Below, one piece after another: positions 1-43,436 of a stretch of DNA of 43,436 bases. Within the stretch, counting starts at the first letter, position 1, and each line of letters starts with the position of its first letter. The DNA lies in IMG/VR virus record IMGVR_UViG_3300042987_002874, positions 1 to 43,436 of that record. One strand, given 5' to 3'. A program made the translations under genes and the position numbers. Under the pieces are notes generated by a model. The model saw nothing but the letters and a program-made list of their open reading frames with translations, was not told where the DNA came from and made no database searches. This stretch comes from a virus.

Positions 1-45
1 AAGACTTTAAAGATAGTTTTAAATCCACCTAAGTTTGATCAACTA

Positions 46-267
46 ATGACCCAACAATTTTCACCCGCTACACAAGCAGTGCTAGACGCCTTCCGTTCTA
101 GTTACACCGGCCAAGGTTGTCTTGCCGCCGCCCTTCGCGCTGCTGCGGATCAGGTGGTGCCGGATGACGCCGTTGAACCTCGCAATTACTTACCCATGGC
201 AATGGAGTGTCAGCGTATCCGCCGCGAACTCCTCGCTATCGCCGCCGAACTTGAAGCCGATGGCTGA
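46..267 (+). CDS. Small conserved cyanophage-type protein, paralogue 1
   Basis: A 73-residue soluble protein of unknown function. It shares its layout with the proteins at 522-716 and 731-976: an N-terminal FSPATQAVLDAF segment, a central AALRAAADQ helix and a C-terminal LLAIAAELEA helix. The three are therefore tandem paralogues. I associate this family with accessory regions of Synechococcus phages (recalled, not searched). The stop overlaps the start of the next gene at 260, which implies translational coupling. The 45 bases upstream show no clear Shine-Dalgarno sequence. Confidence 0.7.
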   Translation: MTQQFSPATQAVLDAFRSSYTGQGCLAAALRAAADQVVPDDAVEPRNYLPMAMECQRIRRELLAIAAELEADG

Positions 268-529
268 CACAAACCCACGCGATCTAATTGAAAGAATGTG
301 CGCATGCTTGCACGGGTGGAGCGTTTTATGGGGACCTGCGGCAAATTCGCCGACCCACATTCTCATTGATGAAGCCCGTCGCTACCTTGCACAGTCTGAG
401 CCCAAGTCGCCTATCCTGAAGGAGAAAGCGTTGGAAGTTCTTCGCCAGCTTGAGAATGGTGCGATTGCCGCAGGTGAACGCGCCGACACCATCCGCCGCG
501 CACTTGAACAACTCCCCGACAATGTCTGA
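260..529 (+). CDS. Small hypothetical protein with a LKEKALEVL...TIRRALEQLPD module
   Basis: An 89-residue protein starting at ATG 260, overlapping the preceding stop by 8 nt. Its C-terminal half (KSPILKEKALEVL, then ADTIRRALEQLPD) matches the C-terminus of the protein at 1914-2252 (PPSLKEQALKMLDD, then YYTIRCALESLPD). The two share a helical module of unknown function that I have the impression is common in Synechococcus phage proteins. It lies between two paralogues of a different family in a tight overlapping series. Longer forms starting upstream would run through the first gene, so 260 is preferred. Confidence 0.65.
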   Translation: MADTNPRDLIERMCACLHGWSVLWGPAANSPTHILIDEARRYLAQSEPKSPILKEKALEVLRQLENGAIAAGERADTIRRALEQLPDNV

Positions 530-716
530 ACTTTCACCTGCCGCACAAGCGGTTTTGGATGCCATCCGAGAAGTGTCCCCTGCACCGGCTGACGAGATTG
601 CCTCCGCCGCCCTGCGAGCTGCTGCGGATCAACTGGGCTATGGCGATGGGAGTGGCGACCCAATCATCAATGAGTATGAGCTTCTCGCCATTGCTGATGA
701 ACTTGAAGCCCAGTAA
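522..716 (+). CDS. Small conserved cyanophage-type protein, paralogue 2
   Basis: A 64-residue protein whose ATG overlaps the preceding stop (ATGTCTGA). It has the same SPAAQAVLDAIRE, AALRAAADQL and ELLAIADELEAQ blocks as the genes at 46 and 731. The middle, between the helices, is variable in sequence and length, as expected for diverging tandem duplicates. The function is unknown, and no cysteine clusters, signal peptide or membrane segment are visible. Confidence 0.7.
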   Translation: MSELSPAAQAVLDAIREVSPAPADEIASAALRAAADQLGYGDGSGDPIINEYELLAIADELEAQ

Positions 717-730
717 CCGCTTCCACTTCT

Positions 731-976
731 ATGCCTGAATTTTCACCACATGCACAAGCAATAAAAGATGCCGTGCTTGCGCTCTACTCTGACGAAAAAG
801 TCCAGAAGTTTGGATGGCGGCTTGATGTACGCACTGTTGCCGCCACACTGCGAGCTGCTGCAGATCTACTGAGTGCAGAAGTAAATGCACCAAAAGTAGA
901 TGGCAGCAAATACAACGGCCTTTGGCATTCTTACGATTTGCTCAATGCCATCGCTGACGAGCTTGAATCTCAGTAG
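731..976 (+). CDS. Small conserved cyanophage-type protein, paralogue 3
   Basis: An 81-residue third copy of the tandem family: FSPHAQAIKDAV at the N-terminus, ATLRAAADLL in the middle and LNAIADELESQ at the end. It is the longest of the three because of a longer linker before the last helix. It ends 3 nt before the stop of a convergent minus-strand gene. The function is unknown. Confidence 0.7.
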   Translation: MPEFSPHAQAIKDAVLALYSDEKVQKFGWRLDVRTVAATLRAAADLLSAEVNAPKVDGSKYNGLWHSYDLLNAIADELESQ

Positions 977-979
977 TCA

Positions 980-1096
980 CTAAAAGGTTGCAGCACTTTG
1001 TTTCTTCAGTTCCGTGACGGCATGCTTGGACTCCACATCCTTGCGTGCCAGCTTCTTTCGTTTGTCCACCAGGTAGACGATCAGTGCTTCGTTCAT
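980..1096 (-). CDS. 38-residue basic peptide, hypothetical
   Basis: A short minus-strand gene that reads MNEALIVYLVDKRKK followed by a charged helix and a stop. It is supported by a good Shine-Dalgarno sequence (GGAGG, about 10 nt upstream of the ATG) and by a 4-nt ATGA overlap with the DUF4278-like gene upstream of it, so the two form a coupled minus-strand pair between two plus-strand gene groups. The function is unknown. Confidence 0.55.
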   Translation of the reverse strand: MNEALIVYLVDKRKKLARKDVESKHAVTELKKQSAATF

Positions 1097-1245
1097 TTGA
1101 ATTGTCCTCCAGTGACGTAAGGAAAGTAGCAGATGTTACGGTAGGTCAGGCAAAGCCATGGACGGTGTGCTAAGTTCCACCATGCCTTGTCTGTCTTGGC
1201 CTGATCCTCTTGGTTGTATTTGCAACCACGATACGTTAACGTCAT
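1093..1245 (-). CDS. DUF4278-like small protein
   Basis: A 50-residue protein with LTYRG-x-x-Y at its N-terminus (MTLTYRGCKY) and a second LTYRN-x-x-Y copy near the C-terminus. The LTYRG..Y motif marks DUF4278, a small family that is widespread in cyanobacteria and of unknown function. I use the ATG at 1245, because the longer reading up to 1404 would add unrelated sequence before the motif. It is translationally coupled by ATGA to the 38-residue gene downstream. The family assignment is by motif only. Confidence 0.6.
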   Translation of the reverse strand: MTLTYRGCKYNQEDQAKTDKAWWNLAHRPWLCLTYRNICYFPYVTGGQFK

Positions 1246-1321
1246 GGCTTTAGTATCTATTGATACGGAAAGTATATGACGATTGATGTATATGATGTCG
1301 TTCACCATGTAACACAACACC

Positions 1322-1585
1322 ATGAACATGCTTGCCTCTTTTAAAATCCCTGTCACTCTTTGTTTAAGTTTTGAACAACAACAAGAAGCTCGAAAAGCAA
1401 TCAATACTTATTACCTCGGCGAAGCTGAGTGTAATTACTTAGATCTAGAAACCATGGGATATCTTCCAAAGCATCCTGAAAAAGAAACGCAAGAGTTTAA
1501 AAACGCTAGCAGGAACGTATCTACTGAATGGATTGAGTATGTAACTGTTGGACTTGACCACAACGGGTGTTTGTCTATCATCTAA
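1322..1585 (+). CDS. Hypothetical protein
   Basis: An 87-residue protein with no recognised domain. It is polar and probably helical (SFEQQQEARKAINTYY). The stop lies 1 nt before the ATG of the next gene, so they are probably co-transcribed. It starts after an AT-rich divergent intergenic stretch (1246-1321) that presumably holds promoters for both directions, but I could not settle on one. Confidence 0.55.
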   Translation: MNMLASFKIPVTLCLSFEQQQEARKAINTYYLGEAECNYLDLETMGYLPKHPEKETQEFKNASRNVSTEWIEYVTVGLDHNGCLSII

Positions 1586-1586
1586 A

Positions 1587-1889
1587 ATGAAAGGATTTAG
1601 TTCAACTCAACAACAAACAAAGTTGGCATTCTATTGGGTTGCGTCCTACACCAAAGACAATGAAGATGAACCCATTGACATTCACAAAAAGATCTTGACT
1701 TATAAACCAGGTCAAGATAAAGATGCCTTGATGACTAAGTACTGTCATTCAATCATGAAGATTAACAAAAACATATGGGAGATCCTGGTGCACCAGGGTC
1801 CATCAGAAGTTCCTGATACTGGTGATCAAATTGTGATCCGTGTATCAAGAGAACCGTTTAAAGGATGTATCCGCATGAACAACAAGTAA
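1587..1889 (+). CDS. Hypothetical protein
   Basis: A 100-residue protein starting at ATG 1587, immediately after the previous stop. It has no recognised motif. The second half (IWEILVHQGPSEVPDTGDQIVIRVS) looks like beta structure. A longer reading from 1548 would overlap the preceding gene and is not preferred. Confidence 0.55.
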   Translation: MKGFSSTQQQTKLAFYWVASYTKDNEDEPIDIHKKILTYKPGQDKDALMTKYCHSIMKINKNIWEILVHQGPSEVPDTGDQIVIRVSREPFKGCIRMNNK

Positions 1890-1913
1890 CTCTACACACT
1901 ACGAGGTTAAACA

Positions 1914-2252
1914 ATGACTCAAGAACACCCGATTACTCCGCCAGAAAAACTAGTAGATCAATGGAACGAAGCTTGGATTGATGCCAAGGTTAAACACGAA
2001 GGACTTGTAACTTTCATTGCTACCCAAGCTGCCCGCTGGGGCGCTGATCAGGAGCTGGAGGCGTGCGTGGAGTGGGCATCTTGTTTCAACTACGACGACT
2101 ACCGCTATGATGAAGTTCTTCGTGACATCCGCCGTAGCCCCGAGCCGCCGAGCTTGAAAGAGCAGGCCCTGAAAATGCTGGATGACGTGGAACGGTTTAC
2201 GGAAGGTGACTACTACACCATTCGTTGCGCTCTTGAATCCCTGCCCGATTAG
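1914..2252 (+). CDS. Small cyanophage-type protein, paralogue of the 260-529 gene
   Basis: A 112-residue protein. The N-terminus reads MTQEHPITPPEKLVDQW, followed by a QAARWGADQELEACVEW segment and the C-terminal LKEQALKMLDD...TIRCALESLPD module shared with the gene at 260. I recognise this architecture as frequent in Synechococcus phages (from memory). The function is unknown. A CGAGG sequence about 10 nt upstream is a possible ribosome-binding site. Confidence 0.75.
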   Translation: MTQEHPITPPEKLVDQWNEAWIDAKVKHEGLVTFIATQAARWGADQELEACVEWASCFNYDDYRYDEVLRDIRRSPEPPSLKEQALKMLDDVERFTEGDYYTIRCALESLPD

Positions 2253-2284
2253 TCCGATCAACTAATCTTCCCGTACAGGAAGAT

Positions 2285-2312
2285 GGACCTGAGCACGTCC
2301 TAAAACTACTCA
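2285..2312 (+). ncRNA. Candidate H-type RNA pseudoknot, copy A
   Basis: One of four matching 28-nt intergenic elements. Stem 1 is GGAC (2285-2288) with GTCC (2297-2300). Stem 2 is TGAGCA (2290-2295) with TACTCA (2307-2312), four outer pairs plus one pair beyond a C-A mismatch. The third loop is TAAAAC (2301-2306). Stem 1 differs from the other three copies (CGTC/GACG) but stays complementary. Segment lengths are identical to the other copies. It lies 35 nt upstream of the GP88-like gene and is the most divergent copy. Confidence 0.55.
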
Positions 2313-2347
2313 TTAATTTTTCTAATCAATCAACTCAACTCAACACC

Positions 2348-3109
2348 ATGAAACTTCTCAAGTTTTCCACAGGTAACGGCAAGCTCAAGAATCGTTTGAT
2401 CTTCAACATTCCAGCGGGCTATGCCTGTCCGCACGCTGGTGTTTGTAAGACCATGGCTGATCGAGTCACCGGCAAGATCATGGATCTACCTCAGTTCACT
2501 GGCACACAAGCAGATGAGTACCGCTGCTTTGCTGCCATGGCAGAGACCAGGTCGACCGTGCGTGAAGCTCGCTGGCACAACTGGGATCTGTTGCGTGAAA
2601 CCATTCACATGAATGGGAACCAGGCCATGCTCCTACGTGATTTGATCGACATGTCCCTGTTGATGCAGCCAGTTAAGAAACTGATTCGCATCCATGAGAG
2701 TGGAGACTTTTGGGCAGAGAACTACATGCGTGCATGGCTCATGGTTGCACAAGAACGTCCCAACCAAACTTTCTATGCTTATACCAAGTCTCTGGGTATG
2801 TGGCTGAACCTTAAGGACATCATCCCATCTAACTTTTATCTCACTGCGTCGCAAGGCGGGACGCTCGACTACCTCATCCCTAAATACCCTGAGGTGTTCC
2901 AGCGCATTGCTTATGTGGTTTACACAGAAGAGGAGGCGCAAGAGCGTGGGCTAGAGATTGATCATGACGACAGCCACTGCCTTGGTGACAAGCCCTTCGC
3001 ACTCTTGGTCCATGGCTCCCAAAGGGCTGGGTCTGCTGCGATGAAAGCTTTGACGCAGCGGAAGAAGGAAGGTCGTTTCATAGGCTACGGTAAATCAAAT
3101 CACAAATAA
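2348..3109 (+). CDS. GP88-like phage protein
   Basis: A 253-residue protein resembling the phage gene product 88 family. It opens LLKFSTGNGKLKNR, has a cysteine-rich ACPHAGVCKTMAD segment and an RCFAAMAE segment, then RIHESGDFWAENYMRAW and TFYAYTKSL, which are the recognisable family blocks. The conserved cysteines suggest metal binding, and the biochemical role is not established to my knowledge. The leader upstream is CA-rich (CAACTCAACTCAACACC) without a Shine-Dalgarno sequence, and it follows pseudoknot copy A. Confidence 0.75.
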   Translation: MKLLKFSTGNGKLKNRLIFNIPAGYACPHAGVCKTMADRVTGKIMDLPQFTGTQADEYRCFAAMAETRSTVREARWHNWDLLRETIHMNGNQAMLLRDLIDMSLLMQPVKKLIRIHESGDFWAENYMRAWLMVAQERPNQTFYAYTKSLGMWLNLKDIIPSNFYLTASQGGTLDYLIPKYPEVFQRIAYVVYTEEEAQERGLEIDHDDSHCLGDKPFALLVHGSQRAGSAAMKALTQRKKEGRFIGYGKSNHK

Positions 3110-3121
3110 ATCTGTAGGGAC

Positions 3122-3149
3122 TTGCGGGTCAGGTGAAATCGGATAGTAT
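3122..3149 (+). promoter_or_regulatory. Possible sigma-70-type promoter
   Basis: TTGCGG (3122-3127) is separated by 16 nt from TAGTAT (3144-3149), a plausible -35/-10 pair upstream of the gene at 3172 and the DNA polymerase. It overlaps a strong nested inverted repeat, which may be the real functional element. Low certainty. Confidence 0.35.
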
Positions 3150-3171
3150 GCATCCGTCTTTTATCTGACCC
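3126..3171 (+). promoter_or_regulatory. Nested hairpin abutting a start codon
   Basis: GGGTCAG (3126-3132) pairs perfectly with CTGACCC (3165-3171), whose last base touches the ATG at 3172. Inside it CGGAT (3140-3144) pairs with ATCCG (3151-3155) around a 7-nt loop. If transcribed, the folded leader would place the start codon directly at the base of a 7-bp stem. This suggests control of translation of the operon containing the DNA polymerase, or an operator if it acts as DNA. Confidence 0.5.
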
Positions 3172-3405
3172 ATGAGTTACATCATTGCTTGTTGGCGGTG
3201 GGGTACACCGCATGCCATCACCGCTAACAAAGAAACCAATCAGTTTGAGTTGATTCCACTAGACTCTGATGTAGCTTTAAACAAGATCTTTTCTCATCCG
3301 TATCGTGCGGGTGCACAACAGATCTTGACGTGGATCAACGACAACGATGAAGACCTTGCCTGTAAAGAACTCTCAATTCAAGATGAGTCCAGATTCCGTA
3401 AGTGA
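3172..3405 (+). CDS. Hypothetical protein upstream of DNA polymerase
   Basis: A 77-residue protein of unknown function starting directly after the nested hairpin. It has no recognised domain. Its 3' end overlaps the polymerase gene by 23 nt (or 59 nt if the polymerase starts at 3347), so the two are translationally linked. Confidence 0.6.
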   Translation: MSYIIACWRWGTPHAITANKETNQFELIPLDSDVALNKIFSHPYRAGAQQILTWINDNDEDLACKELSIQDESRFRK

Positions 3406-5206
3406 CAAGTACTTGGTCTTTGACTTGGAGTCTGATGGGCTTTATGACAAGGTCACCAAAATCCATTGCATTGTCATCCATGACATTACAGCCAACCAAA
3501 CTTCTAGCTATGGGCCTGATTGCATTGCTGATGCTCTTGCTCATTTGGCAACCGCTGATGTTTTGATCGGCCACAACATTTGTTTCTATGACGTACCAGT
3601 TCTGCAAAAACTGCATGCATTTGACTGCAAAGCACGCATCATTGACACACTCATCTGCACACGTTTGATCTGGCCCAAGGAAAAACTCTATGACCTTGAC
3701 GTCGAACAATATCCGCAGGTTCCACCGAACCTACGTGGATCCGCATCGCTTAAGACCTGGGGATGGCGATTGGCCGATCACAAGATCAACTTCAAAGACT
3801 TCTCTGAATATTCTGAAGAGATGCTTGCGTACTGCAAACAGGACGTTGCAGTTACCACAAAACTCTGGGCGCACATCGTTAAGGAACACTATCCAGAACC
3901 AGCTCTCAAGCTGGAACATGACTTTGCTCACGCCATTAACAAACAGATTAGGGCAGGTGTTCCTTTTGATGTGGATGCATGTCTTGATCTCGTGGATGAT
4001 CTACGAGCAAAACAAACACAACTTGAAGCACACTTGAAGGAGATTTTCCCACCACTTGAACACCGCACTTGGTTTACACCCAGGGTTAATAACAAGAGTC
4101 GTGGTTATGTCAAAGGAGTTCCATTTGAAAAAGTACGACTCGAGGAATTCAATCCTGGATCTCGTGACCAGATTGTTAATCGACTTAAGGCAAAGTACGG
4201 ATGGAAACCAGAGAAGACAACTGAGAAAGGAAATCCAATCCTTAATGATGAGGTGTTAGAGCAACTGCCATATCCAGAAGCCAAACCTCTGGCAGAATAC
4301 ATGCTTATCACAAAACGCCTTGGTCAGATTGCAGATGGAAACAATTCTTGGCTCAAGTTGGTTAACAATGATACTGGTCGAATGCACGGTGACGTTGTTA
4401 CTAATGGCTGTATCACTGGCCGTGCTAGTCACAAATACCCAAACATGGGTCAAGTTCCAGCAGGCTATTCGCCATACGGTAAAGAATGTCGTTCTTTGTT
4501 TCATGCACCGCAAGGATGGGACATGATTGGTATTGATGCGAAAGCATTAGAGCTGCGTTGTCTTGCTGGTTACCTTGCCCTATGGGATGGCGGTGAGTAC
4601 GCACGTGTTGTTACTGATCCAGATATTGACATTCATGTATACAACCAAGAGAGGTTTGGTGTGGCGACCAGGGATATCAGCAAGCGTTTGCTGTATGCAG
4701 TGTTGTATGGCGCAGGTCACCTGAAGGCCGGTACTATTGTGGATCCGAATGAAAAAGATGAAGATAAGTTGCGTGAACTAGGAAGAACTGCAATTAATTC
4801 ATTCATGACTGGTGTGCCAGCATTGAAGAAACTGAAGCAGCAGATCGATAGTTACATCACGCATCGTGGGTATCTTATTGGTTTGGATAAACGCATCTTG
4901 TATTGCCGCTCTGCATTCAAAGGATTGAATGTGTTGTTGCAATCAGCGGGTGCAATCCTGATGAAACAAGTTGTTGTGAACATTCATAACAACATTGAGT
5001 CTGCCCTGTCTCTGCCCCATGGGCAGAGTTGGGAACAAGTGTTGATGGTGCATGACGAGGTACAACTTGTCTGTAATCCTCAATACACAGAACGCATCAG
5101 GGACCAGGCCATGCGTGCATTCCCACAAGCACAGAAATTCTTTGGTTTTCAATGCGAGATTGAAGGCGACTCTCGTGTAGGATCCTCATGGGCTGAAACG
5201 CATTGA
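3383..5206 (+). CDS. Family-A (T7-like) DNA polymerase with 3'-5' exonuclease
   Basis: Replicative DNA polymerase. Counting from the alternative ATG at 3347, the exonuclease motif I is FDLESDG (Asp26, Glu28), exo II is LIGHNICFYDVP and exo III is YCKQDVAVTT. The polymerase palm motif A is IDAKALELRCLAG (Asp397), motif B is RDISKRLLYAVLYGAG (Lys446, Tyr450) and motif C is VHDEVQ (His569, Asp570, Glu571). All catalytic residues are present. Tyr450 aligns with T7 Tyr526, the Pol I 762 position. At about 607-619 residues it is shorter than T7 gp5 (704), so the thioredoxin-binding insertion is probably absent (inferred from length). I prefer ATG 3383 because it reduces overlap with the upstream gene, but 3347 cannot be excluded. 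Confidence 0.95.
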   Translation: MSPDSVSDKYLVFDLESDGLYDKVTKIHCIVIHDITANQTSSYGPDCIADALAHLATADVLIGHNICFYDVPVLQKLHAFDCKARIIDTLICTRLIWPKEKLYDLDVEQYPQVPPNLRGSASLKTWGWRLADHKINFKDFSEYSEEMLAYCKQDVAVTTKLWAHIVKEHYPEPALKLEHDFAHAINKQIRAGVPFDVDACLDLVDDLRAKQTQLEAHLKEIFPPLEHRTWFTPRVNNKSRGYVKGVPFEKVRLEEFNPGSRDQIVNRLKAKYGWKPEKTTEKGNPILNDEVLEQLPYPEAKPLAEYMLITKRLGQIADGNNSWLKLVNNDTGRMHGDVVTNGCITGRASHKYPNMGQVPAGYSPYGKECRSLFHAPQGWDMIGIDAKALELRCLAGYLALWDGGEYARVVTDPDIDIHVYNQERFGVATRDISKRLLYAVLYGAGHLKAGTIVDPNEKDEDKLRELGRTAINSFMTGVPALKKLKQQIDSYITHRGYLIGLDKRILYCRSAFKGLNVLLQSAGAILMKQVVVNIHNNIESALSLPHGQSWEQVLMVHDEVQLVCNPQYTERIRDQAMRAFPQAQKFFGFQCEIEGDSRVGSSWAETH

Positions 5207-5211
5207 TTACG

Positions 5212-5239
5212 CGTCCTAGGTATGACGTTAAACTGCCTT
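5212..5239 (+). ncRNA. Candidate H-type RNA pseudoknot, copy B (upstream of SSB gene)
   Basis: Stem 1 is CGTC (5212-5215) with GACG (5224-5227). Stem 2 is AGGTA (5218-5222) with TGCCT (5234-5238), including one G-U pair. The third loop is TTAAAC (5228-5233). Single-nucleotide junctions C5216 and T5223 match the other copies. The element begins 6 nt after the polymerase stop and ends 20 nt before the SSB start codon. T4 gene 32 mRNA likewise carries a 5' pseudoknot bound by its own SSB, so autogenous control is a reasonable hypothesis. Confidence 0.6.
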
Positions 5240-5259
5240 AACACTTCACATCTGATCTC

Positions 5260-6075
5260 ATGAATTACGTTGACGTTTGCGCCATCCTTAACGAGAAGCC
5301 TCGTGAGGTATACACCAGTGCAACTTCATCTAATCTCTGTGCGGAAGTCATGCTTCCGCCTGTTGGTAACAAAGCTCCTACACTCCTGACATTCCATGTT
5401 TACGGGAAAGCCTGCGACAAATTCAAAGAGTTTGACAAAGGAAGCCGTATCTATATTCACGGCGCCAAGCTACGGTTTGATCTCGAATCAAAGGCGTACT
5501 CGCTCCATGGAGGAGTTATTGCTCAAGTTACTGAAGCATTCCCTGTCCTCAACGATGTGATCTTGACGGGACGTTGCATCAAAGACATTGATCAAACAGA
5601 TGCACGTGCCTTCAAGACAACGGCAGATGGTTTGATGATTGCTAATCAAACAATCTCTGTTAACACAGGACGCAACCAAGCTGATCTGTTTAACTTCTAT
5701 GCCATCAATACGGCACAAGATAAGTTAAACCAAGCGGAACTTCTTGTTAACTTTACGCGTAAAGGAACTGGCATCACCATCCGTGGTCGACTGGTGACCG
5801 ACGCATGGACGGACAAGGAGTCCCAGCAGCGCCGCAGTATCACCAAGATTCAGTTGGTGCAGATGACCTTGGCTCCCAAGAGCGGTGAGTCTCAACCGAA
5901 ATCTGTGGCATCCCAGACAACCGTGGCATCCACCGATAACGTTGCTAGCCTATGGGGAGGCAAAACCGTTGAGGAATCAACGGATCCTTGGACCCAAACC
6001 TCAGGTGGTGGCCTGCCTGACCTCCCTGGTCAGTACGGCAGCACACCCAACTTTGATGATGAACCTCCCTTCTAA
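5260..6075 (+). CDS. Single-stranded DNA-binding protein with two OB folds
   Basis: A 271-residue protein. Residues about 1-95 and about 97-205 each read as an OB fold: a first beta-barrel ending SLHGGVIAQVTEAF, then a second starting VILTGRCIKDIDQTD and ending RSITKIQLVQMTL. A flexible Gly/Ser/Thr-rich tail follows and ends in FDDEPPF, which resembles the acidic C-terminal tip of bacterial SSB (DDDIPF) that recruits partner proteins. It follows DNA polymerase, fitting a replisome role. The start codon lacks a Shine-Dalgarno sequence and is preceded by pseudoknot copy B. Assignment rests on the fold pattern and the tail. Confidence 0.7.
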   Translation: MNYVDVCAILNEKPREVYTSATSSNLCAEVMLPPVGNKAPTLLTFHVYGKACDKFKEFDKGSRIYIHGAKLRFDLESKAYSLHGGVIAQVTEAFPVLNDVILTGRCIKDIDQTDARAFKTTADGLMIANQTISVNTGRNQADLFNFYAINTAQDKLNQAELLVNFTRKGTGITIRGRLVTDAWTDKESQQRRSITKIQLVQMTLAPKSGESQPKSVASQTTVASTDNVASLWGGKTVEESTDPWTQTSGGGLPDLPGQYGSTPNFDDEPPF

Positions 6076-6079
6076 TCCA

Positions 6080-6310
6080 ATGACACTTCAACTTGATTTT
6101 AAAAACTCAGATCTTCTTTCTTTAGAAGACGCTATTGCCTACGAATTCTTCATGGAAAGTGTGGGCCAAACAATGAACAGTGCCCATGAAAATGAAATGG
6201 ACATTATGGAAGCACTTGTAAAACTTGCAAAGGCTTCTTACATGGTTGCAAGCATTTTTTGTGAAGCACGTTCACTTTACTCACAACAAGATAATGACAG
6301 CAACACATGA
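6080..6310 (+). CDS. Hypothetical protein
   Basis: A 76-residue helical, acidic protein starting 4 nt after the SSB stop. It has no recognised domain. The pattern (LEDAIAYEFFMESVGQTMN, IMEALVKLAKASYMVASIF) suggests two amphipathic helices. Its 3' end overlaps the next gene by 17 nt. Confidence 0.6.
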   Translation: MTLQLDFKNSDLLSLEDAIAYEFFMESVGQTMNSAHENEMDIMEALVKLAKASYMVASIFCEARSLYSQQDNDSNT

Positions 6311-6533
6311 TCAGTTTACTCTCCTCTACGAGGATGAGCACACCAAACTTCTTTATGAATTCAAAGCACTTGTTGCTGATGATGTAATCAACCACCTTGT
6401 GGATTTCCTCAAGGGTTGTGGGTACATGGAAAGCAGTATCTTTGAATGCATGAAGGAATCCTCTGAGGCGTATTTCGATTCATTAAGTACCCAGCAGTAC
6501 GTGATGAAATGGGACAAGCCTGATCCAGAATAA
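6294..6533 (+). CDS. Hypothetical protein
   Basis: A 79-residue acidic, helical protein of unknown function. ATG 6294 is chosen because it is the first start compatible with a short overlap with the upstream gene. It ends 6 nt before pseudoknot copy C. Confidence 0.6.
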   Translation: MTATHDQFTLLYEDEHTKLLYEFKALVADDVINHLVDFLKGCGYMESSIFECMKESSEAYFDSLSTQQYVMKWDKPDPE

Positions 6534-6538
6534 GGATC

Positions 6539-6566
6539 CGTCCTGAGCATGACGTTAAACTGCTCA
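6539..6566 (+). ncRNA. Candidate H-type RNA pseudoknot, copy C
   Basis: The clearest copy. Stem 1 is CGTC (6539-6542) with GACG (6551-6554). Stem 2 is a perfect 6-bp TGAGCA (6544-6549) with TGCTCA (6561-6566). The third loop is TTAAAC (6555-6560), with single-nucleotide junctions C6543 and T6550. It starts 6 nt after the preceding stop and ends 20 nt before ATG 6587. Confidence 0.65.
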
Positions 6567-6586
6567 TTCCCGACTACGAAACAACC

Positions 6587-7603
6587 ATGACCTCTTCCAT
6601 GACCACCAAGAAAACTTCTGCGCTTGCATCCAGGGGACTTGATTCCTTCAAGCTTTTTCAAGCTAAAGAGTTTGTTTCTGGGTACCAGAACCTTGTCACA
6701 ATTCAACCTCTCAATAAGTCCAAGACACGAGGTTGGTTCGTGCGGAAGTCAGATCTGGACACTTGCGGATGGAGTGCCACTGAAGATCAGTTTGCTGAAG
6801 GTTCAGTTATCTGGAACTACAAGCAAACTTTTGGTATGGCTCCCAACACTTCAATTGAAGAAGGACTCAATTTTGTTGAGCCTCGAGTTCAAATCCTTTT
6901 ACGTTCTCCCCTCATGGTTGAGGAAACCACAGGGATGAGGCAAACGATTGGCACCTTTGATGATCCAGAGGTAAAGGCCATGTTTGAAAACGACAAGGTT
7001 GCATCTGATCTTGCTAACAGCAAAGGTGAGATGTACAAGCGTAAGTACAGTGTACGCACCAAGTACCTGGTGTACATTCTGACTCAGGACAACAAGCGTG
7101 CTCATAAGATCCCGATGGTGCTTACACTCAAAGGATTGAACGGTACCGACGTTTCCGATAAGGTCAAGTTGTATGAAAAGGAAATGTCCAAGTGCCTGAG
7201 CAAAGCACTGGACTCCGAAGTGCCTCTGGCATTCAACGAAAAGTTTTATGCCACCACGGTGTTTATCCCCGTGCTTGCCAATGAGATGCGCGGTGCCAAC
7301 AACGTTGAGATCTGCGCAATCGAATCCTTTGAGATTCCTGATTACAGCTCCCAGGAAGATGCGGTTGCATCATTGGGTCGTCTTTCGATTCCTGATGAAG
7401 ATCGTGAATCAACTTGGAAGTACCAAGAGATGTTTGAAGATTACATCAATCAACATTCTCGCCAAGATGCGCAGCGTCTTGGTGGTGCTTATGGAATCAA
7501 AGATGGCGTACAGATTCTTCCCGTCTCACGTACCACAGATGCAGTTGATGTGAAAGCATTGCCTGCACGTGATGAGATGACTGGAGAAGATCTCAGCCTT
7601 TGA
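6587..7603 (+). CDS. DUF5895-like protein, probably replication or recombination associated
   Basis: A 338-residue soluble protein. Its layout (an early YQNLVTIQPLNKSKTRGWFVRKSDL block, a GSVIWNYKQTFG block, a long middle with RKYSVRTKYLVYILTQDNKRAHKIPMVL, and a C-terminus ending MTGEDLSL) recalls DUF5895, a family seen in cyanobacterial plasmids and phages. The match is from memory and tentative. Its place after SSB and behind the same type of leader element suggests a DNA metabolism role. A second Met at 6602 is an alternative start. The stop overlaps the convergent gene at 7593 by 11 nt. Confidence 0.5.
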   Translation: MTSSMTTKKTSALASRGLDSFKLFQAKEFVSGYQNLVTIQPLNKSKTRGWFVRKSDLDTCGWSATEDQFAEGSVIWNYKQTFGMAPNTSIEEGLNFVEPRVQILLRSPLMVEETTGMRQTIGTFDDPEVKAMFENDKVASDLANSKGEMYKRKYSVRTKYLVYILTQDNKRAHKIPMVLTLKGLNGTDVSDKVKLYEKEMSKCLSKALDSEVPLAFNEKFYATTVFIPVLANEMRGANNVEICAIESFEIPDYSSQEDAVASLGRLSIPDEDRESTWKYQEMFEDYINQHSRQDAQRLGGAYGIKDGVQILPVSRTTDAVDVKALPARDEMTGEDLSL

Positions 7604-7814
7604 GTCGGTTGAGGATGTCACGGTCAACTTGATTACTCATCAAGTCCATGGCATCCTTTACTAATCCTTTGATAGCAACCTGACGCATCGTGGCAATCTT
7701 CGTTAAGAGGGTTGCCATTTCTTTTAACTCACTAATCGAATTACATTCGTTAATGGACCGTATCATCTTCTCTTGCCAGAAGGCTTCTTCTGGACCCATT
7801 TCAAACTTCAACAT
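7593..7814 (-). CDS. Small conserved helical protein
   Basis: A 73-residue protein beginning MLKFEMGPEEAFWQEKMIRSI, then ELKEMATLLTKIATMRQVAIKG. I recall near-identical short proteins in cyanobacteria and cyanophages, but no function. ATG 7814 is chosen over a TTG at 7832. It converges on the preceding gene with an 11-nt overlap. CTACT...AGTAG (7839-7854) forms a small inverted repeat in its upstream region. Confidence 0.6.
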   Translation of the reverse strand: MLKFEMGPEEAFWQEKMIRSINECNSISELKEMATLLTKIATMRQVAIKGLVKDAMDLMSNQVDRDILNRLKG

Positions 7815-7894
7815 GGGATTTAAATGTTTCAAAGTATTCTACTTGCAACAGTAGACTTGACTTAAAGTTTCCATTTGTGTTAAGGATTCCACAC

Positions 7895-8086
7895 ATGAAA
7901 CCAGAAAAGAAAGCTGCTATTAAAGTGGGTGGTACCACGGCACTGGTCACTGGTGCCCTGGCGCTACTTTTACCATCTCCCGCAGCCTGGGCTGCCGTGA
8001 TCTATGGATCGTATAGGATGGCTAAGGGGGCGTACCAGAAAGCCAAGGAGGACCAGGCCCAACAGGACTACTGGCGCAACCACTAA
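7895..8086 (+). CDS. Small membrane-associated protein
   Basis: A 63-residue protein. A lysine-rich N-terminus (MKPEKKAAIKVGG) is followed by a hydrophobic stretch (TALVTGALALLLPSPAAWAAVIYG) that is long enough to span the membrane, then a charged tail (KAKEDQAQQDYWRNH). An AAGGA sequence about 10 nt upstream supports ATG 7895. The function is unknown, and a cell-envelope or lysis accessory role is possible. Confidence 0.55.
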   Translation: MKPEKKAAIKVGGTTALVTGALALLLPSPAAWAAVIYGSYRMAKGAYQKAKEDQAQQDYWRNH

Positions 8087-8104
8087 TTCAACTCAATCCA
8101 ACTC

Positions 8105-9046
8105 ATGTCAACTCAAACCCAGCTCGAACTCAACGCGGCGCAAGCAGCGATCTACACGCGGTCAAACATCCGGCGTGCGTTCCAAGATTTTGATGACACT
8201 GAAGTCGCCGGCATTTATCTGCGAGATGATGATTGCCTTGTGGTGCGTCGCGATGGTAGCGAGCAGACTTACAACAGGGAACTAATCAAGGTTGCCTTTA
8301 CCAACTACACTCACCGTCTCAAAGATTTCTTTTCCTATCTTGGCTCTAACTATCGTGGCCCTAGTGTATGGCACAACAATGCTTACATTCTTTTTAAGGG
8401 CTGGAACTACACGCACGCACTCGGACACCTGACATCGAATGCAAAACTCCAGGCGCATTGGGCTGACAAATTTATACATGTATCAGACACCAACAAAGTC
8501 CTCCACCTTCTCCAGTCTGACCAAACGGATCTTGGACATCTGGTTGCACCAGACGGATTGCGGCTTCCGAATCGGCCCATTGACCTTGACAGCGACATGG
8601 AAGCTGACCAGTCCACACCTGTCGTGGGTGAACCTTGGTGTTCGTGTGGGTCGTATCAGCGTCAGCTCAGCAACGTATCTGACTTTGCGTCCGAGATCCA
8701 AGGATTCAAGCCCTGGTGCATCCACCTGAGCTGGTTCAACAAGTACCGTGAGCTGCTGTGCAAACGCACTGAAGCACGGAATGCTAGTCCCAGTGGTACA
8801 CCTGAGAAGTGTGTGGCCTGGTGGTATGCACCGCCGGTTGATCACATCAGTGATGGTCGCTTCGTATTGTTGTATACCAACTCAGGAGCACAGGCTCCAT
8901 TGACCCATTGGCGTACCTACAAGCCTAAGGATGTATTTACACAACATGATGCATGGGATTTGTTCTTTAATATGTGTGATGTAGGTTATGTGCCTTTTCC
9001 AGGGGTAGCACTTCCTCAGTTAAAGTCAGCCATTAAAAAACAATGA
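8105..9046 (+). CDS. SWIM zinc-finger-type protein; 3' end remade by a homing element
   Basis: A 313-residue protein with a C-x-C...C-x-H arrangement at Cys179, Cys181, Cys205 and His207 (WCSCGSYQRQL, then KPWCIHLSW), the SWIM metal-binding pattern used for nucleic-acid or protein contacts. No catalytic domain is recognised. The last 20 residues (GYVPFPGVALPQLKSAIKKQ) recur at the end of the next gene with nearly every codon changed. This suggests that the present 3' end arrived with the inserted endonuclease gene. The stop overlaps the next ATG (ATGA). Confidence 0.6.
   Translation: MSTQTQLELNAAQAAIYTRSNIRRAFQDFDDTEVAGIYLRDDDCLVVRRDGSEQTYNRELIKVAFTNYTHRLKDFFSYLGSNYRGPSVWHNNAYILFKGWNYTHALGHLTSNAKLQAHWADKFIHVSDTNKVLHLLQSDQTDLGHLVAPDGLRLPNRPIDLDSDMEADQSTPVVGEPWCSCGSYQRQLSNVSDFASEIQGFKPWCIHLSWFNKYRELLCKRTEARNASPSGTPEKCVAWWYAPPVDHISDGRFVLLYTNSGAQAPLTHWRTYKPKDVFTQHDAWDLFFNMCDVGYVPFPGVALPQLKSAIKKQ
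8984..9046 (+). repeat. Recoded duplicate of a gene 3' end, copy 1
   Basis: Encodes GYVPFPGVALPQLKSAIKKQ plus stop. Copy 2 lies at 9589-9651. Of the 20 residues, 18 are identical, yet almost every codon differs at the third base, and the two flank the HNH/AP2 gene. See copy 2 and the finding on the homing element. Confidence 0.85.
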
Positions 9047-9651
9047 CAAAACCAAAACCTCTTCCTCCGTTAAATGAACTTAAAGAAGTCCTAATGATCT
9101 GTGACACTTCCCCGAGTAATCTTCGTTGGATCAAACCAAGAACAAACAGGATTAAACCAGGTGATCCTGCGGGTACTCTTTGTAAAGATGGGTACTACAA
9201 CGTTGGATTAAAAGACGGATCTTTAAAAGGGTATTCGTACTACAAAGCTCATCGTATTGTGTATTACCTTCAAACAGGAATAGATCCTGGATTTTCTTTG
9301 ATCGATCATGTTGAAAACATGAGAGGTTTAGATAGCAAAATTCGTCTTGCAAACAAAAAACAGAATGCTCAGAATTGTAACCCGTATAAACGAAATAATC
9401 AATCAAGTAATTATAAAGGTGTCTCTTGGCATAAACGACAAAAGAAGTGGCTTGCTAATATTACTGTGAACTCAAAACGAATGCATTTAGGTTCTTTTGA
9501 TACAGAAATAGAGGCTGCCCAAAAATACAATGAAGCAGCCCTTGCATTCTTTGGAGAATTTGCTAGGCTAAACAATCTTCAAGAGGCTGGCTACGTTCCA
9601 TTCCCTGGTACTGCATTGCCACAACTCAAGTCTGCTCTTAAGAAGCAATGA
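9043..9651 (+). CDS. HNH homing endonuclease with AP2 DNA-binding domain, fused to a relic C-terminus
   Basis: A 202-residue protein. Residues about 60-115 carry the HNH_3-type pattern (AHRIVYYLQTGIDPG, LIDHVENMRG, IRLANKKQNAQN). Residues about 123-178 form an AP2 domain (NYKGVSWHKRQKKWLANI, HLGSFDTEIEAAQKYNEAA). This HNH-AP2 combination is typical of phage homing endonucleases, which cut an empty target site and copy themselves in by repair. The final 20 residues are not part of either domain and duplicate the end of the upstream SWIM-type protein, so they are probably the original target gene's C-terminus captured in frame. The gene is more AT-rich than its neighbours, a sign of transfer. 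Confidence 0.88.
   Translation: MTKPKPLPPLNELKEVLMICDTSPSNLRWIKPRTNRIKPGDPAGTLCKDGYYNVGLKDGSLKGYSYYKAHRIVYYLQTGIDPGFSLIDHVENMRGLDSKIRLANKKQNAQNCNPYKRNNQSSNYKGVSWHKRQKKWLANITVNSKRMHLGSFDTEIEAAQKYNEAALAFFGEFARLNNLQEAGYVPFPGTALPQLKSALKKQ
9589..9651 (+). repeat. Duplicate of a gene 3' end, copy 2 (probable original)
   Basis: Encodes GYVPFPGTALPQLKSALKKQ plus stop at the end of the endonuclease gene. Its codon use (GGC TAC, CTC AAG, AAG AAG) resembles the surrounding phage genes, while copy 1 at 8984-9046 uses A/T-ending codons like the endonuclease. Copy 2 is therefore the likelier native tail. Confidence 0.8.
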
Positions 9652-9899
9652 CATTTCAAATCAGTGATGGTATTGCATACCTGGGCACTCAATGTCCCAG
9701 TACAACACTTACGATTGAACCCACAAATCCTATGCAACTGAACAACGGCAAGTACACCATGCATCTAGAGGTTGATGAGGAAACTTATTGGGGGCTTGTT
9801 AAGCTTGGTGCAGAAATTAAAACCGACTCTGAAACCTATGCAGAAAACATCCTCTTGGGCCATGTGCAATCCGAACTCGATCGAGAAGCTGCAGATTAA
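9648..9899 (+). CDS. Hypothetical protein
   Basis: An 83-residue acidic protein of unknown function starting with an ATGA overlap on the preceding stop. It probably followed the SWIM-type gene directly before the endonuclease gene arrived. Confidence 0.55.
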   Translation: MTFQISDGIAYLGTQCPSTTLTIEPTNPMQLNNGKYTMHLEVDEETYWGLVKLGAEIKTDSETYAENILLGHVQSELDREAAD

Positions 9900-9924
9900 C
9901 TGCATTGAGGAAGAGGATGGTTCC

Positions 9925-10053
9925 ATGACCATTCACATTGAATGGGATGAAAACCATCCTGATCTCCAGTGGTGGACTAACCTTGGTCCAGAAGGCCAAG
10001 AAACCTTTATGATTGATGCACTCCGACAAGCTTTGGATTGTTATGTCGATTGA
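9925..10053 (+). CDS. Short acidic peptide, hypothetical
   Basis: A 42-residue peptide starting MTIHIEWDENHPDLQWW. The ATG at 9925 has a purine-rich GAGGAAGAGG stretch 6-15 nt upstream that would serve as a ribosome-binding site. The reading frame also extends upstream into the previous gene, where it looks non-coding. It overlaps the next gene by 11 nt. Function unknown. Confidence 0.45.
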   Translation: MTIHIEWDENHPDLQWWTNLGPEGQETFMIDALRQALDCYVD

Positions 10054-10348
10054 GACCTACGGACTTCCCTCTGAACAATATGTGAAGAACTTCACATATA
10101 ATGTCAGGTTTGCTGCCAGGCTTTATCTTGATACCTGCAACATTCTTTCAGCCGAAGGTGCTGGCAATGTTGATTTCAAAACAGTACTTGACATGTATCA
10201 AGAAGCTGTCTATGCAACTAACGATGATTGCCGGAGGTATCAAAAAGCCAACAACCCTGAAGCCATCAAGGATACTGATCTCTTAGGTATCTATCCTTCC
10301 AGGGGGGGAGATGATGGAAGAGATCAAGGCTGTCAGCGCCAAGGTTGA
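10043..10348 (+). CDS. Hypothetical protein ending beyond a seven-G run
   Basis: A 101-residue protein starting MSIETYGLPSEQYVKNF. Up to about residue 86 (DLLGIYPS) it looks like an ordinary helical protein. After a run of seven G (10302-10308) the frame yields a low-complexity tail (RGGDDGRDQGCQRQG), whereas a +1 frame continues as a plausible helical peptide (10311-10430). Frameshifted expression or an upstream ribosome-binding site for the next gene are both possible. Confidence 0.6.
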   Translation: MSIETYGLPSEQYVKNFTYNVRFAARLYLDTCNILSAEGAGNVDFKTVLDMYQEAVYATNDDCRRYQKANNPEAIKDTDLLGIYPSRGGDDGRDQGCQRQG

Positions 10349-10430
10349 AGCTCTTACTGATTACGTCACAGAGCTGGTCAAGGTCACAACCAGGGGTCTT
10401 GAAGGCATTGCCGAAAACCTGGTAGACTAA
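10311..10430 (+). CDS. Short helical peptide overlapping the preceding gene
   Basis: A 39-residue reading frame, MMEEIKAVSAKVEALTDYV followed by ELVKVTTRGLEGIAENLVD, with heptad-like spacing of hydrophobic residues that suggests a short coiled coil. The seven-G run with GGAG directly upstream of ATG 10311 would be a very close Shine-Dalgarno sequence. It could be an independent gene or the frameshifted C-terminus of the gene at 10043. Confidence 0.5.
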   Translation: MMEEIKAVSAKVEALTDYVTELVKVTTRGLEGIAENLVD

Positions 10431-10465
10431 TCACGCCTGCAATAGCGGGTATAGCCCTGAGAGGC

Positions 10466-10493
10466 CGTCCTGGTCATGACGTAAAACTGACCA
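10466..10493 (+). ncRNA. Candidate H-type RNA pseudoknot, copy D
   Basis: Stem 1 is CGTC (10466-10469) with GACG (10478-10481). Stem 2 is a perfect 6-bp TGGTCA (10471-10476) with TGACCA (10488-10493). The third loop is TAAAAC (10482-10487), with single-nucleotide junctions C10470 and T10477. Stem 2 differs from copy C at two positions on each strand with both pairings kept, which is direct covariation. It ends 19 nt before ATG 10513. Confidence 0.65.
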
Positions 10494-10512
10494 CCCATCT
10501 CAATACCACACC

Positions 10513-10626
10513 ATGTTTGAATCGTTGTTTGCCGCCGTACTTCCGGTGATGAAAGATCTTCTTTGGGCAGCAGCAGGTATGCTGCTGACCTATGCCATCA
10601 ACAAAATTCAAACTCAATTCAACTGA
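10513..10626 (+). CDS. 37-residue single-span membrane peptide
   Basis: Reads MFESLFAAVLPVMKDLLWAA, then AGMLLTYAINK and a short polar tail. One predicted transmembrane helix spans most of the peptide. Placed behind pseudoknot copy D and 2 nt before the Gp157-like gene. It could be a small membrane effector or holin-like peptide, and no family is recognised. Confidence 0.5.
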   Translation: MFESLFAAVLPVMKDLLWAAAGMLLTYAINKIQTQFN

Positions 10627-10628
10627 TC

Positions 10629-11342
10629 ATGACCCAACTCACTCAAGCTAAACTCAAAGACCTTAACGTCTTAAAACTCTACGAGCACTATGATGCTCTC
10701 GAAAAGTCTCTGCCTCTTCTCACTCCTGAGTCCCAGGAACTGGCTAAAGCTGAGCTGGAAGCATGTGCCAATCTCCGTTCAGAAAAGATTGATCGCATTT
10801 ATTACGCCATTGCGTCCCATGAGGATGCCTTGGAGCGCATCAAGAAAGAAGGAGAGCACATCACTCAAGCCAAACGTCACCACGAATCCCAACTGCGATC
10901 ACTCAAGGGTCTGTTAAATTATCTACGTCGTGTCCTCCCCATGGACTCGAACAAGATCACCGGTCGCAATTACCAGTTCACCCTTGTTAAAAAGAAAGAA
11001 CTTACAGTCGAGGTCTCATCGGACCCGGAGTTTTGGCACACTACAGAAAGAGAACTTTATTGCATTGAGGAAACAGTCACCACAACCAAGCGAGTTGTAT
11101 TACGATCAATGTCAGGAGAAGTTCTTGACGAAAGAACAGAACCTAAAACAACCACTAAAGTCCTCCCTAACCTCGATGCCATACGCAGCGCCTATCAAGA
11201 AGGTCGGCAACTTCCAACAGGAGTCAAAGTCATCCAGGAATATTCCGTCCGTTCCAAACGAATCTTCTCAGAACCACGAGTGGACTTGGTACCATCCGAG
11301 TATCCAGCAGAGCTTCTACGAGAAGATTCCAGCGCCGATTGA
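10629..11342 (+). CDS. Siphovirus Gp157-like protein
   Basis: A 237-residue protein matching the layout of the phage Gp157 family: an N-terminal region starting LKLYEHYDALEKSL, a long helical central part with regularly spaced charged residues (KIDRIYYAIASHEDALERIK), an LKGLLNYLRRVLPMDSNKI segment, then NYQFTLVKKKELTVEV, the beta segment that follows in this family. The molecular role is poorly known. ATG 10629 is preferred over an in-frame start at 10563, which would lie inside the membrane peptide gene. Confidence 0.7.
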   Translation: MTQLTQAKLKDLNVLKLYEHYDALEKSLPLLTPESQELAKAELEACANLRSEKIDRIYYAIASHEDALERIKKEGEHITQAKRHHESQLRSLKGLLNYLRRVLPMDSNKITGRNYQFTLVKKKELTVEVSSDPEFWHTTERELYCIEETVTTTKRVVLRSMSGEVLDERTEPKTTTKVLPNLDAIRSAYQEGRQLPTGVKVIQEYSVRSKRIFSEPRVDLVPSEYPAELLREDSSAD

Positions 11343-11364
11343 TAGTGATGACGCTCGTATCAAA

Positions 11365-11589
11365 ATGAGCTGTCATGAGCATGCCATCAAAGACTTTGAT
11401 CTCCAACTGGAAATGAATGGTCTACAACTGGACATGCTTAAAGAGAACGGTGAGGTTGTTCCTTACCACGTAGAAGAGTACGGCGATCTTGAGGAAAAGA
11501 AACTCAAGCTCCTCGTTGGTAAACGGTTTCACCAGAATGCATCCAACGCATATTGGTATTACCTCCAGCGGGAGAAAGCTGCTAAGTAA
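11365..11589 (+). CDS. Hypothetical protein
   Basis: A 74-residue charged protein starting MSCHEHAIKDFDLQLEMNG at ATG 11365, 22 nt after the preceding stop. The first half is likely a coiled-coil helix. The frame is open further upstream but overlaps the Gp157-like gene, so the shorter form is chosen. Function unknown. Confidence 0.5.
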   Translation: MSCHEHAIKDFDLQLEMNGLQLDMLKENGEVVPYHVEEYGDLEEKKLKLLVGKRFHQNASNAYWYYLQREKAAK

Positions 11590-11623
11590 ATGCCAGTACA
11601 ATAAGTAAAGCAGTAGGGGTCCC

Positions 11624-11887
11624 ATGGGCGGTGATTCAGTTCTCAATAAGTTGATTGCTGGGTTTACCCAAGATGGGACTCCTCTTTCAGCAACTATTGG
11701 TTCCAAGATGGAGCATGGTGTTGTCATCTTGACAGCAGCCATGCTTGCCAATGAAAACCTTGCATCTTCTATGGATGCAGAAGAAATGGTTGATGCTGCT
11801 ATCAATTACTACAATTTGATTCAACAACGTCTTGGTTACTACCAAGAGCATCAGGCACATTCTTTAGAAAGACTGCTAGGAAATTAA
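11624..11887 (+). CDS. Hypothetical protein
   Basis: An 87-residue protein preceded by AGTAGGGG, a possible ribosome-binding site. It is helical (MEHGVVILTAAMLANENLAS, VDAAINYYNLIQQRL) with no recognised family. Confidence 0.55.
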   Translation: MGGDSVLNKLIAGFTQDGTPLSATIGSKMEHGVVILTAAMLANENLASSMDAEEMVDAAINYYNLIQQRLGYYQEHQAHSLERLLGN

Positions 11888-11923
11888 ATTCCTGCTAAGG
11901 TAAGCAAGTCTTTACTCCTAGAG

Positions 11924-12118
11924 ATGGAACCTATCTCCGTGCCAAAACTCACTGTCTCTTTTGCAGTTGATGTTGAGGTTGAATACAATTCCTTTGGCGG
12001 TAAGACCGCTGATGAAATTGGAGAAGCATTACAAGATGAACTCCATGACCTTCTCTTTGAGCTAGAACAGGTCACTGGTGTCTATACTACCTGCACGTCC
12101 ATTACCTCTTATGACTGA
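11924..12118 (+). CDS. Hypothetical protein
   Basis: A 64-residue acidic protein with a beta-rich start (LTVSFAVDVEVEYNSFGGK) followed by a helix (ADEIGEALQDELHDLLFEL). Its stop overlaps the next start (ATGACTGA). Function unknown. Confidence 0.55.
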   Translation: MEPISVPKLTVSFAVDVEVEYNSFGGKTADEIGEALQDELHDLLFELEQVTGVYTTCTSITSYD

Positions 12119-12407
12119 CGATCTTGCTAAAAAGCTCAAAACTGCCGGAGCTTTTGATACGCCTTGGCTCAAAAAACAACTGCGCAACTGGAACGTTGTT
12201 GCCGAGCAAAAGAAAGCTGACTTTATGGAGCATATGTACCAGTGCTCTGGACGGCAAAACAAGTCGCATCCCATGCATGGTTTGTTTACCGGTCTTTGGC
12301 AAGACTTTTGTATCCGGGAAGCTGGGCCTGTTATGCGCAACCGGTACTTTGAAATGCTAGAAGCAGTCCGGCTGTACGAAAAAGGACAGCTCGAACCTGT
12401 TTCTTAA
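12111..12407 (+). CDS. Hypothetical protein
   Basis: A 98-residue basic protein starting at ATG 12111, overlapping the preceding stop by 8 nt. It contains WLKKQLRNWNVVAEQKKADF and CIREAGPVMRNRYFEMLEAV, probably all helical, with no recognised family. It is the last gene before the terminator at 12436. Confidence 0.6.
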   Translation: MTDDLAKKLKTAGAFDTPWLKKQLRNWNVVAEQKKADFMEHMYQCSGRQNKSHPMHGLFTGLWQDFCIREAGPVMRNRYFEMLEAVRLYEKGQLEPVS

Positions 12408-12435
12408 GGTTTACACTAAACACACTTTTGTTTTA

Positions 12436-12466
12436 GGGCGTGCCACACTAGTGGTACGCCCTTTTT
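12436..12466 (+). terminator. Rho-independent terminator closing the replication region
   Basis: GGGCGTGCCAC (12436-12446) pairs with GTGGTACGCCC (12451-12461), an 11-bp stem with one G-U pair and a 4-nt ACTA loop, followed directly by TTTTT. A textbook intrinsic terminator. Confidence 0.9.
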
Positions 12467-12470
12467 ACTT

Positions 12471-12833
12471 ATGGAAACCACAGAAGAACCCATCGATGCC
12501 ATACAGAGTTGGCAAGACTGGTACCGTAAACATCGTATTGTTGCTCAAATTGACAAGCCTCTTGTGACCAAAGACTCACGCGAAAACATGCACAACACTA
12601 CCAACGCAACCGACATCTTGGAAGACTCTGCTGCTAAGGCAATGTGGATGGAAAAAGCTAAAGAGCATTTTGCGGACACCCTTGCTGAATACCAGTACGA
12701 GCTTTCTGGTAAAGACTTTTATAAAGCCTTCTACCAAGCTGCGCATGAAAACATGGAAGCAGCACGCAAGGAATATGATCGCAGCAAAGAGCTGGTTGAT
12801 ATGCTGCGTTACCACCACCTTGGTCAAGACTGA
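12471..12833 (+). CDS. Hypothetical protein
   Basis: A 120-residue charged, helical protein starting 4 nt after the terminator's T tract. Residues 60-115 look like a long coiled coil (FYKAFYQAAHENMEAARKEY). Overlaps the next gene at ATGTCACG. Function unknown. Because it follows the terminator it probably has its own transcript start or depends on read-through. Confidence 0.6.
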   Translation: METTEEPIDAIQSWQDWYRKHRIVAQIDKPLVTKDSRENMHNTTNATDILEDSAAKAMWMEKAKEHFADTLAEYQYELSGKDFYKAFYQAAHENMEAARKEYDRSKELVDMLRYHHLGQD

Positions 12834-13072
12834 TGTCACGCGCCAAAGATCCGGAATACCCTCAATGGATATGCCATTGCTGTGGTGAAAACTATGGCAC
12901 GTGGTACAAACGTGGTACGTATGTGGGACCACCGCATCACTATGCCACTTACCACCAGGGGTCATGTGGTGTCTGTGGTACTACAGATGTAGCTGTCACA
13001 GAGCCACGAGACTATGGGCATCTAAATGCAAAGTGGAGGACTGAGATAATAAAGAAAGGAAACAAGAATTAA
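12833..13072 (+). CDS. Small zinc-ribbon-like protein
   Basis: A 79-residue protein with two cysteine pairs, ICHCCGENYG near residue 15 and GSCGVCGTTD near residue 47, spaced as a treble-clef or zinc-ribbon metal site. Intervening histidines (PPHHYATYHQG) could also bind metal. No family is recognised. It is placed between an unknown gene and a probable virion gene. Confidence 0.6.
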   Translation: MSRAKDPEYPQWICHCCGENYGTWYKRGTYVGPPHHYATYHQGSCGVCGTTDVAVTEPRDYGHLNAKWRTEIIKKGNKN

Positions 13073-13076
13073 GACA

Positions 13077-14363
13077 ATGCCTGTTTATAGAGAGTCCGGT
13101 AAAAGTATTATCTATGACGTTGTAAAAGTACAGACCTGTAGTGGGCAGCCACTTGAAACACAAAGTGCTGGTACATCTACTGATGCTTTTGGTCGTCAAC
13201 GCATTGCTCAACCATTAACCCTGTTTGATTCGAGTCATCGTTATCAAGACAATGGGTTATGGGCTACGGCAACAGGCGTTAGTTCAACTGCAACTTTTGA
13301 TGCTAACCAAGGGCTTGTAACGTTGAATGTACCCACCACATCAGGTGCATACGTCAAACGTGAAACCAAGCAAGTGTTCTCATATCAACCAGGGAAATCC
13401 CTGTTGATTATGTCAACGTTTGTTATGGAACCTGCTAAAACCAACCTGCGTCAGCGGGTTGGTTATTTTAATAATGACAATGGTCTTTACTTCCAAATCA
13501 ATGGAACTACTAATAGTTTTGTTGAACGTAGTTCAGTAACTGGCTCTGTAGTAGAAACTGTTGTTAATCAAATTGATTGGAATGTAGACAAGTTAGATGG
13601 TAATGGTCCATCTGGAATAACGCTTGATCTAACCAAGGCGCAAATCCTTTGGATGGATATTGAATGGCTCGGACTTGGTACCGTACGCGTAGGCTTTATC
13701 ATTGATGGTAAATTTATCCAGTGCCATGCGTTTAATCATGCCAATACAATTACATCAACTTACATTACAACTGCAAGCCTACCTTTGAGATATGAGATTG
13801 AAAACCTTGGTACTACGGCAAGCAGCAGTACACTAAAACAAGTTTGCTCCACCGTTATCTCAGAAGGCGGATACGAGCTACGTGGCAAACAAAATGCTGT
13901 TGGTACACCAATCTCTACACCATATGATCTGACGGCTACAGGTGTTAAGTACCCTGTTGCTTCTATCCGTCTTAAAGCAAGTCCAAATCGACTGGATGCA
14001 ATTGTTATCCCAACTGCTACCAGTATTTTGGGCGTTGGTAATAATGCAACATTTGCATGGACTCTTCAGCAAGGTTCAACAACGTCAGGTGGTACATGGA
14101 CAAGTGCAGGTGCGGACTCTGCTATTGAGTACAACCTAAGTGGTGTATCAAGTAGTGGTGGTTCACCTTTGGCAAGAGGCTACATTTCATCTACAACCCA
14201 AAGCTCTGTGTCATTAAACATTCTTAAGGAAGCATTGTTTAATTTCCAGCTGCGTCGTGATGGTTTTACTGGTACGCCAGAAGAGTTTTCTTTGTTGGTG
14301 GAAACAAAAACTGCAGGCGATGATGTTTATGCAGCTTTAGACTGGGAAGAAATTTCTCGCTGA
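13077..14363 (+). CDS. Probable phage virion or tail-associated structural protein
   Basis: A 428-residue beta-rich, Ser/Thr/Gly-rich protein without cysteine clusters or a signal peptide. Segments such as TFVMEPAKTNLRQRVGYFNN, NGLYFQINGTTNSFVERSSV and ILWMDIEWLGLGTVRVGF look like a jelly-roll or fibre-type fold. I recall similar proteins as virion components of marine tailed phages (not searched). It leads a group of probable structural genes (13.1-17.0 kb). Confidence 0.5.
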   Translation: MPVYRESGKSIIYDVVKVQTCSGQPLETQSAGTSTDAFGRQRIAQPLTLFDSSHRYQDNGLWATATGVSSTATFDANQGLVTLNVPTTSGAYVKRETKQVFSYQPGKSLLIMSTFVMEPAKTNLRQRVGYFNNDNGLYFQINGTTNSFVERSSVTGSVVETVVNQIDWNVDKLDGNGPSGITLDLTKAQILWMDIEWLGLGTVRVGFIIDGKFIQCHAFNHANTITSTYITTASLPLRYEIENLGTTASSSTLKQVCSTVISEGGYELRGKQNAVGTPISTPYDLTATGVKYPVASIRLKASPNRLDAIVIPTATSILGVGNNATFAWTLQQGSTTSGGTWTSAGADSAIEYNLSGVSSSGGSPLARGYISSTTQSSVSLNILKEALFNFQLRRDGFTGTPEEFSLLVETKTAGDDVYAALDWEEISR

Positions 14364-14389
14364 TAAACTAGAAAAAGCGCATTAAAACT

Positions 14390-14953
14390 ATGTATACTCC
14401 TGGTCCTCAAACGCAACAACCACCCCAGATGGGGGTGGAACCACTCAATTCTGGGGTGACTCCTGAGCCACAGGCCAAGCCCAAGGCTCCTGGTAAATCA
14501 AAGAATGGTGATGTCGGGGCCTTCATCCAGCAATGCATCTCCCTCTGTTCCTACCTCAAGGAACTTCAAACACAAGCCCATTTGATTCACCTGAACTACG
14601 AGGGGGCGAACTTCCTCGGGGTGCATGCCTTCCTTGGAGATCAGTACGAGGCTCATCAGACTCAATTCGATACGTTAGCTGAGTTCATCAGGTCCATGGA
14701 TTACCTGATGCCTATGTGTGCCAGGGGACTAGCCGATGCTGGCCCTGGCATCCAACACGTTACCAGTTACAAGGGCACCGATCAGCTTGCCACGTACTAT
14801 AAAAACTTGGAGGAGCTAGGCATGAAGTCCAAAAAACTGGAACCCATTGCTGCCAAGGTGGGTGCTATTGATATCCAGAACTACATGGCTGAGCTGTGTG
14901 GGCAAGCCTTTAAGGCTTCTTGGCAAATCAAAGCTACGCTGCGGAACGGTTGA
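14390..14953 (+). CDS. Dps/ferritin-like protein with intact ferroxidase residues
   Basis: A 187-residue protein. A proline/glutamine-rich N-terminal tail (residues 1-40) precedes a Dps-type core. The motif H-x-N-x-x-G-A-N-F...H...D-x-x-x-E appears as His67, Asn69, His79, Asp94 and Glu98. The spacings are exactly those of E. coli Dps His51, Asn53, His63, Asp78 and Glu82. Only the Asp67 equivalent is replaced (Gly83, with Asp84 adjacent). Dps proteins form 12-mers that oxidise and store iron and protect DNA. Here the gene sits between probable virion genes and overlaps the next by TGATG. It could protect phage DNA, sequester iron or be packaged. Start at ATG 14390. Confidence 0.7.
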   Translation: MYTPGPQTQQPPQMGVEPLNSGVTPEPQAKPKAPGKSKNGDVGAFIQQCISLCSYLKELQTQAHLIHLNYEGANFLGVHAFLGDQYEAHQTQFDTLAEFIRSMDYLMPMCARGLADAGPGIQHVTSYKGTDQLATYYKNLEELGMKSKKLEPIAAKVGAIDIQNYMAELCGQAFKASWQIKATLRNG

Positions 14954-17007
14954 TGTCTGATAAAAAATTAACGGAAGAACAGCTTAAAGCTATCCAAGCA
15001 ATGGGTGCGACTGCATCTACATTAGGGATACCTTTTGCAACTACACTTCCTTTTCAAGACCTATTACAAAGTAATGAGCTTTCAAAAATTAAACAACAAG
15101 AAGCAATGCGGATGTTTCCGCAAGCTGATCCAAATTTATTTGACTACACACGTAGTGGAAATACAGTAATCCCACTAAATGAACAAAGAGCTAGTAGTCG
15201 AGTTTTTGGTAAAGATATTAAAACATTAAGTGCAAGACAACTTTATAGAAGCCAAGCATCTTTTCCTGAGTATTTATCTACCCGTCCAGGGCCTCCTAGT
15301 CCTGAACTTGGTTCTTTTGCAAACGCTATTAGCAATAAAACAATTTTTCCAGAAGGCGATATACAAGCAATTACTGTAACTCCTGGTCCAAATCCGGGGC
15401 GTTTTGCCAAGGACTACGCAGAAATCTTAGCGGATAAACTTGGGAAGACTCTTAATGAATTTGAATCTGGAACAGAATGGAACAATGAAGCACTTCGGCA
15501 AGCACGTAAGATAGATACATTATCCAATAAAATTCCGGGAGCTGCAGGATATATTTGGGGAAATATAGATAAACCTCAATACACTTATGCGGAAGGAAAC
15601 TGGGGGCAAGGTCAAAAAATACTTCAAGAAAATCCTTCTATTTATTTATCGCGTATTAATGCGGATCCATCTAAAGAAGCAACGTATTTATACACTGGAG
15701 ATGTTTTGCCTAGGGGGCAAATACAAGAAAAAGGATATTTGACGGTTGAACCAAGGGTTAGATTTAAACAGTACGAAGATCTTGGTCCGGCAACAGGTCC
15801 TTCTTGGGGAATTACTGAACGCAGAGGAAGTGCTGGAGATATCCATTTCAGAAAAGATTTAATTGGTGCAAGAGGTGAATTAACGACAGGTGATTTGCAA
15901 GCACTTCTTAATGAACGTGGATTACGTGTTGAATACCAAACACAAAATAAAAGTGGCGCAACAAAAAAACCTGGAGACATATTACAGGCTAATTTAGAAA
16001 CATTGGCTCGGTCCGAAAACATTAGTCCAAGCCAAGCTGCGGAAAAATATGCGCGTTTAATCCCAAACGTAGGCGAACCTACAACGCCACCCACTCCTGC
16101 TATCACTGCAAGAGTAGGAGAATTCCCTGTACAAGGGCAAATGGTTAGTCCATTTGGTCGCTTTGCTGCTAAAACGGATTTACGGCAGCTTGGTATTTTG
16201 CCGCCAGGAGATAAAGCTACTTATAGTCCTTTTACGGTAGATGAATTCAATTATGTATTCCAACCTAAAACCACAAGATATAACGCAAGTTCTCTAAAAG
16301 AAATAACTCCATCAAAAGTAGTGCCAGCATCGCCTAGCTCTGTGTTTGATGAAGATTTTATTGAAGGAGTTTATCAATACAACATAAACAGAGATGTGTT
16401 AAGACCTCAAGCTGCAAATAAACTATTAAACAAAACAACTAAAAATTTAATTGAACAAGCAAAACCAGTTAGAGGCTTGGGCCTTGGTGGTTTAGCTACA
16501 GGCGGAATTTTAACTGCAATGGATCCTGCTGTTATTGATGCCATGGCCCGTGGTGATTATCAACAAGCTGGTACTACTGCAGCCTTAAACACTGCCATTG
16601 GCTCTGTTGCTGGTGGTGCAACAGCTAAAGGGTTACAAGCTTTGCAAGCTGCTGGATACGCAAGACCTGCCGCTGCAATTGGATCAACTCTTCCGGTTGT
16701 TGGTGGCGCGCTTGCTGGTCTTGGTTTAGTGGAAACAGGTAAAGCACTTAATCGTGTATATCGTGGCCAAACAGGCAAAGACTTTCCTACCAGGAATCAA
16801 CCTCCTACCCCTACTCCTTATACAGGGCCTACTCCTTCAATTCAACCACGGATGGGTAAAGCTATTTTAAATGGAAGACTTGTTGACGTACCATATGGTT
16901 CTGTTGCTGGAACAAAAACAGTTGGTCGTCCTTGGTGGGATAAAGCAGGCTCAGCCTTTGGAAACTTGCTAAATCGTTTTAATGCTGGAAGCATTATTGG
17001 GCGTTAA
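14953..17007 (+). CDS. Large probable virion protein
   Basis: A 684-residue AT-rich gene starting at ATG 14953 (TGATG overlap with the Dps-like gene). Most of the protein is polar without a recognised domain. Residues about 510-610 form Gly/Ala-rich hydrophobic helices (LGLGGLATGGILTAMDPAV, AALNTAIGSVAGGATAKG, PVVGGALAGLGLVETG) typical of membrane-inserting internal virion or injection proteins. Proline-rich linkers (PTPTPYTGPTPS) follow. It may be a DNA-ejection or tail protein by size, composition and position. The stop overlaps the convergent HNH gene by 4 nt. Confidence 0.45.
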   Translation: MSDKKLTEEQLKAIQAMGATASTLGIPFATTLPFQDLLQSNELSKIKQQEAMRMFPQADPNLFDYTRSGNTVIPLNEQRASSRVFGKDIKTLSARQLYRSQASFPEYLSTRPGPPSPELGSFANAISNKTIFPEGDIQAITVTPGPNPGRFAKDYAEILADKLGKTLNEFESGTEWNNEALRQARKIDTLSNKIPGAAGYIWGNIDKPQYTYAEGNWGQGQKILQENPSIYLSRINADPSKEATYLYTGDVLPRGQIQEKGYLTVEPRVRFKQYEDLGPATGPSWGITERRGSAGDIHFRKDLIGARGELTTGDLQALLNERGLRVEYQTQNKSGATKKPGDILQANLETLARSENISPSQAAEKYARLIPNVGEPTTPPTPAITARVGEFPVQGQMVSPFGRFAAKTDLRQLGILPPGDKATYSPFTVDEFNYVFQPKTTRYNASSLKEITPSKVVPASPSSVFDEDFIEGVYQYNINRDVLRPQAANKLLNKTTKNLIEQAKPVRGLGLGGLATGGILTAMDPAVIDAMARGDYQQAGTTAALNTAIGSVAGGATAKGLQALQAAGYARPAAAIGSTLPVVGGALAGLGLVETGKALNRVYRGQTGKDFPTRNQPPTPTPYTGPTPSIQPRMGKAILNGRLVDVPYGSVAGTKTVGRPWWDKAGSAFGNLLNRFNAGSIIGR

Positions 17008-17258
17008 CTAGCCCAGTGCTCAAGCCTATGGCAGTTGCAGCAGAGTGGAATACACTTCGCAATCTCTGCTTCTACCCTGCTCCAAGCGTATCCATGGTTC
17101 ACCATGCTTGAGATATTGTTATCCTTATCACCGATGTGATGGAACTCAAGGACACGGTGATCATCCAACCCACACTTCTTGCACTGCAAAGTCTTCTTGT
17201 ACTCCAAAAGCTTTTGTCGATTTTTATCGATACGTTTCTTGGCGTCAGCCCAACCCAT
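17004..17258 (-). CDS. Small HNH endonuclease
   Basis: An 84-residue protein with a complete zinc-type HNH core: LQCKKCGLDD (first Cys pair), VLEFHHIGDKDN (catalytic HH) and CIPLCCNCHRLEH (second Cys pair and final His). Such short free-standing HNH proteins in phages are usually homing endonucleases, while some assist DNA packaging. It lies downstream of tRNA-Pro and two tandem hairpin repeats. It resembles the HNH protein at 35515-35964 in its C-terminal half. Confidence 0.85.
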   Translation of the reverse strand: MGWADAKKRIDKNRQKLLEYKKTLQCKKCGLDDHRVLEFHHIGDKDNNISSMVNHGYAWSRVEAEIAKCIPLCCNCHRLEHWAS

Positions 17259-17276
17259 GCGTAAATTACTCGTATT

Positions 17277-17324
17277 CCTAATAAACGGATTTTATCAGGA
17301 ATACTGATAAACGGCTTTTATCAG
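17277..17324 (-). repeat. Two tandem hairpins between tRNA-Pro and the HNH gene
   Basis: CCTAATAAA (17277-17285) pairs with TTTATCAGG (17291-17299), and CTGATAAA (17304-17311) pairs with TTTATCAG (17317-17324). Both have 5-nt loops, CGGAT and CGGCT. The direct repeat TTTTATCAGGAATA recurs with a 26-nt period. The block could process or terminate the tRNA transcript, or be a recognition site for the neighbouring HNH enzyme. Confidence 0.6.
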
Positions 17325-17337
17325 GAATAACGATAAT

Positions 17338-17410
17338 CGGAATAGCAGGATTTGAACCTGCGGCCCCCTGATCCCAGGTCAGGTGCGCTACCAAGCTGCG
17401 CTATATTCCG
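17338..17410 (-). tRNA. tRNA-Pro (anticodon UGG)
   Basis: A 73-nt cloverleaf on the minus strand. The acceptor stem CGGAATA pairs with TATTCCG, the D-arm contains GCGCAGCTTGGTAGCGC, the anticodon stem CCTGA/TCAGG encloses the loop CCTGGGA with anticodon TGG, and the T-arm has GGTTCAAATCC. CCA is not encoded. UGG reads CCA and CCG/CCU codons by wobble. The first base C of the acceptor is unusual outside Pro-type tRNAs but typical for tRNA-Pro. Phage tRNAs commonly supplement host codon supply. Confidence 0.95.
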
Positions 17411-17694
17411 AGTGACCCCCTGGTTTGTGCATCATCTCTATAGACCATTTTGTTGACGTCAACAATATGGTTTACGTCTGAGAGCTAAGCATAGGGGGTG
17501 TTGTTTAGGGCGAGAATGTCCACCTACGATGCCTTTTGACTTCGGCCTCTACGCTGTGGCTGAGGGGATCCTTCGTTTAATGCAACGTTCCTTGTTGCAC
17601 CCTTAGTAATAGATGGAGCAAGTGTGATGCACCTCAAGGATGTAACAGAGACTTGCCCTCTATCTGCCCCATCGAAAAGAGAGGGGGAACAAAA
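17411..17694 (-). other. Non-coding stretch upstream of tRNA-Pro
   Basis: No convincing reading frame is visible in these 284 bases. It holds a 26-bp near-perfect palindrome (17445-17470), a flanking pair ACCCCCT (17415-17421) and AGGGGGT (17492-17498), and a GCAAC...GTTGC hairpin near 17582-17598. On the minus strand TTGTTG-N17-TATAGA, with the TATAGA at 17437-17432, is a weak promoter candidate for the tRNA. Confidence 0.5.
17445..17470. repeat. 26-bp palindrome, possible operator
   Basis: The left half CCATTTTGTTGAC and the right half GTCAACAATATGG are complementary at 12 of 13 positions with no spacer, centred on GTTGACGTCAAC. It overlaps the -35 of the candidate tRNA promoter, which suggests an operator or cruciform-forming site. 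Confidence 0.6.
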
Positions 17695-18369
17695 TTATTC
17701 TACATGCTTAACCTCATATATGTAATGGTCTGACGTTTCCAGCTTTCGTTTGTTTTCCACAGAATAGATGGTCATATCAATTTGATAGCCTGGATTTTGT
17801 TTGATTCGATTAAACGTCCATGCGTTGTCGTACCAAATGATTCGGTTATTGGGATAAGCATAGTAATTGCCGCTGTCCATCTTGAAAAGATGGGCGCACT
17901 TATGCTCAGGTGTTTCTGAAAAATTAAAGTCGGTAATACCTTTGTTTTCCCATGACCAATCAAGGGTAAACATGTAGGTACCAAGTGCTTTGTCGCCGTT
18001 AGGTTTAATCAATTCCGCTTGAAGACCAGCAAGCCGTGCACGTTTCTGCACGTCAATATACGGCGAGAAACAATCCCAATACATCACATCCTCCAACGGT
18101 TCGATGGGTGCATCAGGTTTCCAACAGAACGCATGTAGTGGACGCCTGGTCCAATTCACACCATTCTCAAGGAATGCTTCAAAAAGGGGCACACGTTTCT
18201 CAATACTGGCAACGCAGTGCACATCACACTTTGTTACTTCACCATGCCCTTGGGTATGGTTGTAAAGAAATTCATTTCGTATGTAGCACGACCAGTCGGG
18301 AAGGTTGTGATTCAAATACGACACGTACAAAAAATCCCGGTGTATACCGGGATCATAGTTCCTTCCCAC
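17695..18369 (-). CDS. Hypothetical protein
   Basis: A 224-residue soluble protein rich in Trp, Tyr and His (DFLYVSYLNHNLPDWSCYI, MFTLDWSWENKGITDF). No domain is recognised. The aromatic-rich, beta-like texture might suit a carbohydrate-binding or glycosidase-like fold, but nothing diagnostic is visible. It ends 284 nt before tRNA-Pro on the same strand. Confidence 0.6.
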   Translation of the reverse strand: MGRNYDPGIHRDFLYVSYLNHNLPDWSCYIRNEFLYNHTQGHGEVTKCDVHCVASIEKRVPLFEAFLENGVNWTRRPLHAFCWKPDAPIEPLEDVMYWDCFSPYIDVQKRARLAGLQAELIKPNGDKALGTYMFTLDWSWENKGITDFNFSETPEHKCAHLFKMDSGNYYAYPNNRIIWYDNAWTFNRIKQNPGYQIDMTIYSVENKRKLETSDHYIYEVKHVE

Positions 18370-18460
18370 TCAAGCTGTTGCTAAGCACTACTTCTTGTAA
18401 CGTGAAGGAGCGTTCGACTATTAGCTCCAGAGCGGTATTGCTCCGTATCCAACGATACCA

Positions 18461-18625
18461 TTATTTTTTTTTCTTGGCGGCTGCTTCTTTTTTCTTGGCA
18501 ATCATCTCTTTGAACTTGTCACGTGCAGCGGCTTGCTTATCGGTACCGCCTGCTTTGCCCTTGGCAGGAACCTCTTTACCCTTAGGGGAAACTGCCTTGC
18601 CTTTGGGAGGAATTGCTTTAGCCAT
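18461..18625 (-). CDS. Lysine/alanine-rich basic protein
   Basis: A 54-residue protein: MAKAIPPKGKAVSPKGKEV, then a linker and a C-terminal helix ending in AAAKKKK. About one third of the residues are lysine, a histone H1-like composition that suggests binding of DNA or another polyanion. The coding sequence ends in a run of nine A on the coding strand, a potential slippage site. It neighbours two other small basic proteins. ATG at 18625. Confidence 0.55.
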   Translation of the reverse strand: MAKAIPPKGKAVSPKGKEVPAKGKAGGTDKQAAARDKFKEMIAKKKEAAAKKKK

Positions 18626-18655
18626 GATCAATTAATGTCTTTATTGATTATATCC

Positions 18656-18856
18656 TTACTTACCTTCTTTATAGCGACGTGCCGCACGTCCTGCTTTCTT
18701 GGCACGTTCGGTGTTAGGTACAAATTGTTTGCCTTGTTTACTACCAGCTCTTTTCTTTTGGTCGGTCTCAGCACGTTCTTCTTTAGACAGTGAAGCCCAT
18801 GCACTCTCTGGGAGGTAACGTTTGGTATATCCTTTTTGAATTGCCTTATCAGCCAT
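18656..18856 (-). CDS. Small basic cyanophage-type protein
   Basis: A 66-residue basic protein: KRYLPESAWASLSKEERAET in the middle and KKAGRAARRYKEGK at the C-terminus. The RRYKEGK ending resembles that of the neighbouring DUF5872-like protein (KKYKESK), so they may share ancestry. The ATG overlaps the upstream gene's stop by 1 nt. Function unknown; DNA binding is plausible from the charge. Confidence 0.6.
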   Translation of the reverse strand: MADKAIQKGYTKRYLPESAWASLSKEERAETDQKKRAGSKQGKQFVPNTERAKKAGRAARRYKEGK

Positions 18857-19140
18857 TACTTACTCTCTTTATATTTTTTAGCAGCAGACTTAGCCTTACC
18901 ACGTTTTTCATACTCATCTTTTGTCATCCACTTTTCTTTGCCCCACTTCTCTAAAGACTTTTGTTTTTCACCCTTACCCCCTCTATAACCGCCGCCTTCT
19001 TCTTTGTACTCACGTGCCACAATCTGAGCCTTACGGGCAGACCACTGCCCAGGCTTGCCACCCTCAGAGCCAGCCATCACACGATCTTTAATACGTTCGC
19101 GTAACTCTGGTTTTGTGTACTTATTGTCCTCCTGAGCCAT
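18856..19140 (-). CDS. DUF5872-like basic protein
   Basis: A 94-residue protein with the segment ELRERIKDRVMAGSEGGKPG followed by QWSARKAQIVAREYKE, which I recognise as the DUF5872 signature (found in cyanophages and large DNA viruses of algae; recalled, not searched). The C-terminal part is lysine-rich. The role is unknown. Overlaps the upstream gene at 19121. Confidence 0.65.
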   Translation of the reverse strand: MAQEDNKYTKPELRERIKDRVMAGSEGGKPGQWSARKAQIVAREYKEEGGGYRGGKGEKQKSLEKWGKEKWMTKDEYEKRGKAKSAAKKYKESK

Positions 19141-19294
19141 CAGGATTATTCTTACGTTCTTCTAATATTTTAGCCCACTTACACGGACGTGATAATACCT
19201 GCTCCAGCTCCTTGGCTGTTGGATAGGGAATAGGGAGACTGAGCAAGTATTTTTCGAGGCGTTCAGCCTCGGTGATAGTTCGTCTTGTTGTCAT
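19121..19294 (-). CDS. Small hypothetical protein
   Basis: A 57-residue basic, helical protein starting MTTRRTITEAERLEKYLLSL at ATG 19294. It is overlapped by both neighbours (20 nt with the downstream gene, 32 nt with the upstream one), so this is a compact coupled series. Function unknown. Confidence 0.55.
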   Translation of the reverse strand: MTTRRTITEAERLEKYLLSLPIPYPTAKELEQVLSRPCKWAKILEERKNNPDGSGGQ

Positions 19295-19475
19295 CTTTCT
19301 TGGCAAATTGCTGCATTAAATCATCAACTTGCTCCAAGGATTCCAGGCGGCACAGGATGTCAGAGATAGTAGTGATCGTAATGGGATGCTCTGTACGTGC
19401 AGCAAATGCCAATGCGTCACGCAGGCAATTAGCTGCGTTCTCAATAGACTCCTTAACTTGAGTAGAAAGAGACAT
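19263..19475 (-). CDS. Small hypothetical protein
   Basis: A 70-residue helical protein starting MSLSTQVKESIENAANCLRD at ATG 19475, preferred over an in-frame upstream start at 19511. Function unknown. Confidence 0.55.
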   Translation of the reverse strand: MSLSTQVKESIENAANCLRDALAFAARTEHPITITTISDILCRLESLEQVDDLMQQFAKKDDNKTNYHRG

Positions 19476-19571
19476 TTCGGAACTACGGGGTCCTCTTACT
19501 ATAGTAAACATAACAGCTTCTGGGCTGTTTATATTATGAGCCAGATTTGTATACTTGGAAAGTACGGATAC

Positions 19572-20153
19572 CTAGTACCAGAGCCAGCCAATTTGGTATG
19601 AATCAAAGCAAGGTTCGATGCCAATGGATTCCATAAGTTCGTAAACAAGGCGTCCCTTGCCATGGCGACGACCGTCAGGAGCTTTGATATTGTCATCAAC
19701 AACGATCAAAGTCCCAGGAGATAGAAGGGAGTACGCTGCAAACATCTCCTTAAGGTGATGGGCAGCCGGTGCCCAATCATTGTTCCAATCGGTGATGTTA
19801 TAAGAGTCCAGGTAGAGAAGATCACATGCACCTGTAAAGGTGTCAAGCGCTTCTACCGAATCAGACTCAATGATCTCGGCATGCTTGGTTGCTTGCTTTG
19901 CTAATGCACAGGCACCTGGATCAATGTCAATTGAAATCAACTGCCCCTCTCCACGGATGTCGATATAGTTATCGAACAGAAGGGTTGAGCAACCATCGCC
20001 TGTATAGTTGTCTCTTTCTCGATATGTACCAGTTTCAATAATGACTGGATTATGACACTCATCTAGATGCTTAAAGATCTTTTGAAAGGTGTGTTGACGT
20101 GCGCCCAGCTTGCTTTTGATGGGGTTAAAGTAGTCGTCCCAGGTACGTGTCAT
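19572..20153 (-). CDS. Class I SAM-dependent methyltransferase (Methyltransf_24-like)
   Basis: A 193-residue protein with a Rossmann-type methyltransferase layout. Motif I is IIETGTYRERDNYTGDGCST, motif II acidic is LISIDIDPGA, and motif IV is CDLLYLDSYN, with SPGTLIVVDDN following. These match small-molecule or sugar methyltransferases of the Methyltransf_24 type, and the substrate cannot be read from sequence. It is the last of a coupled minus-strand group headed by the hli gene. Confidence 0.75.
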   Translation of the reverse strand: MTRTWDDYFNPIKSKLGARQHTFQKIFKHLDECHNPVIIETGTYRERDNYTGDGCSTLLFDNYIDIRGEGQLISIDIDPGACALAKQATKHAEIIESDSVEALDTFTGACDLLYLDSYNITDWNNDWAPAAHHLKEMFAAYSLLSPGTLIVVDDNIKAPDGRRHGKGRLVYELMESIGIEPCFDSYQIGWLWY

Positions 20154-20154
20154 G

Positions 20155-20316
20155 TTATAGATCGACTCGAGTGTACGAAATCTCCTTGGATTGTAGCTCT
20201 ATTTCGTAAACATCTGCCTCAATGGTTTCAATGTCTTCAAAGGCCAAGCCTTCAAGACAACCGGTACGGCAGTCTTCATCAAACTCAAAATAAAAGCGCG
20301 TTAAGTTTGATCCCAT
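20155..20316 (-). CDS. Small acidic protein overlapping hli
   Basis: A 53-residue protein starting MGSNLTRFYFEFDEDCRTG at ATG 20316 inside the 3' end of the hli gene (32-nt overlap) and ending 1 nt before the methyltransferase gene. It is strongly acidic (EDIETIEADVYEIEL). No family is recognised. The overlap and gapless packing support it as a real gene. Confidence 0.5.
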   Translation of the reverse strand: MGSNLTRFYFEFDEDCRTGCLEGLAFEDIETIEADVYEIELQSKEISYTRVDL

Positions 20317-20527
20317 GGGTGGTGCACCAAATGAAAAGGAAGGTCAGTGCAAGCATGGCAAGACGACCGTTGACACGTTCGGCGTACCAAAGGTGATCGT
20401 CAAAATTGGTGTGCCACTTCCAGAAGCGGAGATCAGGGGACATCTCTAGGATCCATTCCCACAATGCAGGAAGGATCCAACCAAGACAGGAGACGTAACC
20501 CTGGATGCCAAGAAGAAATTTGTTCAT
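20285..20527 (-). CDS. hli: High-light-inducible protein
   Basis: An 80-residue protein with the chlorophyll a/b-binding helix motif E-x-x-N-G-R-x-A-M (AERVNGRLAMLALTFLF; Glu50, Asn53, Arg55, Met58), where Glu and Asn ligate chlorophyll. Hli proteins bind pigment near photosystem II and dissipate excess energy. Cyanophages carry them to keep host photosynthesis running during infection. The N-terminal 45 residues are an extra, tryptophan-rich stretch, partly hydrophobic. The start overlaps the stop of a 34-residue membrane peptide (ATGA), so the two are coupled. Confidence 0.9.
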   Translation of the reverse strand: MNKFLLGIQGYVSCLGWILPALWEWILEMSPDLRFWKWHTNFDDHLWYAERVNGRLAMLALTFLFIWCTTHGIKLNALLF

Positions 20528-20628
20528 TGACGAGATGCAACTTCCATAAAAAACAGGTAGGCATCCATGCTAATGACAACAAGCATGGCCCCAAGGATGG
20601 CAGCAATTGCGTAGTTGAATCCGTCCAT
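20524..20628 (-). CDS. 34-residue single-span membrane peptide coupled to hli
   Basis: Reads MDGFNYAIAAILGAMLVVIS, then MDAYLFFMEVASRQ: one transmembrane helix with short polar ends. It overlaps hli by ATGA. Size and context resemble small photosystem or cytochrome subunits, but I could not match it to any named one. Confidence 0.5.
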   Translation of the reverse strand: MDGFNYAIAAILGAMLVVISMDAYLFFMEVASRQ

Positions 20629-20679
20629 CACACGTAGTTGACTTATCTGTTAAGCTAGCAGCAATATACAAAACCATCA

Positions 20680-21534
20680 ATGGTTGCTAAACTGAATACA
20701 TCAGATCCTTGGATCAAAGCCAAGGACGAGCAACCAACAATTATGCGGGACCTGAACAGGACCGCAGCCAGAATTACGCTTAACGGAAAACGTCACTATA
20801 CAACTCCGTTACCCACTGGACCTGCACCGTCTGTAACTACTATTATTGGTGAGACAGCTTCCGAAGCAAATAAACGGAAGCTTGAAATGTGGTCAAAAGC
20901 TAACCCAGGTGTTAAAGAAGCTGCTGCCGAAAGGGGTACTGCTATCCACTACGGCATGGAACAGTACCTCAAGGGAAACAAAAATCCTGAAATCAAAGAG
21001 GAATATGCGGACTTTTGGGCAGGTATGCCGCCAATCCTGGATCAATTTGAGGAGGTCCTTTGGGCCGAGTCCCCAGTTCTGGATAAGTTTAACTTCACTA
21101 TTGGTGCTGATGACGTTGCTCGCGTCTGGGGTTGTGACTCAGAAGGTCGTGCTTGGGCTGGTGCTCCTGATATTATTGCTGTCGCCAATAATAAACTGAC
21201 GCTTGCTGACCTAAAAACCAGCGTCAAACCCTATAGCCGCAAGTGGCCAAAAGATTTGGAGAAGGGGTCCCAAGAGTGGAGGGATCTGCTTGGTGGTCAC
21301 ATGAAATTCAAAAAGACCTGTAAGCAACTCGCTGCATACGACATCGCTATTGAGCAGACTCTTGGCATGACTGTACAACAAGCAGCAATCTTAGTATCAA
21401 CTCCTGTACGTACTCAAATCTTTAAAATCTCTAGAAGGTTTTTAGATTCTCTTCGGGAAGATTGGTACAAGATTGTTGAAGAGTATTACACCCAGGTAGC
21501 AAATTGTAACGTCTACGACCCAGATTTAATTTAA
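20680..21534 (+). CDS. PD-(D/E)XK exonuclease (RecB/Cas4-like)
   Basis: A 284-residue protein. PSVTTIIGETASEANK precedes the nuclease core: RGTAIHYGM (His90), WAESPVL (Glu130), AGAPDII (Asp164) and LADLKTS (Asp177, Lys179), then KQLAAYDIAI, the conserved Gln/Tyr helix. This is the full motif series of the PD-(D/E)XK superfamily. In cyanophages such enzymes act as recombination or DNA-degrading exonucleases. The gene starts a plus-strand replication group with the PrimPol-helicase. Confidence 0.88.
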   Translation: MVAKLNTSDPWIKAKDEQPTIMRDLNRTAARITLNGKRHYTTPLPTGPAPSVTTIIGETASEANKRKLEMWSKANPGVKEAAAERGTAIHYGMEQYLKGNKNPEIKEEYADFWAGMPPILDQFEEVLWAESPVLDKFNFTIGADDVARVWGCDSEGRAWAGAPDIIAVANNKLTLADLKTSVKPYSRKWPKDLEKGSQEWRDLLGGHMKFKKTCKQLAAYDIAIEQTLGMTVQQAAILVSTPVRTQIFKISRRFLDSLREDWYKIVEEYYTQVANCNVYDPDLI

Positions 21535-21875
21535 AAATCTTTCATTACACTATGTAGTTTTGCGTCTCTTTGGGCAAGCTTTGCTTGATTTTCTTTCTTT
21601 GCTTGCACTAATGCTTTACCGGTCAAGCCATCGGTTGAAATCAATTTGGGGCCTGTCACGGAGCCACGGTTAGATGTGCTCAAAGGTTTTTTGGGTCCAA
21701 AATTACGTCCCTCTCCAGCAATTGGAAACTTTGTGATAGGCTTGTCTGCAATGGGAGGCCTGTAAAAAGAACCTCCGGGTTCATCGCGATCATCTATGCG
21801 ATTCTGATTTAAATCTCGCATATCAAATGTTCTTGTTCTTGAGTTTAAAAGATCTTGAAAAAGCCTTGGGTCCAT
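21531..21875 (-). CDS. Hypothetical proline/lysine-rich protein
   Basis: A 114-residue basic, probably disordered protein (RTFDMRDLNQNRIDDRDEPG, PITKFPIAGEGRNFGPKKPL). Convergent with the nuclease gene, sharing 4 nt. It might be a small virion protein, and nothing is diagnostic. Confidence 0.5.
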   Translation of the reverse strand: MDPRLFQDLLNSRTRTFDMRDLNQNRIDDRDEPGGSFYRPPIADKPITKFPIAGEGRNFGPKKPLSTSNRGSVTGPKLISTDGLTGKALVQAKKENQAKLAQRDAKLHSVMKDF

Positions 21876-21925
21876 AGCTATTTAAATGTGTCTTTACTAA
21901 TTTTAAAATAAGATGGTTTAATAAA

Positions 21926-22117
21926 ATGGCAACCTACAACCCCAACGGCAAGATGGAATGCAGGAAGCGCCTAGCATGGACGATCGCCTGTGAACGGGCC
22001 GTCGTCACAAAAGAAGATGCAGTTCAGATCTACAACAAGGTAATGAAAGAATTTGAAACAATAGATAAGCGACAGCAATATAAAGAGCGTGAGTCTAATA
22101 AGACCCAGGTAACTTAA
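21926..22117 (+). CDS. Small hypothetical protein
   Basis: A 63-residue basic, helical protein (MECRKRLAWTIACERAVVTK). No domain is recognised. It lies upstream of the PrimPol-helicase. Confidence 0.55.
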   Translation: MATYNPNGKMECRKRLAWTIACERAVVTKEDAVQIYNKVMKEFETIDKRQQYKERESNKTQVT

Positions 22118-22184
22118 GGATTGCTCGTTGGTCTCCACGGATTGGGAGCCGTAGGATAAGAAGACACACAACCAGGCCCTCCCC

Positions 22185-22370
22185 ATGGACGTACACGTCG
22201 CCTTGGGTGAGTGGATGAATAGTCTCATGAGTCGCATGATGAATGCGATGGACGGGGATTGTTTTTATCTGCCCACCCAGATGCATCTGCATGCGTACAC
22301 AATCTTAAAGGAGGCCTCGTTCCCTGACCGACACTTTAAAGTAGAAATCAAGAACTCCACAGAAGTATGA
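22185..22370 (+). CDS. Small hypothetical protein
   Basis: A 61-residue protein with a methionine-rich start (EWMNSLMSRMMNAMDGD). Its stop overlaps the ATG of the PrimPol-helicase (ATGA), so translation is coupled. Function unknown. Confidence 0.6.
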   Translation: MDVHVALGEWMNSLMSRMMNAMDGDCFYLPTQMHLHAYTILKEASFPDRHFKVEIKNSTEV

Positions 22371-25021
22371 CGAACCAAGATTTGAAAGCACTTAAGCCTG
22401 GTGAGATCCGTCTAGATTACATCCCACTCGATTGGCCGCTAACTCCACTTGGACCCAACAAAGATCCCTACATCCAAGGCTGGCAGAACAAACCATTCAG
22501 TGTTCGTGAGATTGAAGAAGAGCTGGCAACGGGTGACGCTAGAGCAATTGGTTTGCTTGGTGGCCCCACCTATAATCATCCTTATGGCTTGGTCTGGGTG
22601 GATGTTGATGGAGCAAGCGTTTACCCCCTCATCGAACAAATCTCTGGTCTCCCCCTCCAAGATGCGTTGCCTCCCACCCTTACCATCTTCAGTGGTAAAG
22701 TCGGCCGCGAACGTAAGCTCTACAAACTAAATCGGGATAAACACAAACACTTCCTACGTAATAAGTACACCTGGCACGGGGAAGAAAATAAGGAGAAGCT
22801 TGAGATCCTTTGGAAAAAGCACCAGGGTGTCTTGATGGGTGTACACCCAGAGACTGATGGTTACTACACAGGTGAAGGCTTAGGTTTTGAGTGGTCTGAT
22901 TCGCTGCCTGAACTCCCGGACTGGATCCTCAATAACATCATCACCAAAAACGCAAAGCAAGGAAGTCCCGCACAAGAAGTATCACGTGTGATCGGCGGTA
23001 ACTTCGCCATCCAAAGTGTCATTGGACTCGATCGTGATATCCAGCTTGCGACCGAAGCAATGTGGGGTATGCCCCCAGAAGCGACGGATGACTATGACAT
23101 CTGGATCATGGTCGGCCAATCGCTTCACAGCTTGGATGAATCTCTGCTGGATCAATGGGATGAATGGTCCAAGCAGAGCGATAAGTACAAAGACGGTGAA
23201 TGCCACAGGCGTTGGCTCTCCTTTAGCAAAGGCGGTGGTCGTGGTATCGGATCACTCGTTCACATTGCCAAAGAGAACGGTTGGGTTCCTTCTCAAGACT
23301 ACCGGGTGCAAAGCCCTGATGATGCAACACTTGAGGCTGTTGCTGCCATCCTGCCAAACCTTGAACAAGACATCTTAGATCATATGGAAGGCCTTGCATC
23401 TCTTGGTGCTGCTGCAGTCACAAGCGTAAAAACACCACCTAAAAAGACAACGTTTGCTCAGAAACCAAAAGAAGACGTTGAAGGGGAAGAGCCAAAAGAT
23501 GCAAAAGGTCGCAACCAGCCTTCTCATGTCATCGCTGATCAGGTACTTGGCATGTACGCTGGCAACCTGTTATTCAGTCAGCCGCACAACCAGTTTTTTC
23601 TCTATGACACACGTAAAGGTCTATGGGAGAAAAAGACCAAGATTGAGATGTATGGCAGCATTCGGGAAAAAATGAAAGTACTGACGTTCTCTGATTGGCT
23701 GCCTAAAGGCTTTAACCACGCCATGATGGAAGATATCTACAAACAGCTCCAGGCATTGGTGCCGTTTGATGAGTGGTATGACGGCATGGATTACCTGCTC
23801 TTCACCAATGGTTTGTTGGAAGTAGAAACCAGGGAGTTGCATCCCTTTCAACGGGATCTGTACATGACGCAACAGATGCCGTACGAATATGATCCATCCG
23901 CTACTTGTGAAGAAATCATTAAGTGGTTGAAGCACACACAACACAATTCTTGGAATCGTACGCAAGTGCTCAGGGCATGGCTGCGTGCAACACTCCTTGG
24001 TAACTACGAGATTCAGAAGTTCCTGGAAATTGTAGGTCCAGGTAAATCGGGTAAATCGACCTATGCAAACCTGGCGGTAGCACTGGTCGGTAGGAGCAAC
24101 ACCTACTCCACAGACTTTGAAAACATGGAGAAAAACCGCTTTGAAGCAGCGGCCTACATGGGTAAAAAGCTTCTCCTCTTCCAGGATGCTGATCGTTGGG
24201 GTGGTTCCGTATCAAGACTAAAAGCTATTACTGGTAATGACTGGATTCGTTCTGAGCGCAAATACCAGGGCGAAGCACTGGATCCATTTCAGTACCATGG
24301 AATGGTCATCATTACTGCCAATGAAGCTATTCAGTCCACCGACTATACTTCTGGTTTGGCTCGTCGCCGTCTTACTATTCCGTTTGACCGTCCATTTACT
24401 GGCGGACAAGCAGAACAAAAGGAACTAATCAAGTTCGACAACAAAGGCAACCCTCAGGGTGAGTTTGCGCCTCTGCTGCCAGGGCTTGTGAACTGGCTAC
24501 TGGATATGCCGGAATCTGACATGCGTTCCTACCTGATGGAGACCGCACAACATGTGGACTTCTTCCAAAAGTATGAGAAGGAACAAAGCCTGCGTTCCAA
24601 CCCTGTACTGGATTGGATGAGTCAACATGTTGTCTACGATCCAGGTGCAAAGTCTGTGGTTGGTACCTGCAAGAGTGCACAGGGTTCTAATAACTTCTAT
24701 CAGAACTGGCAGCAATGGCTCTATGCCAGCTATGCAGAATTCTGCCGTAGTTGCAATGTCGGTTTTGTGGGACGTGGTCGTTTTGAAGTCCTGTTCTTTG
24801 ATATCTGTAAGCACCAGCTCAAGCTCAATGTCTTTAGTAAGAAGACCAACAAGGGATTGATGGTGTTTAATGCAGTAACACGTGACTCAAATCCAAAGTA
24901 TGAGGCGTATCCCTCCATCGTAGAGGTTGCCTCTAACCCGCAAAAATACCTGCCTCTTTACGGAATGGATATTACTATGTCTACTAATGCGACAATGGAG
25001 GATATTGCGGAAGTCATGTGA
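22367..25021 (+). CDS. PrimPol-SF3 (D5-like) primase-helicase
   Basis: An 884-residue fusion. The N-terminal archaeo-eukaryotic primase/polymerase domain has GLVWVDVDG (Asp79, Asp81) as the metal site and KHQGVLMGVHPETDGYY resembling its last conserved motif. A linker rich in Lys/Glu/Pro (about 345-385) joins the C-terminal SF3 helicase. The Walker A is GPGKSGKST (about 557-565), the Walker B-like block is KLLLFQDADRWGG, and MVIITANEAI with GLARRRLTIPFDRPF is the sensor and arginine-finger region typical of D5-type helicases. It primes and unwinds at the fork. T7-like phages use an unrelated TOPRIM-DnaB type gp4 for this role. The stop overlaps the speD start. Confidence 0.9.
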   Translation: MTNQDLKALKPGEIRLDYIPLDWPLTPLGPNKDPYIQGWQNKPFSVREIEEELATGDARAIGLLGGPTYNHPYGLVWVDVDGASVYPLIEQISGLPLQDALPPTLTIFSGKVGRERKLYKLNRDKHKHFLRNKYTWHGEENKEKLEILWKKHQGVLMGVHPETDGYYTGEGLGFEWSDSLPELPDWILNNIITKNAKQGSPAQEVSRVIGGNFAIQSVIGLDRDIQLATEAMWGMPPEATDDYDIWIMVGQSLHSLDESLLDQWDEWSKQSDKYKDGECHRRWLSFSKGGGRGIGSLVHIAKENGWVPSQDYRVQSPDDATLEAVAAILPNLEQDILDHMEGLASLGAAAVTSVKTPPKKTTFAQKPKEDVEGEEPKDAKGRNQPSHVIADQVLGMYAGNLLFSQPHNQFFLYDTRKGLWEKKTKIEMYGSIREKMKVLTFSDWLPKGFNHAMMEDIYKQLQALVPFDEWYDGMDYLLFTNGLLEVETRELHPFQRDLYMTQQMPYEYDPSATCEEIIKWLKHTQHNSWNRTQVLRAWLRATLLGNYEIQKFLEIVGPGKSGKSTYANLAVALVGRSNTYSTDFENMEKNRFEAAAYMGKKLLLFQDADRWGGSVSRLKAITGNDWIRSERKYQGEALDPFQYHGMVIITANEAIQSTDYTSGLARRRLTIPFDRPFTGGQAEQKELIKFDNKGNPQGEFAPLLPGLVNWLLDMPESDMRSYLMETAQHVDFFQKYEKEQSLRSNPVLDWMSQHVVYDPGAKSVVGTCKSAQGSNNFYQNWQQWLYASYAEFCRSCNVGFVGRGRFEVLFFDICKHQLKLNVFSKKTNKGLMVFNAVTRDSNPKYEAYPSIVEVASNPQKYLPLYGMDITMSTNATMEDIAEVM

Positions 25022-25377
25022 GCAATGGCCGGCACCTGATCCTGGATCTCTATGAGTGTGATCAAGAGATCCTGAATGACTATGAGGAGCTTCAACGGTT
25101 GCTTGAGGCTTCTCTTGTCATGGCAAAAGCAAATGTCCTACGTATCTTTGGGGAAAAGTTTGAGCCCCAGGGTGTGACGCTTTTGGCATTACTGGCAGAA
25201 TCACACGCATCCATTCATACGTGGCCAGAGATTGGGTATTGCGCTATTGATTTGTATACCTGTGGTGATACGACTCAGACGCATCGAGCGGCTGAGTTTT
25301 TGAAAACAAAACTCAAAGCAAAAACATCAGAAGAGAAAGAGTTGGTACGGTCAATAACTCCTTCTGTTTCGGTATAG
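25018..25377 (+). CDS. speD: S-adenosylmethionine decarboxylase proenzyme
   Basis: A 119-residue prokaryotic-type (class 1B) SpeD. LAESHASIHTWPE holds the self-cleavage site Glu61-Ser62 that generates the pyruvoyl cofactor, followed by His67, and DLYTCGD holds the catalytic Cys82. The enzyme makes decarboxylated SAM for spermidine synthesis. speD is a known auxiliary metabolic gene of cyanophages. It starts at GTG overlapping the helicase stop (GTGA), which makes its expression dependent on the replication gene. Confidence 0.93.
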   Translation: MSNGRHLILDLYECDQEILNDYEELQRLLEASLVMAKANVLRIFGEKFEPQGVTLLALLAESHASIHTWPEIGYCAIDLYTCGDTTQTHRAAEFLKTKLKAKTSEEKELVRSITPSVSV

Positions 25378-25401
25378 TAAATCGAGAGTAACTCGATTGC
25401 C

Positions 25402-26679
25402 TTGACAAAGAAAACTAAAGTGTTGTGGTGTGGCGATATCGTTGCCATGACCGGATTTGCACGTGTAACTGAAAATGTCATCTATCGTTTGAAGGATGAT
25501 TTTGAAATCGTTGTGCTTGGTCACAACTGGTGGGGTGATCCATGTGAACAACAGAAAGACTTCAAGATTTATCCTTCGTCCAATCGGTTTCAAACCGCAC
25601 CATTTGGTGAGCAACGCATTCGTGAAGTTGTTGAGAAAGAGGCACCTGACATTGTCTTCACAATCAATGACATGTGGATCATCAATGAGCAGTACCGTCA
25701 AATTGAAGACCTCCACAAGCAAGGTAAATTCAAGTTCGTGGGGTATGCGCCCATGGATTCGTATGGCTGGATTGGTTGCTTAGCCGATACTGCCAATGAC
25801 TGGGATGCCATCATTTCTTACACGGAATTTGGTGCGCACGAATTTGTGAGAGGGGGTATCCGTAAACCAATTGCCGTCATCCCCCATGGCGTCACACCAG
25901 GGCAGTTCTATCCCATGGATCGGAATGAATGTCGTCGCAAGCTGGGTCTCAAGGAAGACATCTTCATTGTGTTCAACGGGAACAGAAACCAGTTCCGTAA
26001 ACGAATTGACATTACGATCCAGGCCTTTGCCCAATTTGCTGTAGGCAAACCAGAAGCTCAGCTTTACCTCCACATGGGCCTGAAGGACCAGGGTTGGGAT
26101 GTGATGGGCGTCTTTGCCAGGGAGATGTCCAAGGTTGGTCTGGACCCCAACGGACGCATCATCATGACCACCCAGACGGAAGGACCGCCGAACGTATCGG
26201 TGGACATGCTCAACACCATCTACAACGCATGTGATGTGGGCGTCAATACCTGCAAAGGTGAGGGCTGGGGTCTTGTCAACTTTGAACACGCTGCCTGTGG
26301 TGTGCCGCAAGTGGTGCCCGACCACACGTCCTGCAAAGAGATCTTTGAGGGCTACGGCGAACTGATCCGTTGCGATCACATTGATGTGGACACCAACTAC
26401 GCACGTGAGATGCCATGCCCGTCCTCTGAGCACCTCACTGAGATCTTGAATTATCTGTACCAGGACCAGAGCGTTCGTGAGTGGGTTGGCACACGCTGCC
26501 GGCAACGGGTACTGGATGCACAGTTCTCATGGGACACAGTTGCATCTCAATTTGGCGGCATCTTTGAGGATGTCATGAACCAGGTGGATCATTCAGTCCC
26601 AACTGAGACGCAGAAGAAACCACGCAAACGGAAGAAAAGTAGAAGTCTGGAGAAGACTCCAGTAGGCGCGATAGCCTGA
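25402..26679 (+). CDS. Glycosyltransferase, GT-B fold (GT4-like)
   Basis: A 425-residue protein starting at TTG 25402. The Rossmann-like N-terminal half opens KTKVLWCGDIVAMTGFARVT. The donor-binding C-terminal half has AVIPHGVTPGQFYPMDRNEC, FNGNRNQFRKRIDITIQAF and CKGEGWGLVNFEHAACGVP, the last being the E-x7-E signature of group 1 glycosyltransferases. The C-terminal 35 residues are lysine/arginine-rich (KKPRKRKKSRSLEK), perhaps for nucleic acid or membrane contact. Substrates may be phage DNA bases, virion proteins or host surface glycans. It ends just before an intrinsic terminator. Confidence 0.88.
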   Translation: MTKKTKVLWCGDIVAMTGFARVTENVIYRLKDDFEIVVLGHNWWGDPCEQQKDFKIYPSSNRFQTAPFGEQRIREVVEKEAPDIVFTINDMWIINEQYRQIEDLHKQGKFKFVGYAPMDSYGWIGCLADTANDWDAIISYTEFGAHEFVRGGIRKPIAVIPHGVTPGQFYPMDRNECRRKLGLKEDIFIVFNGNRNQFRKRIDITIQAFAQFAVGKPEAQLYLHMGLKDQGWDVMGVFAREMSKVGLDPNGRIIMTTQTEGPPNVSVDMLNTIYNACDVGVNTCKGEGWGLVNFEHAACGVPQVVPDHTSCKEIFEGYGELIRCDHIDVDTNYAREMPCPSSEHLTEILNYLYQDQSVREWVGTRCRQRVLDAQFSWDTVASQFGGIFEDVMNQVDHSVPTETQKKPRKRKKSRSLEKTPVGAIA

Positions 26680-26700
26680 TCAAGAGTCAAGGGAACCAAG

Positions 26701-26726
26701 GCCTCTGCTGATGCAGGGGCTTTTTT
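26701..26726 (+). terminator. Rho-independent terminator after the glycosyltransferase gene
   Basis: GCCTCTGC (26701-26708) pairs with GCAGGGGC (26713-26720), 8 bp with one G-U pair and a TGAT loop, followed by TTTTTT. It closes the 20.7-26.7 kb transcription unit. Confidence 0.9.
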
Positions 26727-26823
26727 GTGTCCATAAGAAGGTATGAGCAGCTGATAGGTGCGACAACCGTCTTGTGATGGGTGCTTCTACATCCGTATTT
26801 ATCTTACGTAAGCCGTGATCACC

Positions 26824-26916
26824 TTTTGTTCAAAAGTGTCATTATTGAGAATAGCTCTCAGTCTCATATGAGACAAACATGAGACAATCAAAGGAGTGAG
26901 ACACTTTTGAACAAAA
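26824..26916. repeat. 17-bp perfect inverted repeat enclosing two further palindromes
   Basis: TTTTGTTCAAAAGTGTC (26824-26840) is the exact reverse complement of 26900-26916, with 59 bases between them. Inside lie TGAGA-atagc-TCTCA (26846-26860) and the perfect palindrome GTCTCATATGAGAC (26861-26874), followed by two more GAGACA copies. Each outer arm is itself partly self-complementary (TTTTG/CAAAA). It could form a branched cruciform or a structured leader RNA, or serve as paired binding sites. Confidence 0.8.
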
Positions 26917-26935
26917 CATGCTCATGACTTATATA
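26907..26935 (+). promoter_or_regulatory. Sigma-70-type promoter overlapping the inverted repeat
   Basis: TTGAAC (26907-26912), 17-nt spacer, TATATA (26930-26935). The -35 lies in the right arm of the inverted repeat, so a protein bound there would block host RNA polymerase. It would drive the HNH and structural genes from 27048 onward with a leader of roughly 100 nt. Confidence 0.55.
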
Positions 26936-27047
26936 TAGTAAATAAGTATGTAGTCGCACCTCTGTCACGGTGATTTGCCTGTGTATACCGTGTGTATAGG
27001 CTCTTAATGGACTATGATGCCCTGGCACCCTTCCCCCCCTGGCTTCA

Positions 27048-27473
27048 ATGACCCGTAGTTACCACGAGATGCCGCCCCTCTGGTGGGTGCAGGAAAACCT
27101 GGAACTCACCTCCGACCATCCCTGTGGACTCAGGTGGAAGACATCTGATCGCTACCACGACGCCGGTGATTTCGCAGGCGTTCTTCGTAATGACGGTCGC
27201 TTCTATACCTTGTCTTTGTTAGGGACCAGGTATCCAGCTCATCGTGTGGTGTACTACTTACGTACTGGTACTGATCCAGGGGATGCTGATGTTCTTCACG
27301 ACAAAGACAACGTCAATCGCGACAACCGTTTGGAATTAACGTTGTATACACGTCGTACACGTCCTGCACCAAAATACAGGCGTCGCGTCAGAGACGAAGA
27401 AGGCAATCTTGTTTTTAGAGATCCTCACACTAATTATCGTTTTATCAACAAAGGAGATTCATCAAATGGCTGA
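27048..27473 (+). CDS. HNH_3-type endonuclease
   Basis: A 141-residue protein with the same core as the endonuclease at 9043: PAHRVVYYLRTGTDPG, DVLHDKDNVNRDNRLELTLY. That is the HNH_3-like pattern with the catalytic H-D/N region, but no AP2 domain follows. Instead there is an arginine-rich tail (RRTRPAPKYRRRVRDEEG). It is probably a homing endonuclease or a decayed relative. It overlaps the next gene by 8 nt. Confidence 0.7.
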   Translation: MTRSYHEMPPLWWVQENLELTSDHPCGLRWKTSDRYHDAGDFAGVLRNDGRFYTLSLLGTRYPAHRVVYYLRTGTDPGDADVLHDKDNVNRDNRLELTLYTRRTRPAPKYRRRVRDEEGNLVFRDPHTNYRFINKGDSSNG

Positions 27474-28206
27474 TATCACCAAACAATTGCTTAATGCGGC
27501 CAAATCAATTTCTATTGTCCCTTTTATTCCTGACATTAATGAGCTATCAGATGGCGAACTTGCCCTTCATGGTTTTTATCGAGGCTATTATTGTGCCCAT
27601 GGACATCGTGTGCGTCATTTAAACGACCATTGGTGCTATGAATGCGTGCGTAAAATCCAAAACAACAACTGTGGATTTGACATTAACTATCTCAACAAAA
27701 ACTACAAGTCCAGATTGTTTATGCTCTGGAATCAAATCTCTGTTGGTGAGTGGGATGAGTGCTGGGAAGTGCCTTGGCTAGCTACAAAACGCACACGCTT
27801 TCCTTCTTATCGGACATTAAATAACTCAAAGACTAATGACAACGTCAATATCCACAAGGTCATCTACCAATGCGCTTGGGGAGACGTTGGCAAGATGTTT
27901 GTCACACGTACGTGCAAAAACAAAAACTGTCTCAACCCTCTCCATTTAGTCTCAAGTTGGAATCGCACATTCCCTCCCAAAACTATACATCCATTTTGTG
28001 TTGAGTTTGATCCAGTAAAAGCAATGCAGCATGCGCAAAATCAACTAAGAGATAAACCAATTCCTATTGTTGAGCAGCAATACAAAAATACAATCCAACA
28101 TCCGTTAGTGCACAAAAATACCCCGGATTATGATGAAGAACAGGAGTTGTATTACGGTTCATATGTCCAGGAGTTCGGTAAGTCAACCACAAAGAACTCA
28201 GAATAA
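27466..28206 (+). CDS. Zinc-binding HNH-like protein
   Basis: A 246-residue protein starting at ATG 27466 with an AAGGAG ribosome-binding site 10-15 nt upstream. It has one Cys/His cluster at YYCAHGHRVRHLNDHWCYEC and another at TRTCKNKNCLNPLHLVSSW. The C-x-N-x-x-C-x-N-P-x-H-L form of the second is the metal-finger signature of one HNH endonuclease group. Together with the preceding gene this makes two adjacent HNH-type proteins. Its C-terminal tail is acidic. Homing, packaging or DNA repair roles are possible. Confidence 0.6.
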   Translation: MADITKQLLNAAKSISIVPFIPDINELSDGELALHGFYRGYYCAHGHRVRHLNDHWCYECVRKIQNNNCGFDINYLNKNYKSRLFMLWNQISVGEWDECWEVPWLATKRTRFPSYRTLNNSKTNDNVNIHKVIYQCAWGDVGKMFVTRTCKNKNCLNPLHLVSSWNRTFPPKTIHPFCVEFDPVKAMQHAQNQLRDKPIPIVEQQYKNTIQHPLVHKNTPDYDEEQELYYGSYVQEFGKSTTKNSE

Positions 28207-29074
28207 TCCTTTAAGCCTTGGTACGTTTAGCCAAACATCGCTGCGGTACTTAAAAGGAACTCTTGGACCTCAGTGGAAAGTTGTTGGACGTGCTGATACC
28301 AGTCAAACATCAAATGGTGGTATTGGTGGCGGCACGTTCAATCACTGGTTTGTTGTTACGCTTGCAGAACCTGGCTGGATTATTCTTGCCAAGGGACCAC
28401 CGCGTCCCAATTACATTCAAATTTCTGCCTATGACTTGGATAAAACACCAATCCAAGGTAATCCAATCTTTCAGGCTGATTCCGTTGAAGTAAACACCAA
28501 TGGAGACATCTATATACCGTACTTAGATACGGTAATGAGTGCTCAATCAGATCTATACAATACATTCAACCGTACTCGGCTTGATCGTGGTGACGATCGA
28601 TATTACCCCCTGGGTGTAGGCAGCTATCTAATCTGTATTTCATCAACTCGCAATGAAACACTTGAGTATGAACTTGGTGTTGTTATTGAGTTTCCGGTTG
28701 ACGAAGCATTTTTTGAGCTAGAAGACGTTGATGGTTCTGTTTGTTTACAAGAGACTGAAATTGATGCAGCAGAAATCGTAGGTCCCATCCTAAGTGATCT
28801 TGTTATTGCTGTTAATTCTTTTTCTGAAACAAGTTGTGAAATTGCATCTGGTGTAACGGTGACTGTAAATTCAGGAGTAACCTGGTATATAGGTGAACGT
28901 ATTCCAGCTGCTGACTATGACAACTACAAAATTATCCTTGAAGTAGGAGATGACGCGTACTATGACACAGTCCATGATCACTCCTTATCAGAATGGCGAG
29001 ATGCCTGGGAAAGGGAGCACCAGGACACTGATCGCTTCCCTGAACTCTTTGTGTCTTTAACTAACAGGCCATGA
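28163..29074 (+). CDS. Probable structural protein
   Basis: A 303-residue beta-rich protein overlapping the previous gene by 44 nt. ATG 28163 is preferred, with 28130 possible. NHWFVVTLAEPGWIILAKGP, PRPNYIQISAYDLDKTPIQG and GVGSYLICISSTRNETLEYE resemble a secreted-type beta sandwich used in adhesins or virion decoration proteins. No named family is recognised. The C-terminus is acidic and tryptophan-containing (LSEWRDAWEREHQD). Confidence 0.5.
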   Translation: MSRSSVSQPQRTQNNPLSLGTFSQTSLRYLKGTLGPQWKVVGRADTSQTSNGGIGGGTFNHWFVVTLAEPGWIILAKGPPRPNYIQISAYDLDKTPIQGNPIFQADSVEVNTNGDIYIPYLDTVMSAQSDLYNTFNRTRLDRGDDRYYPLGVGSYLICISSTRNETLEYELGVVIEFPVDEAFFELEDVDGSVCLQETEIDAAEIVGPILSDLVIAVNSFSETSCEIASGVTVTVNSGVTWYIGERIPAADYDNYKIILEVGDDAYYDTVHDHSLSEWRDAWEREHQDTDRFPELFVSLTNRP

Positions 29075-29193
29075 TTAAAAAACTACTTTCTTTGTTTCAC
29101 AAAAAACCAGTTAAGCACTCTCCAAGTGCTGCTTGGTTACGTTATTGTGTAGAAAATCCAAGTGCACCTGCATGCCGCATTTATGACGTATGA
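29071..29193 (+). CDS. Minimal CP12-like peptide
   Basis: A 40-residue peptide. After a basic start (MIKKLLSLFHKKPVKHSPS) it reads AAWLRYCVENPSAPACRIYDV. The Y-C-x8-C-R-x-Y-D pattern matches the C-terminal redox hairpin of CP12 (YC.ENP.A.ECRVYDD), the Calvin-cycle regulator that binds GAPDH, with both cysteines at the canonical spacing. The N-terminal PRK-binding half of CP12 is missing. Cyanophages are known to carry CP12 genes to damp carbon fixation. This would be a stripped version acting on GAPDH alone. ATGA overlaps at both ends show a coupled operon. Confidence 0.6.
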   Translation: MIKKLLSLFHKKPVKHSPSAAWLRYCVENPSAPACRIYDV

Positions 29194-29330
29194 CAAAAAC
29201 AAACGATAACCCTAAGGAAGAAAACAAGAACTCTGAAGATACTAAGCCACGTATCTACGAAGCTACCAAAAAAGACTGGGACGACTTCTTTTCTGCGCAA
29301 GAAGATCTTGATACTTTATTTGATCGTTGA
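29190..29330 (+). CDS. Small acidic peptide
   Basis: A 46-residue highly charged peptide (PKEENKNSEDTKPRIYEAT, then KKDWDDFFSAQEDLDTLFD). The start overlaps the CP12-like stop by ATGA. It may be a partner of that peptide given the coupling; no family is recognised. Confidence 0.5.
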   Translation: MTKTNDNPKEENKNSEDTKPRIYEATKKDWDDFFSAQEDLDTLFDR

Positions 29331-29366
29331 CATCCAGTCTTACAATAAAAGAAACGGGAGATACCC

Positions 29367-29531
29367 ATGCATTCCTTTAATGAGTATTTAGAAGTAGCGC
29401 TTGCTATTCACGCTGCTTGTTCTGCTATCTGTGCTTTAACGCCAACACCTAAAGACGATAAACTTGTCGGCAAGGCTTATCGAATTATCGAATTACTTGG
29501 TCTTGTTGTTGGTCGTGCCAAACAGCGTTGA
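29367..29531 (+). CDS. Small holin-like or membrane-associated protein
   Basis: A 54-residue protein with CGGGAG 9 nt upstream as ribosome-binding site. Two hydrophobic stretches (LEVALAIHAACSAICAL and RIIELLGLVVGRAK) flank a TPTPKDDKLVGKAY linker. I recall this pattern in many phages near lysis genes. It is placed tail-to-tail with the endolysin operon, so a lysis role is possible but unproven. Confidence 0.55.
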   Translation: MHSFNEYLEVALAIHAACSAICALTPTPKDDKLVGKAYRIIELLGLVVGRAKQR

Positions 29532-29693
29532 TCAGTCAGGTAACGCCTGAAACCAAAATACGCAGCCTCCTTGGCTTTCAACCCAATCTCTTGTTTCATA
29601 TGCGTGCTCTTTCGGTAAAGTCACGCATTTTTTATCGTCGCCAATTTGCCAGCAGATATTGACGCGAATATTCGGCTCTTTATATTTTTTCAC
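29532..29693 (-). CDS. Small protein downstream of endolysin
   Basis: A 53-residue protein starting at GTG 29693, 1 nt after the endolysin stop. A longer form starting at 29762 inside the endolysin gene is also open. It reads VKKYKEPNIRVNICWQIGDD and ends GGCVFWFQALPD, with two Cys/Trp-rich strands. A role in lysis is suggested only by position. Confidence 0.45.
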   Translation of the reverse strand: MKKYKEPNIRVNICWQIGDDKKCVTLPKEHAYETRDWVESQGGCVFWFQALPD

Positions 29694-29694
29694 T

Positions 29695-30705
29695 TTAGTA
29701 GTCCCAACGGACGCGAGGCTTGCTTTCTCTGATTCCAAGATGGATGAATCCTTTTGGCGCACCGTATCCTAGCGAATAAGACCAGTTTTTGTCACACCAG
29801 TCTTGTACTGTATATACGTCAACACCTTGGATGTAAAAATCAACAGCTCCCTTAGATGGAGCGTTGTAAGTGTGTTCACTATTTTTAGCGCCACCAACTT
29901 GAGTATTAATGGGTTCTGGACGAGAAGCACTGGTAATAATAATTGGTTTGTTACCAAACTGCTTACGAACTTTTTCAAGGAACAGGCACAATTCTTTTGC
30001 TGTGTCGCATTGATACTGCTTGGTAAAACGACGTGCTTCTTGGTTCAGTGTTAACTCACCGTATGTGATGTTAGGCGTAATCTTGTATGTAAATGGGCTC
30101 CAGGGGTTGAAGTTATTGTTGTGTGGATTAGGATCTTCTTTTTCTCCAATGTTTTGGAGCTGTCGATCCATGATTTGAATCAATTTGGTTGCATAATCTG
30201 GATCAGTTGCATATCCTTCTTTAACCAGTAGACGCGCGCATTCATTTCTACTGGCCGCCCGATTAACACCTTTAAAGCGTCCAAAGTCTTTGTACCAACG
30301 ATCAACAAGATAGCAAACACATGTTTGTAAATCAGGAAAGTCAAGGAACCCAGCCTTGATTGTGATCCACTTACCGTTGATAAATTCCTGGGTGCTAACC
30401 GTAGAACCAGACCCTTTCAAGCCAAAGTAATTATTAACACCTGAAGTGTGTTTACCCCAGCCTGATTCAAGTGCCCACTGTGCAGCAACACATTCAGGCC
30501 AAGTAGCCCCTGCTTTTTTTGCTGCTGCAAGAACACCATCCCAAGTGTTGGCAACTTCAACAACAGGTTTGGGTTGTGTGCGGTATTTAAATGCAAATGA
30601 CTCCAGGACATCAGGAGATACCTGAGCCTGGAGCCAATTCCACGCATCAATTTGATGCTTTTCTTCTTTGTAGAACTTTGCAGCGTCCGTTAGTTTGATT
30701 GACAT
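29695..30705 (-). CDS. Two-domain endolysin: glucosaminidase plus M15 peptidase
   Basis: A 336-residue enzyme. Residues about 55-190 form a glucosaminidase (flagellar muramidase-like) domain with AAQWALESGWGKHTSGVNNY (catalytic Glu80) and FGLKGSG. Residues about 215-336 form a Peptidase_M15_3 domain: SASRPEPINTQVGGAKNSEH, GAVDFY and GFIHLGI place the zinc ligands at His278, Asp289 and His322. One domain cuts the glycan backbone and the other the peptide bridges of peptidoglycan. No signal peptide is visible, so release would need a holin. It could also be a virion-associated lysin, because tail genes follow. Confidence 0.88.
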   Translation of the reverse strand: MSIKLTDAAKFYKEEKHQIDAWNWLQAQVSPDVLESFAFKYRTQPKPVVEVANTWDGVLAAAKKAGATWPECVAAQWALESGWGKHTSGVNNYFGLKGSGSTVSTQEFINGKWITIKAGFLDFPDLQTCVCYLVDRWYKDFGRFKGVNRAASRNECARLLVKEGYATDPDYATKLIQIMDRQLQNIGEKEDPNPHNNNFNPWSPFTYKITPNITYGELTLNQEARRFTKQYQCDTAKELCLFLEKVRKQFGNKPIIITSASRPEPINTQVGGAKNSEHTYNAPSKGAVDFYIQGVDVYTVQDWCDKNWSYSLGYGAPKGFIHLGIRESKPRVRWDY

Positions 30706-30748
30706 ATCGACCTAGAGCTTTTGTATTACTCTAAATCAGGTCAATAAA

Positions 30749-31129
30749 CTACTTGGGATTCACATAACCGATGCTGTAGGGCAACGGCGGAAGTGGGTCG
30801 GGTGCGCCCCAGGGTAGTCCAAGCTCATGTGTTGGATACAGAAGTTCTTGCAACCGAGCTTCAATGTCAGCTTCAATTGCCTTTACTTCATCTGCACCCA
30901 GGGCATCACGACACCAACCAACTGCAGTTTCCTTGTTAAGTGCGGAGTAAGGAACCCACTTCTTTGGATCTGCCGGAGAAAGGTTAACGACACCTGTTGT
31001 ACTAACAGTGTGTTTTCCCTCTGTTTTGTAAGCAGTCCAATGAATAGCAAAGACTTCACTACCTGGATAGGCAATGCTATCCGGGAGTTTACGGTCTAGG
31101 TTCCTAATACCCCACTTAACAGGATTCAT
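30749..31129 (-). CDS. Small tail-associated protein, paralogue of 31350-31673
   Basis: A 126-residue protein sharing with the gene at 31350 the order W-x-x-x-NL-x-x-KLPD, AIHWTA, a beta strand region, Y-x-x-L-x-x-x-x-A-V-x-W, DALGADEV and a C-terminal LGLPWG. This family is frequent beside cyanophage tail-fibre genes (recalled). Probably a small virion or fibre-assembly protein. Confidence 0.65.
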   Translation of the reverse strand: MNPVKWGIRNLDRKLPDSIAYPGSEVFAIHWTAYKTEGKHTVSTTGVVNLSPADPKKWVPYSALNKETAVGWCRDALGADEVKAIEADIEARLQELLYPTHELGLPWGAPDPLPPLPYSIGYVNPK

Positions 31130-31132
31130 TGA

Positions 31133-31315
31133 TCACTCTTCTGTTTCAACCTTGTCTTCGGTTTGAGCTTCTTCGGTTTCTGGTTCAAACTCAAGAGTTT
31201 CAATCAGTTGACCGATAAGATTGCCGGAGAAAGCAATGAGGTTGCCGTCACCGGTGGCACGTGCAGCACCAAAAGAATTAATAGCGCTAATCAGCTCAGA
31301 CTTTTTGCAAGCCAT
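31133..31315 (-). CDS. Small tail-region protein
   Basis: A 60-residue protein starting MACKKSELISAINSFGAARA at ATG 31315. The first 40 residues are a compact helical unit I recall beside cyanophage fibre genes, and the tail is acidic (FEPETEEAQTEDKVETEE). It lies 3 nt upstream of the next gene in the minus-strand order. Function unknown. Confidence 0.65.
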   Translation of the reverse strand: MACKKSELISAINSFGAARATGDGNLIAFSGNLIGQLIETLEFEPETEEAQTEDKVETEE

Positions 31316-31349
31316 AATGAACAAATAACTTCAAAGAGTATAACAAAAA

Positions 31350-31673
31350 TCACCAAGGTACGCCAGATGCAGAGGTTGGGTTCAGTTTTTGTTCAATTTG
31401 GTTGGCAAGGCTATCGTTAATAGCGGTGACTTGCTCACTGCCAAGAGCATCAAACACCCACTGAAGCACTTCGGCTTCTGTCAGTTGATCGTAAGGAATG
31501 TAGTCATCAGGCTCTGGATCACCAAAGCCGACAGAACCGTATGCACCTGCGGTTTCACCTTGATCTTCCAGGGTGGCGGTCCAATGTGCAGTGGTGACCT
31601 GACCTTTGGGAGGAACAGTACCATCAGGGAGCTTGTGCTCCAGGTTTACAACAGACCAAACAGGAGTAGCCAT
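31350..31673 (-). CDS. Small tail-associated protein, paralogue of 30749-31129
   Basis: A 107-residue protein: VVNLEHKLPDGTV, TTAHWTATLEDQGE, YIPYDQLTEAEVLQWVFDAL and a SASGVPW end. These blocks align with the gene at 30749. I recall single-copy versions in other cyanophages, so here the family is duplicated around the 31133 gene. Probably a tail-fibre-associated virion protein. Confidence 0.7.
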   Translation of the reverse strand: MATPVWSVVNLEHKLPDGTVPPKGQVTTAHWTATLEDQGETAGAYGSVGFGDPEPDDYIPYDQLTEAEVLQWVFDALGSEQVTAINDSLANQIEQKLNPTSASGVPW

Positions 31674-31769
31674 AGCAAGATGTTTTTTCTTATTTTAGTA
31701 CAGAAATAGTTGCAACCAGTTAAGTAGGCCGGTTGCCCGCCTAGTGACTGGTGACGTGGACTAATCGGC

Positions 31770-31886
31770 TCACCACCACCGATCCCATAAAGATCCGCCT
31801 CGGTAAGGGAAACCAATGCAAACCCAGATAAACGGTAGAGCGAAGGCGATAGCTAGTAGCAACAGTGCTGGAATCAAGCTGTGCAT
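31770..31886 (-). CDS. 38-residue single-span membrane peptide
   Basis: Reads MHSLIPALLLLAIAFALPFI, then WVCIGFPYRGGSLWDRWW. One strongly hydrophobic helix begins near the N-terminus and the C-terminus is Arg/Trp-rich. Lying between fibre genes and upstream of the endolysin on the same strand, it is a candidate holin or spanin-like lysis peptide. The stretch 31674-31769 downstream has no gene but contains a GCAACC...GGTTGC hairpin. Confidence 0.5.
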   Translation of the reverse strand: MHSLIPALLLLAIAFALPFIWVCIGFPYRGGSLWDRWW

Positions 31887-31914
31887 ACAAGAGAAGGGGA
31901 CTTGGACCGATGGC

Positions 31915-33624
31915 TCAGTTAATACCAGCGTCGTTTAGCCGTTGCTCAAGGGTTTCGATGCGCTCCATTGCTTCCTGCAGCGCCTTAGTTAGCAAAGGAA
32001 CCAGTTTTCCGTTATCAACCGCCCAGACATCAGAGACTTGCTCTCCATGGTCACCTCGTTTTACGGCATCTGGGAGCGTTGCGTTTAGCTCCTGTGCAAC
32101 AAAACCGTATGGAATCTTATAGCCGGTTTCTTTCCACTTGTAAGATCTGACCTTAATCTCTTTCAGAGTAAATAATGCGCTAGGCGCATCTTCAATCTCA
32201 TCCTTAAGGCGTTGATCAGAAGTAACATTGTACCTAACCTGCCCGGCAGCTCGGTTGTAATCAATGTTTCCACGCGCGGTAATTGAACCCTCAGTGTAAA
32301 AGACAATGAACCTATTGTCTCCAGAAGGAGCTGAGTTCCAGACGGAAATAGTATCGCTACTTGGGTCGGCTTGCTGAACGATTATTGAGCTGCCAGTATT
32401 TCTATAAACATGCAGAGCGGCATTGGCAGATGCGAGTTTGGTGGTTGTATTTATGAGTACATCCCCACTATTTAAAATCCTCATCCGCTCCGTCGGAGAA
32501 GACGCCCCATCCGCAGTAGTGGAGAACACTAATCTGGACGGAAGGTCATTGTTTCCAGGTGTTGCATCAACCTCTCCTGTTATTTGGGCGCCAATTTCTA
32601 TGTTTGTACCATCAGCGCCCATGAAGTAGACGCCACCAAGAGTGTCACCACTTTGGACAACGGTTGCAGCGCCTGCTGTTGTGCCGCGAGACTTCGCTAA
32701 TAGAAGTGCAGGGCCTGCACTAGTCGCCTCGTTTCTTGTAAGTGATAGGGAGGTTGCAGACTGAGTAGCACCTTCTAGCTGGATCTGTGGGCTTAATCCA
32801 ACAAGATCAGACCTGCTAGAAGACGTGCCCACTAGGAGCCTGCCACTTGAATCCCACTGGCCATAGGTAGTAGTTGCATTATTTGAACGAAAAATTTGCG
32901 TATTGGCATCAAAATAGTTGGTGTTATTCGTGTACCCAATCCGCAGCCCAGTGCCACTTGTGCCAACAACATGAAGCGGGCTGTCTGGAGTAGTCCCCAC
33001 GCCCACGAGCCCTGCCGAGGTGATGCGGAGGCGTTCTTGAACAGCTCCAGATCCAGGGTAAGTCCAAAAACTTAAGTTAGATGGAGTACCATCATGAGAA
33101 TACGCGCCAACTGTCGCAACATAATCACTATTGTCATATCCCAAAGAAATAGCAGTTCCAGAAGATTTCTGAAAGCGCCCTACTTCATAAAAATTGCCAG
33201 ACCATATATTACCTCCAACAGCGTGGAGCTTTGTTCCTTGCGTGCCACCAGTGCCAACACCTACATCACCATTTGAATTGATGAACAACCTGCCAGACCC
33301 ACCAGTGCTGATGGCTACTTGGTCTGCGCCGGGGGAGTAAATGCCGGTGTTTAAATCACCCGTAAATGTAATCGAAGGGCTTGCCGCACTACCTGCCGCA
33401 AATACACCCGATGTAATGGTATGAGTACCGCCACTAATATTAGTAAAATTACCGCTCGTAAAGTTAGCCGTCGTACCGGTTACGGTAACACCAGAAAGAG
33501 TACCAGTGACGGTGACATTACCGCTAAAGGTAGGGTTCTGAACTAACCCAGAAATAGAAACGCTTTTATCGACGCCAGCATCCGTAAAGGTAACTGTGTC
33601 GATTTTAATGATTCCGTACGGCAT
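31915..33624 (-). CDS. Tail fibre/spike with C-terminal S74 intramolecular chaperone
   Basis: A 569-residue protein. The N-terminal part has VTG/SG-type repeats (NVTVTGTLSGVTVTGTTANF), then beta-helix-like segments with recurring GVGT units (GDVGVGT, GLVGVGTTPDSPLHVVG). The C-terminal about 110 residues form a Peptidase_S74 domain: YNVTSDQRLKDEIEDAP with the self-cleaving Ser-Asp, followed by KEIKVRSYKWKE and YGFVAQELNATLPDAV. The chaperone helps trimerise the fibre and then cuts itself off. Host recognition is the likely role. It lies directly downstream of the repeat-built fibre gene. Confidence 0.88.
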   Translation of the reverse strand: MPYGIIKIDTVTFTDAGVDKSVSISGLVQNPTFSGNVTVTGTLSGVTVTGTTANFTSGNFTNISGGTHTITSGVFAAGSAASPSITFTGDLNTGIYSPGADQVAISTGGSGRLFINSNGDVGVGTGGTQGTKLHAVGGNIWSGNFYEVGRFQKSSGTAISLGYDNSDYVATVGAYSHDGTPSNLSFWTYPGSGAVQERLRITSAGLVGVGTTPDSPLHVVGTSGTGLRIGYTNNTNYFDANTQIFRSNNATTTYGQWDSSGRLLVGTSSSRSDLVGLSPQIQLEGATQSATSLSLTRNEATSAGPALLLAKSRGTTAGAATVVQSGDTLGGVYFMGADGTNIEIGAQITGEVDATPGNNDLPSRLVFSTTADGASSPTERMRILNSGDVLINTTTKLASANAALHVYRNTGSSIIVQQADPSSDTISVWNSAPSGDNRFIVFYTEGSITARGNIDYNRAAGQVRYNVTSDQRLKDEIEDAPSALFTLKEIKVRSYKWKETGYKIPYGFVAQELNATLPDAVKRGDHGEQVSDVWAVDNGKLVPLLTKALQEAMERIETLEQRLNDAGIN

Positions 33625-33666
33625 TTTACTGTTACTTTTTTCTTATTTTAACTGAAACAATTAAAC

Positions 33667-35457
33667 TCAAGGGAGAATAATTAGTGGTCCTTGGATCACA
33701 AAACCACTAGCACCACCAGAAACAACACCAGAACAAACAATTGCAGGTGTTGCGCCAGATGGTGTTGTAACTCTAAGCGTACTACCAGTAATATTGGTAA
33801 ACGTACCGGTTGCACCAGTGATTGTGACGCCGGAAACAGTTGTGAATGTTGCGGTTACACCTGTGGTTGTGGTTCCCGTTAACGATGTAAAGGTACCAGT
33901 TGTTGCAGAGGTAGTAACTGCTTGAACGGAAGTACCTGTAATTGTTGTGCCACTAAGTGTACCAGTGACTTGAACACCTGAAGTAAATGTGCTGGAACCA
34001 AGAACGCTAAAGTTACCCGATACTGTTGTATTGGTAAAAGCAAGGTTAGTTGCTGCAAGTGTCTGAAAAACACCCGTTGTTGCATTAACTGTTGTACCTG
34101 TGTACGTCGTACCACTAAGATTGGTGAAGACGCCAGACGTACCTTGGATCGTATTACCAGTGATTGTGGCACCAGAAACACTGGTAGTAAACACACCAGC
34201 AATGCCAGTGAGGTTTGTAAAGCTACCAGTGTCTCCAGTAACGAGAAGGCCAGAAACACGTGTGGTAAATGTGCCGGTTGCTCCTGTCAGGGAAGTAAAG
34301 GCACCAATGTTACCGGTGACGGTTGCACCTGATACCTGAGTAGTAAATGTGCCGGACGTACTTGTCAGGTTTGTAAAAACACCTGAGGCCCCAGTAATTG
34401 TGGTGGCTGATACACGGCTATTAAAGACACCAGAAACACCGGAAATAATTGTTGCGGCAACTGTGTCACCAGTGATTGTTGTACCTGAAAGTGTTGTAAA
34501 TGTGCCGGATACACCAGTCAGTGTTGTATAACGTCCGGTGTCGCCTGTGATTACAGCACCAGAAAGAAGCTGTGTAAATACACCAGAGATGCCTGACACG
34601 TTACCAAAAGCACCCGTATTGCCGGTTACGGTTGCGCCAGAAACCCTGGTTGTAAATGTGCCAGAGACACCTGTTACGTTAGATGCCTGTAACGTATTTC
34701 CTGTAATAGTGGCGCCAGATAACTGCGCTGTAAAAACACCAGAAATACCTGTAACACTTGTGAATTGTGCCGTAGAACCTGTTACTGTTGTTCCTGATAA
34801 GGTACCTGTGACTTGAACACCATTACTAAATTGTGCGGTACCAGTGACCGTCAATCCGCTAGCAACGGAAAGATTGCCGCTTACATCCAGGATTGGTGTG
34901 CCAAGAGCCTGGAACGTACCTGTAGTTGCAGCGACGGTCGTGCCAGTGATCGTGACACCGCTAAGATTGGTGAATACACCAGATGGCGAGCGGACAATAC
35001 CACCTGTAACCGTGGCACCCGATAAAGCCTGATAAACGCCTGACGTAAAAGCGCTTGTTGTACCGGTTGCAGTTGTAACCGTTGCGTTAACTGCATTGAC
35101 ATTGGTGCCTTGGACATTGGTACCCGTAATGGTCAGGCCACTGACGGTACCACTGACAACGGCATTGTTTTGAACAACAATCCCACTGAATGTACTGGAA
35201 CCAGATGCCGTAATTGAGTTGAATGAACTAGTACCAAAAACCGTTAGGTTCCCTGTAATTGTGACGTTACCACTAAAGGTTGCACCACTAGCAGGTGCGT
35301 AATACTCATTGAGATATTCTTTGAATTGAGTAAAGGTAATTTTTTTGTTGCGTAGAGTGGGGTCGACCTCGAAGACATGAACCAGCGTTAGCAGGTCCTG
35401 TTCATCGATCTCGCCCCCACTGATGGCAGGGAATTCTGAAATGCGTCTATTTGCGAT
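33667..35457 (-). CDS. Repeat-built tail fibre, apparently starting at AUC
   Basis: A 596-residue open frame. The first 45 residues (ANRRISEFPAISGGEIDEQD, then LLTLVHVFEVDPTLRNKKIT) resemble the virion-anchoring N-terminus of cyanophage fibres. The rest is about twenty repeats of a G-x-F-T-x-L-S-G-x-T-[IV]-T-G type, predicted to make a long triple beta shaft. No ATG, GTG or TTG occurs in frame between the upstream stop (near 35524) and 34854, deep inside the repeats. ATC at 35457 stands where ATG is expected, with GAGGG 8 nt upstream. Non-canonical initiation, a sequencing error or gene decay could explain it. Confidence 0.75.
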   Translation of the reverse strand: MANRRISEFPAISGGEIDEQDLLTLVHVFEVDPTLRNKKITFTQFKEYLNEYYAPASGATFSGNVTITGNLTVFGTSSFNSITASGSSTFSGIVVQNNAVVSGTVSGLTITGTNVQGTNVNAVNATVTTATGTTSAFTSGVYQALSGATVTGGIVRSPSGVFTNLSGVTITGTTVAATTGTFQALGTPILDVSGNLSVASGLTVTGTAQFSNGVQVTGTLSGTTVTGSTAQFTSVTGISGVFTAQLSGATITGNTLQASNVTGVSGTFTTRVSGATVTGNTGAFGNVSGISGVFTQLLSGAVITGDTGRYTTLTGVSGTFTTLSGTTITGDTVAATIISGVSGVFNSRVSATTITGASGVFTNLTSTSGTFTTQVSGATVTGNIGAFTSLTGATGTFTTRVSGLLVTGDTGSFTNLTGIAGVFTTSVSGATITGNTIQGTSGVFTNLSGTTYTGTTVNATTGVFQTLAATNLAFTNTTVSGNFSVLGSSTFTSGVQVTGTLSGTTITGTSVQAVTTSATTGTFTSLTGTTTTGVTATFTTVSGVTITGATGTFTNITGSTLRVTTPSGATPAIVCSGVVSGGASGFVIQGPLIILP

Positions 35458-35514
35458 GGCTCTAACCCTCTTTTTACTCTTTTTTGCTATTCTAAATGGA
35501 CTTATGTTGTGCGG

Positions 35515-35964
35515 ATGAAACGCTTAAACCCTAAAACAGGTAAGTTCTTTCGCAAAGGAGACGTACGCGAAGACGGTTTTGTTTTTAGAGCTTATCATGG
35601 ACGTCTACAAAAAGACGGCTTTTTAAAAGAGGATTGGTTTTCCCCCGAAAAATATATTGAATATGAAAGACGACAAAGTGAAATAAAACTAAAAAGACAA
35701 CTAAAAAGGCGAGAGTTCATTGAGCAATACAAAATTAATCAAGGTTGTTGCACGTGTGGTTATAATAAGCATCCCGCTGCTTTGGACTTTAGCCATAAAA
35801 ACCCAAAAGAAAAATCTTTCAATATTTCTTCTGGGCGTTTTTATTCAATGAAAAAATTAATGGAAGAAATAGAAAAGTGTAATATTCTTTGCGCAAACTG
35901 CCATCGAGAAAAAACAGCAGTTGACAAAGACTATACACATTGGCGGCGTGTCAGCGCACCTTAA
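35515..35964 (+). CDS. HNH endonuclease
   Basis: A 149-residue AT-rich gene. The basic N-terminal half (YERRQSEIKLKRQLKRREFI) probably contacts DNA. The HNH core is NQGCCTCGYNKHPAALDFSH, then EKCNILCANCHREKT: two cysteine pairs, a DFSH catalytic segment and the final His. It lies at the boundary between the tail-fibre block and the next region, a typical place for a homing endonuclease. The end overlaps a convergent gene by 14 nt. ATG 35515 is chosen over 35509. Confidence 0.85.
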   Translation: MKRLNPKTGKFFRKGDVREDGFVFRAYHGRLQKDGFLKEDWFSPEKYIEYERRQSEIKLKRQLKRREFIEQYKINQGCCTCGYNKHPAALDFSHKNPKEKSFNISSGRFYSMKKLMEEIEKCNILCANCHREKTAVDKDYTHWRRVSAP

Positions 35965-36250
35965 TCTCAACACGAGGTAAAACGTTTGTTACAACATTCC
36001 ATCCCCATTGAATTCCTGTTACAATTCCACAGGAAAGCAGGATAACCAGCAGTACTTCAGCAACCGTAAGGTTGCGTCTCACATAAACAATCTGGGGTTG
36101 TTGCTGTTGAATGGCTTGTTGTTGCGCAATAGTTTGTTGAACAGCAAGCTCACGCGCCCTAGCTTTCATCTGCGCCAACATCTCAGGTGTGATCTGACCT
36201 TCCAGGGTCATCTGCTGAGGCGGTTGGCTAGGGGGAATCTGTTCTTCCAT
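35951..36250 (-). CDS. Small membrane protein with Gln-rich region
   Basis: A 99-residue protein. It has an N-terminal PSQPPQQMTLEGQITPEMLA segment, a glutamine-rich coiled-coil-like stretch (AVQQTIAQQQAIQQQQPQIV) and a C-terminal transmembrane helix (VAEVLLVILLSCGIVTGIQW). ATG 36250 is preferred over a TTG at 36271. It could be a lysis accessory (spanin-like) or inner-membrane effector; no family is recognised. Confidence 0.6.
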   Translation of the reverse strand: MEEQIPPSQPPQQMTLEGQITPEMLAQMKARARELAVQQTIAQQQAIQQQQPQIVYVRRNLTVAEVLLVILLSCGIVTGIQWGWNVVTNVLPRVEIKVR

Positions 36251-36302
36251 GGTCACAAATTGTTTTCCCAAAGACTAACATACAAGCAAAGGATGTGCAG
36301 GT

Positions 36303-36713
36303 ATGCAGTACGGATTACGCAAAAGTCTAGAAGATATTGCGTACGAACTCAAAGGAATCAAGAACATCCTTGGTTCCATGTGGCATAGTCGCTACTCAAA
36401 CGGAGAAACAGACGCTTTAAACCCAGAAGCGTTTGCCGATGAGTACATCTCGACAGAAGAATGCGGAAGACGCCTGGGGGTTTCGGACCAAACCATCCGC
36501 AACTGGATTGCTATCGGTAGAAAAACTCCTGACAAGGGCTGGGTTGAGGGCATTCATTACGTCAATGTTTCTCCCGATGAGCATCGTAAAGCAGTCTTGC
36601 GCATCCCCTGGAATCGTTTAATCCAATCTTTCGCTAAGAACGAAGGACTTGATTTAAGAAATTTACGTGCCAACTATCGCCAGTATCAAAACAAGCAGGA
36701 GTTCCTGGAATAA
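36303..36713 (+). CDS. Helix-turn-helix DNA-binding protein
   Basis: A 136-residue protein with ISTEECGRRLGVSDQTIRNW (about residues 49-68), a helix-turn-helix of the excisionase/MerR kind, followed by an IGRKTPDKGWVEGIHYVNV wing-like segment. It probably regulates transcription or recruits proteins to DNA. The stop overlaps the next start (TAATG), heading a four-gene coupled operon to 38146. Confidence 0.65.
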   Translation: MQYGLRKSLEDIAYELKGIKNILGSMWHSRYSNGETDALNPEAFADEYISTEECGRRLGVSDQTIRNWIAIGRKTPDKGWVEGIHYVNVSPDEHRKAVLRIPWNRLIQSFAKNEGLDLRNLRANYRQYQNKQEFLE

Positions 36714-37180
36714 TGGCACATCGTTTCCAGGGGATTGATCTTGGTTTTGTAACGGTTGAGAACCATGAAGAGCTGCTGCCCGAATCACTGATCAGGCAAG
36801 TGGAAATGTTCTTACCACCCAGTGGTTCGTTTGATGACGGATGCTTGCGTCGTTACCTAGAAAACTTAAAGAACTATGAAGAAGAGGATGCTAATTCTGG
36901 CATGACTCTTGCCAATCGATTGCGTCTTGCGTTCCATGACCTGCAAGCCGATACGATCTGTGGCAAGTTCCCCCAAGCAGAATTGCCTTTGAAACGTAGA
37001 CTCCGTTGCGTAGCCGAATACCTTATTCGGTCTGGAGAATTTGATAAGGTAAGAGATGACAATGGAAAACTTGTTAAGAAACGCGGAGTGTTGGGCAAAT
37101 TAGTGGTACTGTACCAACCAACGCCTAAGCTCCTGGAATCACTACACCGACAGGGATTATTAAAAGATGGATCGACGTGA
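36713..37180 (+). CDS. Hypothetical protein
   Basis: A 155-residue protein in the coupled operon. The C-terminal part (LKRRLRCVAEYLIRSGEFDK, GVLGKLVVLYQPTPKLLESL) looks like a winged-helix fold, so DNA binding is possible. It overlaps the next gene by 14 nt. No family is recognised. Confidence 0.6.
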   Translation: MAHRFQGIDLGFVTVENHEELLPESLIRQVEMFLPPSGSFDDGCLRRYLENLKNYEEEDANSGMTLANRLRLAFHDLQADTICGKFPQAELPLKRRLRCVAEYLIRSGEFDKVRDDNGKLVKKRGVLGKLVVLYQPTPKLLESLHRQGLLKDGST

Positions 37181-37550
37181 AAAACTAATTGCTTCTGTGA
37201 TTGGCCCAGAGCTTGACGATACAAAAGCCAAGATGCTTGATGCCACGATCAAGTTGATTCTTGGTGATATGGGTGAACAGTACTGCAAGATGTGGGATGT
37301 AGAAGGCCCAGGTGTAATGGTGTTTCAACCAGGGAACAAAGAACGTTCCATGTTCTTTTGGACTCTCAAAGAAATCCATGCCGCTCAGGAGGACTGTGAA
37401 CGCGGTAACAATGGAGATTTAGCCGAGACGTTCAGACGCATCTTGGGCGCAGCACAAAAGATTGATCCACTGGAGAAAGCTGGTTACATCATTAATGATA
37501 ACGAAGGGCTTCGCTACCTCGAGATTGATTACAACAAAGCAGCTGAGTAA
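37167..37550 (+). CDS. Hypothetical protein
   Basis: A 127-residue soluble mixed alpha/beta protein (LDATIKLILGDMGEQYCKMW, GVMVFQPGNKERSMFFWTL). No recognised domain. TAATG overlap with the methyltransferase-like gene downstream suggests a related function. Confidence 0.6.
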   Translation: MDRREKLIASVIGPELDDTKAKMLDATIKLILGDMGEQYCKMWDVEGPGVMVFQPGNKERSMFFWTLKEIHAAQEDCERGNNGDLAETFRRILGAAQKIDPLEKAGYIINDNEGLRYLEIDYNKAAE

Positions 37551-38146
37551 TGGCAGAAAAAGGACTGCGTGGTGTTGCGGCACGAAATGAGGGTGCCGAA
37601 CTGATTACCAATAAAGACCTGGTGCTTGCTGCCAACGAACTGTTGGGTGGCATCACACTTGATGTGGCCAGTTCCAAGGTTGCAAATGAGTATATCGAAG
37701 CAGAGAATTATTACACACCCATGGATGATGGGTTGAATGCCCAACAGTGGTACGGAAGTTGTTACTTGTTTCCACCAGCGGGTTCATACTTCTGGGACCA
37801 AAAGCACGAAAAGTGGAAGATGACACGGGCTTCTTCTCTGTCCCTTACGTCATCTCATGCTGTTTGGTTCCGCAGAATGTACCATGCGTGGCTTGCGAAA
37901 GAAATAGAGCAAGGTCTTTATTTCAGCAACTGCCCTGACATGATTCGTTACGAACCAAAAATCTTCAAGTTTCCGATGTGCATTTTAAGAAGTGCACCTT
38001 ATGTCATGTGCCATAAAGATGGCGAGGTTAACAGGAAACGCACATGCACTTCTTTTCTAGTTTACCTGCCACCACAGGATTCCTCTACTGATGCCGTGGA
38101 TTCTTTCGTAAAAATTTATGGTGAGCGCGGACATCTTCTTGTGTAA
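37550..38146 (+). CDS. Dam-like phage N6-adenine methyltransferase fold with altered catalytic motif
   Basis: A 198-residue protein resembling the phage DNA N-6-adenine methyltransferase family: NKDLVLAANELLGGITLDVA (SAM-binding region), YYTPMDDGLNAQQWYGSCYL and SFLVYLPPQD at the end. Where the family has the catalytic (D/N)PP(Y/F) motif this protein has LFPPAGSYFW: the two prolines are kept, but the Asp/Asn and aromatic are Phe and Ala. It may be inactive, have changed activity, or act as a binding protein. The substrate is unknown. Confidence 0.6.
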   Translation: MAEKGLRGVAARNEGAELITNKDLVLAANELLGGITLDVASSKVANEYIEAENYYTPMDDGLNAQQWYGSCYLFPPAGSYFWDQKHEKWKMTRASSLSLTSSHAVWFRRMYHAWLAKEIEQGLYFSNCPDMIRYEPKIFKFPMCILRSAPYVMCHKDGEVNRKRTCTSFLVYLPPQDSSTDAVDSFVKIYGERGHLLV

Positions 38147-38179
38147 TCTCTGTATACTGAAGGACGATTACAGGGATTT

Positions 38180-38767
38180 ATGAGCGTCCTGGCCGACTGG
38201 GAGATCAAGCAACTCGCAGAAGAAGAGCAGATGATCGAACCCTTCGTGGATCATCTGGTCAACAAAGAAGATGGACGCAAGCTTCTGAGTTATGGTCTTA
38301 GCTCTTACGGCTATGACATTCGTTTGTCTCCTGCACAGTGCTTGATTTTTGGCAAGGTCCAGGCTGGTGACTGTGATCCAAAGGATTTTGATCCCGACAT
38401 CCTGAAACCTGCTGATCTCCTGGAGGATGAACGCGGTCAGTACTTCTTGCTTCCTCCGTATGGCTACTGCCTTGGCGTTGCGCAAGAACGCCTGAAGCTC
38501 CCTCGTGATGTCACTGTTGTTGCAGTAGGTAAATCTACTTACGCACGATCAGGTATCTTGGTCAACATTACGCCAGCCGAAAGCGGATGGGAAGGCTACC
38601 TGACGCTTGAAATCAGTAATTGCACTGGCCTTTTCAATCGCATCTATGCAAACGAGGGGATCACACAATTGCTGTTCTATCGTGGTAATCCCTGCCACAC
38701 CACGTACCAAGATCGGAAGGGTAAGTACCAAGACCAACCAAACAACGTCGTGTTTTCGCAGGTTTAA
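38180..38767 (+). CDS. dcd: dCTP deaminase
   Basis: A 195-residue trimeric dUTPase-superfamily enzyme. GLSSYGYDIRLS begins the fold, AVGKSTYARSGI holds Ser119 and Arg123 (the E. coli Ser111/Arg115 pair), and TPAESGWEGYLTLEISN holds the catalytic Glu144. It converts dCTP to dUTP for dTTP synthesis. A TATACT element (38153-38158) upstream could be a -10 box. Phages use it to balance nucleotides during replication. It overlaps the convergent gene by 4 nt. Confidence 0.93.
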   Translation: MSVLADWEIKQLAEEEQMIEPFVDHLVNKEDGRKLLSYGLSSYGYDIRLSPAQCLIFGKVQAGDCDPKDFDPDILKPADLLEDERGQYFLLPPYGYCLGVAQERLKLPRDVTVVAVGKSTYARSGILVNITPAESGWEGYLTLEISNCTGLFNRIYANEGITQLLFYRGNPCHTTYQDRKGKYQDQPNNVVFSQV

Positions 38768-39090
38768 CCGAAGGGTTTACCGTACTGAAGAGTAGGTTTA
38801 CGGGCGTAGCCAACAGCACCGGCACGCCCACCTGAGTCACCAGCCGTTGCACTGGTTGGTTCACGCACTAGGTTGCGTTTTTGGTACTCGCCTGCAGATT
38901 TTGCAGCACGCATATAACGTCCAACACGACGTTGTTCATCATTAACAGAGGCAGCAGAACCACGGGCATCTTGTGAAAGACGCCGCAAGTCAGTGTCATA
39001 TGCCTGCTCAGGATTAAGATCTGTTACCTCAGCTCCAGAGGTGCCAGAGTCAATACCTGGATCGTAATTAGGTCTGAATCTGTTGGCCAT
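38764..39090 (-). CDS. Hypothetical basic disordered protein
   Basis: A 108-residue Arg/Gly/Ser-rich protein starting MANRFRPNYDPGIDSGTSGA at ATG 39090. Low-complexity character suggests a small virion or scaffold-like protein. No family is recognised. Confidence 0.5.
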   Translation of the reverse strand: MANRFRPNYDPGIDSGTSGAEVTDLNPEQAYDTDLRRLSQDARGSAASVNDEQRRVGRYMRAAKSAGEYQKRNLVREPTSATAGDSGGRAGAVGYARKPTLQYGKPFG

Positions 39091-39108
39091 ATTATCATTG
39101 TAGAAGCA

Positions 39109-39471
39109 GTGAATCAATTAACTACCGTGATGCATTCTGCCGCAGGGTTCTTAGATGCTTTTGTTCAAGATGAAGTGAAATGCCGCTGTCTTGATGAAGA
39201 AGATTTTGGTGCACCGCTCGATAACGAGCAAAATGATGTACCCTTATATGATATGTACAACCGAGGTTTGGTCGCATGCGAGCAGGGGCTAGAAAGGAAT
39301 CCGTTGAATCTCGAGGGAGCACGGCCTGGAATGACGGGCTATATCCCCTCAATGGAGCAGGGTTTGGCGATGGGAGCATCTCCGAAACCAAAGACCTTGG
39401 TATTGGAACTGGAGGAACCGGACGAGAAGGAACGGATGCTGTCAGCAAAACGTCGTGGTTTGCTCCGGTAG
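39109..39471 (+). CDS. Hypothetical protein
   Basis: A 120-residue acidic protein starting at GTG 39109 (ATG 39130 is an alternative). It contains FVQDEVKCRCLDEEDF and ends KERMLSAKRRGLLR. Its last 196 bases are also open in another frame continuous with the DUF3310 gene. This gene ends 5 nt before the preferred DUF3310 start. Confidence 0.5.
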   Translation: MNQLTTVMHSAAGFLDAFVQDEVKCRCLDEEDFGAPLDNEQNDVPLYDMYNRGLVACEQGLERNPLNLEGARPGMTGYIPSMEQGLAMGASPKPKTLVLELEEPDEKERMLSAKRRGLLR

Positions 39472-39476
39472 AAGAA

Positions 39477-39767
39477 GTGAGTGACTGCCCTGGTGGTGTG
39501 TGCCCAGTGCCCTGGGCCACCAAAGAAGAAACTCCTGTGATTCAGGGGGATGTGGTTAACCACCCACCGCATTACACGGATGGCGGCATCGAGTGCATCG
39601 AAGCCATTGAAGCAGCTTTGACAGCGGAAGAATTCCGTGGTTACTGCAAAGGCAATAATCTGAAGTACACCTGGCGTGAACGCCACAAAGGCGGCACAGA
39701 ATCACTGAAGAAAGCTCAGTGGTATCTGGACCGCCTCATTCAACTTGACGAAGCTCAGAAAGGCTGA
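39477..39767 (+). CDS. DUF3310 protein
   Basis: A 96-residue form starting at GTG 39477. VVNHPPHYTDGGIECIEAIE, then YCKGNNLKYTWRERHKGG and ESLKKAQWYLDRLI are the hallmark DUF3310 blocks. The family is common in phages and called a nucleotide kinase in some annotations without strong proof. The frame stays open to an ATG at 39276, giving 163 residues overlapping the previous gene. I prefer the short form because it abuts the upstream stop and matches the usual family size. Confidence 0.8.
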   Translation: MSDCPGGVCPVPWATKEETPVIQGDVVNHPPHYTDGGIECIEAIEAALTAEEFRGYCKGNNLKYTWRERHKGGTESLKKAQWYLDRLIQLDEAQKG

Positions 39768-40060
39768 AGCTCGTCATCATCATCCTCGTCGTCGTCTCGA
39801 TATCCACAGGCGGCGGCGAGTTCCGCTAATTCAAGGTCGGTTGGATGATCCCAGTCGATCTCAATATTTTCAGCTGCCATAATATCTTTGATAGCGTGCC
39901 ACTCCATCAGACGTTGGTGGTAGAGACTCAACAGAGCAAAACGGAGTTCTTCCCAAGTCATCTCCTCCGATTGAAGCTCGGCTTTGCGCATGGCAAATTG
40001 AAGCTCAAGAGGAAGTTCAAACTCCCGTGGTTCTACTGAACGCTCCATTCCGCTCTGCAT
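39755..40060 (-). CDS. nblA: NblA-like phycobilisome degradation protein
   Basis: A 101-residue protein. FELPLELQFAMRKAELQSEE, then MTWEELRFALLSLYHQRLME and WHAIKDIM follow the NblA pattern (LELQF..R, M..E.A..FL..LY.Q.M..E...K.L). NblA is a small helical adaptor that targets phycobilisomes for proteolysis, and several freshwater cyanophages encode it. An unusual C-terminal tail is very acidic (YRDDDEDDDDELQPF). The assignment is by pattern and needs a profile search; the symbol is tentative. Confidence 0.55.
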   Translation of the reverse strand: MQSGMERSVEPREFELPLELQFAMRKAELQSEEMTWEELRFALLSLYHQRLMEWHAIKDIMAAENIEIDWDHPTDLELAELAAACGYRDDDEDDDDELQPF

Positions 40061-40084
40061 TTGCTAGTTGCAATTATTCTAATG

Positions 40085-40744
40085 CTAGCCATTGAATATC
40101 AAATCGACGCACTCGTTGGCGAAATCCTCCCATGAATCGTCATCAATGCGGAAGCTATTGGCAAATTCAGAAAGGATGTAAGGATTGATGCGTTCCTCCA
40201 AGGCGCGGATTGCACGTACCTCATGGGGAGCAGCGCTGTAATTACGGAAGGCAGTCAATAAAACTTCGGTTGACGCCCAAGGACTGGTATCCACATCACG
40301 AAGGAAGAGACCCATCTCTTCCCTCCTGCGTTCCAAGAGACCGCCGACAACCTTGTGGTTTTGGTCAAAGATCCAACGACTCATCTCCGTGGTGGCGCTG
40401 GCAAAGTCTTCCACTTCAAGGTGATCAATGATGTGGCTGTAGAGGAAGGACTCCCAGCCAACCGAGTGGATGAACGATACCAGAGCCTGGCGCATATTGT
40501 CATCAAGCCCAAGGTTTTGACGCAAGAGCTGGGACTCGATGATGTTGACCTCATGGAAGAGGTACTCTAGTGCCTTCTCCTTGCTGCAGCGCTGACCCTG
40601 CTTGACGGGAGAACCATCGGGATAGAACTGGGTTCCAAACCCGATGGTGTAGGGCTCTGCGCCAGTGTGCGGATCTGGGTATGCCTTTTCGTTAAACCCT
40701 TCGTATTTACGGATTAGGTTAATGGCACGCGAAAGATCCGACAT
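40085..40744 (-). CDS. T4-type lysozyme (GH24 endolysin)
   Basis: A 219-residue enzyme. The catalytic triad region is IRKYEGFNEKAYPDPHTG, then EPYTIGFGTQ: Glu15, Asp24 and Thr33, the E-D-T triad of GH24 muramidases. MRQALVSFIHSVGW and GGLLERRREEMGLFL are further family blocks. The C-terminal about 65 residues are an extra acidic domain. ATG 40744 is preferred over 40768. It cleaves peptidoglycan glycan strands. It is the second peptidoglycan hydrolase here and lies next to probable virion genes, so it may act in entry or in lysis. Confidence 0.85.
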   Translation of the reverse strand: MSDLSRAINLIRKYEGFNEKAYPDPHTGAEPYTIGFGTQFYPDGSPVKQGQRCSKEKALEYLFHEVNIIESQLLRQNLGLDDNMRQALVSFIHSVGWESFLYSHIIDHLEVEDFASATTEMSRWIFDQNHKVVGGLLERRREEMGLFLRDVDTSPWASTEVLLTAFRNYSAAPHEVRAIRALEERINPYILSEFANSFRIDDDSWEDFANECVDLIFNG

Positions 40745-40781
40745 GGGGATAACTATTATTACCCCCAATCATACATAGATT

Positions 40782-40907
40782 TTATTTGCCTTGACCACGA
40801 AGCTTCTTTTTACCACGTCGTTGAGGACGGCTATTTTGTCCTTGTCCAATAGACGTCGTTTTGGGCTTGCCTTCAATGTGAAGTGTGTTTGACTTGGGTT
40901 TTGCCAT
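40782..40907 (-). CDS. 41-residue basic peptide
   Basis: MAKPKSNTLHIEGKPKTTSI, then GQGQNSRPQRRGKKKLRGQG and K. It is very basic and resembles a short conserved peptide I recall next to cyanophage structural genes. Binding to nucleic acid in capsids is plausible. The plus-strand look of the sequence shows no competing gene. Confidence 0.5.
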   Translation of the reverse strand: MAKPKSNTLHIEGKPKTTSIGQGQNSRPQRRGKKKLRGQGK

Positions 40908-40970
40908 GCCTGTAAGGAAGCAGCTTGCACAGTTTAGCGTGTATTTGCCTGGGCGGCGCTTATTTTACTT

Positions 40971-41177
40971 TTAATCAACAAGCTGTAAAATTTTAGCTTT
41001 TACTTCGGGAGCGTATGTTGAATTCGCAAGATCGGTGCGACTGAAAGGATACTGAAATTCCAAGAGAGCACTTCTTAGGCCTGGATCCGTTGCTTGATTA
41101 GCAGCTTGTTGCATTAATACTTGATCAGGGAACATGTCCGGCGTATAGCCAGTAGCGTACTTACCTGCTAATTCCAT
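40971..41177 (-). CDS. Small hypothetical protein
   Basis: A 68-residue protein (MELAGKYATGYTPDMFPDQV, ALLEFQYPFSRTDLANSTYA). No family is recognised. It is in the minus-strand block with the probable virion genes. Confidence 0.5.
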   Translation of the reverse strand: MELAGKYATGYTPDMFPDQVLMQQAANQATDPGLRSALLEFQYPFSRTDLANSTYAPEVKAKILQLVD

Positions 41178-41194
41178 TTACTAATTTACTCTAT

Positions 41195-41494
41195 CTACCA
41201 TTTTACCTTGTGCGACCAGTACCGTGCAGACATAATGTCTGGGTTTGGATCTTGAGCATTATGACGAGCGTAATAAGATTTTTTGCGTGCTTTATCTTTT
41301 GCAGTTTTTGGGTTTTTACCGGCACCTTCTACACCTTGCTGTCCAAAACGGATAATTTTTTCCTCGCTACCCTTGCAAGCTTTAACCACATGACTCTTAG
41401 TGGGATGTCCAGGTGTCTTCTTTGGTTTATTACAAGGCATGGAGTCCTTGTGTAATTTAGCCGCAGAAGCAGCCTTACGTGCTTTATCTGACAT
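41195..41494 (-). CDS. Small basic cyanophage-type protein
   Basis: A 99-residue protein rich in Lys/Arg: CNKPKKTPGHPTKSHVVKAC, IIRFGQQGVEGAGKNPKTAK, KARKKSYYARHNAQDPNPDI and MSARYWSHKVKW. I recall this conserved small protein in marine and freshwater cyanophages. Function unknown. The start lies 4 nt after the stop of the upstream 641-residue gene. Confidence 0.65.
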   Translation of the reverse strand: MSDKARKAASAAKLHKDSMPCNKPKKTPGHPTKSHVVKACKGSEEKIIRFGQQGVEGAGKNPKTAKDKARKKSYYARHNAQDPNPDIMSARYWSHKVKW

Positions 41495-41498
41495 TTAC

Positions 41499-43424
41499 TT
41501 AACCAAAAAGAGAACCAAAACCACTATCTGATTTCATATTAAAATAGGAAGGCGCACCTTCATCTTCCTCATCCTGAAAGTATTTAAAGTAGTTAGCGCG
41601 TGTAGGGACGTAAGATTTTTTGTTTTTTGTTGTACTGTCGCCCATCATTTTATCTAATGAACCAATAGCAGCAAACGGATCAGAAAAATCAGGCATGCTA
41701 AAACCAAGGAGATTTTGTACTCCTCCTTTTTTACTTACCTGAGAACTGCTGTAAGTAAGTTCTTTATCTTCTTCGGTTGCGTCAGGAAAAAAATCGGTAT
41801 AAAACTCTGCCTCGCTTCCACCGTAACCAGCTTTTTTAAAAACGTTAAACAGAGCACTTCCACCAGTCGGGGCTTTGGTGTCAACATCTCCTTCCCTTTG
41901 GATATAACCAAATCCTAATTTTTCCTGTGTAGGTTTAACAGATTGTTCATTTAACTGTTTAATTTGTTCTCTAATCTCAAGTGCTGGATCAGTACGTAAA
42001 ATTTGAACTAACGCATCTTTTACTTCTTCTACAGGATCTTCTTTCTCACTAACTCCCAAGTCTTTAAGACGTTGTTTTAATTCCGTTGGAAGATTATTTA
42101 AATGCATCTTGCCAACCAATTCACTTGCTTTTGATTCAGCAGAAATAAAAGGAGTAAACACAGAATTGATATAGGTTCCTTTTTGTGTTTCCAGCGCTTT
42201 TGCTAAATCAGTATTAATAAAGTTTTGAAGGTCTTTACCTGTATAAGAGTCTGCAACTGGATCATATCCTTTGCTGCGACCAACAATTTCATAATGCAGA
42301 CGCGCAAAATCATCAGGGTTGTTCTCAATATCTAAACCATATTCATAAGCAAGTTCTTTCCATGTTTTTCCTTCTTTCTTAACAATGTCATTTGGATTCA
42401 ACAAAGCCAGTTCTTTTTTCTGATATTCATATAATTTTGTTTTTTCTGTTCTATCCGTACCAGAAAGCACTGTAGGGTTTCTGTAAAAATCTGGATCAAA
42501 ATATTTTGTTACTAAAGTTGTACCCAAAGAATCAATATATGTTCTTGCTTGTTTTTCTGCGTAGTCTTTTAGTGCGCTAGAAGCAAGCTGTGTCTGCAAT
42601 ACGTTTTGTTCCTCTTCCTTCACATCCATGTAGCTAACAAATTCGCTAATAGATTTTGAGGTATCAAAACGGGGTTTTAAATAATCTTGCACAAAAGCTT
42701 GTCCAAGTTTTTTTAATTCTTCAATACGTTGTGTTTCTTCTGGCGCGATATTAGATCCTTCTAGTTTTTTAAGTACTTCAAGATCTTGATAACGTTGAGA
42801 GATGGTATCATCAAACCATTTTTGCCAATTGTATTGAACAGAAGAACCAATGCCAAGTGCTTTATCAAGGCGGTCTGATAAAGCTTTTTCTTGCGAAGAA
42901 CCTTTCCCTGTTCCAATAAAACCACCAAAACCAATATCACCAAGGATGGAATTTTTTATTCCCTCCTTCATATCGGTGACTTCAGACAGGCCCATGCCTT
43001 GAAGCATTGAGAATGTCTGTTCTTTTTTTAATGCTTTTTGATATTCGGCAAGGGTTTGCTTAAGAGCATCTGCCGAAAGGTTTTTAAAAACCTCTTCTCC
43101 TTTTTTATTGACATAATTATCGGCAGCTTGCTGTGCCCAAGAAAGCTGTCCTTGTGGAGCCTCTAATAAAGCACTACGCAATATTTGACGCTCTAAATCT
43201 GTTGGCGCACGCAGTATTTCTTTATAAGGGATTAGTTCTTTCTTTGGTATTTCAGGAATAGGTTCTTGAATTTGCTTAGGAAACTCAAGCTCTGTAGGTG
43301 TCTTCGTTATTGGTGTAGTTGTTGGTGTAGTTGTTGGTGTGGTTGTTGGTGTGGTTTTCTTTTGTGCATTAAGGTTATTAATGAGGTTAAGAAAATTACC
43401 AAATTGCTGCGTAAAGGTGGTCAT
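41499..43424 (-). CDS. Large probable virion protein with TTTP repeats
   Basis: A 641-residue protein starting at ATG 43424. After MTTFTQQFGNFLNLINNLNA come four TTTP-like repeats and a proline/glutamate-rich linker. The body is helical and charged (WAQQAADNYVNKKGEEVF, EEQNVLQTQLASSALKDYAE). The C-terminus is Ser/Asp/Phe-rich and ends SDSGFGSLFG. No enzymatic motif is seen. Size, repeat-linker N-terminus and neighbours suggest a structural or internal virion protein. Confidence 0.5.
   Translation of the reverse strand: MTTFTQQFGNFLNLINNLNAQKKTTPTTTPTTTPTTTPITKTPTELEFPKQIQEPIPEIPKKELIPYKEILRAPTDLERQILRSALLEAPQGQLSWAQQAADNYVNKKGEEVFKNLSADALKQTLAEYQKALKKEQTFSMLQGMGLSEVTDMKEGIKNSILGDIGFGGFIGTGKGSSQEKALSDRLDKALGIGSSVQYNWQKWFDDTISQRYQDLEVLKKLEGSNIAPEETQRIEELKKLGQAFVQDYLKPRFDTSKSISEFVSYMDVKEEEQNVLQTQLASSALKDYAEKQARTYIDSLGTTLVTKYFDPDFYRNPTVLSGTDRTEKTKLYEYQKKELALLNPNDIVKKEGKTWKELAYEYGLDIENNPDDFARLHYEIVGRSKGYDPVADSYTGKDLQNFINTDLAKALETQKGTYINSVFTPFISAESKASELVGKMHLNNLPTELKQRLKDLGVSEKEDPVEEVKDALVQILRTDPALEIREQIKQLNEQSVKPTQEKLGFGYIQREGDVDTKAPTGGSALFNVFKKAGYGGSEAEFYTDFFPDATEEDKELTYSSSQVSKKGGVQNLLGFSMPDFSDPFAAIGSLDKMMGDSTTKNKKSYVPTRANYFKYFQDEEDEGAPSYFNMKSDSGFGSLFG
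43309..43356 (-). repeat. Four tandem 12-bp repeats in coding sequence
   Basis: GTTGGTGTAGTT-type units at 43309, 43321, 43333 and 43345 (plus-strand view), differing at one or two bases. They encode the T-T-P repeats near the N-terminus of the 641-residue protein. Copy number is likely to vary between strains. Confidence 0.85.
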
Positions 43425-43436
43425 GATACTTGTCTG

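Follow-up and report, generated by a model that had tools for sequence, protein, structure and literature searches.

The mRNA of T-even gene 32 carries a compact H-type pseudoknot with a 1-nt loop 1 upstream of the SSB gene; there is one copy per genome, and it serves in autoregulation by gp32. ToxI and the phage pseudo-ToxI RNAs, antitoxins of type III toxin-antitoxin systems of phages and plasmids, consist of short H-type pseudoknots in tandem arrays that are processed by the cognate toxin. The upstream pseudoknot domain of the tobamovirus 3' UTR and the REP-type 3' stabilisers lie just past a stop codon and stabilise the mRNA or raise expression. The STAXI motif (RF01728) is a pseudoknot motif of phages and plasmids whose function is unknown, often found near genes for SSB, integrase and other DNA-handling proteins (PMC2864571). 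Hammerhead ribozymes flanking prophage genes have been proposed to process long transcripts into short, gene-length mRNAs (PMC3088659), and pistol RNAs, which are phage-associated and have a stem loop that forms a pseudoknot, need three stems and ten conserved catalytic nucleotides (PMC4604425).

We have analysed a stretch of viral DNA of 43,436 nucleotides (the window) in which four 28-nt elements recall these systems in part. With the gene 32 mRNA they share the compact H-type form, the 1-nt loop 1, the location in phage mRNA and the context of an SSB gene; with ToxI-type RNAs, similar lengths of loops 2 and 3; with STAXI, a phage-associated pseudoknot motif that has SSB among its neighbours; and with pistol RNAs, phage association and the presence of a pseudoknot. 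The 28-nt module is absent from Rfam 15, and no description of it was found in the literature searched, where queries by motif sequence or by description returned nothing relevant. At the curated gathering scores Rfam 15 matched only a tRNA in the whole window, and a permissive scan of positions 1–12000 (E ≤ 10) gave no match over the four elements, so that the Rfam search proposed in an earlier note on this DNA yields no family for them. At related loci a tRNA, a hammerhead, a DUF2800 RNA or a tmRNA was recognised beside the knot and the knot itself was never matched.

The four elements lie on the plus strand and have in common a 4-1-6-1-4-6-6 H-type pseudoknot architecture, at the coordinates and with the segmentation that the earlier note had given. 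Copy 1 (2285..2312; GGAC-C-TGAGCA-C-GTCC-TAAAAC-TACTCA) precedes by 35 nt the start of the GP88 gene (2348..3109, plus strand; PF17338, E 1.3e-40). Copy 2 (5212..5239; CGTC-C-TAGGTA-T-GACG-TTAAAC-TGCCTT) stands between a family A DNA polymerase gene (3347..5206, plus strand; PF00476) and the SSB gene (5260..6075, plus strand; PF00436), which starts 20 nt on. Copy 3 (6539..6566; CGTC-C-TGAGCA-T-GACG-TTAAAC-TGCTCA) follows an ORF with no Pfam match (6225..6533, plus strand) and is 20 nt from the start of the DUF5895 gene (6587..7603, plus strand; PF19247). Copy 4 (10466..10493; CGTC-C-TGGTCA-T-GACG-TAAAAC-TGACCA) is 19 nt from the start of a small membrane-type peptide (10513..10626, plus strand) recognised by reading the sequence. 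These distances to the start codons agree with those of the earlier note. Stem 1 is paired at 4/4 positions in each copy, as GGAC/GTCC in copy 1 and CGTC/GACG in copies 2–4, and the loop T(T/A)AAAC is present in all four. Stem 2 is fully paired (6/6) in copies 3 and 4 and at 5/6 in the other two, with one C.A mismatch in copy 1 and, in copy 2, a terminal T.T mismatch together with one G.U pair. The window contains the sequence core three times, where dinucleotide shuffles predict 0.01. A fifth candidate, at 26857–26884, pairs acceptably but is without the invariant C of loop 1 and falls within a large inverted repeat, and was rejected.

On the upstream side, the gap between stop codon and knot is exactly 5 nt for copy 2 (5206 to 5212) and copy 3 (6533 to 6539). 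For copies 1 and 4 the gaps are longer (32 and 35 nt) and are occupied by predicted hairpins, namely a 7-bp hairpin immediately 5' of copy 1 (2265..2284, plus strand; ATCTTCC-CGTACA-GGAAGAT; fold z = -2.44) and hairpins between the upstream stop (10428–10430) and copy 4 (10435..10465, plus strand; MFE -11.4 kcal/mol, z = -1.31). Homologues lack the latter hairpins and have a spacer of 5 nt. The 5-nt spacing of copies 2 and 3 had been missed in the earlier note.

Pattern scans in which one stem was left unconstrained detected the element in hundreds of viral contigs; the 4.1 Mb of loci contain 561 distinct copies and the reversed control 6. The further copies sought in other phages are therefore many, in related and unrelated phages alike; phages with relatives of the element infect cyanobacteria, actinobacteria, Firmicutes and Paracoccus, and bacterial metagenome assemblies also contain it. 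Several knots are found per genome, adjoining many unrelated genes, and a second knot is occasionally present 20–60 nt further on, which does not amount to an array. The family consensus is NNNC-C-TGAGYA-W-GNNN-NTAAAC-TRCTCA, with variants allowed by pairing. As regards the bacterial matches, tmRNA pseudoknots were rejected as their origin, ARAGORN having found none in 113 loci, and Omnitrophota and deltaproteobacterial matches in genome contigs were discarded as look-alikes because they are the 3' ends of coding sequences (..HCKEGC..LSWARR*) before an Rrf2-type gene, often with stem 1 at only 3/4.

The earlier note had read the elements as copies of a conserved pseudoknot in RNA whose two interleaved stems covary, and an alignment of 69 distinct copies together with pattern-blind sampling bears this out. 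In the alignment 96.1% of the paired cells are compatible with pairing, compared with 75.4% after shuffling and 22–42% in slid registers, and the covariation score of 0.574 (0.189 in the control) was reached in 0/500 shuffles. Two-sided changes are seen in both helices, at 3/4 pairs of stem 1 and 4/6 pairs of stem 2. Pattern-blind sampling gave 28 distinct stem-1 helices, the inner pairs of which are complementary in 99–100% of cases where ~48% is expected. In the isolate S-EIV1, a Synechococcus phage with 6 copies, orthologous sites checked for stems broken without compensation show compensated changes: the copy 1 ortholog has TGTC/GACA and CAAGCA/TGCTTG, a two-sided compensation in both stems, and the copy 4 ortholog has AGTC/GACT in stem 1. 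Interleaved helices kept by compensatory change are what is expected of an H-type RNA pseudoknot, and it is, on this comparative evidence, almost certain that all four elements are members of a single family of cis-acting H-type RNA pseudoknots, 28 nt long, in dsDNA phages of several bacterial phyla.

The tightest constraint on the placement of the knot is on its upstream side, where it usually lies 5–6 nt past a stop codon and never less than 4. An upstream gene could be identified for 480 copies; the distance to its stop codon is 5 nt in 109 of these and 6 nt in 53, and none has 0–3 nt; in a random control 64/1995 positions are within 12 nt of a stop. Annotated CDS ends agree (5 and 5 nt in S-EIV1, 6 in Molivia, 6 in the M. 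smegmatis phage Labelle, 6 in ParMal1 and 4 in the Lactobacillus phage phig1e). Longer stop-to-knot spacers are in general enriched in hairpins. The largest family of upstream genes (DUF932-like, 67 copies) has stop distances of mostly 5–13 nt, and what lies downstream varies: tRNA genes in some copies, T-runs or a distant start codon in others. Where a start codon is the next downstream feature, it is at least 17 nt from the knot. A minority of copies, 88/476 in viral contigs and including the GP88-type site, are anchored to a start codon and have no stop close by, and 123 show no clear anchor. From these distances the knot is shown to be placed in untranslated mRNA, flush against but outside the predicted ribosome footprints.

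Downstream, a site of RNA cleavage, either the 5' end of a tRNA or a hammerhead ribozyme, is often found 2–13 nt from the knot. The 5' ends of tRNAs lie 3–13 nt 3' of it in 43 cases, against 0.94 expected within 60 nt, although these are not independent events because most (tRNA-Asp) come from related phages; the reverse order, tRNA then knot, was seen in only 2 cases. Five hammerhead cores lie immediately 3' of a knot, one of them identified as Hammerhead_3 by Rfam, and the same kind of core search over all 4.06 Mb found 5. The tail of the knot (+1 to +6) is nearly free of G, and T-runs of at least five just 3' of the knot are enriched 6- to 17-fold; a T5 or longer within 16 nt is present in 8–12% of copies and absent from most.

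We tentatively propose, giving this somewhat less than an even chance of being correct, that the knot serves as a boundary element in mRNA and either protects phage messages at their ends or marks those ends. Because of its spacing to stop and start codons and its tRNA and hammerhead neighbours, we place it outside ribosome-covered RNA and often beside a cleavage site. The knot would keep its fold during translation of the cistrons on either side and would block exonucleases. A polycistronic transcript would be cut just behind it by RNase P, by a hammerhead or by a host endonuclease in the G-poor tail, and the upstream mRNA would then end in the knot as its 3'-terminal cap; a start-anchored copy may just as well protect the downstream message on its 5' side. 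The covariation, the stop anchoring, the proximity of cleavage sites, the DUF932-like cluster, the composition of the tail and the hairpin-filled spacers are in its favour, as is the processing of long transcripts proposed for prophage hammerheads (PMC3088659). Against it count the start-anchored and unanchored copies given above, those led by a promoter-like TATAAT in an apparent pure 5' UTR, the rarity of convergent operon ends behind knots (7 candidates) and intrinsic terminators that are not enriched downstream (11/267 vs 97/1080). The last two observations led us to reject the knot as purely the 3' end of transcription units. The conservation of knot sequence beyond what pairing demands also counts against it, since it suggests a specific partner rather than a mere plug. 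The broader proposition, that these are a hitherto unrecognised, phylum-crossing class of phage mRNA boundary pseudoknots which either cap processed ends or engage a host machine shared by all bacteria (ribosome, RNA polymerase or degradosome), we regard as evenly balanced.

The earlier note had taken the elements for 5'-UTR regulators of the downstream genes, and had suggested that a single regulator could co-ordinate the GP88, SSB, DUF5895 and membrane-peptide genes. The idea that the knot controls translation or mRNA level of the gene that follows, perhaps through a phage protein that binds to it, such as SSB, or by docking ribosomes on leaders without a Shine-Dalgarno sequence, gains from the tight start distances in several cyanophage families (18–21 nt for SSB; mostly 19–35 nt for GP88, where the stop distance is variable), from the promoter-like boxes 5' of some copies and from a site conserved before scaffold or capsid genes in Firmicutes phages and phage-like plasmids. 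As a general rule it is rather unlikely: it leaves unexplained both the 5–6 nt stop spacing and the tens of copies trailed by tRNAs or ribozymes, the large upstream-gene family has no constant downstream gene, and downstream genes are unrelated between phages. The claim stands in part, for the start-anchored minority, in which the knot may have a role for the downstream gene.

Knots that promote frameshifting and readthrough typically have a spacer of 5–6 nt. The same spacing here, with its hard lower limit at 4 nt, is what would be expected if the knot met the ribosome at the mRNA entry with the stop codon in the A site, altering termination, recycling, readthrough or post-termination sliding and reinitiation. 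Yet the distribution of spacings is tailed and hairpins can occupy the gap, and start-anchored copies are distant from any stop, which makes such a role improbable. Readthrough is itself unlikely because the stops before the knot are mixed (TAA 104, TGA 45, TAG 39), have no codon context and are followed by in-frame extensions no longer than those in other frames; a readthrough or frameshift pseudoknot, for which a specific stop context or a slippery site and an open downstream frame would be expected, was rejected.

A transcriptional element, with the newly made knot touching RNA polymerase (for pausing or for antitermination of the put type) or forming with a U-tract a pseudoknot-type terminator, would fit a knot that is indifferent to position within untranslated RNA, is conserved in sequence across phyla and has T-runs enriched just behind it. 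It is distinctly improbable, given the terminator counts, the lack of a T-run in most copies and transcription that clearly runs on into tRNAs and ribozymes 2–13 nt further. That the palindromes are a DNA-level site (operator, promoter or recombination signal) merely resembling an RNA knot is highly improbable, for although the copy in the phiJB record is labelled a putative promoter (P5R), the interleaved stems covary while the sequence of stem 1 is otherwise free, same-strand stop codons set the placement and no promoter motif lies at a fixed distance upstream.

Hundreds of phage genomes from several bacterial phyla thus carry one 28-nt module with two-stem covariation and nucleotide-precise stop spacing. 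If the knot is an mRNA end cap, it would give phages a simple, transferable way to define and stabilise single messages within long transcripts, the cuts being made by ribozymes and at tRNAs, and could be built into synthetic operons as a small stabilising element. Should the knot act on the ribosome or RNA polymerase instead, it would offer a new and universal point of access to a host machine. In both cases it is a recognisable feature with which to annotate phage intergenic regions.

The differences from the described systems are clear. Unlike the pistol ribozyme, the element ends after the pseudoknot and has no Rfam match. Type III toxin-antitoxin RNAs are processed arrays, whereas the knots are dispersed singletons with no toxin gene, array or Rfam match recognised, and their neighbours are genes for replication, capsid, DUF932-like proteins and tRNA. 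The gp32 system has a single knot in the SSB mRNA; here there are several copies per genome with unrelated genes on both sides, and the SSB protein is of the common OB-fold type (PF00436). The STAXI motif, 153 positions long, strings two or three pseudoknots with UUCG loops together in tandem, and the knot is a single 28-mer with a TAAAC loop 3, no UUCG and ties to stop and start codons; the STAXI covariance model (cut-off 40.5 bits) reached at best 14.7 bits in related records and gave no hit in the window or S-EIV1. The tobamovirus and REP elements are unrelated to it in sequence and host and offer a functional parallel by analogy only. With the prophage hammerheads it shares an intergenic position in phage RNA next to genes of no constant identity, and in 5 cases a hammerhead stands directly behind it; the knot, which lacks a catalytic core and occurs far more often, would mark the boundary rather than cut it.

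The four elements at 2285–2312, 5212–5239, 6539–6566 and 10466–10493 (+) in the window, taken in the earlier note for copies of one 28-nt H-type RNA pseudoknot (hereafter the knot), were found again on re-checking at exactly these positions and with the same 4-1-6-1-4-6-6 segmentation (stem 1, loop 1, stem 2, loop 2, stem 1 partner, loop 3, stem 2 partner). The core CGTCCTNNNNATGACGTWAAACT is present at three places in the window, where dinucleotide-preserving shuffles give an expectation of 0.01; the stem 1 variant GGAC/GTCC is that of copy 1. Rfam gave no match at the four elements, whether gathering scores or permissive settings were used.

The fold was tested blind to the pattern, using scans that fixed one stem and left the other free. 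In the first IMG/VR scan stem 1 and the loops were fixed and four stem 2 positions and their partners were free; at least 119 stretches matched, and among the 149 matches listed stem 2 was paired at 6/6 positions in 106 and at 5/6 in 32. The second and third scans fixed stem 2 and freed stem 1. The two inner pairs of stem 1 that were left free were paired in 99–100% of 117 distinct 28-mers (~48% expected), and 28 different stem 1 helices were present. An alignment of 69 distinct sequences had standard pairs in 96.1% of cells (75.4% shuffled) and a covariation score of 0.574 (0.189 shuffled), which none of 500 shuffles reached; sliding the partner by 1–3 columns lowered pairing to 22–42%. A descriptor scan of 4.06 Mb of loci returned 561 distinct elements, compared with 6 when the sequence was reversed; the 561 are not a census since the loci were picked for carrying the pattern. 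Among unpaired positions, the loop 1 C and the loop 3 AAAC are invariant or nearly so; loop 2 can be T, A or C, and loop 3 is 6 nt long in 420/448 elements and 5–9 nt in the remainder.

The nearest annotated relative, the isolated Synechococcus phage S-EIV1, carries six copies at orthologous sites. Stem 1 is TGTC/GACA at its GP88 site (GGAC/GTCC in the window) and AGTC/GACT at its membrane-peptide site (CGTC/GACG in the window). From the stem-free scans, the covariation and these compensated sites, the conserved pseudoknot proposed earlier therefore stands: relatives do hold copies, and stem changes are compensated.

Knots are found in IMG/VR contigs and in deposited phages of Arthrobacter, Mycobacterium, Nostoc, Microcystis, Synechococcus, Lactobacillus, Streptococcus and Paracoccus, as well as in phage-like plasmid regions and in bacterial assemblies; the neighbours in the latter, where recognisable, are phage genes. 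Many matches in Omnitrophota and deltaproteobacteria were coding look-alikes and were discarded. Staphylococcal phietaviruses have a weaker form with only 4/6 stem 2 pairs; a copy of this strength in the staphylococcal phage phiJB (21444–21484; L348 1493–1533) lies in a region annotated 'putative promoter P5R'. Multiple knots per contig are common, with two or more on 103 viral contigs and a maximum of eight, and in some phages the first knot is followed 20–60 nt later by another that is often degenerate (L064, L153, L192, L246, L256, L378). Three assemblies contain the element as a CRISPR spacer (L213, L235 and L182, with all or most of the knot); that is, hosts target it.

Distance to the upstream stop codon was measured for the 480 copies that an ORF precedes on the same strand. 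Of these gaps, 109 are 5 nt, 53 are 6 nt, 279 are at most 11 nt and none is 0–3 nt; in an earlier, smaller set, 64/1995 random positions lay within 12 nt. Annotated CDS ends give gaps of 5 and 5 nt in S-EIV1, 6 in Molivia, 6 in Labelle, 4 in phig1e and 6 in ParMal1. Longer spacers tend to hold a hairpin (mean z −1.04), as at window copies 1 and 4. Among the protein families encoded upstream, the largest (67 copies, ~338 aa, DUF932-like by resemblance) has stop distances of mostly 5–13 nt and a variable downstream neighbour: 37 copies have tRNA-Asp, -Glu or -Asn there and 19 have a T-run (some have both), and the remainder have a start codon 19–244 nt from the knot.

Downstream, the start codon is at least 17 nt away, with 9 exceptions among 452 viral copies, and distances peak at 19–22 and 27–28 nt. 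A tRNA 5′ end lies 3–13 nt behind 43 copies (0.94 expected within 60 nt), the reverse order being seen in only two; an example with annotation is Arthrobacter phage Molivia, where the SSB stop codon is 6 nt before the knot and the tRNA-Gly gene 2 nt behind it. The window's own tRNA-Pro (TGG) gene, 17336–17411 (−), has no knot before it. Five copies have a hammerhead core directly behind the knot, one of them Rfam Hammerhead_3, with cuts predicted (by eye) 5–12 nt behind it; a similar search for cores turned up just five in 4 Mb of loci. Type III hammerheads stand directly behind the knot, mostly before the ribosome binding site, at L129 7541–7620 (−), L240, L359 and L403. At L223 the DUF2800 RNA (RF02960; 1346–1530, −) starts at the nucleotide directly after the knot, and L160 and L189 are similar in appearance; the motif in Rfam may therefore be a composite that includes the knot. 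Directly behind the knot, six nucleotides are almost G-free and T-runs are enriched 6- to 17-fold. Perfect GGGGCCCC-type palindromes follow 10–30 nt behind it in phage contigs L022, L037, L045, L069, L104 and L118.

Placement is not purely 3′. Classed by anchor, the 476 viral copies comprise 251 at a stop codon, 88 at a start codon only, 14 beside a tRNA or ribozyme only and 123 that have no obvious anchor. In GP88-type and a few other families the start distance is tight and the stop distance variable; in Firmicutes phages the knot lies between minor capsid and scaffold genes. One phage group has the order promoter-like TATAAT, hairpin leader, knot, ribosome binding site. At L249, L287, L332, L388 and L437 the TATAAT box and the knot are separated by a further structured leader with two hairpins, GTTAC and AGGAT, which has no Rfam match. 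Intrinsic terminators show no enrichment behind the knot. One rival reading has the knot regulate translation of the gene behind it. A second rival is a ribosome-facing element; readthrough at the stop codons is unlikely because the stops are mixed, have no codon context and are followed by in-frame extensions no more open than other frames. The third rival is an RNA-polymerase-contacting element.

What the placements share is a position at which neither a terminating nor an initiating ribosome ever has to melt the knot, with almost no naked RNA left between the knot and the ribosome-covered part; often the knot also stands just before a transcript cut site. We have established its fold, family and placement, and the reading with the best support is that of a general boundary element of mRNAs. 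A constitutively folded knot would block exonucleases, and a cut behind it by RNase P, hammerhead or another nuclease would leave it at the 3′ terminus of the upstream message; knots anchored to a start codon may protect the message behind them. Both the exonuclease blocking and the transcript processing are inferred.

Two other features of the window were noted. A large imperfect inverted repeat, possibly an att or replication structure, occupies 26756–26961 (+) in the gap between ORFs ending at 26679 and starting at 27048 (61-nt arms 26780–26840 and 26900–26960, 77% complementary, plus 12-nt outer arms). An AP2-domain protein (PF00847; 9043–9651, +), probably a homing-endonuclease-like ORF, has a similar DNA stretch 18 kb away at 27236–27280.

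The family is absent from Rfam 15 and is not STAXI, a candidate identity that we rejected; no description was found in the open literature, subscription papers and preprints being outside the search. Its breadth and stop-codon spacing, like the family itself, appear to be new, while compact cis-acting phage pseudoknots are already known as a kind. The boundary-element reading fits with the proposal that phage hammerheads cut long transcripts into gene-length mRNAs (Perreault et al., PMC3088659).
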